Positions 1-64,000 of a stretch of DNA of 64,000 bases are shown here, in pieces. The notes under the pieces are model-generated. The model was given only the letters and a program-made list of their open reading frames with translations. It did no database searches and was not told the DNA's origin. The stretch comes from Phycisphaeraceae bacterium. GTDB lineage: Bacteria > Planctomycetota > Phycisphaerae > Phycisphaerales > Phycisphaeraceae. The stretch spans positions 1-64,000 of the forward strand of contig PBAS01000028.1 in NCBI GenBank assembly GCA_002716625.1. The letters are read 5' to 3'. Both the position numbers and the translations under genes were made by a program. Position 1 is the first letter of the stretch, and each line of letters starts with the position of its first letter.

Positions 1-1
1 A

Positions 2-208
2 GCTGAGCGAGCTGCGGATCGGTCGACAATGATTGGGACTGGAGGGCGTAGTGAGCGGATCAGGACTTACCGTTTTAAAGACTCTACCGCCGTCGACCAT
101 CGCTTGAGCAGGTCTTTCAACCTGCAAGCAGTTCTTTCCGGTGATCTTGACGAGTTGATCGAGGCGTTGATCGTTCTAGATCGGGCGCAGAGATTGGCAT
201 CCCTGTAA
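2..208 (+). CDS. prfA: Peptide chain release factor 1, C-terminal end (partial)
   Basis: The second frame is open from the window edge to a TAA at 206-208 and encodes the last 68 residues of a class I release factor. Release factor 1 recognises UAA and UAG in the ribosomal A site and triggers peptide release. The stretch holds the conserved tail signatures of the family, including GTGGRSERIRTY, then DHRL, then GDLDELIEALI. The RF1 form is preferred over RF2 because of the DHRL...GDLDELI ending. The catalytic GGQ loop and the codon-recognition motif lie outside the window. The gene starts upstream and is cut only by the window edge. Confidence 0.9.
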   Translation, partial: AERAADRSTMIGTGGRSERIRTYRFKDSTAVDHRLSRSFNLQAVLSGDLDELIEALIVLDRAQRLASL

Positions 209-531
209 CGACGATGGAGGACAATGCTTGGCCTAGAGTCTATTCTGGGAATGTCCCAAGCAATTCTTCCGGTATTTATCCGCCAACTCACGCCGGGTTG
301 GGACAATTATTCTAATCGTACGGCCCGGCATCTTTGAAATGGCAACTACACGAAGGTTATCCGGGCTTGAGGATATGATCCTTTCGCATATTGATTGGTG
401 CATTTTTAATAATTGTAACCAATGTAAAAATATTTGGTTATAACCTGACGGACTTTGGCAAACTAGCCGATTCAGGATAGCGGCATACCATTCATGGAGA
501 GAGGGCACGAGGGTGCATGGAAGGGCTTTTT
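209..531. other. Intergenic stretch, no gene seen
   Basis: The space between the prfA stop and the alpha/beta hydrolase has no convincing reading frame on either strand. The part around 395-445 is AT-rich and could carry the promoter of the downstream gene, but I could not pick defined -35 and -10 boxes. Confidence 0.5.
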
Positions 532-1377
532 ATGCCATTTGCAGAATTGAGTGATGTTCGTTGTTACTACGAGCTGGCCGGTAGCGGTGAGCCTGTGATT
601 TTTATTCCAGGTCTTGGTGCTACCAGCCAGGCGTGGTTACCAGTTGCGGAACATCTGTCGGATGAGTTCACCACCATCTGTATAGATAACCGAGAGATCG
701 GTCAATCTGTTAGCAAGCGACCACCGCATACAGTAAGTGATTACAGTGCCGATCTGGCTGAGTTATTCGACCACCTTCAAATCGAACAAGCTCATATTGT
801 TGGCATCTCGATGGGTGGTGTGATTGCCCAAAGATTTGCCGTTGATCATCCATCGTCTGTGGGCCGTCTGGTTTTGATTTCTTCCAGCTATCAATTTGGC
901 CCCTATTTGAGAGAGATAGCCCAGTTGGTTGGTCAGATAATGCACCGATTCCCCAAGCACATTTTTGCACGAACGATGGAAGTTCTTGGTGCTGGGCCGC
1001 TACACCTTGATGCCAATCCCAGACGGATTGATGACAAAATCAGGCAACTTCTTGAAGTAAATGTGTCAACGAAGGCAACCATGCGGCAGCTAAGAGCTCT
1101 GGGTGCCAGTCGTTTCTTGCCCAATGAATATCGGATAGCCGCCAAGACACTTGTTGTTGCAGGTGAGTTCGATTCCCTGATCCCTCACTGTTACGCCCGG
1201 CAAATGGCTCGCCTGATTGATGATAGTCACTTTGTTTTGATTCGCAATGCAGGGCATAACCCAATCATGGAAAGTCCGCACACCCTCATGCCCCTGATCC
1301 GAGAATTTCTTTGTAGTGGGCGTGTTATCAACTTTCCAGATCATGAATATGAATTGTCTCGGCAGAATGTTGCATAG
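532..1377 (+). CDS. Alpha/beta hydrolase
   Basis: This is a soluble alpha/beta-hydrolase-fold enzyme of about 281 residues, the normal size for the family. The nucleophile elbow GISMGG places the catalytic Ser at residue 93. The acid is probably Asp214 in GEFDS and the base His242 in AGHNP. The oxyanion region IFIPGLG follows the first strands. The ATG at 532 is chosen because AAGGG lies just before it; an ATG at 517 in the same frame is possible and adds five residues. The gene lies about 60 bases ahead of the fatty-acid operon on the same strand, so it may act on esters or acyl-thioesters feeding that pathway, but the substrate cannot be read from the sequence. Confidence 0.85.
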   Translation: MPFAELSDVRCYYELAGSGEPVIFIPGLGATSQAWLPVAEHLSDEFTTICIDNREIGQSVSKRPPHTVSDYSADLAELFDHLQIEQAHIVGISMGGVIAQRFAVDHPSSVGRLVLISSSYQFGPYLREIAQLVGQIMHRFPKHIFARTMEVLGAGPLHLDANPRRIDDKIRQLLEVNVSTKATMRQLRALGASRFLPNEYRIAAKTLVVAGEFDSLIPHCYARQMARLIDDSHFVLIRNAGHNPIMESPHTLMPLIREFLCSGRVINFPDHEYELSRQNVA

Positions 1378-1439
1378 TTAATAAAGGATTGGCGTAGAGG
1401 TCCACGGTAGGCTCTGCTGGTTTTACATGGATTAATTAT

Positions 1440-1976
1440 ATGATCACTTGGTGGAAAAAACCTAAATGGGTTGATATGCCATCGGCAGGAAATTTACGGC
1501 TGGATGGTAAAAACGGACATTCTAAAAGTGGTAAAGTTTTTGAATCCACTCTGCAATACCCCACGACGCCGCTAGGCCAATTGCTTGACCAGTCTGCGCA
1601 ACGGTTCGGTAATACAGACGCCATCGTGTATTGCGATCAAAGATGGACATATGCCCAGCTTCTGAAAGATGCCAATCGTCTTGCAGCTGGCCTTGCATTG
1701 CAAGGGGTATTTAAGGGTGATCGTGTACTGATGACGCTGCCCAACTGCCCCGAATTCATCATATGCTTCATGGCCGTTCAGAAGCTTGGAGGGATTGTTG
1801 TCAATGCGGGCCCTCTCATGGGTGGCGATGACCTTCAGCAGCTTGTGGCAATGACAACCCCCAAGTTGATCATCGCAATTGATCTTCAATTTCCCATGAT
1901 CTCTGGATGTTGTCAGCGCAATACGGATGTCAATTGGCTTTCCGTTTCACTTAAGGATTATCAACCTATTTGGTAG
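1440..1976 (+). CDS. Acyl-CoA synthetase, N-terminal part ending at an in-frame TAG
   Basis: This frame encodes the start of an AMP-forming acyl-CoA synthetase (ANL superfamily), with the usual N-terminal elements: TPLGQLLDQSAQRFG, RWTYAQLL, GDRVLMTLPNCPEF and a hydrophobic GGIVVNAGPL strand. It stops at TAG 1974-1976. The same frame then continues open through RLGYRAKL into the rest of the enzyme at 2001, so the two pieces are one gene interrupted by a single stop. The fragment alone lacks the ATP-binding loop and the C-terminal lid and cannot be active. The stop may be a sequencing error, a true nonsense mutation or a readthrough site. The rest of the beta-oxidation operon follows directly. 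Confidence 0.75.
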   Translation: MITWWKKPKWVDMPSAGNLRLDGKNGHSKSGKVFESTLQYPTTPLGQLLDQSAQRFGNTDAIVYCDQRWTYAQLLKDANRLAAGLALQGVFKGDRVLMTLPNCPEFIICFMAVQKLGGIVVNAGPLMGGDDLQQLVAMTTPKLIIAIDLQFPMISGCCQRNTDVNWLSVSLKDYQPIW

Positions 1977-2000
1977 CGCCTTGGTTATCGTGCGAAACTC

Positions 2001-3299
2001 ATGCAGGCTCGTGGAGGCGAATCGGGTCATGCGGAAGGCATGACGGTTAACGGGGGTTCTGGTTACAGCATGCGGCTGGAAGAAGTCCTGGCCCACTCGC
2101 CGGCAAGACCGCCGAGTGTGGTTCCGGGGTTGGATGACACCGCCGTGCTTCAACCCACGGGAGGTACCAGCGGCACGCTCAAGGTTGCAATTTTGTCACA
2201 CCGTAATCTTCTTGCCAACGTCACGCAATTATCAACCTTGATTCGTCTTCGACCAGGTCAAGACCGCATCCTGTCCGTATTGCCAATGTTTCATGTGTAT
2301 GGGCTCTCGACATGCTTATTCACTGCCATCTTCAATGCCGCCACAATGCTTCCGCTGACGAGGTTTCGTGTCAACGACATGCTGGATGTAATCTGTCGAC
2401 ACAAGCCGACCATCCTTCCCTTGGCACCGGCCATCATTGAGCCAATGTGCAAAGCCTTGGAGTCGGGTCCCGAGAAAAGAACCATCGAAGTGATTTCTGC
2501 ACTGCAATCAACAATCATTACGAGTGGTGCAGCCCCCCTTTTACCGAAGACAAGCCATCGTTTCTGCGAACTGACGGGGATACAGATCGCTCAGGGGTAT
2601 GGGCTCACGGAGGCTTCGCCCGTGACGCATGCCAATCCAATTGACACGCCACGTATTGGCTCGATTGGTTTGCCCCTGCCAGATACCCAGGTTCGCCTTG
2701 GTGATCTCGACCAGAATGATGAAGATATATCAGCTGTTGGTGGCAATACGACTGGAGAACTGCTCGTCTGTGGACCACAGGTCATGAGTGGTTACATCGA
2801 TAATCCAGAAGAAACCCAGCGCATGATTAGTTTTGATGAACATGGTCAGAAATGGCTTCACACGGGTGATATCGTTCGCGTTGATCCTGATGGTTTTTAT
2901 TACGTGATTGATCGGCGCAAGGACATGATTAATCGTGGTGGGCTTAAAGTCTATCCGCGACAGGTTGAGAATGTCCTTAAAACACATGACAGGGTTGTAG
3001 ACGCTGCCGTCATTGGTCGTGACGATCCAGTTCAGACACAGATTGTTGTTGCGATGGTTGTTACTGGGAAACCCGTAGATGACCGCGAGGAACTGGTTGT
3101 GTCATTACGGCGTCTGTGTCGTGATCACTTAGCACCCTATGCAGTACCTGAGGTTATCGAGTTTGTCACAGATCTTCCTCACACGGCATTAGGGAAACTA
3201 CAGAAGTACCGACTTCGTGAGAATACGCAATCCCCTGCCGAAGACAAAATGAGTTCTGGTTCGGATCAAGATATGCACGTAGCTAAGGATCTCCATTGA
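2001..3299 (+). CDS. Acyl-CoA synthetase, main part downstream of the in-frame TAG
   Basis: This is the larger part of a FadD-like AMP-forming acyl-CoA synthetase, which activates fatty acids to acyl-CoA through an acyl-adenylate. Visible are the ATP loop QPTGGTSGTLK, HVYGLSTCLF, the GYGLTEASPV motif, the hinge region LHTGD and IDRRKDMINRGG, and the catalytic lysine region TALGKLQKYRLR near the C-terminus. It is in the same frame as the open frame at 1440-1976. The ATG at 2001 is only the first available start after the stop and has no good ribosome-binding site, which favours the view of one broken gene. The stop codon overlaps the thiolase start as TGATG, so translation is probably coupled. 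Confidence 0.82.
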   Translation: MQARGGESGHAEGMTVNGGSGYSMRLEEVLAHSPARPPSVVPGLDDTAVLQPTGGTSGTLKVAILSHRNLLANVTQLSTLIRLRPGQDRILSVLPMFHVYGLSTCLFTAIFNAATMLPLTRFRVNDMLDVICRHKPTILPLAPAIIEPMCKALESGPEKRTIEVISALQSTIITSGAAPLLPKTSHRFCELTGIQIAQGYGLTEASPVTHANPIDTPRIGSIGLPLPDTQVRLGDLDQNDEDISAVGGNTTGELLVCGPQVMSGYIDNPEETQRMISFDEHGQKWLHTGDIVRVDPDGFYYVIDRRKDMINRGGLKVYPRQVENVLKTHDRVVDAAVIGRDDPVQTQIVVAMVVTGKPVDDREELVVSLRRLCRDHLAPYAVPEVIEFVTDLPHTALGKLQKYRLRENTQSPAEDKMSSGSDQDMHVAKDLH

Positions 3300-4600
3300 T
3301 GGTTGCATGGAATACAGATAATGGTCGTGTTGCAATTATTGCCAGTGCACGTACTCCACTGACTAGAGCCGGTGCTGCACTTCGTGCAATGCGTGTGCCC
3401 GATTTGGCCCGTGCCGTCATGCAGGAAACACTGCATCGCGCAGGTTGGTCTGGTGGCCGGTTGGATGAAGTATATCTTGGAAATGTCTGCATGCCGGCTG
3501 ATGCGGCTAATCCTGCCCGTGTTGCAGCAATACAGGCAGGCATTCCACAGCATGTGCCTGCGCTTACCGTACAACGCAACTGTGCATCTGGGTTGGAAGC
3601 TATATTTCAAGGTGCTTCTAGAATTTTTTCTGGTCAGGCACGGTTCATTCTTGCCGCCGGTGCTGAATCAATGAGTAATATTCCCCTGCTGTTTCCGCGT
3701 GAAACCTCTGGGCCCATGGCCCAGATGGCCAAGGCGAAAACACTTACGCAGAAGCTTGCCGTGGCCACAAAAATGCGACCCCGGAACTTTGTGCCGATAT
3801 CCGCCCTTTTACAGGGTCTAACGGATCCACTGTGCAATATGATCATGGGAAAGACGGCAGAGGTTTTGTCGCATGAGTTTTCGGTTACACGAGATCAGCA
3901 AGATGCTTTTGCGCTGCAATCACATCAACGGGCCGCGCAGGCAATTTCTGCCGGTCAGTTCGATGGCCAGATTACACCGATTTACACTGGGCAACGTTTT
4001 GAGCCCGTTACACAGGACATCGGTCCGCGCCAAGACCAGACATTCGATGCCCTGGCAAAGTTAAGGCCCATATTCGATCGACGCGACGGTAGTGTTACAG
4101 TTGGTAATTCCTGTCAAATTACCGATGGCGCTGCCTGCATCCTTCTAGTCGATGGTTCGGTAGCAGGGGCAGAAGGTCTTGAACCACTTGGTTACATTCG
4201 TGCCTGTGCGACCGCTGCTTTGGAGCCGCAGAGAATGGGGTTAGGCCCGGTTTATGCCATTGATCGCGTGTTGCAGATGACGGGCTTGTCACTTGATGAT
4301 ATTGGACTTTTCGAAATAAACGAGGCGTTCGCAGCGCAAGTACTGGCATGCCGCAAGGCAATAGCCAGCGATAGGTTCTGCCAGTTGAACCTGGGACATG
4401 ATAGTTGCGGCGATATCGATGATGAAAGGTTAAATGTTTCGGGTGGTGCTATCGCGCTAGGACATCCTGTGGGTGCTACCGGCGCACGGATTGTATTGCA
4501 GTTGCTGGATGATATGCGGCGCCGAAACGTACAGTTTGGTATTGCCAGTCTATGTGTTGCAGGCGGACAAGGTGCAGCCATTCTGGTTGAGCGGAGATGA
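3299..4600 (+). CDS. Thiolase (acetyl-CoA C-acyltransferase)
   Basis: This enzyme of about 433 residues is a thiolase and carries out the last step of beta-oxidation, cleaving 3-ketoacyl-CoA with CoA. The acyl-accepting cysteine is Cys95 in QRNCASGLEA. The C-terminal catalytic signatures are present: NEAFAAQ, GGAIALGHPVGATGAR and CVAGGQGA. The length and the pairing with a FadB-type subunit suggest a FadA/FadI-type enzyme of the trifunctional complex. The ATG at 3299 overlaps the ligase stop (TGATG); a TTG just before it is in frame but less likely. Only four bases separate its stop from the next gene. Confidence 0.93.
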   Translation: MVAWNTDNGRVAIIASARTPLTRAGAALRAMRVPDLARAVMQETLHRAGWSGGRLDEVYLGNVCMPADAANPARVAAIQAGIPQHVPALTVQRNCASGLEAIFQGASRIFSGQARFILAAGAESMSNIPLLFPRETSGPMAQMAKAKTLTQKLAVATKMRPRNFVPISALLQGLTDPLCNMIMGKTAEVLSHEFSVTRDQQDAFALQSHQRAAQAISAGQFDGQITPIYTGQRFEPVTQDIGPRQDQTFDALAKLRPIFDRRDGSVTVGNSCQITDGAACILLVDGSVAGAEGLEPLGYIRACATAALEPQRMGLGPVYAIDRVLQMTGLSLDDIGLFEINEAFAAQVLACRKAIASDRFCQLNLGHDSCGDIDDERLNVSGGAIALGHPVGATGARIVLQLLDDMRRRNVQFGIASLCVAGGQGAAILVERR

Positions 4601-4604
4601 TTAA

Positions 4605-6812
4605 ATGAGTGAAACGCTTGATACGAAAATTGAACAAGGAAATATGCTGGTCGTGTGTTTGGATCACCAAGGCAAATCGACCAATACACTGTCACCGTTG
4701 GTACTTGAAGAGTTGGGCGAAGTGATCAACTCGCTTGAGAAAGAAGAACGCAAGCCTTCAGGAGTGATCTTTACATCTGGAAAACCGAACATGTTTTGCA
4801 GTGGTGCTGATTTGTTCGAACTGGGACAAATGGACAAAGGACAGCAACGCCACTTTCTTGAGCATGGTCAGAGTCTATTTGATCGCATTGCCAAGTTGCC
4901 CATGCCAACCGTGGCGGCAATCAATGGCCACTGTCTTGGTGGTGGGTTGGAGTTGTCACTGGCCTGCAAATGGCGCGTGGTTGCAGATGATGGTTCAATT
5001 AATATTGGCCTACCGGAATCCAAAATCGGTATTATGCCAGCTTGGGGTGGTACCACACGTCTCACGGGGATGCTTGGTCCCACGCGAGCATTGCCGCTCT
5101 TGATTACTGGCCGGACGATGGCTCCTCGCAGGGCACTCAAGGTGGGGCTTGTTGATGAAGTGGTACGTCCTGAAGCCTTGATGGCTGCTGCAAGTCGGTT
5201 GCTGGAAACCAAGAAGCCTGCGGCTCGTCTACCAATTCTTGACCGTGCAATCCATTCGGCCCCGCCCCTTCGCGCGTTGGTATACCGCAAGGCGCGTATA
5301 GCAACATTAGATAAAACTTTTGGCAACTATCCTGCCGCCGAAAAAATCATCGAGACATCACAAACGGCGGTATCACGCGGTCACGCAGCTGCATTAAATA
5401 GTGAACGTGACGCGGTTATCGACCTTATCGACACAGATGCATGCCGTAATCTTATGCGGCTGTTCTTCCTGAGGCATGAGGCAAAACAAGCGATCCGTAA
5501 GTCTATTGGTGACGATACACGTGCGCTGGAAATACAACATGCTGCAGTGGTTGGTGGTGGGACGATGGGCGCCGGTATTACATACGCCCTGATACGATCA
5601 GGAATTCAGGTCCGTCTTGTAGATGTCGATCAACACGCAATATCCGCCGGTCTTAGCCGCATTAACAAGATGCTTGCGGATGATCGCCGTGCGTATCGAA
5701 TCAGCCCACTCGAAGCAGAACAAGCGATGCAACGTGTATCTACCACAATGGTCAAGAGTCTTCATGTTCACAACCGGGGTCTCCAGCTTGCGGATCTTGT
5801 CGTTGAGGCTGTGGCCGAGAAGATGAAGGTTAAGCATGAAGTGTTTTCCATGATCGATCGTCTGGCACGCCCCGAGGCAATTCTGGCAACAAATACCAGT
5901 TCACTTAGTGTGGAACAGATCGCTGCAGTTACATCTTCACCATCTCGTGTGATTGGCCTTCACTTTTTCAATCCAGTGCCGCAGATGCCACTTGTCGAAG
6001 TCGTGCGGACATCTTATAGCAGTGATTTAGCATTTCGGATGGCCGTTGATCTTTCGCTGCGGATCGGCAAGATACCAATTCTCGTTAAGGATGCACCAGG
6101 ATTTCTCGTCAACCGTGTGCTGTTCCCCTATCTGGCTGAGGCGCTGATGATGGCATCGCAAGGTGCTCCGATCAATAAAATCGATCAGGCCATTAAGGCT
6201 TGGGGTATGCCGATGGGGCCTTTCGAGTTGCTCGATCAGGTTGGCTTGGATGTTGCAGTTGCCATTCTTGATTCAGTTCGAGATCAGTTGGCAATCACCG
6301 TGCCTGATCGACTTGATCAAGTCCTTCAAGAAGGTTGGCTGGGACGTAAGTCCGGTAAGGGGTTTTACGAGTATCCCAAGAAGGGGCAGCCATCGATCCA
6401 TCATGACATGACCAAGCTATTATGCGGCAATTCCGCATTGGATGAGGATCAGGATCCCATGTCGAAGGTCCAATTGCGGCTGATACTGCCGATGTTGAAT
6501 GAAGCAGTGCGTCTGATGGCGCAAGGTGTTGTTGATCACGCCGACACAATCGACCTTGCCACGGTCTTGGGGCTTGGTTTTGCACCATTTCGTGGTGGTC
6601 TGATTCGTTTTGCTGAAACGATGGGCCTTGACCAATGCGTGACTGTTCTGGACGAACTTGTCGAACGGTACGGCCAACGTTTTGAACCACCAACGGAATT
6701 ACGTGAGCTGGTGAAAAATGGGGGCAAGATCCAGGATATCAGCGGTATAGCGCAAACCCAGTATGCACAAGGCACAACAGGGATACCCACAGGAATCATT
6801 ACTCCAAAATAA
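4605..6812 (+). CDS. fadB: Bifunctional enoyl-CoA hydratase / 3-hydroxyacyl-CoA dehydrogenase (FadB/FadJ type)
   Basis: This 735-residue protein is the alpha subunit of a fatty-acid oxidation complex. The N-terminal crotonase domain (about 1-190) has GHCLGGGLEL and LPESKIGIMPAWGG, which carry the two catalytic glutamates. The NAD-binding domain begins at GGGTMGAGIT (about residue 319), followed by the catalytic His in GLHFFNPVPQMPLVEV and the substrate-side signature KDAPGFLVNRVLFPY. The C-terminal dehydrogenase lobe ends with LGLGFAPFRGG. The length matches the family. It sits between the thiolase and the acyl-CoA dehydrogenase, which supports a complete beta-oxidation operon. Confidence 0.95.
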   Translation: MSETLDTKIEQGNMLVVCLDHQGKSTNTLSPLVLEELGEVINSLEKEERKPSGVIFTSGKPNMFCSGADLFELGQMDKGQQRHFLEHGQSLFDRIAKLPMPTVAAINGHCLGGGLELSLACKWRVVADDGSINIGLPESKIGIMPAWGGTTRLTGMLGPTRALPLLITGRTMAPRRALKVGLVDEVVRPEALMAAASRLLETKKPAARLPILDRAIHSAPPLRALVYRKARIATLDKTFGNYPAAEKIIETSQTAVSRGHAAALNSERDAVIDLIDTDACRNLMRLFFLRHEAKQAIRKSIGDDTRALEIQHAAVVGGGTMGAGITYALIRSGIQVRLVDVDQHAISAGLSRINKMLADDRRAYRISPLEAEQAMQRVSTTMVKSLHVHNRGLQLADLVVEAVAEKMKVKHEVFSMIDRLARPEAILATNTSSLSVEQIAAVTSSPSRVIGLHFFNPVPQMPLVEVVRTSYSSDLAFRMAVDLSLRIGKIPILVKDAPGFLVNRVLFPYLAEALMMASQGAPINKIDQAIKAWGMPMGPFELLDQVGLDVAVAILDSVRDQLAITVPDRLDQVLQEGWLGRKSGKGFYEYPKKGQPSIHHDMTKLLCGNSALDEDQDPMSKVQLRLILPMLNEAVRLMAQGVVDHADTIDLATVLGLGFAPFRGGLIRFAETMGLDQCVTVLDELVERYGQRFEPPTELRELVKNGGKIQDISGIAQTQYAQGTTGIPTGIITPK

Positions 6813-6823
6813 GAAAGCTAACC

Positions 6824-8635
6824 ATGGTACAACTTGCAAAACATGATCAGCAGCAACTCGACAAAGCCAAAGATCTTATTGACGCCGGTCCGCTCCGGGA
6901 GATGGGGTTCGTGAGATCCTTGCTGTTTGGTCAACTTCGGCTTGACAAGGTGATGCCCTATCCCGGTCAAGATGCTCAAGATGCTGAACGCACCAATGCG
7001 CTGCTTTCCGAACTTAAACTGTTTATGCAGACGCAGGTTGATCCGGATGCCATCGATGCCAATCAGCAGATTCCTCAGCACGTGATCGATGGATTAGGCC
7101 AGATGGGGGTATTGGGGCTGACGGTGCCTCAGGAATATGGTGGCCGTGGCTTCACCCATACTGGTTACTGCCGCGCACTTGAGCTAGTGTCGCGGACCTG
7201 CTCTTCAACCGCCGTGCTCGTCGGTGCACATCAATCGATCGGCCTCAAGGCACTGGTTTTAAATGGCACTGAGGAACAAAAACATCATTGGTTGCCAGAG
7301 CTTGCATCGGGACGTCAGCTTGCAGCATTCGCTTTGACCGAACCTGAAGCTGGTTCTGACGCAGCAAATGTTCAAACATCTGCAAAGCTAAGTGATGATG
7401 GTCATCACTGGGTTCTCAATGGTGAGAAGAAATATATCACCAATGGGGCCTTGGCGGGGATGATGACGGTGATGGCTCGCACCCCAATCGAAGAAAACGG
7501 AAAGATTAAAGAAAAGGTTACTGCTTTTATCGTGACCCCCGATATGGCAGGTTTCGAAGTGGTACACCCCAACCGAAGTAAATGTGGAATCCGAGGTACA
7601 TGGCAGGCAACACTAAATTTTAACAACATGGTTGTACCCCGTCAAAATGTCCTTGGGGAAGTTGGGCGAGGTTTAAAGGTGGCTTTGACGGTTCTAGATT
7701 ATGGACGTTGCACGTTGAGCGCTGGTTGCATTGGCGGCGCGAAAGTGGCACTGGAAATGTCGGTTCGCCATGCCCAGAATCGCAGCCAATTTGACCGTTC
7801 TCTCAGTGAGTTTCACTTGATCAAGCAAAAGATTGCCCGGATGAGCGAGTTGGTATTTGCTGCAGATGCATTGACCTACTTGGCTGCTGGCATGGTCGAT
7901 CGCCATGACGAAGACCTTATGCTGGAAACAGCTATCTGCAAATTGTTCTGCTCGGAGGCTTCATGGCGTGTGATCGATGATGCTGTCCAGATACACGGTG
8001 GCGCCGGTTACATGCGCGAAAACGGCCTAGAGCGTATGCTTAGGGATGCACGTATCAATCGGATCGTTGAGGGTGCTACCGAAGTGATGACCTCTTTCGT
8101 TGCACTGATGGGCATGAAGGAGGTTGGCGAGGATTTGGAACGGGTCCTACACGCTGCCCGCCGTCCCATTCACAATTTCGGGCGTTTGGCTACATTCGCT
8201 CGCCACGAATGGCGCGATGTGATTGTTGGTCCTAGTTGGACTGGATTGGATCCACAACTGGTCAAGGAAGGTGAAAAACTGGCACAACTCACCCGATTGC
8301 TTGCACGTAGTGTCACAAGGCTACTTGCCAAACACCAACAAAAGGTTCTTGACCTTCAGCTGCTTCACAGTCGCTTAGCTTGGTCTGTTATTGAATTATT
8401 CACGATGTCTGCTGTCATTAGTAAATTACAGTCTACGCTGGAAAAAAATAATGGAGCCGATGTGGACCGTCGTCAGCTAAACCATGATTTGGTGGTTGGC
8501 AAAGGATACTGTCAGCATGCTGCCAGGCGTATTCAAAGGCGACTGAAAGGGCTATTTCGAAATCATGACAAGCAACGTCTGGCCGTTGCGGACGAAGTAT
8601 TTGACTTCTATGCTCAGGTGGATGGTGATCACTAG
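6824..8635 (+). CDS. Acyl-CoA dehydrogenase with C-terminal extension
   Basis: This FAD enzyme of 603 residues performs the first oxidation of beta-oxidation, making trans-2-enoyl-CoA. FAD and substrate signatures are visible: FALTEPEAGSDAA, YITNGA, RGTWQATLNF, QIHGGAGYMRENGLERMLRD, and the catalytic glutamate region NRIVEGATEV. About 180 residues extend beyond the normal catalytic core, as in the long-chain enzymes of the VLCAD/ACAD9 type. It closes the operon, 11 bases after the FadB-type gene. The electron acceptor (ETF) is not encoded in the window. Confidence 0.93.
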   Translation: MVQLAKHDQQQLDKAKDLIDAGPLREMGFVRSLLFGQLRLDKVMPYPGQDAQDAERTNALLSELKLFMQTQVDPDAIDANQQIPQHVIDGLGQMGVLGLTVPQEYGGRGFTHTGYCRALELVSRTCSSTAVLVGAHQSIGLKALVLNGTEEQKHHWLPELASGRQLAAFALTEPEAGSDAANVQTSAKLSDDGHHWVLNGEKKYITNGALAGMMTVMARTPIEENGKIKEKVTAFIVTPDMAGFEVVHPNRSKCGIRGTWQATLNFNNMVVPRQNVLGEVGRGLKVALTVLDYGRCTLSAGCIGGAKVALEMSVRHAQNRSQFDRSLSEFHLIKQKIARMSELVFAADALTYLAAGMVDRHDEDLMLETAICKLFCSEASWRVIDDAVQIHGGAGYMRENGLERMLRDARINRIVEGATEVMTSFVALMGMKEVGEDLERVLHAARRPIHNFGRLATFARHEWRDVIVGPSWTGLDPQLVKEGEKLAQLTRLLARSVTRLLAKHQQKVLDLQLLHSRLAWSVIELFTMSAVISKLQSTLEKNNGADVDRRQLNHDLVVGKGYCQHAARRIQRRLKGLFRNHDKQRLAVADEVFDFYAQVDGDH

Positions 8636-8815
8636 CTGTTGATGGGCATGACTGGTACTGGCAACTTTTTGGGCTGGTAGAAGTCCAAGTTCATGGCATG
8701 ATACTTATACCTCATACGCCAAGCCAGCAGGTAATGTATTGCCCTGGTTGGTTCAAAATGGTTGGGTCCATGCCATTTGTTCTCCCCTGCCCCAGTACTC
8801 AAATCGTCCATAGGC

Positions 8816-8834
8816 TTGCCTACTGAGTAGGCAA
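8816..8834. repeat. Perfect inverted repeat
   Basis: TTGCCTAC and GTAGGCAA form an 8-bp perfect stem around a 3-base loop. It lies between convergent genes. There is no T tract, so it is not a classical intrinsic terminator. Confidence 0.55.
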
Positions 8835-8987
8835 TACCTCCAACCGGCTGGCATCAACTGTGGCCCCACCTCGGCCATCTTGGCAGACCGCCACGATACG
8901 GGGGAGTTGGCGCCTCAATCCGGATCTTTTGACTGGCCACCTCGATTTTCTCAATGATCATGCTCGGTTAATTGGAGAAAACCATAG

Positions 8988-9023
8988 CCGGATGCCGCGC
9001 CGCCATTTGGCGGCATCATCCGG
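8988..9023. repeat. Two-tier hairpin
   Basis: An outer 7-bp stem (CCGGATG with CATCCGG) encloses an inner 6-bp stem (GCCGCC with GGCGGC) with a small asymmetric bulge. It is the strongest secondary structure in the convergent gap and could be a bidirectional terminator or an extragenic palindromic element. Confidence 0.55.
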
Positions 9024-9131
9024 TTTGCTACGGGGTCTTGGATGCAGGTATAGGTTATTGCATATCCAGTTACCAGCATCCAGATCCAGATAGGGGTGGT
9101 GTAAGTTGGTGAGCATTAGTCTTGAACTCGG

Positions 9132-10694
9132 TCAAACTGAACGTTCGCGATCCTTCCAGTACCGATCTCTCAACTCTCGCTTCACTATTTTTCCATAGTT
9201 GTTTTTGGGAAGTTCATCCATGAAGTCAATGGACTTTGGCTTTTTGTAGCTTGCAATATGCTGTTTGCAAAAGTCAATGAGGTCTTCTTCCGTGACGCTT
9301 TCCGATGGCAGAAGGCTTATCACCGCCTTGATGGACTCGCCCCACTTGGGGTCTGGCACGCCGATGACCGCTACTTCACGCACAGCTTGGTGTTGGACAA
9401 GCACCTCTTCTATTTCACGAGGATAGATGTTTTCGCCCCCACTAATGATTAAATCCTTTGAACGATCCATCAGAAACAGATAACCGTCCTCATCCAGATA
9501 GCCAACATCTCCAGTATGCAGCCATCCGTTGCGAAGCGTTTTTGCCGTGGCCTCGGGGTTCTGCCAATAGCCCTTCATGACCAGGTCAGATCTTGTGACG
9601 ATTTCCCCGCATTCACCGGTTGGCAACTGGCGATCTTGGCCGTCAACAATCGCAATTTCAACATCAGTATGGGCAATACCCGCCGACGCGAGGCGTTTCA
9701 TCTGTTTGTTTGTACCATTTAAGACATGATCCTCATGCGGAAGATATGAAATGGTCATGGGTGACTCACCCTGTCCATAAAGTTGAACCAGACAGGGGCC
9801 AAAACGTTTGATTGCTCTAGTCAAATCCTCAACAAGCATGGGCGAGCCGCCGTAGACGATTGCTTTGAGTGAACTGTGGTCAAACTGGCTGATCGCAGGA
9901 CTATCGACTAGCAGTTTGATCATGGTTGGTGCTCCGAACATGTTCGTGACACGGTATTTTTCAATAGATGATAGGATGGCCTGTGGATCAAAAGACTTTG
10001 AGGCGGGAATAATGTTGGTGCTAGCCTTGGCGATATTGGGTATGGCATACAATCCACTGCCATGGGACAGGGGGGCGGCGTGAATCACCACTTCGTCACG
10101 TCCAAACCCGGGACACATACTGGCAAAAAAATCCTGGGTCATGGCGGTTAGGTTGCGGTGGGTCAGCATGGCACCCTTGGATTGGCCAGTGGTGCCGGAT
10201 GTATAAAAAAGCCAAGCGACGTCATCTGGTTCCACGTCGGTATCCTTGAAATCACCAGAGCTTTCCGCGAGCAGCAATTCATAGTTAAGCCAGCCATCTT
10301 CGGCATCCGACAAGCTGATGAAATGACGCACCTTTGGTAATTGGTTTAGAACGGAGCGTAATGATTCGTTGAATTCAGAGGAAGTGATCACGATCTCCGC
10401 TTCGCTGTGATCGATAATGTAGGAAAACTCATTGGGGTGCAGTCGGAAATTAACCGGGACAGCGCCACACCCTAATTTGAAGCATGCAAATATTGCCTCG
10501 AGCATCTGGGGGTGGTTGTGCATGAGCACCACGATATGTTGCTGTGGAGTTACACCAAGCCGACGCAGGGAATTGGCTAATTGGTTGGTGCGGGTATTAA
10601 ATTGCGCGTAGGTGAACTTGGTGTCACCGTGCACAATGGCGATCTGGTCGGGGAAAGATTGGGCTGATTTGGTTAGAAACTTACCTATATTCAT
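9132..10694 (-). CDS. Acyl-CoA synthetase / AMP-dependent ligase
   Basis: This intact 520-residue AMP-forming CoA ligase belongs to the FadD/class I acyl-adenylate family. The ATP loop is YTSGTTGQSKGAMLTHRN, followed by YGQGESPMT in the position of the A5 motif, then LHTGDVGYLDEDGYL, MDRSKDLIISGGENIYP and the lysine region LPKNNYGKIVKREL. It is probably cytosolic and activates a medium- or long-chain acid, or another carboxylate. It starts 24 bases after the SDR gene on the same strand and is likely co-transcribed with it. Together they form a separate lipid or acid unit opposite the beta-oxidation operon. It could supply the activity lost by the interrupted ligase at 1440-3299. Confidence 0.93.
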   Translation of the reverse strand: MNIGKFLTKSAQSFPDQIAIVHGDTKFTYAQFNTRTNQLANSLRRLGVTPQQHIVVLMHNHPQMLEAIFACFKLGCGAVPVNFRLHPNEFSYIIDHSEAEIVITSSEFNESLRSVLNQLPKVRHFISLSDAEDGWLNYELLLAESSGDFKDTDVEPDDVAWLFYTSGTTGQSKGAMLTHRNLTAMTQDFFASMCPGFGRDEVVIHAAPLSHGSGLYAIPNIAKASTNIIPASKSFDPQAILSSIEKYRVTNMFGAPTMIKLLVDSPAISQFDHSSLKAIVYGGSPMLVEDLTRAIKRFGPCLVQLYGQGESPMTISYLPHEDHVLNGTNKQMKRLASAGIAHTDVEIAIVDGQDRQLPTGECGEIVTRSDLVMKGYWQNPEATAKTLRNGWLHTGDVGYLDEDGYLFLMDRSKDLIISGGENIYPREIEEVLVQHQAVREVAVIGVPDPKWGESIKAVISLLPSESVTEEDLIDFCKQHIASYKKPKSIDFMDELPKNNYGKIVKRELRDRYWKDRERSV

Positions 10695-10718
10695 TTCAGC
10701 ATCATTGAATCCGCTGTA

Positions 10719-11519
10719 TTAATTACTCTTGCATGTCAGCCCACCGTCGACAACAAGCTCAGCGCCGGTGATATATTTTGCCTCATCTGAGGCTAGAAAC
10801 AAGGCGGCATAAGCAACGTCCCACGCATCACCCATCTTGTTCATGGGGCATTGTGCATCGCGTACCGAGATCATCTTTTGTACATCACCGTCTCCATAAG
10901 CATCTTTGAGCGGCTCGATGATCATGGGGGTATTCATTAGGCCAGGCAAGATCGCGTTGGCACGGATGTTCTTGTCTGCATATTGCAGAGCTATTGACCG
11001 TGTGAAGTTGGTGATTGCGCCCTTGGTCGTGCTGTAGCCAATATAAGGGACACCCAGATATCGAATCCCCGCAATAGAGGAAATATTGACAATGGCACCC
11101 CGTCCGCCAGACTCCATGTATGGTAGGACGTACTTGCAAGTGAGAAACATACTTTTGAGATTCACGTCGCAGACGCGATCCCAGCTTTCTTCACTGGTTT
11201 CGACTGGCCCACCCACTTCAACGATACCGACATTGTTATGAAGAATGTCAATCTGGCCATAGGTGTCAATACAACGCTGGACAAGATCTTTGACCTGTAT
11301 CGCATCAACCAGGTCGGCGCGGTGTGTGGCGCAGATGCCACCTTCGCTTTCAATAATGGTTTGGGTTTCGTCGGCTGCGTTTTGGTTGATGTCAACCGCG
11401 AGAATGTTTGCGCCCTCACGAGCAAAGAGTACAGCCGTTGCTTTACCATTGCCCCAACCCGGTCCTGAAGATCCGGCTCCGGTCACGATTGCTGTTTTAC
11501 CTTTTAGTCGTTCAGCCAT
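10719..11519 (-). CDS. Short-chain dehydrogenase/reductase (SDR)
   Basis: This 266-residue classical SDR has an NAD(P)-binding motif near the N-terminus, TGAGSSGPGWGNGKA, which is longer than the usual TGxxxGxG. It also has the structural HNNVG motif (NNAG position), the catalytic Ser in NISSIAG and the active-site Tyr and Lys in YIGYSTTKGA. The C-terminal part ends with ITGAELVVDGG as usual. An acidic residue after the second strand (VDINQ) suggests NAD rather than NADP. It is the first gene of a two-gene unit with the acyl-CoA ligase downstream, so it may act on a hydroxy- or oxo-acyl substrate. Confidence 0.92.
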   Translation of the reverse strand: MAERLKGKTAIVTGAGSSGPGWGNGKATAVLFAREGANILAVDINQNAADETQTIIESEGGICATHRADLVDAIQVKDLVQRCIDTYGQIDILHNNVGIVEVGGPVETSEESWDRVCDVNLKSMFLTCKYVLPYMESGGRGAIVNISSIAGIRYLGVPYIGYSTTKGAITNFTRSIALQYADKNIRANAILPGLMNTPMIIEPLKDAYGDGDVQKMISVRDAQCPMNKMGDAWDVAYAALFLASDEAKYITGAELVVDGGLTCKSN

Positions 11520-11988
11520 ATGTCCTTATCCGGTATTACGTGGTTCATCTGCTCTCTTGGCAATAAACATCAGGAACATTGCTGGTCAAGGTTCTAATGT
11601 ACACGATTAAATATAGTAATGTCTGAGGTGAAAACTAGCGGCCCCAATATCTTGGCAGTTAGAGTGCTTTTGGCATTCATCAGCATGCAACATGTTGATT
11701 TTTTTTTGAGAGTAGTCGGATGCAACCCTCCTGTACCTGAGCATGTATTTAGATGAGGTTAAATCCAACTTGTCATGTTCAATTTGAACGGGCTGTGGGG
11801 TGTGGCAATGAGAGATCAGCCATAGATGTGCAATAACCACGGTTGCATGAGTGATCTTTGCGAAACCCAAGAATACGTGATCTGCTGGATGTCCCAGTGA
11901 GGTGGTTTGGAGCAGATGGAAGTAATTGGTTTCTCTTGCCAGGGTGATCAAGCACTGTCTGGTGGAAATATGTAGGCGATTAACTGGT
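11520..11988. other. Gap downstream of murB, no supported gene
   Basis: About 470 bases separate the murB stop from the SDR start, both on the minus strand. An open frame at 11607-12062 (minus) begins inside murB in another frame and shows no family signature or coding character, so I leave it out. No terminator-like hairpin stood out. Confidence 0.45.
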
Positions 11989-12912
11989 TTAGGGCCAGAC
12001 CACAATCTCGCGTTCCAGTCGAATCCCAAACTGCTTGTATACCACTTCCCCAATGTGCTCAAGCAAAGCTAACACGTCCGAGGTGGAAGCTCCGTCATTG
12101 GCAATCACGAAGTTGGCGTGTTGGTCTGAGACCTTGGCACCACCAATTTGGTGGCCTTTCAATCCAGCACGATCAATCAGCATGCCTGCTGATTTGGGGA
12201 CATCGGCTGGGACTTTAAGGGGGTTTTTAAATGCGCAGCCACAGCTGTTGGCAGCCAGGGGCTGGCTCTTTTTTTTAAATTGAAATATTTCCTTGATGCG
12301 TGCTTTGACTGATTGTGGATCCTGTGGTGTTAGGGTGAACTGGGCTGCCAGGATAAATAGTTCAGATATATTCGTCTTGCGGTAGTTGAATTTTAAATTA
12401 TCGTGATGTCGCCACGAGACCATTCCGCGGTCATCCATAACCTGTACCTGATGTATGCTTTTGCCGATATCGCCAAAAACCCCACCTGCATTCATTCTTA
12501 CTGCGCCGCCTACTGTGGCAGGTATACCTGATAAGCACTCAATACCTTCAAGTCCAGCTCTTGCTGTTTGTAGGACTAATTGTGGCAGGTCGACTCCGGC
12601 GCCGGCAGTCATGTGTGACGGATTGAATTCAACTTGTTTAAATTCAGGGTCATCCAGCTGGATTACCACACCGTCGACACCCGAATCAGCCACCAGCAAG
12701 TTGGCTCCACTCCCAAGGACGTAAACAGGCCACTGATCCTGCCAGCAACGTTTGATGACAGCGGACAGGTCCGACTTGTTTGATGGATGGACCATCACTT
12801 TGGCCGGGCCGCCAAGTCCGTACCATGTGAATGGGGCAAGGGGTACATCGAGTTCGTATTTTACGTTTAGGCCACCGAATAGATGGTCAGCGTTTTGATT
12901 TTCCGGTGTCAT
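11989..12912 (-). CDS. murB: UDP-N-acetylenolpyruvoylglucosamine reductase
   Basis: MurB reduces UDP-GlcNAc-enolpyruvate to UDP-MurNAc with NADPH and FAD, the second committed step of peptidoglycan synthesis. The FAD-binding signatures are present: TWYGLGGPA, VLGSGANLLVADSGVDG, GIPATVGGAVRMNAG and NFRK-like NYRKTN. The C-terminal substrate region shows SCGCAFKNP, GMLIDRAGLKG and HANFVIANDG. The Ser/Cys region and the lack of the extra domain fit the type II enzyme. The ATG at 12912 gives 307 residues, normal for the family. An upstream ATG at 13026 lies inside mnmA and would add 38 residues that match nothing. The gene follows mnmA by 76 bases. Confidence 0.93.
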   Translation of the reverse strand: MTPENQNADHLFGGLNVKYELDVPLAPFTWYGLGGPAKVMVHPSNKSDLSAVIKRCWQDQWPVYVLGSGANLLVADSGVDGVVIQLDDPEFKQVEFNPSHMTAGAGVDLPQLVLQTARAGLEGIECLSGIPATVGGAVRMNAGGVFGDIGKSIHQVQVMDDRGMVSWRHHDNLKFNYRKTNISELFILAAQFTLTPQDPQSVKARIKEIFQFKKKSQPLAANSCGCAFKNPLKVPADVPKSAGMLIDRAGLKGHQIGGAKVSDQHANFVIANDGASTSDVLALLEHIGEVVYKQFGIRLEREIVVWP

Positions 12913-12988
12913 AATAGTTGTGGTTATGGTTTTTGATAATAGAAATGTGGATACGTGGTTCCGGATTTCCCCAACAAAATCCGCGTGC

Positions 12989-14155
12989 TTAATTGAATTC
13001 GGCGCAGTCAATCCACCCGCCGCCAATTAGTTGATCGCCTAGATAGCATACCGCAGCCTGCCCTGGGCTTATAGCACGTTGCGGGCGTTCGAATTGGACC
13101 CTGAATTTTTTCTTGTCTGGTGTAATCTCAATACACGCATTTGTTGGTTGACTGTTTGACCGGATTTGGATCTTGCAATTGATTGGTGTGTCTATGGGTA
13201 GATCTACTAGCCAGTTTGCCTGATCGGCAACAAGCTTGTTTGATTCCAAATTTCCTGCATCTCCGATGGTTACCGTATTGTTGCCGGCATTTTTGGCGGT
13301 CACGTAGATTGGATAGCCCAGTGCCACATTCAATCCTCTTCGCTGACCGATCGTGAAATGTTGATGGCCAGGGTGTGTACCAAGAACCGTACCCTCTTGG
13401 TTCTTGATGGGCCCGGGAGTGATCTGGTCGGGTGTGGTTTTCCTTACGAATCGGGCGTAGTTGTTATCCGGTACGAAACAGATTTCATAGCTATCCGGCT
13501 TGGCATGTACCGGCAGTCCTTTGTCCTCGGCGATTTGCCGTGTCTGCTTCTTTTCTAGTTCGCCAATTGGCAACAACATCCGGTCCAGTACTTTTCTTTG
13601 GGTCCCAAAAAGGACGTAACTCTGATCTTTGTGCGTATCAGTGCCTCGCAAGAGTTTCGTTTCAGTCCCAGATCGATCAATGCGGGCATAGTGTCCGGTC
13701 GCCACGTAGTCCGCATTGATACTTTCAGCATACTTGACCAGTTTGCCGAATTTCAGCCAGTCGTTACAGCGAACACAGGGGTTTGGTGTACGTCCACGGT
13801 TGTATTCTTCCACGAAATAATCGATGACTCGTCCAAAGTCGTTCTTGAAGTTTAAGACATATAACGGTATATCCAGCATTGCAGCCACCAGCCGTGCGTC
13901 CGATGCGTCATTAAGTGAACAGCATCCTTGCTGATTGGGTTTGGCGGTCTGGCTAGGGGAATCGACTTCCAGTGGCTTGGCGCAATGATCCTGGTGGTCG
14001 GCCATGTCGACTGAATCGTCACTACCCAAACGCATGAAACAACCCACAACGTCATAATCTTGGTCTTGCAGAAGCGCTGCAGAAACCGAACTGTCTACCC
14101 CCCCACTCATGGCCACAAGGACTTTTTTTCGATGTTGGTGGTTGCTCATGGCCAA
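12989..14155 (-). CDS. mnmA: tRNA-specific 2-thiouridylase
   Basis: MnmA activates U34 of the tRNAs for Lys, Glu and Gln with ATP and transfers sulfur to position 2. The N-terminal PP-loop AMSGGVDSSV is at about residues 15-24. The two catalytic cysteines are in NPCVRCND and EICFVPD, and TGHYARI is also conserved. The length of 388 is slightly longer than usual. The extra part is at about 45-80, rich in polar residues, between the PP-loop and the next conserved block; it includes a QGCCS motif in the place of the usual CCS. It lies directly upstream of murB on the same strand. Confidence 0.94.
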   Translation of the reverse strand: MAMSNHQHRKKVLVAMSGGVDSSVSAALLQDQDYDVVGCFMRLGSDDSVDMADHQDHCAKPLEVDSPSQTAKPNQQGCCSLNDASDARLVAAMLDIPLYVLNFKNDFGRVIDYFVEEYNRGRTPNPCVRCNDWLKFGKLVKYAESINADYVATGHYARIDRSGTETKLLRGTDTHKDQSYVLFGTQRKVLDRMLLPIGELEKKQTRQIAEDKGLPVHAKPDSYEICFVPDNNYARFVRKTTPDQITPGPIKNQEGTVLGTHPGHQHFTIGQRRGLNVALGYPIYVTAKNAGNNTVTIGDAGNLESNKLVADQANWLVDLPIDTPINCKIQIRSNSQPTNACIEITPDKKKFRVQFERPQRAISPGQAAVCYLGDQLIGGGWIDCAEFN

Positions 14156-14308
14156 ATCATATCACCAAGGGTGTGTTACTTCTGCCGCCACGGGCCTGAA
14201 AGGGATCTAAGCAGATATTTCCACTGATCAAGTAGGAAATTCCGGTGTGGGTAGTCCGGGATTTTCTCTTGGTCTATTTCATGGCATACGGCTTCAAAAG
14301 GTTCTATA

Positions 14309-14695
14309 ATGGGTGTTGACTTGGAAATCAGTATTATGACGTCACACACAACGGTCATCCCAAGGCCAACCGGACACAAAGCCGCACCTAAAGCAGATGT
14401 GGCCGTACGGCCACAACGTCAACCACCCTATGTGATTGTTATAGAAAATGATGATAAGCACACATTTACTTATGTCATCGAGGTTCTTCGGCGTATATGT
14501 GGTCACAGCAATCCCAAAGCTTTTCAACTTACGAATCAGATCCATACCGCTGGCAAATCAGCAGTGTGGTCTGGCACGCTTGAACTGGCTGAGCTCAAGC
14601 GGGATCAAATTCGTGGTTTTGGGCCTGATTACTACGCTACATCCACAGTGAGGTTTCCATTAGCCGTTACGATTGAGCCACTTGCGTCATCGTGA
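14309..14695 (+). CDS. clpS: ATP-dependent Clp protease adaptor ClpS
   Basis: ClpS delivers N-degron proteins to the ClpAP protease. The core begins after about 45 variable residues with PYVIVIENDD, then FTYVIEVLRRICG, then the substrate and ClpA contact stretch QIHTAGKSAVWSGTLELAELKRDQI. Some family positions differ from the usual pattern (NDDKHTFT for NDD.TPM), but the order and spacing fit. The ATG at 14309 has AAAAGG seven bases before it. A second in-frame ATG at 14336 is possible. The gene is divergent from mnmA and precedes the RNase P RNA. Confidence 0.85.
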   Translation: MGVDLEISIMTSHTTVIPRPTGHKAAPKADVAVRPQRQPPYVIVIENDDKHTFTYVIEVLRRICGHSNPKAFQLTNQIHTAGKSAVWSGTLELAELKRDQIRGFGPDYYATSTVRFPLAVTIEPLASS

Positions 14696-14999
14696 GCCCA
14701 CCGAGACTACGCAGTTCTCGTGATATATCCCCTTTTATAGCCCATCTACTTCGCGCGGTGGTAGATGTCGGTCAGCCTGCCCGAAATGGAATTTCTTTGG
14801 TTGTAACGTGAATACACAAGTGCTCCTTTTGCCTTGTTGTGTGACGCCATCGATTTTTGGTGAGCAGCTCCGTTAGGCCTGAAGACCCCGAAATCAGCGA
14901 GTCCTGGTGTGAGTTGTTGGCAGTCCAAGCATTTCTTCTCATTGCCTGTGTCAGTTCCAAACGGTTCCCACGATCCCTTAGGGTGTGTAGACTTATGGT
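14696..14999. other. Upstream region of the RNase P RNA
   Basis: About 300 bases lie between clpS and rnpB. It should hold the promoter of the RNA gene, but no clear -35/-10 pair could be picked with confidence. No protein gene is supported here. Confidence 0.45.
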
Positions 15000-15402
15000 G
15001 TGGCGTGGCGAGGCGGCCGCCCATCCCGCATGGGATGGGAGGAAAGTCCGAACACGGTAGAACTCGGTGGTGGGTAACACCCACCCTCCAAACTGGCGAC
15101 GGTTTGGGGCGGGATAGCGCCACAGAAAATATACCGCTCGTTGATTCGTTGACGGGTAAGGGTGAAATGGTGCGGTAAGAGCGCACCGCTGTGCTGGTGA
15201 CAGTGCAGGCTAGGCAAGCCCCGCCGCGTGCAAGGCCAAGTATGCCCCTGGTTGACGGTTATGACCGGCAGCCACAGCTGGTTCGGCTGTTTGGGGGCGG
15301 GTAGGCTGCTGTGAGTTCGTGGGCAACTGCGGGCCTAAGAGAAATGGTCGCACTCTCGATGGATCTCGAGATTACAGAATTCGGCTTATCGTCACGCCAC
15401 AA
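15000..15402 (+). ncRNA. rnpB: RNase P RNA, bacterial class A
   Basis: This is the catalytic RNA of RNase P, which cuts the 5' leader from pre-tRNA. The universally conserved blocks occur in order: GAGGAAAGTCCG (about 15039), GCCACAGAAA (about 15119), GGGTGAAATGGTGCGGTAAG (about 15160), and ACAGAATTCGGCTTA close to the 3' end. Helix P1 pairs 15000-15011 with 15389-15400, with a single wobble. The length of about 400 nt fits class A. A strong terminator follows immediately. The ends are set by the P1 pairing and may be off by a few bases. Confidence 0.95.
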
Positions 15403-15405
15403 AAT

Positions 15406-15437
15406 AACCCCGGTCGAGCAGGACCGGGGTTGTTTTT
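15406..15437 (+). terminator. Intrinsic terminator of rnpB
   Basis: A 10-bp perfect stem (AACCCCGGTC with GACCGGGGTT) around a 6-base loop is followed by GTTTTT. It lies five bases after the P1 helix of the RNase P RNA and before the convergent HEAT-repeat gene, whose transcript it may also stop. Confidence 0.9.
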
Positions 15438-15469
15438 ATATCGCTTTTATGGTGGGTGCAGGCCCCCCG

Positions 15470-17632
15470 CTAATCTACAACCAGACTCACGGTATCTTCC
15501 GAGGGCAGTGTTAATGCGCCGTGAGCGCGTGCAGCAGCAAGTGCTAAGTCGCCATCGCTGGTCTTGACTAACTGCCGCAATTTGTCCAACTGAAATCGCG
15601 TAAGCCGGTTGCCCATCTGTTTGCCTGACTCGGCTAGGCTGTTGAGTAACGAGATCCGTACGTTCGTGTCAGCCCCATGATCCAACGCCGCATCGGCGAT
15701 GGATATTTGGGATTCTGCACTTGTAATCAGTTCCAGTACGTGACCAGCAGCGATGACAATGGGTTGGCGGCTATCATTCAGTGCTGCAATCAACGCCGGT
15801 TCAGCATCAGAGAGGTTGTATAAACTTGCGCCGTTGAGCCCAATTCCTCGAAGTGCAGTCAGTGCCCTAGCTGCAAAATTTGCAGCTTCATCAGATCCGA
15901 TTGGTTCGCCGACAGAGTTGGCTGTTACCTGTCCGATCGTCTGTCCCAACGTGTTTTGGTCTGTACCATCTACCAATGCCGTAAGCCGCCATTGATCACG
16001 ATATTTCGACTGTAAACGAAGCTGGTCGACGCCAGAAGTGATTGCAACGATTGAAGCAGTCGCCAGCTTATAGTTTTGCCCCGCTTGGAGGTACACCGAT
16101 TCAATCTGGTCTGCGGTACCGGCGGCGACTACAAGGTCAAAACCTGCGCGTGTATTGATCACGTCAGCCGCCGCCTCCAAGGTGGATGTGGCGGCTGCTT
16201 CGTAGCCTAATCCTTTTATCTGGGACGCCAAATCATTGAGCCGGTTTTGATCATCACAGATCACCAATGCATGTCGCAAATCACTTTGGCGAACGGCCTC
16301 TGCCAATACCGGTACCACTCGATAGCTCAATGAAAAATCCGATTTGGGTCGTGCACGCGCCAATACGAATGCTGCAGTAAATCGAATTCGCCGGTCGGCA
16401 TACGAAAGTGCTGACAATAGGGGTTGGGCTGCACCGGTACGATTGAGCAGTGCGTCAGTGCCTGCCGTGGCCAACAGGGCTTCAATTGCATCGAGGGCCA
16501 GTGGGGTGTCTTGGTCTGTCATCGCTCGGTCGAGAACATCATGCAGCCGCAAAGGTCCTGCCATGCGGGCGTAGTACATGGGTTCGCGTTCAATGTGAGT
16601 CGCGTTGTCAACCTCATCACGTCCGAGGCGGTTTTCCCGACGCAGATTAGCACCAAGCCAAAGGCTCAGTGCTGGATCCATCTGTCGGTCAAGTGCTAAA
16701 GCCCGCTGTGCTGCACGCATGGCTAGGACATCCGCGAAAATGGCTGGTGGTACAGGAGTTGAAATGAGTCCGGCCCGCGGGTCATAGTCCCATACGATTC
16801 CACGGTCCGTAGCTGTGTCATAACCGGGAAGTTGCCCCCCATTTGTGCCAGCAACGTAGTAGTTTTCACCCAGTGTCAGGAAAAGTTCGGATGCAGTGAC
16901 GTCGTCCGGTACCTCTTGTTTGGCTGTAAGTTCATCATATGCCCGCTGGACGGCTAAAGCAGCCTGGGGGTCGACGCCAGGCATCTCAAGTACCTGTTTG
17001 AGATAAGGTAAAGCTCGCGGGTATTCGATCCCGGCCAGAATCTGGGCCACTTGACCCATTTGTACGGGTTCTAACTGGGACAGTGCGACTGATAACGGGT
17101 AGACCAATGGGCGTCCAATAGCAACCATCGCTGTTTCAACATGTGGATGCAGTTTCTGTTGCTTCTGGTCACGCAAGACATTCAAAAGCTGTGGCGCTGC
17201 AAACTGCCCCGCTCCGCGAAGGCGTTCAACAGCGTTATGACGCTGTCTTAGGGTTCCTGCGAGTGCCTCAATATTTGATGAAACTCGAACTGATTTACGA
17301 GCTTGGGCAATCCGAGCGGCTTGGATACGTGCTTCTAGCTTTGCGGCTACACCGTCCACATCTGCCATTTGTCGGGCCAGTGCCAATGTATTTTCATAAT
17401 CGATATCACCTGATTGTTCGACAACTTGTAGAAGTTGTTCATGATTAACCTTGGCCATCAAAGCTTTGGCGTAACTTGCAGCAAGTTTGGGCCGGCGTAC
17501 GCGGACGTAATGATTGAAATCACCCCAGAGGCTTGACGCGTTATCACCGGCTTGTTGGGCCGATACGCCAGTTACCGATGCGACCGTGAGAGCAAACGCA
17601 CAACCCATTTGGTAGGCAAAGCTCATATTCAA
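15470..17632 (-). CDS. Exported HEAT-repeat protein with a receiver-like domain
   Basis: I recognise the fold type but not a specific function. The protein has 720 residues. An N-terminal signal peptide ends at GVSAQQ (cleavage after about residue 25). The body is made of alpha-helical HEAT-like repeats, for example AAPQLLNVLRDQ, ALPYLKQVLEMPGV, LLSALSYADRRIRFTAAFVLARA, and EPALIAALNDSRQPIVIAAGHVLEL. Between about residues 450 and 575 lies a segment starting HALVICDDQNRLNDL that resembles a response-regulator receiver fold but lacks the phosphorylatable aspartate (FDLVVAAG where FDLVLLD would be expected). It is probably a periplasmic or secreted scaffold. It is convergent with rnpB and divergent from the DUF456 gene. 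Confidence 0.8.
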   Translation of the reverse strand: MNMSFAYQMGCAFALTVASVTGVSAQQAGDNASSLWGDFNHYVRVRRPKLAASYAKALMAKVNHEQLLQVVEQSGDIDYENTLALARQMADVDGVAAKLEARIQAARIAQARKSVRVSSNIEALAGTLRQRHNAVERLRGAGQFAAPQLLNVLRDQKQQKLHPHVETAMVAIGRPLVYPLSVALSQLEPVQMGQVAQILAGIEYPRALPYLKQVLEMPGVDPQAALAVQRAYDELTAKQEVPDDVTASELFLTLGENYYVAGTNGGQLPGYDTATDRGIVWDYDPRAGLISTPVPPAIFADVLAMRAAQRALALDRQMDPALSLWLGANLRRENRLGRDEVDNATHIEREPMYYARMAGPLRLHDVLDRAMTDQDTPLALDAIEALLATAGTDALLNRTGAAQPLLSALSYADRRIRFTAAFVLARARPKSDFSLSYRVVPVLAEAVRQSDLRHALVICDDQNRLNDLASQIKGLGYEAAATSTLEAAADVINTRAGFDLVVAAGTADQIESVYLQAGQNYKLATASIVAITSGVDQLRLQSKYRDQWRLTALVDGTDQNTLGQTIGQVTANSVGEPIGSDEAANFAARALTALRGIGLNGASLYNLSDAEPALIAALNDSRQPIVIAAGHVLELITSAESQISIADAALDHGADTNVRISLLNSLAESGKQMGNRLTRFQLDKLRQLVKTSDGDLALAAARAHGALTLPSEDTVSLVVD

Positions 17633-17719
17633 CTCCCAGGAGTAGGTAAAGGCAGGTAGGACAACTGTCCAAAATACCGGCGTTGGTCTATCTCGTCAAG
17701 CCAATTATGGGGGATTGAA

Positions 17720-17739
17720 CCCTATTGCATGCAATAGGG
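17720..17739. repeat. 20-bp perfect palindrome
   Basis: CCCTATTGCATGCAATAGGG is a perfect 20-bp palindrome with no spacer. It sits 88 bases upstream of the HEAT-repeat gene and 152 bases upstream of the divergent DUF456 gene. The position between divergent genes and the two-fold symmetry fit an operator for a dimeric regulator. No T tract follows, which argues against a terminator. Confidence 0.6.
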
Positions 17740-17890
17740 CTCTGTTTGCCGGGTAAGTTTGCAGTTATGCGGGGCAATTAAGCAGTTACGTGGGCTTATG
17801 GTGGTTAGATTTGGACGGTTTTCATGACCAGTAGAAGCCACACGGGTTATTGTAGCAGTGCCCAAGGGCCCATTCGGGTAATATAAGCTT

Positions 17891-18406
17891 ATGTCGAATA
17901 TTATGGTTTGGGTCATGCTGTCACTGCTTCTGGTGATTAATGCAGGCGGCGTGGTGCTGACCGTTTTTCAGTTACCGGGTATATGGCTCATCCTTCTGGC
18001 GACGGGGTTGACCTTTATATGGCAACCACAGATCGTCGGTTATGAAGCGGTGCTTGTCCTAGCTATTTTGGCAATTGGTGGTGAAGTACTGGAATTCTGG
18101 TTGGCCGCTAGAGGGGCAGTGAAAGCCGGCGGGTCTACACGGGCCGCTGCCTGTGCAATGGTTGGTGCCGTTGTGGGTGCAATGGTTGGCACAATTGTAT
18201 TCCCAGTGGTCGGGACGATTGTTGGCGGATGTCTTGGTGCTGGGTTGGCATCCTATCTTGGTGATCGCTGGGCTGGACGTACGCATGACCAAGCAGCGAA
18301 ATCAGGTGGTGGTGCTGTGATTGGTAAGTTTTGGGCCACCCTTATGAAAGTTGCTGTTGCGATTACAATGTGGATCGTCAGTGCAGTTGTGGTTTTTTGG
18401 TCATAG
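17891..18406 (+). CDS. DUF456 family membrane protein
   Basis: This 171-residue protein is almost entirely hydrophobic, with about five membrane segments: 5-25, 30-45, 50-70, a glycine-rich pair at 85-118, and 145-168. The order FQLPGIWLILLAT, a glycine-rich AVVGAMVGTIVFPVVGTIVGG hairpin split by GTI/FPV, and a short polar loop with SYLGDRWAG fit the DUF456 family, whose function is unknown. The ATG follows an AT-rich leader. It lies alone on the plus strand between the HEAT-repeat gene and the GH10-like gene. Confidence 0.85.
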   Translation: MSNIMVWVMLSLLLVINAGGVVLTVFQLPGIWLILLATGLTFIWQPQIVGYEAVLVLAILAIGGEVLEFWLAARGAVKAGGSTRAAACAMVGAVVGAMVGTIVFPVVGTIVGGCLGAGLASYLGDRWAGRTHDQAAKSGGGAVIGKFWATLMKVAVAITMWIVSAVVVFWS

Positions 18407-18610
18407 CGGTCCAACTGTTCGCTTTTGAAATCTGATCGATTAAGCGGTGGTCTGCACAAGAATCAATCTACTATCTCGTTTAAGATAGGTGCGGTGTAAC
18501 TTCGCCGGGGTTGACTGTTCTGGGGAACTTCCGTTTGGAGCCAAGATCACAAGCTGAATTCCTGGTGACTCGATAGTCTGGCATTTAGATCATTAGATTT
18601 ACGAATAATC

Positions 18611-20221
18611 ATGCTAAAGTTCATCACCATCGATCAAACGGAATCCTTTGCAGGGGGAATACCCTCCAATGCCTACCTGATTGGTGTGGACGGCAACCCG
18701 ATGCGGGCTAATATCCAAATCAAAGGTGAAGAAATCTGGTGTGACAAGCGAGAAACAGGGACTGCCGCGCTTGTCATTCAAAGATCGGTTGGGGTATGTG
18801 GTGAGCTAACCGTACAAACTTGCCTTCTGCCTGATCGAGAGGATCCCTACTTGCTGATACTTGAATTGGCACGGCACCAGTTGATGGAGCTATATCATAA
18901 ACTTGAAGATTGGGGAATGTTTGATCTGGATCGTGCTAGTGCGGTATCGAAACGAGCGTCAATGGCACGCAGGCTTTTTGTCGAGGCATTATGTGTTGAT
19001 CGGACCAATCCCAGTGATGCTGAACGAGGCGCGAAGGAATGCTTGGTTGCAGCCCTTGACGGTTGTGAAGAATTAGCTGTTTCTTATTCAAAGATTATGC
19101 TCGAAAGGCGGCAAGTTGAAGGAACGATGTCCCCATTTCCCATCGGCTGTGGTGTGAACCATGTGGAATTGAGTGAGCGGCTTTGTACGGGCTTGGTAAA
19201 CAATTTCGATTTTATCCACCTACCGATCATTTGGCGTGATCTGGCACCGATCGAGAATGAGTATTGCTGGGAAAAACTGGATGGGTGGATGCAGTGGATC
19301 ACGCGTGTCAATATGCCCGTTGTGGCCGGACCGGTGCTTAGCTGTGACCCTCGCCTGCTGCCGGATTGGGTTTATATCTGGGAGCATGACTTTGATATGT
19401 TTCGCGAGGTGATCTACGAGCATGTCGAGCGTGTTGTTAGCCGGTACTCCGACGTTATTTCCACTTGGAATGTTGTTTCAGGTCTACATGTGAACAACCA
19501 TATCAGCTTCACTTTGGACCAGATTATGGATCTGACACGTATGGCAACCATGCTCATTAAGAAAATTCAACCATCGGCCAAGGTGGTTGTGGAGATTTGC
19601 CAGCCATTTGGTGAATATTACAGTGCAAATTCCCGATCAATTCCCCCCTTGGTGTATGTTGATCTGTTGATTAAAGGAGCGGTGGATTTTGATGGTGTGG
19701 CTATCAAACTGCAGATGGGGCAAGGTTATACAGCTCAGTACGCCAGAGACTGTATGCAGGTGAGTAATCTTTTGGACCAGTTTTCTGCTTTCGCAAGGCC
19801 CTTGGCCGTGACGATTGGGGCGCCCAGTGGGCAATCACCTTCACTGTTGGATGATGAGCCGGACAAATCAGACGACTTTGGGCAGCGAGATCAGAATGGT
19901 CATGGTTGTGGTTATTGGCGTAAACCATGGTCGCAGCAGGTACAAAGTCACTGGCTGGCGGCCCTATTTCAAATTGCATTGAGCAAGCCCATGGTTGATT
20001 CGGTGGCATGGGATGAACTGGTGGACCATCCATCCAATGATATTTCCCAAGCTGGGCTGCTTGATTTACGGATGCAGCCCAAGAGTGCATTCCAGCGGCT
20101 CGTTCAGTTTCGTCGGACGTACCTGGAAAATGGTCAAGCAAGCCCTGCGGGCACGCAGGTATCTACCATCCCAGGGCAGGCGACGGCCGACCAAAAACCA
20201 GGTCAGGAGCAGGACCAATAG
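18611..20221 (+). CDS. GH10-like protein, probably catalytically inactive
   Basis: The 536-residue protein has an N-terminal beta-rich region (1-160) and a C-terminal TIM-barrel region (about 170-520) that resembles glycoside hydrolase family 10 xylanases, for example FDFIHLPIIWRDL, the strand WNVVSGLHVNNH, and WWTI-like SVAWDELVDHP near the end. In active GH10 enzymes the acid/base strand reads WDVVNE and the nucleophile strand TELD. Here the equivalents read WNVVSG (residues 286-291) and VTIGAP (400-405), so both glutamates appear to be missing. There is no signal peptide. It may be a binding or regulatory pseudoenzyme. The family call rests on motif order only. Confidence 0.6.
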   Translation: MLKFITIDQTESFAGGIPSNAYLIGVDGNPMRANIQIKGEEIWCDKRETGTAALVIQRSVGVCGELTVQTCLLPDREDPYLLILELARHQLMELYHKLEDWGMFDLDRASAVSKRASMARRLFVEALCVDRTNPSDAERGAKECLVAALDGCEELAVSYSKIMLERRQVEGTMSPFPIGCGVNHVELSERLCTGLVNNFDFIHLPIIWRDLAPIENEYCWEKLDGWMQWITRVNMPVVAGPVLSCDPRLLPDWVYIWEHDFDMFREVIYEHVERVVSRYSDVISTWNVVSGLHVNNHISFTLDQIMDLTRMATMLIKKIQPSAKVVVEICQPFGEYYSANSRSIPPLVYVDLLIKGAVDFDGVAIKLQMGQGYTAQYARDCMQVSNLLDQFSAFARPLAVTIGAPSGQSPSLLDDEPDKSDDFGQRDQNGHGCGYWRKPWSQQVQSHWLAALFQIALSKPMVDSVAWDELVDHPSNDISQAGLLDLRMQPKSAFQRLVQFRRTYLENGQASPAGTQVSTIPGQATADQKPGQEQDQ

Positions 20222-20323
20222 ATTTTGCTTTCCGGAAGGCATAGCCGAATCGTTCTGCAGTGGTTTCTATTTGTCCTAAAATCGTTGAAAGTAAAATAGT
20301 CCATTCCGGTTCTGGGTTAAACA

Positions 20324-20458
20324 ATGCTAGACAAAAGCAGGCCAACGCATCCAGCCGCCTGTAACTCGCCAAGAACGATCTTCCTGCTCGGATTCGGCTG
20401 CTTGATGCTTGTTGGCACGATGGCTCTCTGGGTGGCCCGGCCTAGACATCGAAGCTAA
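20324..20458 (+). CDS. Small membrane-anchor frame, in frame with the helix-hairpin-helix gene
   Basis: This 44-codon frame encodes a basic N-terminus (KSRP), one membrane segment (TIFLLGFGCLMLVGTMALWV) and a basic tail (ARPRHRS), ending at TAA 20456-20458. The next gene starts two codons later in the same frame. ComEA-like proteins normally carry exactly such an N-terminal anchor ahead of a helix-hairpin-helix domain, so this may be the first part of one gene broken by a single stop. As a separate small protein it is also possible. Confidence 0.45.
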   Translation: MLDKSRPTHPAACNSPRTIFLLGFGCLMLVGTMALWVARPRHRS

Positions 20459-20464
20459 CTCCCG

Positions 20465-20740
20465 GTGACCTACGAGGCCATGAGGGTCAATCTGAACACG
20501 GCGGACATTGATACACTGGTGCTTCTTCCTGGAATTGGACCAAATTTGGCTGGGCGTATCATCAACTATCGTACGCTCCATGGCCCTTTTGGATCAGTCG
20601 AGCAACTCCAGGCGGTGCATGGGATTGGTCAATCAACGATTAAAGGTTTGGCTTTATTTGTCCAGCCGTTCGGATCTGCCAAATTTTCAACAACAAAATA
20701 TGCGTTCAGCAATGGCTCTGTCGATGAGTCGACGGATTGA
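20465..20740 (+). CDS. Helix-hairpin-helix protein, ComEA-like
   Basis: The product is 91 residues from a GTG start, or 86 from the ATG at 20480. It has one (HhH)2-type DNA-binding domain with the typical opening RVNLNTADIDTLVLLPGIGPNLAGR (two parts: VNLNTAD and LPGIGP), then GPFGSVEQLQAVHGIGQSTI. This fold binds double-stranded DNA without sequence preference. In ComEA it acts at the cell surface in DNA uptake and needs a membrane anchor. That anchor seems to be encoded just upstream in the same frame, cut off by a TAA. The uracil-DNA glycosylase gene follows. Confidence 0.75.
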   Translation: MTYEAMRVNLNTADIDTLVLLPGIGPNLAGRIINYRTLHGPFGSVEQLQAVHGIGQSTIKGLALFVQPFGSAKFSTTKYAFSNGSVDESTD

Positions 20741-20817
20741 TTGGTGTGACTGGCTAGTGTGTCCTACTATGCAACCGGCTAGTATGTCCGACTTCACAGT
20801 AATACCGAAGATCTTTT

Positions 20818-21555
20818 ATGACTCATTCAACTCGCCATGCTCGCATCCTTAAACAGTACATGGCAACCGATCAGTTACTTGGTGTCCAAGTGGTTCCCAT
20901 GAACAGTTTACCCGAAGAGCATGACGGTAGAGATCAAGGCTCTGATATGAATCGAGAAACCCGCATTAAATTGCTCGCTACGCTCGATGAAGATGAAGTT
21001 AAACCATGTCAAAAGTGCCCGTTGCATCAAGACCGGATCCAGACGGTTTTTGGTGTAGGTGATCCGCAAGCTCCCTTAATGTTCATCGGTGAAGGCCCAG
21101 GGCAAACGGAAGATGAACAAGGGCAACCGTTTGTGGGGCGTGCCGGTGAACTCCTCAATAAGCAGATTGTCGCCATGGGCTTGAAACGCGAGCAGGTATA
21201 CATTGCAAACGTTGTGAAATGTCGTCCGCCGAATAATCGTGCGCCCACAACTATTGAAGCTCATACCTGCAGCCAATTTCTGACCCGCCAGATTGAGATT
21301 ATTTTACCCAAGGTGATTGTGACACTTGGCGGGCCAGCGGCCAAGCTTATCCTCAATACCAAAGATGGGATCACTCGGATTCGCGGTCAGTGGCATGAGT
21401 ACGGCGGGTTGGAGGGCGTCGATTTGAAAATTCCGGTCATGCCTACCTTTCATCCAGCCTATCTACTGCGTAGCTACACGACTGAGAACCGCAAGCGGGT
21501 CTGGTCAGATTTGCAAAAGGTTATGGACCAACTGGGCCTCCCCCGCAGTGCCTGA
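20818..21555 (+). CDS. Uracil-DNA glycosylase, family 4
   Basis: The C-terminal 190 residues form a family 4 (iron-sulfur) uracil-DNA glycosylase, which removes uracil from DNA as the first step of base-excision repair. The four cluster cysteines are visible: CQKC, then C in VKCRPPNNR, then C in HTCSQF. The active-site motifs are GEGPGQTEDEQGQPFVGRAG and, at the C-terminal side, PTFHPAYLLR. About 55 residues of charged, low-complexity N-terminus precede the domain, so a later start (ATG at 20947) cannot be excluded. Fused phage polymerase domains seen in some relatives are absent. Confidence 0.9.
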   Translation: MTHSTRHARILKQYMATDQLLGVQVVPMNSLPEEHDGRDQGSDMNRETRIKLLATLDEDEVKPCQKCPLHQDRIQTVFGVGDPQAPLMFIGEGPGQTEDEQGQPFVGRAGELLNKQIVAMGLKREQVYIANVVKCRPPNNRAPTTIEAHTCSQFLTRQIEIILPKVIVTLGGPAAKLILNTKDGITRIRGQWHEYGGLEGVDLKIPVMPTFHPAYLLRSYTTENRKRVWSDLQKVMDQLGLPRSA

Positions 21556-21686
21556 CCAGAGATCTGCCAGCAAATGAAGGCGGTCAGCGAGCCATGTCGG
21601 TGGGCTTTCCGATACAAAGCAGGTCCCAGATCAAGTCAATGGCGGCGGTAGGTCGATATTTATTTGCGCCGAAAGACTGATAATTA

Positions 21687-21719
21687 CGCTTCTCGGCATG
21701 CAGTTAACGTAGAGAAGCG
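21687..21719. repeat. Inverted repeat upstream of fliD
   Basis: CGCTTCTC at 21687-21694 and GAGAAGCG at 21712-21719 are perfect 8-bp inverted repeats with a 17-base spacer, 72 bases before the fliD start. It could be a hairpin in the leader or a binding site. Confidence 0.45.
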
Positions 21720-21790
21720 GGTCGCATGGGTGGATCCGGTCCCGATACTAGGTGATCGTGCCCCGGCTGATAAATGAGAGCAGGACTGGC

Positions 21791-24559
21791 ATGGGACAGA
21801 TCTCTTCTGGAGTCGGACTGATCAGCGGCCTGCCAATCAATGATATTATTGATCAACTCGTTGCCATCGAATCCCGTCCCAGAGACCAAGCACACAAGCA
21901 GGTTGCGGTACTTAACAGTCAGCAAATTGCGTTTCAGGATATCAACGCCAAGCTCCTATCGCTCAAGTTGGGTGTGAGCGGTTTTGCCACTAACCGTACA
22001 TTCAATCAGACAACTATTACCAGTAGTGACAGCGCCCTTCTTGGTGCCAGTACGAGTTCAAGTGTCAATCCTGGATCCTATAGTTTTATTGTGGATCGCT
22101 TGGTCGCCGCTCAGCAGATGATTACTGTCGGTTTCTCTGATCCTGATGCCACAGCCCTTGGTGCGGGCACGTTGACCTTTGAATTTGGTGATGGGCGACT
22201 TGATTCAAAAACCGTTCTCAGCCAGCTTAACGGAGGTGGTGGTGTGCCACGTGGGGAGATTCGTATTACGGATCGATCAGGAAGTTCGGTTCACGTTGAC
22301 CTGAGCCGGTCTCTGACCGTAGATGATGTGTTGACCGCTATTAATACCACCGTAGGTGTCTCCGTGACAGCACGAATCAAGGATGACGGCTTTGTCATTC
22401 AGGATAATACGGGTTCAACCACCGCGGTGCTCAATGTGACCGATGTTGATGCCAGTGGTATCACCACGGCACTTGGGCTTGATGTGGCCAGCGTGGGCAA
22501 CGTCTTGGAGGGAAATCAGGCAAACTTCATTAGCATGGAAACACCACTATCTTTGCTCGATGATGGTCAAGGTGTGGAGATTAATGGGGCATTCAATGCC
22601 CACCTACGGATTCAATACCGGAATATGGGCTTGGAGCATGTGGATATCGATCTGGCCGGTGCCACGACCATCGGTGATGTGATTAGTGCAATCAACACGC
22701 AAACGGACCATGCAGTCACCGCTGCGATCAATGAAAACCAAACGGGTATTAGCCTTGCCGGCAAGGCATCGCAAGTTGGTGTGTTTGAAGTTCAGGCACT
22801 TAATGGAACCTCTGCGGATGACCTTGGGATCCTCGGTGTGGAGAGTGATGCAGATGGGGTCATCAATGGCTCACGCATATTGTCGACGATTAACTCCAAG
22901 TTAATCAGGAAACTTAATGGGGGAAGTGGTGTCGATCTTGGTACGATTGGTATCACCAACCGGTTAGGGGCGACGACAAATGTTGATCTGTCCACCGCGG
23001 GTTCAGTTGCTCAACTGGTAGACTTGATCAATGCCGCAGCAGCAGGTGTGACTGCCAGTCTCAACCAGGCTGGCAATGGCCTGAGGATTACTGATAAGAC
23101 CGGGGCGACTGCGTCCAACTTGATGATTTTTGATGTGAATGGAGCCGCAGCAGCAGGTCTGAATATGACCGGTTCCCATGGTTCAGCCATCGCCGATAGT
23201 GGTAACCTGCAATATGAATATATTTCCAATCGTACTCTCTTGTCGTCATTCAATGGTGGTCGGGGCGTTTCACGCGGCAAGTTCATCATAATGGATTCAA
23301 GCGGCGCAACGTCTGAAGTTGACCTTACGCAAGGTAATGAAATATCCGTCAAAGATGTAATTGCAGAAATCAATAGTAAGGGCTTGCTTATCAATGCTCG
23401 GGTCAATGATAAAGGCGATGGCATTCTTATTGAAGATCGGGGACCAGGGACGGTGATTGTTAACGTCAAGGAATCCGGGTCATCCACTGCAGAAGACCTG
23501 GGCTTGCTTGGTTCTGCGGTTGGATTGGGGAGTGATTTGGATGGTAGTTTTGAGAAGACAGTGTCCGTCTCGCAAAATGATACCCTTAATGATGTGACTG
23601 AGGCAATTAACCGGGCAGGGATCAACGTGTCGGCAGCAGTGATTAACGATGGGTCGCCCACGAGCCCCTTTAGGATGAGTTTAACTGCAGATCATTCAGG
23701 TCTTGCTGGTGCCTTCATCTTTGATGAAGGCACGTTGGACTTGAGGTCAGCAAACTTATCCGAGGCCAGGGATGCGGTGGTGTTCTTTGGTTCCGGTGAT
23801 CCGGTGGATGGCGTTGCTATTCGTTCAAGTTCTAATTCTTTAACCTCAGTGATCCCCGGGGTTGACATTGATCTTAAGGGTACGAGTGACAAGGCTGTTC
23901 AGCTCACGATCAGCCGCGACGATTCGGCTGTCGTTGGTGCAGTACAGGGTTTTGTCGATGACTTTAACGGCATCATTGACACCCTGGATTCATTGGATAG
24001 TTATGATGTGGAAACACAAGAGCGTGGATTGCTTCTTGGTGATCCAACGGTTGCAACCGTTCGTAATTCCATGTATCGGATGATTAATAAAACCTTTACT
24101 GATCTAACTGGGCAATTCACCAATATTACTCAACTTGGCGTTACCATCGGTACCGGTGCCAAGCTAAAGTTTGACTCAACGCGATTTATTGAGGCGTTAA
24201 ATGCTGACCGTGATGGGGTTGAGGCTCTACTTACTTTCAAGGAAACTCAAACCAATTCGGATACCAATGAAACCATATTGGCAGCCGGTGGGTTTGGAGC
24301 TCGGTTTGATGATTTGCTTGGTACGTTAACCGACAGTGTCAACGGTACAGTCCAACTCCGACTCCATACGTTGCAAGACCAAGTTGACCTTGGCAATAGC
24401 CGGATTGTTAAGCTTAGTGAGCAGCTAGATGCTAAGCGTGCTCGGCTTGAGGTCGAGTTTGTGGCGCTGGAAAGAGCATTGTCACAGATCCAGAGCCAAG
24501 GCAGTGCACTTGTCACTCTCCAACAACTCGCACAGGCAAATGCCACTTTTAGTCTTTAG
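21791..24559 (+). CDS. fliD: Flagellar filament cap protein FliD, expanded by repeats
   Basis: FliD forms the pentameric cap on the growing flagellum and guides flagellin folding. The N-terminal coiled part shows GVGLISGLPINDIIDQLVAIE, and the C-terminal part has VDDFNGIIDTLDSL, LGVTIGTGAKLKFD and a final heptad-rich helix ending in the usual LQQLAQANATF. Between about residues 115 and 640 lie at least four, perhaps five, related modules, each with a hook IN-type motif such as VDDVLTAIN, IGDVISAIN, VAQLVDLIN, VKDVIAEIN and LNDVTEAIN. This brings the length to about 922, far longer than most FliD. The ATG at 21791 is used; an upstream GTG at 21752 adds 13 residues that do not match the family. 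Confidence 0.93.
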   Translation: MGQISSGVGLISGLPINDIIDQLVAIESRPRDQAHKQVAVLNSQQIAFQDINAKLLSLKLGVSGFATNRTFNQTTITSSDSALLGASTSSSVNPGSYSFIVDRLVAAQQMITVGFSDPDATALGAGTLTFEFGDGRLDSKTVLSQLNGGGGVPRGEIRITDRSGSSVHVDLSRSLTVDDVLTAINTTVGVSVTARIKDDGFVIQDNTGSTTAVLNVTDVDASGITTALGLDVASVGNVLEGNQANFISMETPLSLLDDGQGVEINGAFNAHLRIQYRNMGLEHVDIDLAGATTIGDVISAINTQTDHAVTAAINENQTGISLAGKASQVGVFEVQALNGTSADDLGILGVESDADGVINGSRILSTINSKLIRKLNGGSGVDLGTIGITNRLGATTNVDLSTAGSVAQLVDLINAAAAGVTASLNQAGNGLRITDKTGATASNLMIFDVNGAAAAGLNMTGSHGSAIADSGNLQYEYISNRTLLSSFNGGRGVSRGKFIIMDSSGATSEVDLTQGNEISVKDVIAEINSKGLLINARVNDKGDGILIEDRGPGTVIVNVKESGSSTAEDLGLLGSAVGLGSDLDGSFEKTVSVSQNDTLNDVTEAINRAGINVSAAVINDGSPTSPFRMSLTADHSGLAGAFIFDEGTLDLRSANLSEARDAVVFFGSGDPVDGVAIRSSSNSLTSVIPGVDIDLKGTSDKAVQLTISRDDSAVVGAVQGFVDDFNGIIDTLDSLDSYDVETQERGLLLGDPTVATVRNSMYRMINKTFTDLTGQFTNITQLGVTIGTGAKLKFDSTRFIEALNADRDGVEALLTFKETQTNSDTNETILAAGGFGARFDDLLGTLTDSVNGTVQLRLHTLQDQVDLGNSRIVKLSEQLDAKRARLEVEFVALERALSQIQSQGSALVTLQQLAQANATFSL

Positions 24560-24691
24560 GATATTCGGTTTAAATCATTGGTTGAGCGTTACGTTACCGG
24601 ACTTACTCCGGCTCAATGGCTAAGGGGCCCACGCAATGATGTCCGATAGTCTCCATACCAAGATTGTCGATGCCGACCGAGCCCTGCCAGC

Positions 24692-25156
24692 ATGCAACCT
24701 ACACCTGCCGCTAACGAATACCTGAAAACCAAAGTGATGACAGCCAGTCCCCAAGAACTGCGGCTGATGTTGTATGACGGTGCCATCAAGTACTGCCATC
24801 AAGCCATGAATGCAATTGAAGTAGAAGATCTTGAGGAAAGCTACCGTTGCCTGATGCGTGCTCAGAAAATTGTACTTGAACTGTCTGTAAGCTTGAACCA
24901 CGAGGTGGCGACGGATCTCTGCGACAAACTGGCCGCGTTATATACTTATATTTACCGGTTGCTTGTGGATGCCAATCTTGAAAAGGAAGACAAATATGTT
25001 GCCGAAGCATTACGACTTCTTAAATATGAAAAGACGACCTGGCAGATGTTGATTGATAAATGTGCCTTCGAAGGTGGCAGTATCCATAAAGTTGGCCAAG
25101 ACGCTGAGGAGAAGGATCGGGCGGGGATGAACCATAAACTTCCGAAGATTGCATGA
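24692..25156 (+). CDS. fliS: Flagellin chaperone FliS
   Basis: FliS binds the C-terminus of flagellin in the cytosol and prevents early polymerisation. The family signature is clear: ANEYLKTKVMTASPQELRLMLYDGAI near the N-terminus (shown here in part), ALYTYIYRLLVDANL in the middle helix, and LLKYEKTTWQMLI at the end of the bundle. The last 20 residues are a polar tail. The length of 154 is slightly above the common 125-140. It lies 132 bases after fliD on the same strand, the normal gene order. No flagellin gene is in the window. Confidence 0.93.
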   Translation: MQPTPAANEYLKTKVMTASPQELRLMLYDGAIKYCHQAMNAIEVEDLEESYRCLMRAQKIVLELSVSLNHEVATDLCDKLAALYTYIYRLLVDANLEKEDKYVAEALRLLKYEKTTWQMLIDKCAFEGGSIHKVGQDAEEKDRAGMNHKLPKIA

Positions 25157-25414
25157 AATACAACCCTGCGGAATTTCATGATTGAGAGCAATGTTATTTA
25201 GCTATCAAGGTTAAATCATAGTGTGATTCTCTGGATTGTTTCTATTATGCCTAACCGCGGTGCACACCCAACTTGGCTCCCTCAAGGCATTTTGAAATGG
25301 AAATTGCATTGGCTTTTCTCGATTCGCATCTCTCAGTTCCGCCTCAGTCAACCTGCAATCCGGCTAGCCGCGTCTCATCTCGTACTCCCATGGCGGTAGC
25401 CCAACCACGCCCCG

Positions 25415-27430
25415 CTACTCGAATTCCACTCTAATTGCCAGCAGTTCGCAGTCGTTGGAGATCGAAAGCGGGACATGCACGCCGCCGTCGCCGGTGGTTT
25501 TGGCGGTTCCCATCAGGTCCTCATTCTGCCAGAGTTCACGGATGGACCTCACGCGCCCGTCTCCGGGCGGGGCAACGACAAGCGATGTTTCGCACGAAAA
25601 CCCCATATAAGAGAACACGATTGCGAGTACCGACTTCTCGTCCGTCATCGGCAGAAGTTCCGCCGTCGGGACGTCGCGGCAGTCCCACGGACGCAGCTTC
25701 CCGTATCCGCTCGGTGGAGGAAACGGATCGAGTCGCGCGACCGGCGGATGCGGCGCAGCCCACAGGAGCAATCGCTTCAGCAATTCGCACCCACCTGTCG
25801 GGTGACGCATCGCGCCATGCAGTCCCTTGGGAGCCCAGGCCGTCATCGGTAGTCCTGCAAGCCACACATCGCGACGGTCGCCTTCTTCAACGAGTACCAG
25901 GCCAGGGCCGCCGTCCACCGTGCCGACGACGTTGCCATCGGGGCCCGACCAGTCCACGCGGCTTGATAGCATTACGGGCCGTGTAAGTCCCTCGAAGAGA
26001 GGCAGGTTCGAGTCGATCACGAGTTCAAACTCGCCGGTTTCGAACTTCGTCGGAAGAGGGCAGCCGCCCGATCCGCTCCATGCATCGTGAGCGACGTTCC
26101 CAATCCACAACACTCCGTCGCCGCGCTCGACGACCCGCTCGATTGCCTGCATCTGATCCATGGTGAGGCAGTGTGCGTTGGGGACGATGAGTGGCCCTTG
26201 GAGTTCTTCTTCCGCGTCGTCAATCCGCTCGTCCCAGAACCATCCCCACGGGAGTCCCGTGTTACGCATGGCTTCGATCAGTGCGGTCCCCTGGATCGCC
26301 CCCCAGTTGCTTGTCGGATGTCCGCGGACTTCCGACTGCAGTGGATAGACTGCGGTCGCGAACGAATACGGACCACGCGATTCCATCTCGCCGTAGAGCC
26401 GGCGGCTTTCCTGGAACGCGTCGAAGTAACCCGGGATAATCTTCATCTGTTCGTAAGAGTAGGGCATCACCGATCGCGCCCCTAGCGCAAATGGAACAAT
26501 TCCCGCCAGTAGTCCATCCCGGCGTTCCAATGGTGCACTCTTGCCCGGAGGCATGAATCCTTGGGGCATAATCTGGGCGTTGCGTCCGACACATGCACCG
26601 ACGAGGCTGCGGGTCGTCTCCGTGCAAATGCGTCTGTGGGGACGAAATCCGATGATGTTGCTGTGGATGAAGTGGTAGGGATCGGTGCCGATGAAGTCCA
26701 ACGTGCGAGCATCTCTTGCGAGGCTGATAGCCGTCTTCCACGGGTTATAGAGGAAACAAGGGTGGATGGGGCTGTGAGCCATTCCCACCTCGATATCAGG
26801 TCGCGCGTTTTTGATCTGCTTGCGTAGCCACGCGTGTACTTCACCCCACATGTGGAAACGGTGGTCGAGCCACGCCCACCATAGATCACTTGTCCAGTCC
26901 GCCTCGCGAGGAGGCTGCTTACCCGAGACCGACTCAAACTCCTCTATACACCAGTCGCAGTAACAGCCGATGGCTCCCGTTGCGAACCCGAGTGCGGCCT
27001 CGTCATTCAGATGGACCTCGCGCGTTGCCGGCCAGCCCGCAACCTCCATCAGCTCGCTCAAGTAAAGTTTTTTGTTTTCCGGACGGAACGGACAGAGCCA
27101 ACGCGACGGAAGGCCGTCGGAATCCATTCTCTGCTCAGCACCCATAATGATTGCAGCTCGTGACGGCTCCTTCTTCAAAAGCAATTCACGATACTTCATG
27201 TAACCGGTGAAAACGCAGAGCCCGAGTCCTACCTGCTCAGTCAGCCTGGCTAATTCGCGGGCCCGTTCAACCGAAAATCCCTCGATATCGTCGGGCGCAA
27301 GCCCTATCAGCGTGCAGCCGACGTTCGTGAAGCCCTCCGCCGCAATCTGTTCGATCGTCTCCCGATTTAAGCTCCAGCGTGGATGCAACAGCAACGCGCT
27401 TCGGTCGAAACCTTGGTCCTGCTTTTTCAT
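25415..27430 (-). CDS. GH42-like (beta-galactosidase type) protein, probably foreign in origin
   Basis: I do not recognise a specific enzyme. The 671-residue product has an N-terminal TIM-barrel-like half (RSALLLHPRWSLN, GFTNVGCTLIGL, a short CYCDWCIEEF cysteine motif, HMWGEVHAWLRKQI) and a C-terminal half (PLIVPNAHCLTMDQMQAIE, GDGVLWIGNVA) that resembles the trimerisation domain of GH42 beta-galactosidases, which has an amidotransferase-like fold. The ATG at 27430 is chosen because AGGA lies six bases before it. The gene is visibly richer in G and C, mainly at third positions, than its neighbours and carries several long antisense frames as a result. It lies alone between fliS and trpS, which fits horizontal transfer. 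Confidence 0.6.
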   Translation of the reverse strand: MKKQDQGFDRSALLLHPRWSLNRETIEQIAAEGFTNVGCTLIGLAPDDIEGFSVERARELARLTEQVGLGLCVFTGYMKYRELLLKKEPSRAAIIMGAEQRMDSDGLPSRWLCPFRPENKKLYLSELMEVAGWPATREVHLNDEAALGFATGAIGCYCDWCIEEFESVSGKQPPREADWTSDLWWAWLDHRFHMWGEVHAWLRKQIKNARPDIEVGMAHSPIHPCFLYNPWKTAISLARDARTLDFIGTDPYHFIHSNIIGFRPHRRICTETTRSLVGACVGRNAQIMPQGFMPPGKSAPLERRDGLLAGIVPFALGARSVMPYSYEQMKIIPGYFDAFQESRRLYGEMESRGPYSFATAVYPLQSEVRGHPTSNWGAIQGTALIEAMRNTGLPWGWFWDERIDDAEEELQGPLIVPNAHCLTMDQMQAIERVVERGDGVLWIGNVAHDAWSGSGGCPLPTKFETGEFELVIDSNLPLFEGLTRPVMLSSRVDWSGPDGNVVGTVDGGPGLVLVEEGDRRDVWLAGLPMTAWAPKGLHGAMRHPTGGCELLKRLLLWAAPHPPVARLDPFPPPSGYGKLRPWDCRDVPTAELLPMTDEKSVLAIVFSYMGFSCETSLVVAPPGDGRVRSIRELWQNEDLMGTAKTTGDGGVHVPLSISNDCELLAIRVEFE

Positions 27431-27586
27431 CTTATGTCCTACTTTCACGTAGCTGAATTTTTCCATTTGGCCATAGTATTTAGATCCACCATTTTGCCGA
27501 TCGGGTACAATCACCGCAAGTATTTTAGCTTATCCGGTACTAAGTTCGATTTGGCACGGCACGCACCATTCACTACAACTTGAGAT

Positions 27587-28663
27587 ATGGCAGAATTATC
27601 AGATCCACCAACCAGACCCCGTCTGTTGACCGGTGACCAAGTCACTGGCCGCCTGCATCTCGGCCATTTGGTCGGCTCACTTGAAAATCGTGTGGCCAGC
27701 CAGGAAACACACGAGTGTTATTTGATTATCGCCAACGTTCATGCACTTAACTCACGTACCGATGATATGCAGGCCTTGCGTGACGATGTGATCGAGATGG
27801 TTATTGATGAGTTGTCAGTTGGGATTGATCCCCAGAAGACCACGATCTTCTTGCAGAGCGAGGTGCCCGCAATCTCTGAACTGACGTGGTTTTTTGCGAG
27901 CCTGCTCGGCTATGGTCGGCTGATGCGTAATCCAACACTAAAAGATGAATTGCGTGTGAAAAATCTGGGCGACAACTATCCGTTTGCATTTCTAATGTAT
28001 CCTGTTGGGCAGATTGCTGATATTTTGGCCTTTCGGCCGGATACGGTTCCGGTTGGTGAGGATAATGTGCCTCATGTCGAACTCACACGTGAGATTGCAC
28101 GGCGTTTTAATGTGATGTTTTGTGGTGTGGATCCTCAGGCTGGCGATGATGCGCATTGTCAGCAGGGAGTTTTCCCAATTCCTGACGCACCTGTTGGGCG
28201 TGTGGCACGTTTGGTGGGGCTCGATGGCAAGCATAAGATGAGCAAATCACTTAACAATGCCATCTATCTTTCCGACTCACCAAAACAGGTGAAGAAAAAA
28301 TGTGGCCGTATCTATACGGGGCGCCAAAGTGCTTCGGACCCCGGCGTGATTGATGGCAATGCCCTATGGGAACTGCACGATGCGTTCAATTCGAATCCAG
28401 AGGAACTTGCCGATCTGAAAAACCGATATCGTGACGGCAAGGTTGGTGATGGCGACTGTAAACAGCGGCTTGCTGAGCACATCAATGCCTTGCTCGACCC
28501 CATCCGTGCCCGTCGTGCTGAGCTAGAGTCTGACCCGAAATGCGTGATTGATATTCTTCGAACGGGAACTTCCCGAGCAAACAAGGTTGCTGAGCAAACA
28601 TTACAGAACGCCAAAGCAGCAATGAAATTTGATTTTTTTCCTCGTGATCTCATGGTACCATGA
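27587..28663 (+). CDS. trpS: Tryptophanyl-tRNA synthetase
   Basis: This class I synthetase charges tRNA(Trp). The HIGH-type motif is in GRLHLGHLVGS and the KMSKS motif in GLDGKHKMSKSLNNAI. The substrate pocket shows PVGQIADIL and VPVGEDNVPHVEL. The length of 358 is normal for the bacterial enzyme. It starts about 150 bases after the divergent GH42-like gene and seems to be a single-gene unit. The start ATG at 27587 has only a weak purine stretch (TTGAGAT) before it. Confidence 0.95.
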   Translation: MAELSDPPTRPRLLTGDQVTGRLHLGHLVGSLENRVASQETHECYLIIANVHALNSRTDDMQALRDDVIEMVIDELSVGIDPQKTTIFLQSEVPAISELTWFFASLLGYGRLMRNPTLKDELRVKNLGDNYPFAFLMYPVGQIADILAFRPDTVPVGEDNVPHVELTREIARRFNVMFCGVDPQAGDDAHCQQGVFPIPDAPVGRVARLVGLDGKHKMSKSLNNAIYLSDSPKQVKKKCGRIYTGRQSASDPGVIDGNALWELHDAFNSNPEELADLKNRYRDGKVGDGDCKQRLAEHINALLDPIRARRAELESDPKCVIDILRTGTSRANKVAEQTLQNAKAAMKFDFFPRDLMVP

Positions 28664-28771
28664 CAGTTGTCAAGGGAGCTATTGAATTTCGAGTTAATCT
28701 GCCTGCATGCAATTGATCCGCACCGGTTTGGTTTTGAAACAGGTCTCAGATACTAGGAAAGGGTGAATGAT

Positions 28772-29173
28772 CTAAAGTTCGCAACGGCCATCAGTACATT
28801 CGGCAAGTCGATGTCGGTTCTTGGCTACCCATGCATAGGTTGCGCGAAAGACCCATTGGAGGACAGGCACACGGTACAGCCAGGCAAGGTGGCGCCATCC
28901 ATCGAGGCGACGTGTGATCTGGTAGACCGCGTCAGCGCCAACGCTTACGGTTGAATCGGTGTTGATAAGGCGCATTCCTGCATTGAGATCTTGTTCCATC
29001 AGCTTAGGAAATTCTAGTTCAAGCCCTTCGGTCTGATTTGGCAGGTAGTCAAAGGTATCGTTGCGATCTCGCTGTTTCATCTTTGTGACTTGACGGATGC
29101 AGAACGCGCACTGTCCATCATAGACCACAATGGGTCGGCGTGGGGTGGAAAGCTGATCTGATAGGTTTGTCAT
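28772..29173 (-). CDS. DCC-type thiol-disulfide oxidoreductase family protein (DUF393)
   Basis: The 133-residue product has the family hallmark near its start: VVYDGQCAFCIRQV, where DGxCxxC gives the family its name, and later a conserved GADAVYQI and a hydrophobic stretch ending in VAKNRH. Such proteins have a thioredoxin-like fold; substrates are unknown. The gene is convergent with trpS and divergent from the 2-hydroxyacid dehydrogenase. Confidence 0.85.
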   Translation of the reverse strand: MTNLSDQLSTPRRPIVVYDGQCAFCIRQVTKMKQRDRNDTFDYLPNQTEGLELEFPKLMEQDLNAGMRLINTDSTVSVGADAVYQITRRLDGWRHLAWLYRVPVLQWVFRATYAWVAKNRHRLAECTDGRCEL

Positions 29174-29258
29174 CTGTCTAATCTAATTATAGACACTACA
29201 ATCTTCATCTTGATCATTGGTGGATCCGTGGAGGGCCACCAGGCTATTTTAGGAAAGG

Positions 29259-30311
29259 ATGCCCCCGATGGGTGATGAATTTAGTGTCGGATTGACACGG
29301 GATTTTCTCGCGGACGATGGCCGGCTTGCCTTTAAGGATATCGGTCTTGACCTGCTCGACCAGACCCCCGGGGTGAAGTATGAATTTTTTGATGATTACA
29401 AGGAGGTCGTAACTGCGGATCAGATCGCTGGATATGACGCGGTAATCTCATACCTGCCTGCTTGGACGCCGCAGACATTCGTTGGTAGCAAAAAACTGTC
29501 TGTTCTAGCACGTTTTGGAGTCGGTTACGATATGGTCGATGTGGCGGCATGTACGGACCACGATGTTGTTTTGGCCATTACTCCAGAAGGCGTTAGACGA
29601 CCTTTGGCTGAGGGAACTGTGACCCTCATTCTGGCGGCCGCCAAGGAAATCTTCCCCAAAAGTAAGATTCTTCGTGAGGGGCGGTGGATGGACCATAAGT
29701 TCATCTATGGTTCCTGCATGATTGACAAGGTGATTGGCACCATTGGCCTTGGCAATATTGCTCAAGATGTTATGAAACTGCTGGCACCGTTTGATCTTGC
29801 CGAGCGTCTGGCTTTTGACCCCTACTGTCCAAAGGAAAAGGCGGACGAGTTGGGCGTCAAACTGGTTGATCTTGATACGCTGCTTAAGAATGCAGACTTT
29901 GTGTGCGTGAACTGCCTTTTAAACGATGAAACTCGCGGTCTGATGGGACCACGCGAGTTTGGCTTAATGAAGGAGTCGGCCTACTTGATTAATACGGCAC
30001 GCGGTCCCATCGTGAATACTGCAGCACTAATCGAGGCGTTACGCTCAAATCAGATCCGCGGTGCGGCACTTGATGTTTTTGAGGTGGAACCCATTGAATC
30101 AGGTGACCCACTTTTGGAACTGGATAATTGCATTATGCTTCCGCACGCCGTCGGCTGGACGGACGAAGCACTGCTTGGCAATGGGCGTGGTGCATGCAAG
30201 GCGGTATTGAATGTTTTTCAAGGCCAGTCACCGAAGTATGTGGTGAACCGGAATGTTTTAGCAAAAGCAGATTTTAAACAGAAACTCAGTCGGTACCGTT
30301 CGGTCAAATGA
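29259..30311 (+). CDS. D-2-hydroxyacid dehydrogenase, CtBP-like
   Basis: This 350-residue NAD-dependent dehydrogenase belongs to the D-isomer-specific 2-hydroxyacid family, in the branch related to C-terminal binding proteins. The Rossmann motif is GTIGLGNIAQ. The catalytic Arg is in NTARGP, the Glu in DVFEVEP and the His in PHAVGW. The ATG at 29259 is close to AGGAAAGG; the ATG at 29268 has better spacing from the same site and would remove three residues. The substrate is unknown. It converges with the Ldh2-family gene and is the first of a group of four oxidoreductases. Confidence 0.85.
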   Translation: MPPMGDEFSVGLTRDFLADDGRLAFKDIGLDLLDQTPGVKYEFFDDYKEVVTADQIAGYDAVISYLPAWTPQTFVGSKKLSVLARFGVGYDMVDVAACTDHDVVLAITPEGVRRPLAEGTVTLILAAAKEIFPKSKILREGRWMDHKFIYGSCMIDKVIGTIGLGNIAQDVMKLLAPFDLAERLAFDPYCPKEKADELGVKLVDLDTLLKNADFVCVNCLLNDETRGLMGPREFGLMKESAYLINTARGPIVNTAALIEALRSNQIRGAALDVFEVEPIESGDPLLELDNCIMLPHAVGWTDEALLGNGRGACKAVLNVFQGQSPKYVVNRNVLAKADFKQKLSRYRSVK

Positions 30312-30465
30312 TGCGCGAGTATTGATCATCCCTGTGGTGTTTTTTTGTAAACGATTTTGTGTGCATGGTTTATTGTCTGTTCAAGGGTGAAAGTGGCAGG
30401 GAATTTGGTGATCGGGGACGAGGCGATGCTCCGCGGAGAGGCCCCAAGTTTGGCTTCTGGTGAAG

Positions 30466-31578
30466 CTATGCATTGACCGTCTGCAATGAACCGGCATCCA
30501 ATACAACCCCTGCCTCGCGGCTAATTTGATCAAATTCTTTAATTTCTGCCTCAGTAAAAATAAGGCCCCCGGCATGATTGCTTCGCATGACCGCTTCATG
30601 CTCGATTTGGCCAGGTAAGATGCACTTTCCACGCGGCGGAGAGTTACCATGTCCCAATACGTCGTCAATCACCGCCTTGAGATTCTCGGTCTGATTGCGT
30701 TTTTTAGCAAAGACATTGCAATTCAATGCATCTCGGTGGATTACCTGAAAGAAGAAACTGGTTGTGGTTTTCTCGTCAGGATCTTCATGTTGCGCTATGG
30801 ATCTTATTGTCGGAAGTGAACCACCAATCAGAGCAGCAACCAGTTCATTGATCAAGGATAAGCCATAACCCTTGTGCTGTCCGAATGGTAACAAGGCTGC
30901 CACCTTGGTCGGATCACTTGTTGGATCGCCGTTGGCATCCACAGCGGTACCGGGTGGTAGTTGCTGGCCCTCACGTTCGAGTTGCTGAACCTTGCCCATC
31001 GCGATCACGCTGGTTGCCCAGTCAATCACAATGGGGAATCCGATGGCTTCAACGGTAGGAAAGCCCCATGAATGAGGATTTGTTCCCAGTGTGGGGAACT
31101 TGCCTCCAAATGGAACAACCTCAGCCAGCGATGAGGTGCAATTCGTATAGGCTAAATACCCTTTCTTGGCTGCCTCCATCACATAGCCGCCGCCCCATAG
31201 GTAGTGAAACGCTTGGTCGACGCTGACAATCCCCACACCGTACCGGTCCGCCAATGACATCGCGGTCTCAATTGCATCAAATGCTACTGCCTGGCCAAGT
31301 TTTTTGTTGGCAATCCATTTGGCAGCAGCATCAAATTTACTTGGTTTTTTCACGACCGCAGCGCCCGGTACACAGCCAGGGGCTTGCTTGTTGCCGGATC
31401 CGAGTAAATCATCTAAATGCAATGCCTTGAGGGCATTATGCGTCTTAATCCCATGCCAAGCAGCAAGTTCGCAGAATCGAGATGCCTGCAATGACTCATC
31501 GACGGTATAGCCCCGCTTTTGATAAGCCGCTTGCACGATGGCGTTGTGTTGGTCAACTGGTAAAACGTATTCAGTCAT
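30466..31578 (-). CDS. Ldh2/malate-lactate dehydrogenase family oxidoreductase
   Basis: The 370-residue protein belongs to the Ldh2 family, NAD(P)-dependent dehydrogenases that act on malate, lactate, ureidoglycolate, sulfolactate and similar 2-hydroxyacids. Typical parts are the N-terminal HGIKTHN, SVDQAFHYLWGGGY, the conserved GTNPHSWGFP (GTNP nucleotide site), and PFGQHKGYGLSLINELVAAL. The ATG at 31578 begins nine bases after the gnd stop; an earlier in-frame ATG at 31590 overlaps gnd. It shares the minus-strand unit with gnd. The specific substrate cannot be read from the sequence. Confidence 0.88.
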   Translation of the reverse strand: MTEYVLPVDQHNAIVQAAYQKRGYTVDESLQASRFCELAAWHGIKTHNALKALHLDDLLGSGNKQAPGCVPGAAVVKKPSKFDAAAKWIANKKLGQAVAFDAIETAMSLADRYGVGIVSVDQAFHYLWGGGYVMEAAKKGYLAYTNCTSSLAEVVPFGGKFPTLGTNPHSWGFPTVEAIGFPIVIDWATSVIAMGKVQQLEREGQQLPPGTAVDANGDPTSDPTKVAALLPFGQHKGYGLSLINELVAALIGGSLPTIRSIAQHEDPDEKTTTSFFFQVIHRDALNCNVFAKKRNQTENLKAVIDDVLGHGNSPPRGKCILPGQIEHEAVMRSNHAGGLIFTEAEIKEFDQISREAGVVLDAGSLQTVNA

Positions 31579-31586
31579 TTGAATTA

Positions 31587-33119
31587 TCAAATCTTGATCT
31601 GGGGTCGGTTTGGATCAGGCCAGTCCACGTGGAAGAATCTGCCGCGTGGCATATCGACGCGTTCATAGGTATGGGCACCGAAATAATCTCGTTGACTTTG
31701 CAAGAGGTTGGCAGGTAATACGGCACTTCGGTAGCTGTCATAGTACGACAGCGCCGACATGAATGCTGGGCATGGAATGCCGTTGGTTGCTGCCAGTGAA
31801 ACGACATGGCGCCAATTGCTTTGTGCTTGGCTGACCTTTCGGCGGAAGTATTGGTCGAGCAATAGGTTGGTCAGTTTTGGATTACGGTCGTAGGCTTCTT
31901 TGATCTTCTGTAGAAAACGGGCACGAATAATACAGCCGCCACGCCAAATCATCGCAATCTGTCCGAAGTTGAGTTTCCAGTTGTATTCTTGTTGAGCCTC
32001 GGCCATGAGCGAAAAGCCCTGGGCATATGAACATATTTTCGAGCAATATAGTGCATCGCGTATCGCACTGATCAGTTTCTGTTTAGACCCGGTATACTTC
32101 TTTCGTGGAGCCTTATTAAGAATCTTGCTTGCCCTGACACGCTGGGGCTTGATTGCACTAATGCATCGGGCAAATACAGCTTCGGCAATTGTTGCTGCGG
32201 GTACACCCATATCTAACGCATTTGCTGATGTCCATTTACCGGTCCCTTTTTGTCCGGCGGTATCAAGCACAACGTCAACAAACCACTTCTTGGGATCTTG
32301 CGGGTCGCGCTGCTGAAGGATGTCAGTCGAAATCTCCATTAGAAAAGAGTCGAGGTCGCCTTTGTTCCAACCTTTAAAAATAGCAGACATCTGGTCAGGC
32401 TTGAGCCCTAGCAAGTGCTTCAGCAGGAAGTAGGCCTCGCAGATTAATTGCATATCACCGTATTCGATACCGTTGTGCACCATCTTGACGTAGTGACCGG
32501 CTCCGTTGGGCCCGATGTAGGTGGTGCACGGCACCCCCCCCTTGACCGTTTGGCCGGGTTTGGCACCTTCAATCGGTTTGCCTGTCTTGCGATCCACTTT
32601 GGCGGCAATGGCATTCCAGATCGGCTTGAGTTGGTTCCATGCTTTTTTAGATCCGCCAGGCATTAATGATGGCCCAAAACGTGCACCCTCCTCGCCACCC
32701 GAAACGCCACTGCCGACAAAGTGGATCCCTTTGGCCGATAGCTGATGTTCCCGGCGAATGGTATCAGTCCAAAGCGAGTTGCCACCGTCAATGATGATGT
32801 CATTTTTATCCACAAGAGGGATCAATTGATTGATTACGGCGTCAACACCAGCGCCAGCCTGGACAAGGAGGATAATTTTGCGTGGCTTTTTTATTTCTTT
32901 CACAAATCCGCGTAGGGTCTTGCAACCAACCACTCGATCTCCCGCAGGTTCCTCTTGTTGGCACGACTCAATGAAGTCCGTCATCTTTGAGGTTGTACGG
33001 TTATACACGGCAACACGATAGCCGTGATCTGCCATGTTGAGAACGAGGTTTTGTCCCATGACGGCTAACCCGATCAAGCCCACATCAGTCGATGGTTTTA
33101 AGGTCTTACGTTTTGCCAA
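31587..33119 (-). CDS. gnd: 6-phosphogluconate dehydrogenase, decarboxylating
   Basis: This 510-residue enzyme oxidises and decarboxylates 6-phosphogluconate to ribulose 5-phosphate with NADP, the third step of the oxidative pentose phosphate pathway. The dinucleotide site is [17 protein letters not shown]. The substrate and catalytic motifs are [23 protein letters not shown] and the catalytic lysine and glutamate in [16 protein letters not shown]. The C-terminal domain ends with the [10 protein letters not shown] type of tail (here [12 protein letters not shown]), which closes over the partner subunit. The length is that of the long (dimeric) form. It is followed by an Ldh2-family gene. Confidence 0.96.
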
Positions 33120-33268
33120 AATTGGCTCCTTAACAGCAGGATTTCATCGGTTCTGCCGGTTCGTGTAAATATTAGGTCAATCAAGCGATTTTTGCTGATG
33201 ACCCCGGTGTCTTCCGTCCCGTTACATTGATCGTAGAATCCTTTGGACTACGGCGGGGACTTCAAATA

Positions 33269-34234
33269 TCAAAACTTGTTGGCTTGAGCCAGTGGCTCGT
33301 CGCCTGCAAGGCAGCGTAGCAAATTTTCTGTCGCCATGACCGCTTGGCGTTCGACGCTCTGGCGTGTGCGGCTGGCGATATGAGGCGTGATGACAATATT
33401 GTCAATGTCGTGGAATATATGTGGTGCCTTAATCGGTTCATGCTCAAGTACATCGGCGCCATAGCCCAGCATTTTTCCGTTCTTGCATGCTTCGGCCACA
33501 TCCGCTTCGTTAATCAGGCCGCCTCGAGAGCAGTTGATCAAGATCACGCCGTCCTTCATGTGCTTCATTCGACTTTTGTTGATTAGGTGGCGGTTTTCAT
33601 CTGTCAAGTTCATGTGCAGACTCAGAACATCCGCTTTTTCTAGAACTTCATCAACTGATTGGGCGCGAAAAACACCATGCTGCTGGGCAAATGGTTCATC
33701 CCAGTAGAGGTCATAGGCAATAATCTGCATCGAGAAGGCTTTGGCACGGATTGCAACCTCTTTACCCACACGACCAAGGCCAAGAATCCCCATGGTCATG
33801 CCTGCTAACTCGGTTCCTGTAATGCGAGTCCACTTGTGTTGTTTGACGTAATTCACTTCGGTGTAAAGGTGTTTGGCCAGCATCAGAATTAATCCGAAGG
33901 TGTGCTCGGCGACGGTTGTATGGTTTACACCTGGGGTAAATAATACCGGCACTTTTAATGCTGTCGCAGCGTCAACATCGACCGAATCCAGCCCTATCCC
34001 GTATTTCGACAGGGCTCGAAGTCGTGGAAGTGCCGATTCGATCACCGACCGGGTAATCGTATCATCACCGTGGAGGATTCCATCAAATCCACCATCCGCC
34101 CCGATAAGTTCGAGCATACGTTGTTCGGTTAATGGGCCACGGTCACGGACCACCTCATGTCCTGATTCTTCCAGTAATTGGTGGTGTCGACCGGGTGTAT
34201 CCTGATAGCTTGTTGTTGTTAGTAATATACGCAT
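33269..34234 (-). CDS. D-2-hydroxyacid dehydrogenase (phosphoglycerate dehydrogenase-like)
   Basis: The 321-residue product is an NAD-dependent D-2-hydroxyacid dehydrogenase. The Rossmann motif is [14 protein letters not shown]. The catalytic triad positions are Arg in NCSRGGLI, Glu in LEHEP and His in TPHIAS. There is no C-terminal ACT domain, so it is not the regulated form of SerA. It starts upstream of gnd on the same strand with a 149-base gap. Together with the CtBP-like gene and the Ldh2-family gene it makes a local cluster of hydroxyacid enzymes, but its substrate is unknown. Confidence 0.87.
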
Positions 34235-34540
34235 ATTCGTCGGCTTTTAGGGTTAGCGGAGGGTTAAAATACTGTACAGAGGCTTGGCTGGCAATCGACG
34301 TCTTGTGGGGCTTCAAGCTTGTTTGCATGTTGTTATGGCTGAAATCCTCTTCCGTGACCAAAAGAACTATCTGGAACCTTCAGAAACACGTTTTGTGGCC
34401 AACTTCTTGGAGTGGGATAAAGCCTCTTGCCACAACCTTACCGTAGAAAATATAAATTGTATCTTCTATGCTTTTACCACTTTCGGTTGCAAATGAAGTG
34501 CTGATGGCTCCTGTGTCATTCATCGGCTTCCGCCGCCAAG
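34235..34540. other. Gap between dehydrogenase and transporter genes
   Basis: About 305 bases without a supported gene. Small open frames on both strands (for example at 34284-34496 plus) show no recognisable features. No clear terminator was seen. Confidence 0.4.
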
Positions 34541-35263
34541 CTAATTTCTTAACTGTCCATCTTCCAGGACCACGCATCGTTGCGCGACTGATGCGATACG
34601 TTCATCGTGTGTCACCATGATGATGGCGAGTCCACCTTGATGGAATTGTTGTAATAGGTCAAGAAGTTGGTCACCTGTTGTGGTGTCAAGGTTTCCAGTG
34701 GGTTCATCCGTCAAGAGAATTAATGGGTCATTAATCAATGCGCGGGCAATGGCGACTCGCTGGCGCTCACCGCCAGATAGCTTCGTTGACCGATGATGAA
34801 TTCGGTGCGACAGTCCAAGCTTGTCAAGTAAATCTATAGCACGGCGGCGTACTGTATTTCGCTCACGCGACCAGCGAACGATACTGCGTCCAACCATGGC
34901 GCCGATCAGCACATTTTCTAATGCAGTCAACTCCGGCAGGAGATGATAGAACTGAAACACAAATCCGACACTCCAGCAGCGATATTGATTCAGCCTCCGA
35001 TTTCCCAGGGAGAAGATCTCATTTTCAGCGAACTGTACACCGCCCTGATCGGGGCGATCCAGCCCACCTAGCAGGTGCAAAAACGTGCTCTTGCCCGACC
35101 CAGAGGCGCCGCGTACCGCGAGCCATTCTCCCTTGCTCACTGTGAGGTCGATACCTCGAAGAATCTCAACACGCTCACCTCCAATAGAATAGGACTTGCG
35201 GAGTCCGTGCGTCTGAAGTAACGGTTGTGGTGTGGCCTTTTGTCCCATCTTCATCTTATTCAT
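34541..35263 (-). CDS. lolD: ABC transporter ATPase, LolD-like
   Basis: This is an ABC ATPase of the LolD/MacB/FtsE type. The Walker A motif is [18 protein letters not shown], the signature [15 protein letters not shown] and the Walker B motif [13 protein letters not shown]. The family's usual GLD-P-G pattern is present. With the permease just upstream it would power lipoprotein release from the inner membrane, or another extraction from the membrane. The ATG at 35263 overlaps the permease stop (ATGAATAA); ATGs at 35254 and 35248 are also possible. Genes encoding a LolA or LolB partner are not in the window. Confidence 0.9.
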
Positions 35264-36644
35264 AACGTAACGCATCGACGGGATTGAGCCGGCTTGCCAA
35301 GAACGCGGGAATTAATGACCCGAGCAAGCCACTGAGGATGGCCATCGCCATAATTGTGACCACTTCCGTCCGATCCAGGCGAGCAGGAATCTGGTCGAAA
35401 AAATAAATTTTTGGATCCCACATCGTGAAGCCAAATTGCCGTGTGAGCCAATCCTGAATTTCATTGATGTTGTAGACCACGCCTGCGGCCAGTGCCAGCC
35501 CAATGACGGAGCCGACAACGCCAATGGTTAATCCGTAGCCCAGGAAAATTGATGCAATCCCGCTACGCGAGGCCCCCATTGCTCGCATGACGCCAATGTC
35601 ACGTGTTTTGTCTGAAACGATCATGTAGAACACCACCGCCACCATCCCCACTGCTACGATGCTGATGATGGCAAACAGTACGGTGAGCATGATTTTCTCT
35701 TTTTCGACAGCACCGAGAAACGTGGCGTACCGTTCCTTCCATGTCCGTATTCCGATATGGTTTGCCTCTGGGTATTCTTGGATGAATGTAATGCTGTGGT
35801 CCCAGACGGTTTGCTTGAGTTGATCGAGCGACACGCCGTTGCTGCCACGCACAACAATTTGGTTTACCCGCGCCGGGTCGATAAATGAAGTGCCATCTTC
35901 ACGGGTTAGCTCAATTTGATCCATTGCCAATGTTTGCTGCAGGAAATCAAAGTCCGCGAAGACCCGGAGCTTATCAACATCGTACAAGCCGCTTTTATAT
36001 TCATTAACAACTTTCATCTGTTTTGGAACCGGGCGGGGGATGCCGCTTGATTTGATCGCCATGGCCGTCAATATGACGGGGGTATTTCTACTAACGATCG
36101 ACTGGGAAAAATCATAATGCCCAGTCTCGTCCCGTGTGTTCTCATGATTTACCTCGATACCAAGTACGATCCCCTTGAGGTTACTGTCATTGTCAGGCAC
36201 ATGGAACGACATGCCCGCACTTATGAAATCTGTTTCTGGGGCCAGCATGTTGGTGCGTTCGGGTTTCCAATAAAGTTGTTCTTTGTAGTCAATTACACGG
36301 TCAAATTCTTCAGCTTTGGTGCCCATGATCTGTACATGGGTTACATGTTCAGGTCCCAGATTGATCAGCCCATAATTATTAATTACGGCTGCTACCGCCT
36401 CAACTTCAGGTGCGTCAAGAAGACGATCCATTAGCTTTTGGTAATACGGGAAGCCCCTGAGTCCGCCAGAAATCGTAATGTCTCCGTCTAGCGAATGGGC
36501 TGACTCAGTCATTAACGACAGGAATCCTCCCATCACGCTGATGACGATGATGACCATTGCCGTACACAAAGTGACTGCCAGCATCGCAAACATTGGTGTG
36601 ATTTTGCGACGAAGATACTTCAGGATTAACAGAAGCTTGTACAT
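35256..36644 (-). CDS. ABC transporter permease, LolC/LolE-like
   Basis: The 462-residue permease has one N-terminal membrane helix (about 17-41), a large outer domain (about 45-310) and three C-terminal helices, the MacB/FtsX fold. Conserved features include TMAMVIIVISVMGGF-like TAMVIIVISVMGGF, then the cytoplasmic coupling segment SDKTRDIGVMRAMGASRSGIASIF, here shown as DKTRDIGVMRAMGAS, and the end [12 protein letters not shown]. The LolC/E call is supported by that coupling segment and by the overlapping LolD-like gene. Only one permease gene is present, so it may act as a homodimer, as in LolF-type systems. It starts 42 bases after the lysS stop. Confidence 0.88.
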   Translation of the reverse strand: MYKLLLILKYLRRKITPMFAMLAVTLCTAMVIIVISVMGGFLSLMTESAHSLDGDITISGGLRGFPYYQKLMDRLLDAPEVEAVAAVINNYGLINLGPEHVTHVQIMGTKAEEFDRVIDYKEQLYWKPERTNMLAPETDFISAGMSFHVPDNDSNLKGIVLGIEVNHENTRDETGHYDFSQSIVSRNTPVILTAMAIKSSGIPRPVPKQMKVVNEYKSGLYDVDKLRVFADFDFLQQTLAMDQIELTREDGTSFIDPARVNQIVVRGSNGVSLDQLKQTVWDHSITFIQEYPEANHIGIRTWKERYATFLGAVEKEKIMLTVLFAIISIVAVGMVAVVFYMIVSDKTRDIGVMRAMGASRSGIASIFLGYGLTIGVVGSVIGLALAAGVVYNINEIQDWLTRQFGFTMWDPKIYFFDQIPARLDRTEVVTIMAMAILSGLLGSLIPAFLASRLNPVDALRYE

Positions 36645-36686
36645 CGAGTGATATTCGGCCTATCGCTATGGAAACTTAGAGTTAAC

Positions 36687-38240
36687 TCATGTTGTCGTCT
36701 GTGTTGCTTGGACCTCTTCATCAGTCTGATTGAAATCATTGAGATGCAGGGGACGCATCAGGGGGAAGAGGATTACGTCACGGATATGGCGGTGCCCGGT
36801 CATGAGCATGACAACGCGGTCAATACCTATGCCCAGACCACCTGCCGGTGGCATTCCGACGCGCAAGGCATGAAGGAAATCTTCATCCAATGTTCGGAAA
36901 TTATTGAGCTCTTCATCAGCCCCTTCGAGTTGTTGACGAAATCGTTCGTCCTGGATATCAGGGTCATTCAGTTCAGTGTATGCAGGACCAATCTCCATTT
37001 CTCCGACAAAGAGATCCCAGCGTTCGCACAGTGTTGGGTCATCGGTGTGTGGTCGGGTTAACGGTGAAATGGCGCTGGGATAGTCCATGATGAATGTAGG
37101 CTGTACAAGGCCCTTTTCAGCGACTGTTTCAAAGACCTCGTTGACGACAATCCAACTATCCACCCCTTGTTCATGAATACCAAGTTCACGTGCTTTATGA
37201 CGTACTTGGTCAAAATTTGTCATTGAGAAGCCACAGGTATTTTCGAATAGCTCGCCATAATGAACGCGTCGGAACGGGACGTTATAGTCGATGACTTCAC
37301 CACCCCATTCAATCTTGCCCTCTGGGTTCGTATCCAATGCCACCTTCCTGATCATGGCTTCAGTTAACTCCATCATGGTCTGGTAGTCCCCGAAGGCGTG
37401 ATAAGCCTCCAGCATTGTAAATTCGGGATTATGACGGCGGTCAACCCCCTCATTTCTAAAGTTACGATTGATTTCGTAAACACGAGGTATGCCACCTACC
37501 AATAACCGCTTGAGGTAAAGTTCGGGAGCGATGCGCAGGAATAGGTCAATATCCAATGCGTTGTGGTGCGTCACAAATGGTCTGGCAGCCGCACCCCCGG
37601 CGATCGACTGGAGCATTGGGGTTTCCACTTCTACGAAATCGTGCCCTTCCATGAAATGCCGGATGGTCCGTACGATTCGAGATCGAGCTTGGAAGGTACG
37701 GATTACATCCGGGTTGGTGTATATGTCCACATATCGCTGGCGGTATCGTAATTCAGGATCCTTCAAGCCTTTCCATTTTTCCGGAGGTGGCACAAGCGAT
37801 TTGCTCGCCAATGCATAGGGAGGTTGATTTTCCTCGACTGGTTCAACCCACACCGTAATCTCCTTGGATTTAGTAATACCCACGCGTCCCCGAACAACCA
37901 CGATATCGCCACGATCGGTCAACTTGGCTTGGCTGAATGTCTCGCGATCTACCGATTTCTTGGAAATACCAATCTGGAGGTCACCGCTCGAATCACGCAG
38001 TGTCATGAAAATGAGATTGCCGATGTTACGTAGCAATACGACACGGCCGGAAATGCAGGTCGCGGCCCGGTCATCATCAACCTTGTCTGAATTGTACAGA
38101 TTGCGGGCATCAGCCAAACTCATCAAATCATCAACCCGTTGCCCGTAGGGTTCGGCATTGAGTTCGGTCCGTAGTCGGTCGAGTTTTACGCGGCGATCGG
38201 CGATAGGGTCGCCACCGCTTTGGGGACGATTGTGGGCCAT
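36687..38240 (-). CDS. lysS: Lysyl-tRNA synthetase, class II
   Basis: LysS charges tRNA(Lys). The N-terminal OB-fold anticodon-binding domain (about 50-150) shows SGRVVLLRNIGNLIFMTLRD, given here as its ends SGRVVLLR and LIFMTLRD. The class II motifs follow: FMEGHDFVEVETPML (motif 1), YEINRNFRNEG and HNPEFTMLE (motif 2), and GGLGIGIDRVVMLMTG (motif 3). The length of 517 is normal. The gene lies between rplS and the lipoprotein-type transporter genes on the same strand, with gaps of 95 and 42 bases, so it could be read with either. Confidence 0.96.
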   Translation of the reverse strand: MAHNRPQSGGDPIADRRVKLDRLRTELNAEPYGQRVDDLMSLADARNLYNSDKVDDDRAATCISGRVVLLRNIGNLIFMTLRDSSGDLQIGISKKSVDRETFSQAKLTDRGDIVVVRGRVGITKSKEITVWVEPVEENQPPYALASKSLVPPPEKWKGLKDPELRYRQRYVDIYTNPDVIRTFQARSRIVRTIRHFMEGHDFVEVETPMLQSIAGGAAARPFVTHHNALDIDLFLRIAPELYLKRLLVGGIPRVYEINRNFRNEGVDRRHNPEFTMLEAYHAFGDYQTMMELTEAMIRKVALDTNPEGKIEWGGEVIDYNVPFRRVHYGELFENTCGFSMTNFDQVRHKARELGIHEQGVDSWIVVNEVFETVAEKGLVQPTFIMDYPSAISPLTRPHTDDPTLCERWDLFVGEMEIGPAYTELNDPDIQDERFRQQLEGADEELNNFRTLDEDFLHALRVGMPPAGGLGIGIDRVVMLMTGHRHIRDVILFPLMRPLHLNDFNQTDEEVQATQTTT

Positions 38241-38335
38241 GGCATCATCATCGTAACGTCGCGGTAAACGCGCACAAAAAAGAAAGATTCAACGGCAATC
38301 AACTACGCGATGTTGTGTCGTAAATGACAGGACGT

Positions 38336-38809
38336 CTAAGACTCGGGCTTCTCGTTTTGCGACTCGTCGGTCTTGTCTTTCGCGGTTGCAGTTGATTTGG
38401 CCTCAACCACCTCGGATTTAGCCGTATCAGCTGGATCATCTTTAAGTACATGCCCTAATCCGCGGCGACGGTCGCGTAACCTTCGCTTTTTGCCTACCCG
38501 TTCACGTAGGTAGTAAAGCTTGGCACGACGTGTATGGCCCCTATGCTTGACCTCAATCTTGGCAATTCGGGGTGAATGCAGTGGGAACGTCCGTTCGACA
38601 CCTTCATTAGCTACGATGCGACGTACCGTGATCGTCTCGCAGATCCCAGATCGCTGGCGTTTTATGATGACGCCATTAAAAACCTGGATACGCTCCTTGG
38701 CCCCCTCAATGATTCTCACATGTATATCCACCGTATCGCCAACAGACAGCTGGGGCAGATTGGTCTTCAATTGGCCCTGTTCGATGGCTTGTATGATCGC
38801 CTGACTCAT
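38336..38809 (-). CDS. rplS: Ribosomal protein bL19
   Basis: bL19 sits at the interface of the ribosomal subunits. The core (about 1-115) has VGDTVDIHVRIIEGAKERIQ (typical DTV-V-IEG pattern), GVIIKRQRSGI, ETITVRRI and the basic end KLYYLRERVGKKRRLRDRR. About 40 extra residues at the C-terminus, rich in Ala, Lys, Asp and Glu, are not part of the core and look disordered. It is the last of the rpsP-trmD-rplS genes. Confidence 0.95.
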   Translation of the reverse strand: MSQAIIQAIEQGQLKTNLPQLSVGDTVDIHVRIIEGAKERIQVFNGVIIKRQRSGICETITVRRIVANEGVERTFPLHSPRIAKIEVKHRGHTRRAKLYYLRERVGKKRRLRDRRRGLGHVLKDDPADTAKSEVVEAKSTATAKDKTDESQNEKPES

Positions 38810-39001
38810 GAGAATCGCTCTGTGCGGACAAACGAGCCAAGTAACTTAGCGATTTGCCTGCGGAAAAGCAAGGCTGGGGTGAGGGCCAAGGACTTATCGC
38901 AAGATCGTGAAGGCGATCAATCGTAACGAGAGGCAAAAGGCAGGCCATTGGCATGGGGCCGGGTTTGGGCGATGGTCAGGAATCCGCCCGATTTATGGAA
39001 C

Positions 39002-39730
39002 TTATGCATTTGAAGTTGGGCCAATAAGGTCTGGCCGATACTGCCCGGTTCGTTGTAATGCTTGTTCGCGACGCCATCGTGCAATTTGCCCATGATTACC
39101 GGATAGCAACACATCTGGCACCTTTAAATCCATCCATTCGGCCGGTCTCGTGTAGTGTGGATGTTCTAGGTGCCGGTCGTTAGCAACGGAAAAGCTTTCA
39201 TCTTCAGTCGACTCTGGATGACCCAATACCCCCGGGATAAGACGAACAACCGAATCGATCAGGGTCATAGCTGCCAGCTCTCCGCCACTGAGGATATAAT
39301 CCCCCACGCTTAATAGCTCAATGGGAGCCAATTTTTCGATTACCCGCTCATCAATACCCTCATAATGCCCTGCCACAATGAGTAGGTGCTGTGATTGAGC
39401 CAGTTCCTCCACATGCTTTTGGTCTAACCTTCGACCTTGTGGAGTCATTAAGATCCGTTTTGGTGGACTCGGAGCCGTTTTTTCAACGGCTGCTACGGCA
39501 TCCCATACCGGCTGACACTGAATAACCATGCCAGGTCCGCCTCCATATGGTGGTTGATCTACTTTACCATGCTTATCCGTGGAATAGTCACGAATGTTTG
39601 TTAGGTGATATTCAACCATGGCCGGCTGTTGGCTACTATGCGCAGCCGCACGACCCAAAATGCTTGATGACAGGACCCCGTCAAACATCTCGGGAAACAG
39701 CGTTACAACATCTATTCGCAACCGCGGCAT
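39002..39730 (-). CDS. trmD: tRNA (guanine-N1-)-methyltransferase
   Basis: TrmD methylates G37 of tRNAs with CNN codons using S-adenosylmethionine and prevents frameshifting. It has the SPOUT trefoil-knot signatures: VTLFPEMFDG, the YGGGPGMV loop, HYEGIDERVIE, and SVGDYILSGGELAAM. The interdomain loop and C-terminal part (TRPAEWMDLKVPDVLLSGNH, given as TRPAEW and PDVLLSGNH) are complete. Its 242 residues match the family. It sits in the standard order after rpsP. A gap of 192 bases to rplS has no supported gene. Confidence 0.96.
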   Translation of the reverse strand: MPRLRIDVVTLFPEMFDGVLSSSILGRAAAHSSQQPAMVEYHLTNIRDYSTDKHGKVDQPPYGGGPGMVIQCQPVWDAVAAVEKTAPSPPKRILMTPQGRRLDQKHVEELAQSQHLLIVAGHYEGIDERVIEKLAPIELLSVGDYILSGGELAAMTLIDSVVRLIPGVLGHPESTEDESFSVANDRHLEHPHYTRPAEWMDLKVPDVLLSGNHGQIARWRREQALQRTGQYRPDLIGPTSNA

Positions 39731-39823
39731 GGAGGTGAGTCGAAAAGAACTGCAGGTCTAAGGTCCAAAGTAGCGAAATCTTGACTGCAAACCAGTAAAT
39801 TCGAGGTTACTGGGTGTTTTTTG

Positions 39824-40069
39824 CTAAACAACACCGTTCTTTTTTAGCAGACTGCGTACGGTGTTACTGGGTTGTGCGCCTACACCAATCCAGTACTTGG
39901 CCCGGTCCACATTGAGATTAACGGCTTTCTGTTCATCTTGCTCAAGTGGATCAAAGGTTCCCAACTCCTCGATGGGTGAACTATCTCGCGCCGACCGCTG
40001 ATCCATTGCACAGATCCGATAATAAGGTCGATGACGACGGCCAAATCGTTTAAGTCGAAGTTTTACCAT
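39824..40069 (-). CDS. rpsP: Ribosomal protein bS16
   Basis: This 81-residue small-subunit protein shows MVKLRLKRFGRRHRPYYRI at its start, as in nearly all bS16, followed by GTFDPLEQ and RAKYWIGVGAQPSNTVRSL. It is the first gene of the conserved rpsP-trmD-rplS group; rimM, commonly found between rpsP and trmD, is absent here. Confidence 0.96.
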   Translation of the reverse strand: MVKLRLKRFGRRHRPYYRICAMDQRSARDSSPIEELGTFDPLEQDEQKAVNLNVDRAKYWIGVGAQPSNTVRSLLKKNGVV

Positions 40070-40196
40070 CTGTTAACATCGAACCTTTTATTAAGACTGG
40101 AAAACTATTCCAAGGGTTAAACTGGTCCCATCCATCCTGGTGACCTTCCGTCAGCTCACTGAGGTGTGTCCATGTTAACAATTACGGGCGAAACGA

Positions 40197-41321
40197 TCAA
40201 AGTCCCTCGTTACGAAACCAACAGGCGGCACAGTGCCCAGTATTTTGTTCTACGGGCTCCAGTTGAGGGGCCTCTTCCACACAACGCCGCATGACCCGAA
40301 CGGGCTTGTTCTGAACCGTAATGGCCACGGTTTGGGTCGGTGGTGCATGTTGGGCCAAATGGCGCGCCAGATCGCATCGAGGGTGAAAGGTGCAACCGTG
40401 GGGTGGATTTCTGGGGCTAGGGACCTCGCCTGTCATCACGATACGTTTGTGGTGTCGATTTGGATCCGGATGCGGTGCTGCACTAATGAGTGCTCGCGTA
40501 TATGGGTGTGCCGGTCTGGCGTAGAGCGTGTTGCGATCGGCTGTTTCCACAAGCCGTCCTAGATACATGACCGCTACGCGATCACAGAAATGCTCAACCA
40601 CAGCCAGGTTGTGCGCAATAAAGAGATAGGAAAGACCAAGATCCTGTTGAAGTTGATCTAGAAGATTTAGGATCTGGGACTGAATGGATACATCTAATGC
40701 ACTGACAGGCTCATCACATACAATGAACTTTGGTTCTAGTGCCAACGCCCGTGCAATACCGATCCGCTGTCGTTGCCCACCGGAAAACTCATGTGGATAA
40801 CGTCCCGCGTGTTGCGGTAATAACCCAACTTTCTGTAGCAGGAGTGCCACACGTTCCCGAATTTTACTGCGTGGCATCAGGCGATGTACTGTAAGCGGTT
40901 CGCCAATGATGCGGCCGACGGTCATACGTGGGTTAAGCGACCCAACGGGGTCCTGGAAAATGATCTGCATCTGGCGTCGCATCGTTCGCAGTAAATTACG
41001 GTCTGCCGAAAATACGTCCACACCGTTAAAATTAACTGAGCCTTCTGTTGCTTCGATGAGTCGCAGAATAGACCGGCCTACGGTTGATTTACCACATCCT
41101 GATTCGCCTACGAGGCCCAGTGTTTCCCCGCAGTGAATCTGAAAACTAACGTCGTCGACGGCTTTCAGGTGCCCCACCGTATGCTTCAGCAGCCCTCGTT
41201 TGATGGGGAAGTATGTCTTTAGACCGCGAACATCTAGCAGGGGTGTATCTGGTGCTGCAGCCGCCTCCATGCCACGTTCCTCTGATGCCTTGATAGGCGG
41301 TTCATTTGCTACTGTGGACAT
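40197..41321 (-). CDS. oppF: Oligopeptide/dipeptide ABC transporter ATPase, OppF/DppF-like
   Basis: The protein is an ABC ATPase of the peptide/nickel importer family. The Walker A motif is GLVGESGCGKSTVGRSIL, the signature EFSGGQRQRIGIARAL, and the Walker B motif FIVCDEPVSALDVSIQ. The C-terminal oligopeptide-type extension has NPPHGCTFHPRC, with a cysteine pair (C...C) that may bind a 4Fe-4S cluster in some relatives. The ATG at 41321 is preferred over an in-frame TTG at 41396 that would overlap the htrA stop. Its usual partners (OppA, B, C, D) are not adjacent, so it is an orphan ATPase here. Confidence 0.9.
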   Translation of the reverse strand: MSTVANEPPIKASEERGMEAAAAPDTPLLDVRGLKTYFPIKRGLLKHTVGHLKAVDDVSFQIHCGETLGLVGESGCGKSTVGRSILRLIEATEGSVNFNGVDVFSADRNLLRTMRRQMQIIFQDPVGSLNPRMTVGRIIGEPLTVHRLMPRSKIRERVALLLQKVGLLPQHAGRYPHEFSGGQRQRIGIARALALEPKFIVCDEPVSALDVSIQSQILNLLDQLQQDLGLSYLFIAHNLAVVEHFCDRVAVMYLGRLVETADRNTLYARPAHPYTRALISAAPHPDPNRHHKRIVMTGEVPSPRNPPHGCTFHPRCDLARHLAQHAPPTQTVAITVQNKPVRVMRRCVEEAPQLEPVEQNTGHCAACWFRNEGL

Positions 41322-41392
41322 GGGGTCAGTATGACTTGGTTGCTTGGGAATGCAACGCCATAGGGGAACCGTTACGGATGAGTTGAGTAGAT

Positions 41393-43012
41393 TCAACGCA
41401 TTTTCAGCAGGATGAAATCTTGTCTGCCACGGCGATTGATAATACTTATTCTCACGACGGATCGGTTCTCATGACCCTTGAGCGCATTGGCCAACTCAGA
41501 TGTATCATTGATCGGTGCGCCCATCACATGCGTGATGATCTGGCCGACCTCCATGCCTTGGCGATCTGCAGGCGATCCAGTTCGTATTTTTCGTACCAAG
41601 ACGCCGGGCGTGAATTCAATGTTAAATCGACGTGCAATATCTTCCGTGAAGACCTGTGTTGCTTCCAGACCAAGTTTGCGAAGAAGCTTTGCTGCGCTAT
41701 CGTCATCACTCTCGGTCGATTGGCTGCGTTGAGATTTGATGAAACCAAGGTCCCGGGATTTATCGCCCAAGAGAACCTGTAATTCCGTCTTCTGCCCAGC
41801 ACGAGAAACTTCAATCCGAACATTTGATCCGGGTTTTATTTTGGCAATCAATTTTCTTAGATGGCTTCCAACCTGAACGGGGGTTCCATCAATTGCCATG
41901 ATGACATCTCCACGTTGTATCCCCCCCCTTTCTGCCGGACCATCTTTGAGGACATTCCATACGACCACGGCTTTGGTATCGTAGTCAAAGGTTTCCGCCT
42001 CTTCTGCTGACAATGATCGATATTCAATACCGAGCCAACCTCGCTCGACACGTCCTTCGGTGAGGATGGCTTCCGCCACATCTTGAATCATATCGACCGG
42101 GATTGCGAAACCCAGACCAATCGAGCCACGATCGAATCTGTTTGTCGCAATAGACGTATTCATTCCCACCACTTCACCAAACAGATTTGTCAGGGGACCG
42201 CCGGAATTTCCCTGGTTGATGGCAGCATCAGTCTGAATGAAGTTTTCGTAGCCACCCACAAGTCCACGTCGCGAAGGCCGTTGGATAATATTAAGTTCTC
42301 GGTTCTTTGCGGAGACGATTCCTTGGCTCATCGAAAACTCGAATTGCAGTGGCGAGCCAAATGCAAAGACGATTTCGCCTTGTTCAGCCGGCTGATTGGC
42401 GATTTTTGCAGGATGCAAATGATCACCATCGACCTGCAATACGGCAATGTCGGTGTCCTGATCCAGTCCGACGATCTTGGCTTCACGATTGTCTCCGTTG
42501 GGGAAATGCACTTCGATTCGGTCTACTTCCATTCGTGTTCCGTTGGACATCTCGACCGTCACCACATGGCTGTTGGTGATGATGTGTCCTTGCTCGTCAT
42601 AGACCCAGCCTGAACCGGTTCCGACAATAATGGGGCCGTCATCATATTCTTCTTCACGCTCGCCCCGGTTTGGTCTGTGATAGCGGAAGCGGTCGTATAG
42701 GTCATCAGTCCGGTCGGGATTCAGAAAGTCGCGCAAATCACGTGGGCGGTTTTGGCCGTGGCTGTTTTGCGGTTGCGTTGCATAGGCTTGGATGCTTACA
42801 ACACTCGGCCTCACTGCTTCGGCAACGTTTCGAAATGCTTCACTGAATTCAGTCAGCAACTCGCTTTGGGCAAGACTTTGGCTGGCCAAGGTGATCTTTG
42901 CTCTTTCTTGTGCGAAGACAATATTGGTTGCGAGTCGAGGACCGGCAAGCAAAGCAAGAAGAACGGCAACGAGTAGCACGATTGTAGGTCCATACCATCG
43001 GATTTGAGTCAT
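41393..43012 (-). CDS. htrA: Periplasmic serine protease of the HtrA/DegP family with two PDZ domains
   Basis: The 539-residue protein begins with a hydrophobic signal or anchor segment (about 8-24). The trypsin-like domain carries the triad His149 (TNSHVV), Asp188 (DTDIAVL) and Ser270 (GNSGGP). Before it, residues 80-125 form an Arg/Asp/Glu-rich linker inserted into the N-terminal part. The first PDZ domain (about 315-405) begins at GWLGIEY, and a second, more divergent one follows (about 445-530). These proteins degrade or refold misfolded envelope proteins. It is upstream of the oppF-like gene, whose alternative start would overlap its stop. Confidence 0.94.
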   Translation of the reverse strand: MTQIRWYGPTIVLLVAVLLALLAGPRLATNIVFAQERAKITLASQSLAQSELLTEFSEAFRNVAEAVRPSVVSIQAYATQPQNSHGQNRPRDLRDFLNPDRTDDLYDRFRYHRPNRGEREEEYDDGPIIVGTGSGWVYDEQGHIITNSHVVTVEMSNGTRMEVDRIEVHFPNGDNREAKIVGLDQDTDIAVLQVDGDHLHPAKIANQPAEQGEIVFAFGSPLQFEFSMSQGIVSAKNRELNIIQRPSRRGLVGGYENFIQTDAAINQGNSGGPLTNLFGEVVGMNTSIATNRFDRGSIGLGFAIPVDMIQDVAEAILTEGRVERGWLGIEYRSLSAEEAETFDYDTKAVVVWNVLKDGPAERGGIQRGDVIMAIDGTPVQVGSHLRKLIAKIKPGSNVRIEVSRAGQKTELQVLLGDKSRDLGFIKSQRSQSTESDDDSAAKLLRKLGLEATQVFTEDIARRFNIEFTPGVLVRKIRTGSPADRQGMEVGQIITHVMGAPINDTSELANALKGHENRSVVRISIINRRGRQDFILLKMR

Positions 43013-43250
43013 CGGTCAAGTTCCTTGGCGGTTTGAAGTTCAGTCAATTGGGCAGTTAGGGATCGGGTAGAATCGATTTGAGCCATGCTGGTATTGCGAT
43101 AACAGGTTTTATGGACGGTGGGATTTAAGTTCCATAGATTTCTCGAATATCCTGGGCGGGTTAGTTGTTCAATACTACGACACCCTCTTACATCGGTTCG
43201 AACGTCGGAGTATGAATATGAAAGTACAGGTGACGTACTGTAGAATCTTA

Positions 43251-44087
43251 CTAGATCTTATTCGAAGGAGCATTCATTTTATAGGGATGGTCTTCGTGTA
43301 GGTAATCACCGCTACCCACAAGTTTGACCCATTGTGCAGCTTTATCTGCAAGCCAAGTGCCACCTTCAGTAATCGGCTGGGCAAATGACGGTTGCCACTG
43401 TGTCAAGCCCAGCAGGTCGTGAAGGACAATCACATGGCCGTGGCAGGCTGGCCCAGCACCGCAGCCAATGACTGGAATCGAGACGCTCTGCACGATTTGG
43501 TCACTGACCTCGGCGGTCGATTGTTCAATAAGGATCATTGAAACGCCCTGGTCTTGCATCTTCAGTGCTAAATCAACCAAGTCTGAGACCTGTGTTTCGG
43601 TGCGTCCAGCTACGATAGGCATACCAACCTGCTGAAATCGTTGAGGCCGCCCCCCAATATGGGCTACGATCGGAACATCAGCTCGTACTAGTTTTCTGAT
43701 CAAGTCCACGTAGTCCGGTCCGACCTCGATTTTTACTGCATCTGCGCCACCTTGGGTCATGAAACGTCCGGCATTGCGAATTGCTTCTGCGTCATCTGCC
43801 TGGTAGCTCATGAAAGGCATGTCTCCCATGATGAAGCAGTTGGGGGCTCCGCGTCGTACTGCTGCCGTAATGGTTAGCATGAAGTCTATTGAGACTTGGT
43901 TTGTGTGTTCGTAGCCAAGAATCATCTGGGCAGCGGTATCACCGACCAGTAAGCACTGCACGCCTCCCGACACAAGCCATTTAGCTGTTGTGGCGTCGTA
44001 ACAGGTGAGCATGGCGAATTTGTCTCCCTGCCGTGCCATGCGTCGAAGTGTGGCCAATGTAGTTCGTTCTGCGGGTGATTGTTTCAT
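43251..44087 (-). CDS. panB: 3-methyl-2-oxobutanoate hydroxymethyltransferase
   Basis: PanB adds a hydroxymethyl group from methylene-tetrahydrofolate to ketoisovalerate, the first step of pantothenate and CoA synthesis. Signatures visible: MLTCYDATTAKW, the metal site LLVGDTAAQMILGYEHT, GDMPFMSY, GGADAVKIEVG, and the catalytic glutamate region MILIEQSTAEV, with IGCGAGPACHGHVIVLHD near the end. The ATG at 44087 gives 278 residues, normal length; an upstream start at 44132 would add 15 atypical residues. The gene stands alone, with about 240 bases to htrA. Confidence 0.95.
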   Translation of the reverse strand: MKQSPAERTTLATLRRMARQGDKFAMLTCYDATTAKWLVSGGVQCLLVGDTAAQMILGYEHTNQVSIDFMLTITAAVRRGAPNCFIMGDMPFMSYQADDAEAIRNAGRFMTQGGADAVKIEVGPDYVDLIRKLVRADVPIVAHIGGRPQRFQQVGMPIVAGRTETQVSDLVDLALKMQDQGVSMILIEQSTAEVSDQIVQSVSIPVIGCGAGPACHGHVIVLHDLLGLTQWQPSFAQPITEGGTWLADKAAQWVKLVGSGDYLHEDHPYKMNAPSNKI

Positions 44088-44348
44088 GCTAGTGTTTTTC
44101 GTCGAAAAGCAATGGATGCCACCAAGTATCATGAATTATAGGTCTGACACCATCGTTATGGTTTTTACAATAATACTTGTTCTATATCCTTGCCAAGGTG
44201 TGGTGTGTCATGGTTTTACGCCGCGGTGCACCACCCTATCTTAAACGTGGTTCTCTAAAGAAAACACCCAATAACCTGCAGTTACACTAAGCCGTAGCCT
44301 GAGGCGGTACCCCCGGTAAGGCTAAGGGGTAAGCTGCCTAAACCATTG

Positions 44349-44714
44349 TTACATCGGATGGCGAATTTGTACTTGACCATCCATTATCCGTGCCGTAAAG
44401 GTTTTCACAGTGATTTGAGGATTATCCGGACATTTTCCGTCCTCAATCCCAAATGCCCAACCGTGCCACGGGCAGATTACACAGCCATCGTGAATTGGCC
44501 CATCTGCGAGACTCCCTCCGGCATGTGGACACACATTGTCCATGACATATATCACATCATCGTCACTGCGAATGACCGCCAATCCACGGTTTTTGTATTC
44601 CACAAAATGGCCGCGATTGGTCGCGATATCCTCCAGGGCGCACAGGGTTACCCAGTCTTCTTGTTCGGGCTGACTAACACCGTTATCTTCTGATGGATTT
44701 GCTGGCTTATTCAT
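44349..44714 (-). CDS. Rieske-type [2Fe-2S] ferredoxin
   Basis: The 121-residue protein is a single Rieske domain. The cluster ligands are in CPHAGGSLADG (Cys-x-His) and CVICPWHGWAF (Cys-x-x-His). It resembles the small ferredoxins that feed oxygenases or the NirD small subunit of nitrite reductase. The partner is not in the neighbourhood, so its electron acceptor is unknown. It has no signal peptide or membrane segment, so it is cytosolic. Confidence 0.9.
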   Translation of the reverse strand: MNKPANPSEDNGVSQPEQEDWVTLCALEDIATNRGHFVEYKNRGLAVIRSDDDVIYVMDNVCPHAGGSLADGPIHDGCVICPWHGWAFGIEDGKCPDNPQITVKTFTARIMDGQVQIRHPM

Positions 44715-44979
44715 GGGCAGGTTACAGTTTAACGGGATTATCCGTGAATGGAATATTTAATGTGGATTACGGGAGGTAGAGGTAGATGATATGGTGTGGT
44801 TGGGATGTTCTTGAGGGAGATTGTTTTGGCGATGCTCGCATCCGCCTTGTTGAGCGAGTGCCATCGTAAGATCCAAAACTATTTGTCAATAATCTTCGCT
44901 ATCATTGCATCTGGCCGGGAATTGACTATTGATGGGTCATAATGCCTGTCAATTGTTACAACCCCAATATTATGGTTTT

Positions 44980-46146
44980 ATGAAACAACACACAAAACAA
45001 CGACTGCTTACACCCGGGCCATCACCGGTACCATCTGAAGTTCTCCAGGAGATGGCCCAGCCAATCATTCACCATCGGACAAAACAATTTCGTGCAATAT
45101 TTGGTGAATTGTCGCGACTCCTGCAGAAGATTTTCTGTACTGATGGTCCGGTATTAAGTATCACCGGATCCGGCACCACCGCTTTTGAGGCGACCCAGGT
45201 CTCGTTAGCCGAACCTGGTACCAAAGTTATCACCGTGGCAAATGGGAAATTTGGCGAGCGTTGGCAGGATATCTACGACCAGTATCAATTTGAACAAGTT
45301 CGGATCGAACTGCCGTGGGGTCAGGTGCCATCGGCCACACAGATTCAGACGACGCTTGAGGAGCACCCTGATGCAAGTGTTGTCACCGTAGTACACAGTG
45401 AGACGTCTACTGCAACAGCATGCGATATCCAAGCCATTGCGGAAGTGGTAAGGCATACCGACGCGCTGCTGGTTGTGGATGGCATTACGTCCGTCGGAGC
45501 GATTCCCATTGATATGGATGATTGGGGTATCGATGTGGTTGTTAGTGGGTCACAGAAGGCCCTGATGCTTCCACCAGGTTTGGGCTATGTTGCATTGGGA
45601 CCACGGGCTGTCGAACGGTTGAGTCAGTTTAAACCAGTCCATACCTATAACTTGGATATTCGTCGCTGGTTGACACCGTGGTACGCTCAGGATGTGCCGT
45701 TTACACCGCCTGTTTCTCTCATCCGCAGCCAACGTGTTGCGCTGGAGATGATCCAACATGCGGGATTGCGAAATACACACCAGAAAACGGCCCAACTGGC
45801 GGCTGCTACACGAGCGGCCTTGACGGCTTGGGGACTCAAATTAGTTAGCAAATCACCCAGTGATTCTGTGTCTGGAGCATTTTATCCTCAGGGTATTGAG
45901 GATCGGCCTTTTCGCTCCATTCTTCGAGACGTTCACGGTATTCATATTGCAGGCGGGCAAGATGGTCGGATGGCTGAATGGTCAGGGGAAATATTTCGTC
46001 TCAGTCACATGGGTTATGTCAACGCTGATGATACGCTTGTGGCACTCAATGCGATCGAAAAAGAACTGATTGAACGTGGCTGTGCCATCGAGAAAGGTTC
46101 AGCCCAAGCTGTTGCCGGTAAGCATTTAAATAACTTGGATCGGTAA
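44980..46146 (+). CDS. Class V aminotransferase, alanine/serine-glyoxylate type
   Basis: The PLP enzyme of about 388 residues has the start RLLTPGPSPVPSEVL and the HHRTKQF motif typical of the alanine- or serine-glyoxylate aminotransferase/phosphoserine branch. The PLP-binding lysine is in SGSQKALMLPPG, preceded by the aspartate in VVDGITSVGAI. The substrate-side SETSTATACDIQ is also conserved. The ATG at 44980 is used rather than 44929, whose 17 extra residues look unrelated. It may act in glycine/serine metabolism, but the amino donor cannot be stated. Confidence 0.9.
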   Translation: MKQHTKQRLLTPGPSPVPSEVLQEMAQPIIHHRTKQFRAIFGELSRLLQKIFCTDGPVLSITGSGTTAFEATQVSLAEPGTKVITVANGKFGERWQDIYDQYQFEQVRIELPWGQVPSATQIQTTLEEHPDASVVTVVHSETSTATACDIQAIAEVVRHTDALLVVDGITSVGAIPIDMDDWGIDVVVSGSQKALMLPPGLGYVALGPRAVERLSQFKPVHTYNLDIRRWLTPWYAQDVPFTPPVSLIRSQRVALEMIQHAGLRNTHQKTAQLAAATRAALTAWGLKLVSKSPSDSVSGAFYPQGIEDRPFRSILRDVHGIHIAGGQDGRMAEWSGEIFRLSHMGYVNADDTLVALNAIEKELIERGCAIEKGSAQAVAGKHLNNLDR

Positions 46147-46319
46147 AGAAATCTGGTAGATAAACTTCCGTTGTAAGTAAAATCTTTACACTTTTTGTGA
46201 TCGAAATCAAACCATGTAATTGCCAGTGTCGGTCAGTCATGCGTCACCACGATTTGAGTTTTTAACATTCTGGCTATAGAAAATTTCTTGTTTTAAAATA
46301 TGTTCCATGGGAATTTTGT

Positions 46320-46862
46320 ATGGCACGTCACTTTGTTCTATTAGACCGTGATGGCACCGTCGTTGTCCATAAACCTTACCTTGCCAAACCTGCCGACGTG
46401 GAACTTATTGCCGGTGTGGCTGATGGAATGCGGCGCCTATTGAGTCTTGGTTTTGGCTTGGTTGTAGTCACGAATCAATCAGGTATTGGACGTGGTTATT
46501 TCAGTCTGGAGCAGATGCAGCAGACCAACCAGCGTATGGTTGAATTGCTCGAAGAGAACCGCGTTAGGTTGGACGGTATCTACTGGTGTCCGCACCGGCC
46601 AGACGAGGGGTGCAATTGCCGAAAGCCGAGACCTGGTATGCTCCAGGATGCAGCAAGAGAACTGGATTTTGAATTGTCAGAATGCCATGTGATTGGGAAT
46701 GCCGCTTGTGATATTGGCGCTGGACAAGCGGTTGGCGGCGCAACTTATCTGGTCAGTGGCCCTGATGGCCATGAGGCAGATGCTATAAAGCTTGGTCCCG
46801 ATCATGTGGTGGCCAATGTGGACCAAGCTGCTCATGTGATTAAACGGCTTGCTCAAGCCTGA
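46320..46862 (+). CDS. gmhB: HAD-IIIA phosphatase, GmhB-like
   Basis: The 180-residue enzyme resembles D-glycero-D-manno-heptose 1,7-bisphosphate 7-phosphatase, which acts in heptose synthesis for lipopolysaccharide. HAD motif I is LLDRDGTVV, motif II VVTNQSGIGRGY, and motif III includes the lysine in CRKPRPGML. The zinc loop has CPHRPDEGCNC. Motif IV, usually GDxxxD, here reads GNAACDI, so the first metal-binding aspartate is replaced by asparagine. Other heptose genes are not in the window. Confidence 0.82.
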   Translation: MARHFVLLDRDGTVVVHKPYLAKPADVELIAGVADGMRRLLSLGFGLVVVTNQSGIGRGYFSLEQMQQTNQRMVELLEENRVRLDGIYWCPHRPDEGCNCRKPRPGMLQDAARELDFELSECHVIGNAACDIGAGQAVGGATYLVSGPDGHEADAIKLGPDHVVANVDQAAHVIKRLAQA

Positions 46863-47138
46863 GCAACGCTCCCGTTTTTAGCAACACCCTCATTTCCCAG
46901 ATGTCCGGGCTGTTCCTGGGTCCAATAACCCGCATCGGCGTAGGCCAAGCCGATAAGCGCGAGTGGAGTCGAGTTGACTTGACCCCGTGGAATGTTACCG
47001 GTCGTGGATTTAATGATGGATAGGGTGATTCGCCTCGCGCAATGGCCTTATATGGCTATGCCATGGTTGAGTTCCGGTACCGGATTACCGATGCATAATC
47101 AGTCGGTCCACACGCTCTAAAAGTTTGGGGAGTTTGCC
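46863..47138. other. Upstream region of the kinase-pilus operon
   Basis: These 276 bases should contain the promoter of the operon that starts at 47139. No protein gene is supported and no specific regulatory element could be identified. Confidence 0.4.
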
Positions 47139-48986
47139 GTGTTTATACGACCACCTTCTGAGAATCCCAGGGCAGGTTGCAACTGGTTAACGGACTGTTC
47201 ACTCGTGGTTAGGATGACTGCTGCGGTTGTGATTATCCTGGCCATAACCCTCGCAGGAGTATTCTGGTGGTCGGGGCACCAGCATCAGAAGTTGATCCAA
47301 GATCTTCGGTCACAGCAGGTGAAAACACTATCTAGTGACCTAGTACATACCTCCAAGGTGTTTCTAGGTGACGATAACCTCAGGCATGTTAAACAACTGG
47401 TTCGAGACTTTTCCGCCCGCCACCAACTTACCCAATGTCGATTGATTCTGCCTAATGGCGTCATCCTTGCGGATGCCCATGGGGCTTCTAGGGTGCAGGA
47501 TGTGTTACCAGATTCATGGCCTTCGGGACCATATACCCATTCAATTCCGGCCGAGGTTGATGATGGGACCGTTGATATTCAAGTTGCATTTGATGTGACG
47601 GGACGCGGACCAGTTGTTTTGCAAGTTTCTGCCCTGGTTACTGGCAACCAAAATTTAACCCTACAGGCTTTTTTCGGGTATGCGGGTATTATTATTATCG
47701 CAGTGTTTTCACTGCTTTTGTGGGGCCGGTATTTATTGGCACCCCTTCGCTCAATTGAAACAATTCGCCATGCATTGCTAGCACTAGACAGTGGAGAAAA
47801 GTCCTACAGTGTGCTTGCCATCCATAACCAGTCGACTCCGGAGGTGAATGGATGGAACAGGATCATTGGGGATATCTTAAAGCTTGAAGAAACTGCTATT
47901 GAAAGAAATAGCCAGCAATCACTTTTGGTGTCACGTAAGTCAACTGCGGGATTGGAAGGTGCCTGCGACGCAATGTGGCACGGTATCATCCTTCTCGATA
48001 ATAAAATGTGCGCCAGGTATGCTAATGGTGCTGCTGCTGTTCTACTGGGAATGGAGCGTGGTGAGATCATTAGCAATAAATTATCCACCTTTATTGCTCA
48101 GGAGGATATTCTAAAGGCGGTCAAGGAAACGATTGACGGTTCATCTCTGCACCGCAAAGTTTTTGAGCATCAGTTGCAATCCAATGATGCCGAGGCCGGA
48201 CAACTTCGCATAAGCGTTCGTCCTGTACGCAGAGAGGATCCGGGCTCGGTGATTATGATTATCGAGGACATCACGCAGTTGCGTGCTGCAGAAGATGCTC
48301 GCCATTCATTTATTGCACAGGCAACACATGAACTTCGCATGCCTTTGACCAACATATGTCTGTATGTCGAGGAAGCCCTAGGGAATGATGATACGAATCT
48401 AGAATTGCACGCCAAATGCCTAAACGTGATTAATCAGGAAGCTCATCGATTGGAACGCGTAGTTGGTGAGATGCTTTCAGTCGCGCAAATTGAATCCGGG
48501 GTCCTTGGAATTGAACGCGATGATGTGCCGATTGGTTCATTGATCAAAGAACTGGAAAATGACTACCAGGTACAGGCGCAAGAGAAGCAGATTCGGTTGA
48601 CTTTCCATCAATCGCCCAAACTGCCCACGCTCTATGGTGACCGGGATAAGATCGCATTAGCATTGCACAATCTTCTGGGTAACGCAATTAAATATACCAC
48701 GTCCAATGGCCAGGTTGATGTCCGAATTGATGGGGATGAAAACTTCTTTGCCGTGGTCATTGAGGATACGGGTATTGGGATTGATCCCAACGATTTAGAA
48801 CATATATTCGAAAAGTTTTATCGTGGAAAGGACGGTCGCATTTCGAAGATTGCCGGTTCGGGGCTCGGATTGGCGCTAGCCCGTGAAGTCATGAGGTTGC
48901 ACGGGGGTGATATTGTTGCTGAATCCAAAATAGATGAAGGCAGTAAATTTACCCTTACCATGCCGTTAAAAGCGGAGGTGGCATAA
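47139..48986 (+). CDS. Membrane sensor histidine kinase
   Basis: The 615-residue kinase has two membrane helices (about 25-46 and 178-198) around an outer sensor domain, then a HAMP-like linker, a PAS-like domain (about 275-375) and a kinase core. The phosphorylated residue is His397 in QATHELRMPLTN, and the ATP-binding domain shows HNLLGNAIKYT (N box), VIEDTGIGI (G1) and GSGLGLALAREVM (G2). The GTG start is supported by GGGGAG six bases before it. A later ATG at 47214 would cut 25 residues. The STAS and pilus genes follow directly, and no response regulator is next to it on this strand. Confidence 0.92.
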   Translation: MFIRPPSENPRAGCNWLTDCSLVVRMTAAVVIILAITLAGVFWWSGHQHQKLIQDLRSQQVKTLSSDLVHTSKVFLGDDNLRHVKQLVRDFSARHQLTQCRLILPNGVILADAHGASRVQDVLPDSWPSGPYTHSIPAEVDDGTVDIQVAFDVTGRGPVVLQVSALVTGNQNLTLQAFFGYAGIIIIAVFSLLLWGRYLLAPLRSIETIRHALLALDSGEKSYSVLAIHNQSTPEVNGWNRIIGDILKLEETAIERNSQQSLLVSRKSTAGLEGACDAMWHGIILLDNKMCARYANGAAAVLLGMERGEIISNKLSTFIAQEDILKAVKETIDGSSLHRKVFEHQLQSNDAEAGQLRISVRPVRREDPGSVIMIIEDITQLRAAEDARHSFIAQATHELRMPLTNICLYVEEALGNDDTNLELHAKCLNVINQEAHRLERVVGEMLSVAQIESGVLGIERDDVPIGSLIKELENDYQVQAQEKQIRLTFHQSPKLPTLYGDRDKIALALHNLLGNAIKYTTSNGQVDVRIDGDENFFAVVIEDTGIGIDPNDLEHIFEKFYRGKDGRISKIAGSGLGLALAREVMRLHGGDIVAESKIDEGSKFTLTMPLKAEVA

Positions 48987-48992
48987 AATATC

Positions 48993-49328
48993 ATGGAGAT
49001 ACAGGAACATCGCCATGGCGCGGTCGTTGTACTCAAGCCACTGGGACCACTTTGTCTGAATGATGCCGAGATATTCCGCCAGCGAATGTTCGAGGTCATG
49101 GCCAAAAGTCGTGGCCATTTTGTTATTGATGTGTCAGCCGTGCCCTACATCGACAGCCAGGGGCTCGAAGCCATGGTGGACACATCGGAAGTTCTGTCGC
49201 AAAGCGGCCAGTCATTCAAAGTATGCACCGTCAACAATACATTGCACGAGGTGTTGGCTTTGACGGGTTTTGCATCACATTTTGAATCATACGAGAAGGT
49301 GACTGATGCGGTGAGGAGTTTTCTGTGA
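48993..49328 (+). CDS. STAS-domain protein (anti-sigma factor antagonist-like)
   Basis: This single-domain protein of 111 residues has the STAS fold, as in SpoIIAA and RsbV. The signature VPYIDSQGLEAM places the phosphorylatable serine at residue 55. Such proteins bind partner kinases and release sigma factors or regulators depending on phosphorylation. It starts six bases after the kinase gene and its stop overlaps the gspE start (GTGA), so it is translationally tied to both. Confidence 0.9.
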   Translation: MEIQEHRHGAVVVLKPLGPLCLNDAEIFRQRMFEVMAKSRGHFVIDVSAVPYIDSQGLEAMVDTSEVLSQSGQSFKVCTVNNTLHEVLALTGFASHFESYEKVTDAVRSFL

Positions 49329-51088
49329 CCACCAAACGCCACACCACGAGAATAGGCGAGGCGCTGATTGAGCAGGGCGAGTTGTCGCAGGAACAACTCA
49401 ATGATGCGCTGGAACATCAGAAAAACACGGGTCGTCTGCTTGGTGAATTACTGGTTGAGCAAGGAACGATCACCAGTGCGACGCTGGTTCAGGCCTTGGC
49501 CAAGTGCCTCGCAGTTCGTGGTTGCCATCTGCGACACGGGCTGATCGATCCGGCGCTCATGACGTTGGTTGGTGAAGAAGAGGCCGAGCGCATGCTTGTG
49601 ATGCCGATGTTCCGCGTGCACGATACGTTGACGGTGGCGATGGCCGAGCCGCAGTCATTGCCGACCCTTGATCGGTTGCGGCGGTTGACTGGCTGCAAGA
49701 TTCGTCCTGTGCTTGCACTGGAACCCAATATTCGGGAGTTCATTGGTGAGTATGCTGGAGGCAATGCGAGTGTTGATTCATTCCTTGCCACGCTCACGGA
49801 TTCAGATGTCGAGGTTATTGATCGTGAAAAGGTAGATGAAGGACCAATCACCGACCTCGATCAAATGGTTGCTGACAGTCCGATCGTCAACCTTGTCAAT
49901 GTTGCGTTATTAACGGCCATTCGTGATGGTGCCAGTGATGTTCATATTGAACCGCAGAGCAAGGGGACACGGGTCCGGTATCGGATCGACGGTATTCTGC
50001 GTGACCTGATGAAGCCGCCTATGGGCATGCATGCGGCGATTGTGTCAAGGGTCAAGGTGATCGGCAAGATGGACATTGCCGAAAAACGCCTGCCCCAGGA
50101 AGGCCGCGTGCGAATTGTCGCAGAAAATCGTGAGATTGATTTGCGTATTTCAAGCATGCCCACGTTACTTGGCGAGAAATTGGTCATACGCCTTCTCGAT
50201 AAAGAAAATCTTAAAGTTTGCATGGAAGATCTTGGTTTTCGGATGGAGACACTGGCGGCATTCAAGGAGGTTCTCAACCAGCCCCACGGGTTGGTACTAG
50301 TGACGGGGCCAACGGGAAGTGGCAAAAGCACCACACTCTATTCGGCCCTTGATTTATTGCGAAGTTCGGAGACCAACATCCTGACAGTTGAGGATCCAGT
50401 GGAATATCAACTTGAGTTAGTCAATCAGATCCAGGTTCACGAGTCAATTGGGATGACCTTTGGACGAGCACTGCGCAGTATCTTGCGCCAGGACCCGGAT
50501 ATCATCATGGTTGGTGAGATTCGCGACGAGGAGACGGCTCGTATCGGTGTGCAAGCAGCATTGACTGGGCATCTAGTGTTGGCCACCTTGCATACAAACG
50601 ATGCAGCTGGTGCTGTTGCTCGCTTGCTTGACATGAACGTCGAGCCCTATCTGCTGGCCACCGCGCTGAATGGTGTTGTGGGGCAACGGCTGGCTCGTAC
50701 CATCTGTTCTAGTTGCCAGACGAAGTATTATCCGTCCGCGCGTGTATTACATGATGCCGGGTTGGATCATTCCAGAGGCAAGGTCTTTCTCAAAGGCAGT
50801 GGTTGTCAACAGTGCCACAACAGTGGTTATCTGGGTCGGATTGGTGTTTTGGAGTTCATGGCGATCACGCCGGAACTTCGTCGCATGATCCACCGGTCTG
50901 CTCCATCTCATGAGCTGCGTCGCCAAGTGCGTCAACAAGGAGGTCTCACGCTTCATGACGAGGGCGTACAGTTAGCGCTGGATAACAAGACATGCCTTGA
51001 AGAAATCTTGCGTGTTACCCAGTATGACGATGATCTTGGCATTGAAAACAGCACGTCACATGAAACAAAATCTCGGAGTGTGGCATGA
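49325..51088 (+). CDS. gspE: Type II secretion / type IV pilus assembly ATPase GspE/PilB with MshEN-like N-terminus
   Basis: The hexameric ATPase drives pilus or pseudopilus assembly from the cytosol. The N-terminus (about 8-60) carries two consecutive MshEN-like repeats, RIGEALIEQGELSQEQLNDA and LLGELLVEQGTITSATLVQA, a type known to bind cyclic di-GMP. The core has Walker A GPTGSGKSTT with Lys334, the Asp box VTGPTGSG/TVEDPVEYQ, Walker B LRSILRQDPDIIMVGEIRD (given in part), and the tetracysteine zinc site CSSC...CQQC. Its GTG start overlaps the STAS stop and its own stop overlaps gspF. Confidence 0.95.
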   Translation: MTTKRHTTRIGEALIEQGELSQEQLNDALEHQKNTGRLLGELLVEQGTITSATLVQALAKCLAVRGCHLRHGLIDPALMTLVGEEEAERMLVMPMFRVHDTLTVAMAEPQSLPTLDRLRRLTGCKIRPVLALEPNIREFIGEYAGGNASVDSFLATLTDSDVEVIDREKVDEGPITDLDQMVADSPIVNLVNVALLTAIRDGASDVHIEPQSKGTRVRYRIDGILRDLMKPPMGMHAAIVSRVKVIGKMDIAEKRLPQEGRVRIVAENREIDLRISSMPTLLGEKLVIRLLDKENLKVCMEDLGFRMETLAAFKEVLNQPHGLVLVTGPTGSGKSTTLYSALDLLRSSETNILTVEDPVEYQLELVNQIQVHESIGMTFGRALRSILRQDPDIIMVGEIRDEETARIGVQAALTGHLVLATLHTNDAAGAVARLLDMNVEPYLLATALNGVVGQRLARTICSSCQTKYYPSARVLHDAGLDHSRGKVFLKGSGCQQCHNSGYLGRIGVLEFMAITPELRRMIHRSAPSHELRRQVRQQGGLTLHDEGVQLALDNKTCLEEILRVTQYDDDLGIENSTSHETKSRSVA

Positions 51089-52317
51089 AGCTGGCGTATA
51101 CCGCATTTGATCAAATGGGTCGGGCTGTGACCGACCAGATTGAAGCCGTTAATGCGACTGAAGCAGGTGACCTTCTGCGGCGCCGCGGATTGTTTGTTAC
51201 AAAGATTGGCGGATCTAGTTCTGCTACGCAGACCACGAAGGTCCATCGCGGACCGGTGACCGGTCGGACACGGCGTCTTAAACAAATACAGGTGTTTACC
51301 CGGCAACTCTATGTTCTGGTGGCTTCGGGTACTTGCATTGTTGAAGCGATGGAAACTATCGAATTGCAGGTGAAGGATTATGTATGGCGTGGCGTGATTG
51401 GTGATGTACGCCGCAATGTTGAGGAAGGTTTAAGCCTGGCGGAGGCTATGGCCGCCCACCCCCACTACTTCGATGCGATTACCCGAAACTTGATTGCTGC
51501 TGGTGAATCGACTGGAAAGATGCCGGCAATGCTTGAGCGGCTATCGGTTCTCATTCAAAAACAAGTACAAGTGCGGTGTACGCTTGTGGGGGCCATGATT
51601 TATCCCGCCTTATTAATGGTTATCTCGGTTGTGGTGCTGGTGGCAATGATGTTTTTTGTTCTCCCCAACTTTGCGGGCATGTTTGCAAACCTAGATGTGG
51701 CACTTCCACCCACGACCCGGTTTCTCGTGGCCTTATCGGATCTCATGCGTGGGTACTGGTGGGCTCTGATTGTGGCTTCAATTGGAGTTGTGGTGGGCGC
51801 TTATGTCTGGTGTGGAACGCCATCAGGAAAAATTCTTATTGATACCCTGATTCTGAAAATTCCTTATATGCGAATCATCATGCGCGACTTTATGACGGCA
51901 CGAATTGCCCGTCTGCTTGGTTTGCTGCTTGGTAGCCATTTGCCACTTTTGGAAGTTCTGGGTTTGATCCGCCAGACAACCGTCAACTGTCATTATCAAC
52001 AGCTTGTTGTGAATGCGGAAGATGCAGTGACACGGGGAAACCCAATTAGCGCCGTCTTTGGTCGCAGTGATCTGATCACACCCTCGGTCCGTCAGGTTGT
52101 CAAGAGTGGTGAACATAGCGGACAGGTCGGCCCCTTACTTTTGAATATGGCAGATCTTATGGATGAAGAAAACGACATGTTTGTCAAATCAATCACTGGG
52201 ATTATTGAGCCAATCATTCTTGTTGTGTTGGGTCTGCTAGTTGGGTTTGTGGCCATCAGCATGTTTCTTCCACTTTTTGACTTAATGGGTGGCGCTACAG
52301 GAACGCCGGTAGGATGA
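51085..52317 (+). CDS. gspF: Inner-membrane platform protein GspF/PilC
   Basis: GspF is the polytopic platform of type II secretion and type IV pilus machines. The protein has the duplicated T2SSF domain: FTRQLYVLVASGTCIVEAME with the first helix group, and ARIARLLGLLLGSHLPLLE with the second. Membrane helices lie at about 170-195, 222-245 and 375-400. The first residues carry the usual small N-terminal domain (AYTAFDQMGRAV). Its ATG overlaps the gspE stop and its TGA overlaps the pilM start, both as ATGA. Confidence 0.94.
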   Translation: MKLAYTAFDQMGRAVTDQIEAVNATEAGDLLRRRGLFVTKIGGSSSATQTTKVHRGPVTGRTRRLKQIQVFTRQLYVLVASGTCIVEAMETIELQVKDYVWRGVIGDVRRNVEEGLSLAEAMAAHPHYFDAITRNLIAAGESTGKMPAMLERLSVLIQKQVQVRCTLVGAMIYPALLMVISVVVLVAMMFFVLPNFAGMFANLDVALPPTTRFLVALSDLMRGYWWALIVASIGVVVGAYVWCGTPSGKILIDTLILKIPYMRIIMRDFMTARIARLLGLLLGSHLPLLEVLGLIRQTTVNCHYQQLVVNAEDAVTRGNPISAVFGRSDLITPSVRQVVKSGEHSGQVGPLLLNMADLMDEENDMFVKSITGIIEPIILVVLGLLVGFVAISMFLPLFDLMGGATGTPVG

Positions 52318-53366
52318 ATATTTTGCACGCTAACCGAACACCGATTGGTCTTGATTTGGGTGACTGGTTTATCAAGGCTATTCAGCTTTCACGTGCCCAG
52401 GGAAAATGGCAGATTGCAGCTGCTTCAATTATTCCGCGGCTACGGCCGGGTGAGCCGATTGATCTCGCCGAAATTGAACGTCTAACGGATATACTGGATC
52501 GACAAGGATTCAGAGGCCGGCGTATTGTGACCGCACCAAGTGGAACCCAAGTGGCCTGTGAAGCCCTTGAGTTGCCGCCACGGGAATCAGGCGCTCCAAT
52601 CGAACAGATCGCACGAATGGAAATTGCGAGGTTGCAGCGACTAGAACCGGAATCGTTTGAAATCGCCCTGTGGGATATCCCCGGCTCCACCCGCAGTTCC
52701 TCATCTAGCACAGTGATGGCGACATCCTATGCGCACGAGAAGTCTGACGCTCTTATTAATTTGCTTGAATCATGTGGTTGGGTGGTTTTCGCCATTGATC
52801 TCAAAGCGTGGGCGTATGCTAGATGTGCGGCGCATGGTGCATTACCTCAGCCCGTAGCAGTTGTGGACTGTGGTGCTCATGCCACATCATTTGTTTTATT
52901 GGATCAAGGTAATGTTACGTATGAACGGACACTAAGTGAGATTTCTTTTGCTTCGCTGACGGACTTGATTTGCAAACAATTTAAAACAAATCAGTTGACA
53001 GCCGAATACCTAGTCCGTCAGATGTCAGAACCGATCTGCCAGGTAGATATGGATCGCCAAAAGGATGATCAGTGGTCAGAGTTACGTGCTATGGTGCAGG
53101 AGTTCGAAGAAAAACTTTCGGCACAACTTCAAGTATCATTGGATTATGTATCACGACGGTATGCCCGATTGAACCTGTGCCACATCCGATTGGTTGGCGG
53201 TGGTGCTTTGGTTGAAGACCTTGACCTGCGCCTGGGTAAACAGCTTGGTCTCACTGTAAAAAAGTTGACGCCAAGTGAGTTGTTTAAATATCAGCCTTGG
53301 ATTGGTCAGGCATGCCAAAGCCCAATACTCACTGCATCGCTTGGATTGGCACTTTACGAGTTGTAA
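52314..53366 (+). CDS. pilM: Pilus assembly protein PilM
   Basis: PilM is a cytoplasmic actin-like protein that binds the N-terminal tail of PilN. The actin-fold motifs are visible: phosphate 1 in IGLDLGDWFIKAIQL, and phosphate 2 in AVVDCGAHATSFVLL, then IRLVGGGALVEDL at the adenosine end. The length of 350 fits the family. The ATG overlaps the gspF stop, and the pilN gene follows within eight bases. Confidence 0.92.
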   Translation: MNILHANRTPIGLDLGDWFIKAIQLSRAQGKWQIAAASIIPRLRPGEPIDLAEIERLTDILDRQGFRGRRIVTAPSGTQVACEALELPPRESGAPIEQIARMEIARLQRLEPESFEIALWDIPGSTRSSSSSTVMATSYAHEKSDALINLLESCGWVVFAIDLKAWAYARCAAHGALPQPVAVVDCGAHATSFVLLDQGNVTYERTLSEISFASLTDLICKQFKTNQLTAEYLVRQMSEPICQVDMDRQKDDQWSELRAMVQEFEEKLSAQLQVSLDYVSRRYARLNLCHIRLVGGGALVEDLDLRLGKQLGLTVKKLTPSELFKYQPWIGQACQSPILTASLGLALYEL

Positions 53367-53373
53367 TCTAGAG

Positions 53374-53976
53374 ATGAACCGAATTAATCTTGTTCCTACA
53401 TACCGAATACATGCATCCACGCGTCGCTCGCAGATCCGGTTATGGTCGGTATTTGCTGCAGTCTACTGCTGTTTTATTTCGGTCATCGCGGTGGGAATGG
53501 CCGTGGCCTTCGACACGAAAAAAGATAGCTTGGTTGACGAGTTGACCCTTTTTGAATCGCAAATCAAGAGTGCCGAAGATGCCATCAGTTCACTTGCTCC
53601 AGTGCTGGATGATGCCATCCTGGCTTTGGCTGCGAGCAAGGCCGTTGCCAAGCAGCCTGATTGGAGTCAAGTGCTTGGGTTGATATCCAAGGCTCTGGGT
53701 GGTCAAAACATTGTCTTGCGTCGTTGCCAGCTAAAGCCGGCAATCGAGAATGGTGCCCAACCTCGGCAGCCAACTTATGGTGGCCCGGTTTTGTTGGTCC
53801 GCGGGTTGGGGCAGTCCCAGTCACATGTTTCAAATTTTGTTTTGGGCCTGGAACAACTGAGGCTCTTTGATCGTGTTGAAGTAGTTGCCAATAGGCGTGA
53901 ACCATTTTTAGGAGGTTATGCCGTAGGATTTGAACTGGAATGCCTATTCCATCACGAACCCGGAGGCTCGCCATGA
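53374..53976 (+). CDS. pilN: Pilus assembly protein PilN
   Basis: The 200-residue bitopic protein opens with MNRINLVPTYRI, the conserved tail that PilM binds (INLVPxxx). One membrane helix follows (about 28-50), then a coiled region and an outer ferredoxin-like domain with VLLVRGLGQSQSHVSNFV. The ATG at 53374 is chosen because it starts this conserved motif; an upstream frame from 53275 overlaps pilM. The stop overlaps the pilO start (ATGA). Confidence 0.9.
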   Translation: MNRINLVPTYRIHASTRRSQIRLWSVFAAVYCCFISVIAVGMAVAFDTKKDSLVDELTLFESQIKSAEDAISSLAPVLDDAILALAASKAVAKQPDWSQVLGLISKALGGQNIVLRRCQLKPAIENGAQPRQPTYGGPVLLVRGLGQSQSHVSNFVLGLEQLRLFDRVEVVANRREPFLGGYAVGFELECLFHHEPGGSP

Positions 53977-54542
53977 CCATTCAAAAACGGCAATTCTTTG
54001 GCAATTGGGGGGTCAACTCGGTTGGTTGTGGTGTCTGCTTGATATTTACCATAGGGGCCTATGTCGTTCTAATACATCCGTTTTGGCAGCACAACAGCGT
54101 GCATGCTCAGCAAAAACAACAACTATCGTCCTATTCTGTCAAGCTGCGCGAAAGAACAAATCATCTTGGTCATCTCCAGCATCGGTTAGATGGTGTCCGT
54201 CGTCACCTCAAGGCGGGTGCGTTGCAGTTGAAACCAGCATCCGTTATTAATCAGCACCTAGCAGCCTTAACTGACCTGGCGAATGAATATCATCTCAATG
54301 TCGGTACGATCCAGCCGGAATCAGCTATCCATAATCAGCAGTACGCCGCCGTACGAATCCGGCTGACTGCTAGTGGTGACTTCCCGAATTGCACTCGGTT
54401 CCTCCATGCCCTACACGTACAGTTTCCTGATACCAGTGTTTCGTCCTTCGATTTGGCTGGTGAACCACGAGCATCCGGTACGCCAGTTCGGTTTGAGATT
54501 GATTTAGAGTGGTACACCACCCCCACTGCTTCGACGCAATAG
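53973..54542 (+). CDS. pilO: Pilus assembly protein PilO-like
   Basis: The product of 189 residues has one N-terminal membrane helix (about 18-40), a coiled-coil segment (45-85) and an outer ferredoxin-like domain, the PilO pattern; the sequence is only weakly conserved. The ATG at 53973 overlaps the pilN stop as ATGA. Its place after PilM and PilN in the operon supports the call more than the sequence does. The domain end shows VRIRLTASGDFPNCTRFL and FEIDLEWYTT. Confidence 0.8.
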   Translation: MTIQKRQFFGNWGVNSVGCGVCLIFTIGAYVVLIHPFWQHNSVHAQQKQQLSSYSVKLRERTNHLGHLQHRLDGVRRHLKAGALQLKPASVINQHLAALTDLANEYHLNVGTIQPESAIHNQQYAAVRIRLTASGDFPNCTRFLHALHVQFPDTSVSSFDLAGEPRASGTPVRFEIDLEWYTTPTASTQ

Positions 54543-54707
54543 CGGTCAAATCCAGCATGATCAATAAATATAGTGAGGGTTTACAAGCTAGACGTCTTTA
54601 TTTGTCTCATCGTAGAATTGTGATTTGCCGGCTTTTCAGTGCCAATCAAATTTATTTAAAATTATGGTTTGCTTTGTCTCCGCTTATATCTTTTATTTGT
54701 TTCAGTA

Positions 54708-55262
54708 ATGCAAAAAGCTAAGAAGAAAATCTATTTTGCGATTCTTTCGATTGTTATGCCTGCACTGGCATTAGACAAGATGTTTTTCGGTGCATCGGAA
54801 CCAGCCGCGGCATCTGCTCAATCCTTTCAGGTCATGCAACCAGAGTTAGTGATTAGGGAGCCAGCAGTTATCGCCCAGACTCATCAAAGGTTAGATCCCA
54901 ATGTACTCCGGGCCGAGATTGCTAGCCGAATTGCCAAGACCGCGCAGGAAGAGCAGATCAACTTGGATCAACTGGCCGATGTGTTGGTGCCTGGTGATGA
55001 TTGGTTTCGGGGTGTTACCTCAGCTGGTCGAGGGGTAAGGTCATCCGTATCCGACCATCGGTTAACTGCGGGATATAAATTAACGGCGGTCATGGCTTCG
55101 TTGCGAGGCGGTATGGCCATGATCAATAATGAACTAGTTCAGATAGGGAACCTGGTGGATGGTCTGACACTGATTGCAGTAGGACCAAACTGGGCTGATT
55201 TGAAGACCGAGGCCGGGCAGGTTATGCGGATTGAAATGAATAGTGTGAAATTTACAAAGTAA
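54708..55262 (+). CDS. Membrane-anchored pilus or secretion accessory protein, PilP/GspB-like
   Basis: The 184-residue protein has a basic N-terminus (MQKAKKKIYF), one membrane helix (about 8-28), a long polar linker and a C-terminal beta-rich end with NNELVQIGNLVDGLTLIAV and VMRIEMNSV. This pattern of a small beta domain repeating a value ...G..v.G..v resembles the end of PilP and GspB/GspC, which links the inner-membrane PilNO complex to the secretin. The family match is weak; the operon position after PilO supports the role. About 165 AT-rich bases separate it from pilO, so it may have its own promoter. Confidence 0.6.
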   Translation: MQKAKKKIYFAILSIVMPALALDKMFFGASEPAAASAQSFQVMQPELVIREPAVIAQTHQRLDPNVLRAEIASRIAKTAQEEQINLDQLADVLVPGDDWFRGVTSAGRGVRSSVSDHRLTAGYKLTAVMASLRGGMAMINNELVQIGNLVDGLTLIAVGPNWADLKTEAGQVMRIEMNSVKFTK

Positions 55263-55398
55263 ATATCACCAATATATCTTCAACTTACAAGTGCACTATT
55301 AAGGTAAACCAAGGTTCCGTCGATCAAATTCAAGGTGCATGAAGATCATGGGGCGCCAGGTTACGATTATTCTAAAAATACAGGATGGAGAACAGCAA

Positions 55399-55884
55399 AT
55401 GAATTATTCACGTAAAACACGAGGTGGTGGCTTTAGTCTGCTTGAATTGGTGATCGTGGTCGTGATTATTGGGGTTATTTCAGCCATTGCGATTCCACGA
55501 ATGACACGTGGTGCATCCAATGCTGGTGCGACAGCATTGCGGGCGAATCTTGCAGTTCTCCGTAACGCAATCGAGATCTACCGAGCGGAACATCAAGGAG
55601 CGTTCCCTTCTGCAGAATCCTTCAAGCAACAGCTTACGATGTACACCAAGGCTGATGGTACTAATTGGAATGTGGCACCAGACACTGATACCGACAGGAT
55701 TTATGGCCCCTATATTCGAGCGGTACCGATGCTTCCGGTTGGGGCTAGGAAGAGTCAGGTTGGTGTTGCTGCAGCGGATGGGGCGCTTATTGGTTGGATT
55801 TACGATGAAGTGACTGGTGTGATCACCAGCAATACGACATCGCAGGAAGTTGACATCAACGGTGTACGATACGATTCCTACTAA
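55399..55884 (+). CDS. gspG: Type II secretion major pseudopilin GspG
   Basis: This 161-residue prepilin-like protein has the type III signal peptide MNYSRKTRGGGFSLLELVIV, with cleavage between Gly and Phe and glutamate at +5 (FSLLE), and a hydrophobic helix VVVIIGVISAIAIPRM. The globular part has the GspG feature of a calcium- or domain-like end with GPYIRAVPMLPVG and WIYDE. The ATG at 55399 has GGAG nine bases upstream; earlier starts (55339) precede the signal by 20 residues. A strong terminator follows. Confidence 0.9.
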   Translation: MNYSRKTRGGGFSLLELVIVVVIIGVISAIAIPRMTRGASNAGATALRANLAVLRNAIEIYRAEHQGAFPSAESFKQQLTMYTKADGTNWNVAPDTDTDRIYGPYIRAVPMLPVGARKSQVGVAAADGALIGWIYDEVTGVITSNTTSQEVDINGVRYDSY

Positions 55885-55971
55885 TATAAACACCACAACA
55901 TACTATTCGTCAGTTGTGGGGCGGAAAGCACCAGATATCATCTTTCAACTGACGATGAAAAAACAAGGATA

Positions 55972-56022
55972 AACTGCGACGTGATCGCTGCTCTCAGCAA
56001 TCAGGTCGCAGTTCTTTTTTTT
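55972..56022 (+). terminator. Intrinsic terminator after gspG
   Basis: A 9-bp perfect stem (AACTGCGAC and GTCGCAGTT) closes a 24-base loop and is followed by C and eight T. It lies about 90 bases after gspG. The next gene starts only three bases after the T tract. Confidence 0.8.
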
Positions 56023-56024
56023 AG

Positions 56025-56528
56025 ATGGTTATGATCTCCCCGCACGATTACGATCACAGAAATCCGGGTGCCAATGGTTGGTGTCCTGCATTTAGCTTAC
56101 TTGAGATTATTGTTGTCTTGAGCATCGTCACGATCTTGTCTGCCGTGATTATGCCCTGGTATGCTGGAGCCCTTGCACGTTACCGTAATGATGCTGCTGC
56201 ACGCCGAGTGGTGGCAGACCTTGAACGAGTGTCCAAGGAGGCCATGAATACCAGTACCAGTCATGCCCTCACTTTTGATGTGAGTGGCGACAACTATCGA
56301 TTGGTGAATATAAAGCGGTTCGGCCAGAAGAACTTGGCGAACATTGTTGAACTGTCTGGCGAGCCATATTACACCACCATTGTGACTGCAGAATTTGAGG
56401 GTGGGGATACCGTGGTCTTCGATGGCTATGGTAACCCGGACAAGGGTGGCAGTGTGGTAATTGGTTTCGGATCCACCCAAAAGATAATTGTTTTTGATAA
56501 ATTGTCCGCAAAGGCAACCATCCACTGA
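56025..56528 (+). CDS. gspH: Minor pseudopilin, GspH-like
   Basis: The 167-residue protein has a prepilin N-terminus with 22 leader residues, then PAFSLLEIIVVLSIVTILSA. The glutamate at +5 is kept, but the residue before the cleavage site is alanine instead of glycine, which is unusual for prepilin peptidase. The rest (VVADLERVSKEAMNTSTSH, given in part) is typical of GspH/FimT: one helix, then a beta-rich domain (NYRLVNIKRFG). The start at 56025 lies directly after the gspG terminator and has no ribosome-binding site; the ATG at 56031 is equally possible. Confidence 0.82.
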   Translation: MVMISPHDYDHRNPGANGWCPAFSLLEIIVVLSIVTILSAVIMPWYAGALARYRNDAAARRVVADLERVSKEAMNTSTSHALTFDVSGDNYRLVNIKRFGQKNLANIVELSGEPYYTTIVTAEFEGGDTVVFDGYGNPDKGGSVVIGFGSTQKIIVFDKLSAKATIH

Positions 56529-56565
56529 TCACCTATTTAGGTAATACCCCCCCCGGGTTTATGTC

Positions 56566-56588
56566 TTGAAGATGTACTAGGTCTTCAA
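56566..56588. repeat. Hairpin between convergent operons
   Basis: TTGAAGA and TCTTCAA form a 7-bp stem with a 9-base loop between the ends of the pilus operon and the HD-GYP gene. A second small hairpin (CAACT, AGTTG) overlaps its right arm. It may stop transcription from both sides, but there is no T tract. Confidence 0.4.
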
Positions 56589-56626
56589 CTATTTAAGTTG
56601 TCGGGACGTAGATTACGAAGCCTTGG

Positions 56627-58225
56627 TTATGCTGCCAGGTCACTATGATGGATATGGCGGGCGTGCATCTTGTTATAGGGTTCAATATCAATTTGTGATA
56701 TGAGATTAGCGATCTGTGGATCGAATTGTGTTCCCGCGCACTGGTCAAACTCAGTCAGGACTTGTTTATGGGGTAATGCGGGACGGTAAGATCGATTTGA
56801 ACTCATCGCATCATATGTATCGGCAACACAAAGTATTCGGCCGATCAATGGAATGTCCTGGCCGGCCAAACCCTTTGGATATCCTTGCCCATCCCACCTT
56901 TCATGGTGATACAAAACACCTGGTAAGACATCCGACAAGGTTGGAATATCCTTCAGGATGCGATATCCGATAACCGGGTGGTTCTTGATTTGTGTAAATT
57001 CACTGGCAGAAAGGTGCCCTGGCTTGGTCAGTACGGCTTCAGGGATGCCAATTTTTCCCACGTCATGGATGAGCCCGGCGATGCGATAACGCTCTGCGAT
57101 TTGGTCTCCCAGCCCTGCTTCTAATGCCAATTGGCTGCCAAGCAATCCGACTCTCTCAGAGTGGCCAAATGTATAGCGGTCTTTAGCATCAATAGATGCG
57201 GTCAGTGCCTGAAGGGTTCCCAGAAAAAGCGCTCGTTGTTCGTCATGGCGGGCCGCATTTTCATGGAAGACACTGAAGAACTCGGTAGCTGCAACAATCA
57301 TTTTTAATTCAACGCTGCTGATATCGGGATCAGTTCCTGTTTTGTTGCCGGCAACCACAGCCCCAATCACTTCGCCGCCATGAGTGATCGGATGAGCAAT
57401 CACCTCGCTTTGGGTGATCTGTGGCAGCCCCGCGATGTTCTGTGGGAGTATTGGGTTCCAAGAATCTTTATCCATGGCAGCAAGCAGGTGTTGCATGTGT
57501 TGCCTGAACCTGATTGGGTCACAGGGTACCCGTCCTGAAATTTTTGACCGGTTGGCAAGGTCTGTGAGGACCTGGCTCTTATCACTGAATCCGATAGCAA
57601 CCCAGCCAAACGGTAGGTGTTCAAGTAATTGCTCGCAGGCAGTATCAAGAAATAGATCGGGGTCCGTTAACCGATTCATTAAATGACCAATATTATACAA
57701 CAAGCTCAATTCTTCATACGAATGAGCCATGTTCTCACTGAATCCTGCGATTGCCTTTTCGTCACGTTCAGACGATGCCAGATCTTGATGGCTCCAGGAA
57801 AGTACCTGTTGTAGTTGATCAAGATCGAATGTTGACCCTGCGGCATATCTTACCAGTGTACTATGGCATAGACCCGCGGAATGGTCTGAATCGGTGTAAA
57901 TCCTATCGAAATCATTGTTGTGGATGCCATGTGGCGTGACGGCCATGACCAGAGTCAGTCCTGTACGACGTGAAGCTTGCTGATGAATGAACGGGAGCAA
58001 GTAGCAGCCGTCACAAATCTCAACAGGTTGTGGATCTGGCGTGGCCATTAATGTTTTGGCCGTATGCTTAGCCTGTTCCAAGAGTTGCGGAATAAGCCAG
58101 GCACCTGAGCCCCCGATATTCACCTCCTCCTCGACAATCCGGCCCATATCATCGAACTGCCAACATGATAATCGCAAATCACGACACCGCTGGATAAAAC
58201 GCTGGGGAGACTGCCCATCATTCAT
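56627..58225 (-). CDS. HD-GYP domain protein with GAF-like region (predicted cyclic di-GMP phosphodiesterase)
   Basis: The 532-residue protein has a GAF-like middle region (about 170-320) and a complete HD-GYP domain at the C-terminus (about 345-520). The metal-binding HD motif is HDVGKIGIPE (about residue 387), followed by HHERWDGQGYPKGL, where the GYP motif is kept. Such domains hydrolyse cyclic di-GMP. The ATG at 58225 overlaps the stop of the response-regulator gene (ATGA); an upstream start would run into that gene. It converges with the pilus operon. The receiver is a separate protein here. Confidence 0.92.
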   Translation of the reverse strand: MNDGQSPQRFIQRCRDLRLSCWQFDDMGRIVEEEVNIGGSGAWLIPQLLEQAKHTAKTLMATPDPQPVEICDGCYLLPFIHQQASRRTGLTLVMAVTPHGIHNNDFDRIYTDSDHSAGLCHSTLVRYAAGSTFDLDQLQQVLSWSHQDLASSERDEKAIAGFSENMAHSYEELSLLYNIGHLMNRLTDPDLFLDTACEQLLEHLPFGWVAIGFSDKSQVLTDLANRSKISGRVPCDPIRFRQHMQHLLAAMDKDSWNPILPQNIAGLPQITQSEVIAHPITHGGEVIGAVVAGNKTGTDPDISSVELKMIVAATEFFSVFHENAARHDEQRALFLGTLQALTASIDAKDRYTFGHSERVGLLGSQLALEAGLGDQIAERYRIAGLIHDVGKIGIPEAVLTKPGHLSASEFTQIKNHPVIGYRILKDIPTLSDVLPGVLYHHERWDGQGYPKGLAGQDIPLIGRILCVADTYDAMSSNRSYRPALPHKQVLTEFDQCAGTQFDPQIANLISQIDIEPYNKMHARHIHHSDLAA

Positions 58226-58656
58226 GCTGCTCGTTCCCCGTAGGCGTTTTGACCGTACCAGTGGCAACTCTGGTTGGTTTGTTGGGTTTGTTTTAATAGC
58301 GTGGTTGCCTTGCAAATCAGGTTCCTGGCACTAAACGGTTTGGAAATCAAATGTTTGATATTTGTTGCGATTAACTGCTGTGGAGTCAATTTGTGTCCCA
58401 GTCCCGTGAGCATCATGAGAGGAATTTGTTGAGTCTTGGCTTGGTTTTTGAGTTTGACCGCAATTTCGTAACCATCCATAACCGGCATCTGGAAATCGGT
58501 GATTACCAGATCTGGCAGGATCTTGCTGATCAGGTCGAATGCTTCTTGGCCATCGTTGGCAACAAGCACATCATGGCCTGCCTGCTTTAGCTTGTGGCTA
58601 AGTAGGTGTGTGATGTGGCTTTCGTCATCGGCAATGACGATCCGTGTTGTGTTCAC
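58222..58656 (-). CDS. Single-domain response regulator (receiver)
   Basis: This 144-residue protein is a CheY-like receiver. The acidic pocket is IVIADDES, the phosphorylated aspartate is in DLVITDFQMPVMDG and the conserved lysine in LISKPF. It has no output domain, only a short basic tail. The GTG start at 58656 is supported by AAGGAGA seven bases upstream, stronger than any earlier start (58686). It overlaps the HD-GYP gene, so the two probably form a unit in which phosphorylation controls phosphodiesterase activity. Confidence 0.92.
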   Translation of the reverse strand: MNTTRIVIADDESHITHLLSHKLKQAGHDVLVANDGQEAFDLISKILPDLVITDFQMPVMDGYEIAVKLKNQAKTQQIPLMMLTGLGHKLTPQQLIATNIKHLISKPFSARNLICKATTLLKQTQQTNQSCHWYGQNAYGERAA

Positions 58657-59043
58657 TGATGAATCTCCTTGGAAGATGATCATCAACTAGCAGCTATAAG
58701 CTGACTTGAATGAAATTAATATCGGTCCGATGGCTGCGGATAATAAGGCGTAACCGGTGATTCTAGAGTGGGTTTCAGGGATAATTAAGGAAGGACAATT
58801 CGTATAAGTTAAAAGGAAGATCCACGAATTGTGATCTAGGTTGGTTTGGGATGTGTAGGATCTTTTAGAGGGTTGTAGGGAATGGCTTGGTACATCAAAT
58901 TTTTTACTTCACAGGAATTTAAGCTATCAAGGATCTATAAACACTTGAAATCAGAAGGCATATCAAGAACACCAGCCAGGCGGTTTTTGAGCCATGAATG
59001 CGAGTGCTAGAGTTGGATCATCATGCGGTCTGATTTGAATACT
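58657..59043. other. Gap upstream of the response regulator
   Basis: About 390 bases lie between the receiver start and the GltS-like stop. It should hold the promoter of the receiver/HD-GYP unit. A 42-codon frame at 58882-59010 (plus) has a basic, mixed composition but no family match or ribosome-binding site, so I do not call it a gene. Confidence 0.4.
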
Positions 59044-60612
59044 TCATTCATTCCTACTCCCAACTCGCTCGGGGCGAGACAGGTAGATGCCAAGACCATA
59101 GAGTATGGCGATGAAGGCAATGAGTCCGCCAATAACCAGACCCATCGAGAATTGATCCAGCATCCAGGGCATTGCGATCAGGGTAATGCCCCCCCCGCCG
59201 ATGAACGGTGCCGATAGTGGTGATGCCAGAGCATAATCCTCCGCAGCACCCGACTCCAGATTTTTATCAATAATCCGAAGCAGCATCATTCCTTGCGCCG
59301 TTGTACCGGTGGACATGCCATAGTTAAGGATTCCCAGTTCAAACCAGTATGATTTTGGTAGTAGGTGCCGGGCGATGACGAGTAGGCAAAAGCCTGTCCA
59401 GCAAAAGGCGACCACCAAGAGGCAAAAAACCGGCCAGCCGAATTCAACCAAAGCCGATAGCTTCATCGAAGTGATGGCCGCCACAATCAGGAATTCCATT
59501 GCAGTACCAATAATACGATGAATTGACGGGGCATCGATCAGGTCATCAAGCCGTAGATGACGCATCCCCTCGCGAACCAACAGCCCGCCGAGCAGCGTAT
59601 ACAGAAACAACGGGAACCGGCTGGTCTGCGGGAACAGCCGACTTGTCACCTCATGGAGTCCGGCACCAATGCCAAATGCGAGGGCAATGATCAGTATCTG
59701 AAATACCAACGGCTCCATAACCTCCGATCGCACTTTACCAAAGGCAATGGGCTGCGGTTCACTTCGGGATTCAAGACCAGTCAGTAAGTTGATCTTGACC
59801 TTGCCTCCACGTGTCCAGCCTCTTCGCACGCCAATATTGATGTAGATAATGCCGGTAATCACTCCAATGACCAGTCCGCAAGTCGCGAACAAAAACCCTA
59901 GATCACGGCCTTGTGGAAAGCCCATGGTTTCAAAGATTTCGCCCATGGCGGCCGCAGTGCCATGCCCACCGGCAAAACCGGTTTCGATCAGTTGGCCAAA
60001 GGACTTGGGGACATTCACCCCCAGCCCCTTTACAGTGAGCCAAGCCGCGATGAGTCCAACAGTAACTTCACCCAAAATGATAATCCAGACAACAATCCCC
60101 TCACGTGCAGCGGGTTTGATGCTATGGCGAAATGACTTGTTGGGCCGGTCCAGTAATAGTCCTGAAAAAATAACTGCGATCAGTAAACCGGGCCATGCTT
60201 GTAGGTTTCGGACCACCGCCTGTCCATTCCAGTTGAGTCGCAACATGTGGACATCTAGGGTTGTCTTGGTTTTCTCGATGGCATACTGAGTCTGGCCGTC
60301 AATAAGGTGCCATTGCTTGTCCGGGGTGTCGACCAAAACAGTGGCATCTAGTGATAACGCCAGGCCATGAGCCTCAAAGGTTTGCCGCAAGGGTTCGGGA
60401 ATCTTCCTGTCATTGAGTTCCCCCTTATAGATGTCAGTGGTTGTAAATTCTAACGGTGTCGTAATATTAACAATGGCAAATCCAAAGATACCTGCAACGA
60501 CAGCAGCTGGAATGAAGAAAGCCTGCAGTAGCTTAACTTTGGCCCGTAGTGCAAAACCGGCTAAGAGTAATACAGATGAAAAGAGTAATGCGGTTTGCAT
60601 GTTGTGTGACAC
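59044..60612 (-). CDS. gltS: GltS-like sodium/glutamate symporter with a soluble insertion
   Basis: The 522-residue membrane protein has about 10-12 helices and the family signature FAGGHGTAAAMG, a re-entrant loop motif, and a second inverted loop YGMSTGTTAQGMM. These define the GltS (sodium:glutamate) family. About 85 polar residues (52-135) sit after the second helix where E. coli GltS has a short loop, which explains the longer length. Substrate and ion are inferred from the family only. It is alone on the minus strand, with no obvious partner. Confidence 0.8.
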   Translation of the reverse strand: MSHNMQTALLFSSVLLLAGFALRAKVKLLQAFFIPAAVVAGIFGFAIVNITTPLEFTTTDIYKGELNDRKIPEPLRQTFEAHGLALSLDATVLVDTPDKQWHLIDGQTQYAIEKTKTTLDVHMLRLNWNGQAVVRNLQAWPGLLIAVIFSGLLLDRPNKSFRHSIKPAAREGIVVWIIILGEVTVGLIAAWLTVKGLGVNVPKSFGQLIETGFAGGHGTAAAMGEIFETMGFPQGRDLGFLFATCGLVIGVITGIIYINIGVRRGWTRGGKVKINLLTGLESRSEPQPIAFGKVRSEVMEPLVFQILIIALAFGIGAGLHEVTSRLFPQTSRFPLFLYTLLGGLLVREGMRHLRLDDLIDAPSIHRIIGTAMEFLIVAAITSMKLSALVEFGWPVFCLLVVAFCWTGFCLLVIARHLLPKSYWFELGILNYGMSTGTTAQGMMLLRIIDKNLESGAAEDYALASPLSAPFIGGGGITLIAMPWMLDQFSMGLVIGGLIAFIAILYGLGIYLSRPERVGSRNE

Positions 60613-60722
60613 GCGACTCAGGTACCAATGTGTGTTATCAAGACAAACTAATCACTGAGTTGGAAACGGAGATCGACCTTCCGTATTAAGTCATGATATC
60701 GGTAATTCATGGATTTGTGGAG

Positions 60723-61826
60723 TTACTTGAAGATTCTCTGAGCATTCAAGGTATAGATCTTTTCTAATACCTTATCTGAAAGTCCGATGCCATATATCTT
60801 CCATTCTCCGGTTGGTGGAAATGGATGGTCGTAATAATCAAAATATTCATCCATTGTCTCCAGAAAGCGAAAGTAAATACGATAGCGAGGCTGATCAGGT
60901 CGGCCGGGAAAACGGTCGGTACCAAAGAGAATACGGTCCTGGTAAGTGATAAAGAACTGGCGTGCCGAATAGGGCTGCCGTCCTAGTTCGGCGACGCGGC
61001 CGGCAATATCTACATAGAGGTTGTCGAACTGATCCATCAATGCGCCAACGGATCGCAAGTCTTCAGCATTATTGGCAACGTGGGCGCCAATGAAAATTGT
61101 GTTCGTGTGTCTGGCGATCACACGATTACGCTGGGCCAGCAGTTCAGATCGCGATGGGTATTGCGTATCATGGAAACTCCAGTTTGGCCGACGCTCCAGT
61201 TGGAGCCACCGCTCGTTAAACCTGTCTGTGGGTTTGAAAAAGGCGGCCGGATCGGCTGTGTGAATCAGCACTGGCATGCCCAAATTGCCTGCCTTGGCCC
61301 AGATCGGATCCAATCGAGGGTCATCTACCGGGACCAGTTTGCCGGATTTATCCTTGATTCTTAGCCCAAGATTTTTGTAAATCTTGACCCCCCGGGCACC
61401 TTTTGCATGTGCATTGGCTAGAAATTTTTCCATGCGTTGGCCGAAGTCTGGTTGGTCAATCAGGTTAAAGTCTGGACTGCAGAATATGATGAACCTATCC
61501 GGTGCATACCCATGAAATTTCGTCAATATCTGTTCGAGTTTAAGCCCCCAGTCGCCGCTGAGATTCACGGCCTGTTGAATACCCCTTTGGTCCATGGCTT
61601 CGATCAGTTTTTCCGGGTCTTGATCTAAACCCCAATGGCAATGTATGTCAACAGCAGAATACCGGGCTTTTGCGATATGGTGTTTGTCGGTTCCAAGGTT
61701 AGACCGTGGTTGGTAGTTGTGAATGCTGCTGCTATTGACATAGCGTGATTGGCCAATACCGGTTGGGGTGCAGGAAGGAAAATGAATGAGTAGTGATAGA
61801 AGGAAAATAGTCAGTATGTATTTCAC
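60723..61826 (-). CDS. Exported amidohydrolase (metal-dependent hydrolase)
   Basis: The protein is an amidohydrolase-2-type TIM barrel. The metal-binding motif is AVDIHCHWG, and later PVLIHTADP, FIGAHVANN and a final FGTDRFPG mark other metal positions. The GTG at 61826 is preferred because GAGG lies eight bases before it and the product then opens with a typical signal sequence (KYILTIFLLSLLIHF followed by PSCT). An upstream ATG at 61874 would add 16 residues that spoil that signal. The cysteine after the signal might be lipidated, but the lipobox is poor. The substrate is unknown. Confidence 0.82.
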   Translation of the reverse strand: MKYILTIFLLSLLIHFPSCTPTGIGQSRYVNSSSIHNYQPRSNLGTDKHHIAKARYSAVDIHCHWGLDQDPEKLIEAMDQRGIQQAVNLSGDWGLKLEQILTKFHGYAPDRFIIFCSPDFNLIDQPDFGQRMEKFLANAHAKGARGVKIYKNLGLRIKDKSGKLVPVDDPRLDPIWAKAGNLGMPVLIHTADPAAFFKPTDRFNERWLQLERRPNWSFHDTQYPSRSELLAQRNRVIARHTNTIFIGAHVANNAEDLRSVGALMDQFDNLYVDIAGRVAELGRQPYSARQFFITYQDRILFGTDRFPGRPDQPRYRIYFRFLETMDEYFDYYDHPFPPTGEWKIYGIGLSDKVLEKIYTLNAQRIFK

Positions 61827-62230
61827 GTTATGGGCCTCGCGGGTTGCAAATAACATTGCCTTGCAAGAATACATGTTGTCGACGACCTTTTATACCAAGT
61901 TCACCAGATGATGGGTGCAGGTGTGACAACTGGATATATTAGCTTATCAAAGTGGACCTGCAGCCTGCCGTCCCAACCTTTGGTTATTTATGCTATAGAT
62001 CGTACACGGTCTAATACTCAAGGTTCCCTGTAACAGTAGGAACAGGGTCGGAAACCGAGATTCCCGGGCATGCCTTTTGGATTCTGACCACCTCGGGAGC
62101 CAGGGGGAGTGGATTTCCTGACACGGAATTCTGCCAAAGATCATTAGCTATGATATTAGACATAATACGGCAGGTCCGCGCTTGTCATTTGTCTTGGCCA
62201 CTAAACATTACCCAGGGGGTATCAATCATC
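61827..62230. other. Intergenic region with no supported gene
   Basis: About 400 bases separate the divergent amidohydrolase and zinc-ribbon genes. Possible frames (for example 61947-62144 minus) lack coding character. The promoters of both genes should lie here. Confidence 0.4.
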
Positions 62231-62470
62231 ATGAACTGTCCTCAATGCCATCGATTGATGCAGAATGGCTTTATTCCTGCAGGTGGCGGTATTCACTGGT
62301 TTCAACATGAGCCCTGTGCTGACCTGTTCCCTTTTGCCCAGGCATTGCCCGGGACTTCTACCTGGTTTCGCCGCGCCAAGTTAGAAGCATATCGCTGCAC
62401 TGCCTGTCAGTTTGTCCTCTTCCGCTATGGTAAGCAGGTGCATGATACCAGTGCTTTTAAGCACCGATGA
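62231..62470 (+). CDS. Small zinc-ribbon protein
   Basis: The 79-residue protein has two cysteine pairs, CPQCHR at the very start and CTACQF near the end, with GGGIHWFQ between them, a pattern of DUF6487-type zinc ribbons. Its function is unknown. The ATG at 62231 is chosen because the conserved N-terminal CPQC motif begins there; an upstream ATG at 62150 adds 27 unrelated residues. Its stop overlaps the ATP-grasp start (ATGA), so the two are translated together. Confidence 0.72.
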   Translation: MNCPQCHRLMQNGFIPAGGGIHWFQHEPCADLFPFAQALPGTSTWFRRAKLEAYRCTACQFVLFRYGKQVHDTSAFKHR

Positions 62471-63633
62471 TGACGACGATGACTGTTGGTGATACGCCCT
62501 TAATTATCATTGGTGCATCTGCTCGTTCTGCAGCACAGTCAGCCATCAGGGCTGGTTATGCGCCTTGGTGCGTGGATTTGTTTGCCGATCGAGACCTTAA
62601 AGAAATTGCACCAGTTCACCGCTGTGCATGGGAAGATTACCCCCACGGGTTACTGGAGGTAGTTGAAAAATCATCTTTACCCCGGCAGACGCCATTGTTA
62701 TATACCGGGGGCTTGGAAAACTATCCCGATTTAATTAAAGCTGTCGATCGACCGATGATGGGATGTCCGGCAGGGATGTTGCGCAAGGTTCGGGATGTCC
62801 ATGTATTTCATCGGCTGGAACCATGTGATGGGTTGTGTTTCTGCGATATTCTCTTGGAACCACCATCACCATCAACCGTGGTGTCGCTCCCGTACTTACT
62901 AAAACCCATGCACGGTACCGGTGGTCGCGGAATTCAGCACTGGCACGCAGGGAATGCTGTCGAGGGTGAATATTTTTGGCAACATTACATTAATGGTACT
63001 CCGATCAGCGCTCTGTTTGTCGCCGAGAACCACGCCAGTCGTTTCATTGGTGTCACCGAGCAACTGATTGGTTGTTCAATGCTTGGTGCAAGTGGTTTTT
63101 CATACTGCGGTAGTATTGCGCCGTATAGGGTGTCTCCCAAACAGGTCAGTGTCCTGGAATATCTGGGAAATGAGTTGTGCCGACATGTTCCGATCCGCGG
63201 TCCATTTGGTATTGATATGGTCGTCGATGATGATGGTGACATTTGGCCAGTTGAGATCAATCCCCGCTATACAGCCAGTATCGAAGTCATCGAACGGATG
63301 GGAGATGTCTGCGTTCTGGGAATGGCTTCGGCGATGACGAATCATCTCATCAATCCCCCGGGAGGTCTGCAGCAAGATCATCGCCAATCTTGCTCGCTCG
63401 CCGATCCCGTATTTGGAAAAGGTATCGTGTATGCGCGAACAGACTGCATTGTATCGGATCTTTATGAGTTGCTTGACGCCATGTGGATTGCTGATGTTCC
63501 GGCGATCGGTGAAAGGGTTACTCGGGGTCATCCAATATGTACGGTGTTTGCGTCGGGTGCCAGCCGCAATGAATGTGCCTTCCAATTAGGGAAAACAGCA
63601 GAAAAGATCTACCGTCATCTTGCACGGCAGTAG
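62467..63633 (+). CDS. ATP-grasp domain protein of unknown specificity
   Basis: The 388-residue protein has an N-terminal nucleotide-independent domain starting with a Rossmann-like PLIIIGASARSAAQSAIRAG (given in part as IIGASAR) and an ATP-grasp domain: the glycine loop LKPMHGTGGRGIQ, the metal-binding FGIDMVVDDDGDIWPVEINPR with D, E and N ligands (shown as DMVV and VEINPR). ATP-grasp enzymes join a carboxylate to an amine or thiol. Similar proteins occur in methanopterin-linked C1 gene islands of planctomycetes and methylotrophs, so a role in cofactor synthesis is possible but not shown by this sequence alone. Confidence 0.75.
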   Translation: MMTTMTVGDTPLIIIGASARSAAQSAIRAGYAPWCVDLFADRDLKEIAPVHRCAWEDYPHGLLEVVEKSSLPRQTPLLYTGGLENYPDLIKAVDRPMMGCPAGMLRKVRDVHVFHRLEPCDGLCFCDILLEPPSPSTVVSLPYLLKPMHGTGGRGIQHWHAGNAVEGEYFWQHYINGTPISALFVAENHASRFIGVTEQLIGCSMLGASGFSYCGSIAPYRVSPKQVSVLEYLGNELCRHVPIRGPFGIDMVVDDDGDIWPVEINPRYTASIEVIERMGDVCVLGMASAMTNHLINPPGGLQQDHRQSCSLADPVFGKGIVYARTDCIVSDLYELLDAMWIADVPAIGERVTRGHPICTVFASGASRNECAFQLGKTAEKIYRHLARQ

Positions 63634-63940
63634 TTTTCTCGATGTTGGGTCCTCCACCGGGGAAATGGTGGAGGATCATTGGATGCGACGTCAAGAATCA
63701 ACTTTTGTGCAACCTGTTGTTCTTGGGATTTGGCCGGTCTCCAGCGGACGCCATATCAGAATTTCGCCTTTGCCAGGTACCGATGTGTCACCACTATACA
63801 GATGATAGTGACCTGCCTTTGGATCAACGGGAATCGAAATTCCAAGCTTGCTGAGAAAATTGGCGTACAAACGTAGGAATACCGGGCTATAAGAGCACGA
63901 GAAATGGAATGTTGGTAGCAAGGGAATGGGGGTAAGGGAA
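63634..63940. other. Gap after the ATP-grasp gene
   Basis: About 307 bases with several short frames on both strands (for example 63691-63960 minus, 89 codons). None shows a recognisable domain or start, so no gene is called. Confidence 0.35.
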
Positions 63941-64000
63941 ATGATTGTTCCACGCATCATCCACGCGCCAGTACGGATTTCAGCTCCTGCCAGCAGTACG
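63941..64000 (+). CDS. Start of an unidentified gene, cut by the window end
   Basis: An ATG at 63941, preceded by GGGGGTAAGGGAA, opens a frame that runs without stop to the window end (20 codons). The product begins MIVPRIIHAPVRISAPASST. The VRISAPAS stretch resembles the first strand of GHMP-type kinases, but 20 residues are too few to say. Confidence 0.3.
   Translation, partial: MIVPRIIHAPVRISAPASST

Follow-up and report, generated by a model that had tools for sequence, protein, structure and literature searches.

In environmental bacteria of the phylum Planctomycetota, genes for a STAS protein and a histidine kinase nearly always stand ahead of the gene for the engine of a pilus or secretion machine, and a gene for an HD-GYP protein is often close by. 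The arrangement is present in the window, a stretch of 64,000 nucleotides from a Phycisphaeraceae bacterium (contig PBAS01000028.1, positions 1 to 64,000). We lean towards the view that these genes form an old, Planctomycetota-wide cassette dedicated to the type IV filament extension motor, which combines a kinase-response regulator-HD-GYP-c-di-GMP branch with a STAS switch. The more specific proposal that the STAS protein is a dedicated subunit or clamp of the extension ATPase, gated by serine phosphorylation, acting alongside c-di-GMP and ancestral in part of the Planctomycetota, is a tentative one, to which we give a little less than an even chance.

Gene content and layout of the operon

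Open reading frames (ORFs) and family searches give the gene order histidine kinase-STAS-GspE-GspF-PilM-PilN-PilO, followed by a PilP-like gene and two pseudopilin genes, all on the plus strand and tightly coupled as far as PilO. The first gene encodes a sensor histidine kinase (47139-48986; Pfam and NCBIfam matches) and is separated by a 6-base gap from the gene for a single-domain STAS protein of the anti-sigma-antagonist type (48993-49328; PF01740, E = 2e-15; TIGR00377 above cut-off). The latter overlaps by 4 bases (GTGA) the gene for a GspE/PilB-type extension ATPase with an N-terminal MshEN domain (49325-51088; T2SSE, E = 2e-133; MshEN, E = 6e-15). Further 4-base overlaps join GspE to the GspF/PilC platform protein (51085-52317; two PF00482 domains, E = 7e-49; TIGR02120), GspF to PilM (52314-53366; PF11104, E = 4e-14; TIGR01175), and the PilN-like gene (53374-53976), which follows PilM after a 7-base gap, to a PilO/GspM-like gene (53973-54542; PF04350, E = 2e-6; NF040576). 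The PilN-like protein was assigned by a weak PF05137 match (E = 0.016) and by positional homologues in relatives. The PilP-like gene (about 54708-55262, start codon uncertain) begins 165 bases after PilO; it and the genes for a GspG-like major pseudopilin (about 55399-55884, start codon uncertain; N_methyl motif; TIGR01710 below cut-off) and a GspH-like minor pseudopilin (56025-56528; TIGR01708, E = 5e-8, below cut-off) are spaced by about 140-165 bases. The first-pass annotation had described this ten-gene content, its order and its short gaps and 4-base overlaps, all of which were confirmed by ORFs, Pfam and NCBIfam.

The conserved neighbourhood extends past the ten-gene set. Just downstream of the operon, on the opposite strand and convergent with it, are genes for an HD-GYP c-di-GMP phosphodiesterase (56627-58315, minus strand; PF13487, 124.8 bits) and for a single-domain response regulator paired with it (58222-58686, minus strand), which is homologous to the regulator of operons with the order kinase-regulator-HD-GYP-STAS-GspE; both genes belong to the neighbourhood. 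The HD-GYP protein has the intact catalytic HD and GYP motifs of a phosphodiesterase, and the phospho-acceptor aspartate and the lysine of the response regulator can be read from its sequence.

Machine type and remaining components

An extension ATPase, a platform protein and prepilins with the N-methyl motif place the machine in the type IV filament superfamily (T4P/T2SS). Neither GspC nor a GspL in the form of a PilM-PilN fusion was identified, PilM and PilN being separate genes and the PilP-like protein matching PilP, and the T2SS equivalog scores fall below their cut-offs (GspE, 578 versus 630 bits; GspG, 47 versus 89 bits). The separate PilM, PilN, PilO and PilP characteristic of type IVa pili are present, PilN by a weak match and PilP by fold. 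The type IVa PilB equivalog is also below its cut-off (576 versus 676 bits), and the operon contains no PilT-like gene, such genes occurring on other contigs only (for example, C54). The ATPase reaches neither cut-off, with similar scores for the GspE and PilB models, and in the PDB it is PilB proteins that match its sequence best. For the PilP-like protein, Pfam and NCBIfam gave no match; it has positional homologues in relatives, and the top three PDB matches of its AlphaFold model are PilP structures (probability 0.99-1.0), with E-values of only 0.04-0.09 that are supportive and below strict significance. Because PilM and PilN are separate and a PilP-like protein is present, the inner-membrane complex appears to be of the pilus type rather than that of a classical T2SS with GspL. 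The mixture of Gsp and Pil names that had left the machine type undecided in the first-pass annotation is real: pilus-kind inner-membrane parts occur together with GspG/GspH-like pilins.

A secretin and a prepilin peptidase, previously noted as missing, are indeed not encoded between 47 and 56 kb, but the genome, whose assembly is 88 percent complete, has both on other contigs (secretins at C1:16324 and C22:32476; prepilin peptidase at C61:60607). The C1 secretin lies in a minus-strand cluster (L063, G000:C1:6000-25990; 6898-13396) of a pilin, two small genes, the secretin, a TPR lipoprotein and an HD-GYP gene. This cluster is likely a remnant of the second operon form described below (type B) that lacks the kinase, response regulator, STAS, GspE and GspF genes, and its HD-GYP protein groups with type-B HD-GYPs in the tree. 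It likely supplies the secretin for the machine of the window. A separate PilB-PilT-PilB-PilC-like cluster, with no STAS gene alongside, is located on the minus strand of contig C54 (L074, G000:C54:1-19900; 394-6885).

Conservation of the STAS-GspE linkage

A search of 60 relatives with the STAS protein identified about 27 close homologues. The order from kinase to PilO is kept in 26 STAS regions (L033-L058), followed by PilP and pilins where the contig is long enough; most members that were missing from these regions were recovered by profile searches, and in one region (L051) the contig is so short that it covers STAS-GspE only. At loci of this form that are uncut by contig ends, the kinase-STAS-GspE order is retained. 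The first-pass annotation had proposed a wider survey of gene neighbourhoods, which was run with STAS and GspE profiles on 61 genomes: among the 65 GspE genes that matched best (counted at E <= 1e-200), 63 are directly preceded by a STAS gene on the same strand. One of the two exceptions (G016) has, at the expected position, a STAS that has diverged (L176, score 40), while the other (G032:C44, L177) is truly without STAS. The latter locus (G032:C44:52000-70000) holds a related PilM-PilN-PilP-GspE-GspF cluster and is a natural comparison for the contribution of STAS. Among 294 Planctomycetota genomes, adjacent STAS and GspE genes recur in about a dozen families. A scan of named contigs, which used the closer STAS entries and was able to find close relatives only, returned 19 close loci, including one in the complete genome of strain ZRK34; all are from Planctomycetota and most are labelled Phycisphaerales or Phycisphaeraceae.

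With an upstream STAS at nearly every such GspE gene and the pair found again in many families across the phylum, an accidental adjacency of kinase and STAS genes in one genome has virtually no chance of being the explanation and is rejected. The functional tie of the kinase-STAS pair to the machine, suggested earlier from the window, is strongly supported by this phylum-wide conservation, and the pair may act directly on the motor.

Two operon forms

The window represents one form of the operon (type A); a second form (type B), often found in the same genome, has the order secretin, TPR lipoprotein, histidine kinase, response regulator, HD-GYP, STAS, GspE and GspF (for example, L061, L132, L133, L136, L138-L142, L145, L176, L179 and L180). 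The type-B STAS gene comes directly after the HD-GYP gene, often with a stop-start overlap. In some members of the phylum the operon has kinase and response regulator genes with STAS-GspE but lacks HD-GYP (L135, L137, L144, L146 and L147), and in L178 STAS stands beside GspE with kinase and response regulator undetected. Because it stays beside GspE in these loci, STAS is the operon member most strictly tied to GspE.

Some STAS-linked operons have a PilT-like ATPase between PilB and PilC (L143 in G127, 9170-10240; L130 in G169, 10285-11862), a gene content that suggests that these members may build retractile pili. L143 also encodes a 500-residue membrane protein (5494-6996) between the response regulator and STAS, the place of HD-GYP elsewhere.

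Among 27 type-A loci, 16 have a response regulator gene, an HD-GYP gene or both in the sequence fetched around them; at the other 11 neither was found in the fetched stretch, which partly reflects short contigs. The HD-GYP tree places the type-A-linked proteins in a single clade (SH-aLRT 95) that lies within the HD-GYPs whose genes stand between those for kinase and STAS in type-B operons. Only three HD-GYP genes were found in the genome of the window, namely one in the window, one next to the secretin on C1 and a third on C26; two are beside filament genes. Two GGDEF proteins have an intact motif, this count of c-di-GMP enzymes comprising HD-GYP and GGDEF proteins.

The position of STAS directly behind HD-GYP in type B would also be expected if STAS acted on the HD-GYP protein or the response regulator and not on the motor, in the way that HsbA targets HsbD, a diguanylate cyclase, in a known pair of a STAS protein and a c-di-GMP enzyme (PMC6482189). 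However, type A and several type-B loci have STAS next to GspE with no HD-GYP alongside, and we regard such a target as quite unlikely.

The STAS protein

The STAS protein of the window combines the STAS fold with a phosphorylatable serine in a DSxG motif (D54-S55), as do SpoIIAA and RsbV, and among solved structures it is closest to anti-sigma-factor antagonists such as TM1442 and SpoIIAA. Ser55 is kept in all 52 sampled GspE-linked STAS proteins and is also present in unlinked ones. A glutamate at position 59 accompanies it in 49 of the 52 linked proteins versus none of 11 unlinked proteins, a small sample picked by profile score, which gives the linked proteins the signature DSxGLE. In a tree of these 63 sequences, one branch (support 97/97) separates the 52 linked from the 11 unlinked proteins; within the linked group type A is a clade (96/93), while type B is less sure (76/0). 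Apparent fusions of STAS to other domains in L013 and L042 were rejected, the long frame being a mere open frame that overlaps the kinase gene.

The operon of the window contains no RsbW-type kinase gene next to STAS and, more generally, no gene for a serine kinase or a PP2C phosphatase. The genome does encode two RsbW-like kinases and three SpoIIE-type phosphatases, but both kinases adjoin their own, other STAS. These kinase-STAS pairs (L074, 17842-18658; G000:C29:23478-24161) are ordinary partner-switching modules.

The STAS protein could be viewed as an ordinary RsbV/SpoIIAA-type antagonist in an RsbW-type anti-sigma partner switch that controls transcription of pilus genes, its place in the operon serving feedback only. 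The nearest solved structures, the invariant Ser55 and the availability of RsbW-like kinases and SpoIIE-type phosphatases speak for this explanation; the separate clade with a signature unlike that of unlinked STAS, the lack of an RsbW gene in the operon, the attachment of the RsbW genes of the genome to other STAS and the tie of STAS to GspE speak against it, and we consider it unlikely.

It is very improbable that signal and motor genes share an operon for co-expression only, with the kinase serving an unrelated transcriptional regulator. Co-expression can conserve gene order, but here conservation spans distant families with a single STAS clade, HD-GYP is common to both operon forms, and at 24 of 26 type-A loci a stop-start overlap couples STAS to GspE, a count that is partly automatic since CTG-TGA contains GTGA. 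The reading preferred here remains a cassette dedicated to the motor.

Motor and kinase domains

MshEN receptors of c-di-GMP are defined by two 24-residue motifs with Arg, Gly and Gln. GspE of the window scores above the cut-off of the c-di-GMP motif model NF053729, and motif I (R9, G11 and Q32) is invariant in 26 type-A homologues. Motif II is degraded and lacks R38 and Q61, whose counterparts in MshE are among the c-di-GMP-binding residues (PMC5013675). Judged from these motifs, c-di-GMP binding by GspE is plausible; because motif II is without Arg and Gln, binding may be weak or absent. Among type-A proteins, ND1 is more conserved than ND0, a pattern in keeping with, but not proof of, a possible partner on ND1.

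The kinase consists of a transmembrane segment, a periplasmic PAS/Cache-like sensor (about residues 44-180), a second transmembrane segment, and PAS, HisKA and HATPase_c domains. The H-, N- and G-boxes are intact in the homologues that were checked, and the protein qualifies as a two-component sensor histidine kinase. The best match of the AlphaFold model of the sensor (pLDDT 84) is the extracellular PAS-like domain of WalK/YycG, with a supportive E-value of 0.001 that is below strict significance. A HisKA kinase is not expected to phosphorylate serine.

A model for motor control

Because a response regulator, an HD-GYP protein and MshEN all belong to the conserved set, the kinase branch likely runs from kinase through response regulator, HD-GYP and c-di-GMP to the motor, with STAS as a separate switch. 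We infer the following scheme, including its phosphorelay pairing, the sign of its c-di-GMP control, STAS-GspE binding and Ser55 phosphorylation. The WalK-like PAS/Cache domain would sense a periplasmic signal and the kinase would phosphorylate the stand-alone response regulator, which in turn would control the paired HD-GYP protein and thus the local c-di-GMP level. The MshEN domain of GspE would read c-di-GMP and set filament assembly. The stop-start coupling to GspE, the persistence of STAS without HD-GYP and the precedent of MlaB and MlaF argue for STAS as a second switch: it is made in translational coupling to GspE and may bind this ATPase, most likely at the N-terminal domains, or bind the GspE assembly, much as MlaB does with MlaF. 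STAS might then be released or engaged when an RsbW-type kinase encoded outside the operon phosphorylates Ser55.

Relation to known systems

Filament ATPases are regulated via N-terminal domains in both MshE (PMC5013675) and the PilB-PilZ system (PMC8389850). Like MshE/MSHA-type and PilB-type pilus ATPases whose MshEN domain binds c-di-GMP (Vibrio MshE, Thermus PilF), GspE of the window has MshEN motif I and the ATPase core, but it lacks the Arg and Gln of motif II and is encoded with STAS and a histidine kinase. The likeness proposed here to PilB-PilZ-FimX of Xanthomonas is that of a small cytoplasmic protein acting on PilB-type N-terminal domains with a tie to c-di-GMP (PMC8389850); here, however, the small protein is STAS and not PilZ, and PilB of X. 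citri is without c-di-GMP motifs. MlaB is the STAS subunit of the ABC ATPase MlaF, with the phospho-site position within the interface (PMC7367683), and is likewise a single-domain STAS encoded with an ATPase, although of a different ATPase family; in the present proteins the serine is invariant and the sequence closer to anti-sigma antagonists. STAS output is tied to c-di-GMP in HsbR-HsbA-HsbD, through HsbA-HsbD, and to the development of pilus-driven motile filaments in HmpUVW of Nostoc, through HmpV (PMC6482189, PMC6495340), whereas the operon described here has no PP2C or RsbW partner and links STAS directly to the motor gene. No description of STAS with PilB/GspE in such an arrangement was found in the open-licence literature, in agreement with an earlier remark to that effect, and STAS goes unmentioned in a 2024 review on how PilB is controlled.

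What turns the extension motors of pili and secretion systems on or off is under active study; c-di-GMP and PilZ/FimX-type cofactors are among the direct regulators already known. The present findings suggest something new, a conserved regulatory cassette on a type IV filament motor, apparently for dedicated control of the engine gene. The STAS protein, co-inherited with the motor across the phylum, together with the kinase and HD-GYP, provides concrete partners for testing in the Planctomycetota, whose attachment and secretion are little understood. If STAS does act as a clamp or subunit of the ATPase, pilus or secretion motors would have a second kind of switch, one that had not been described before.
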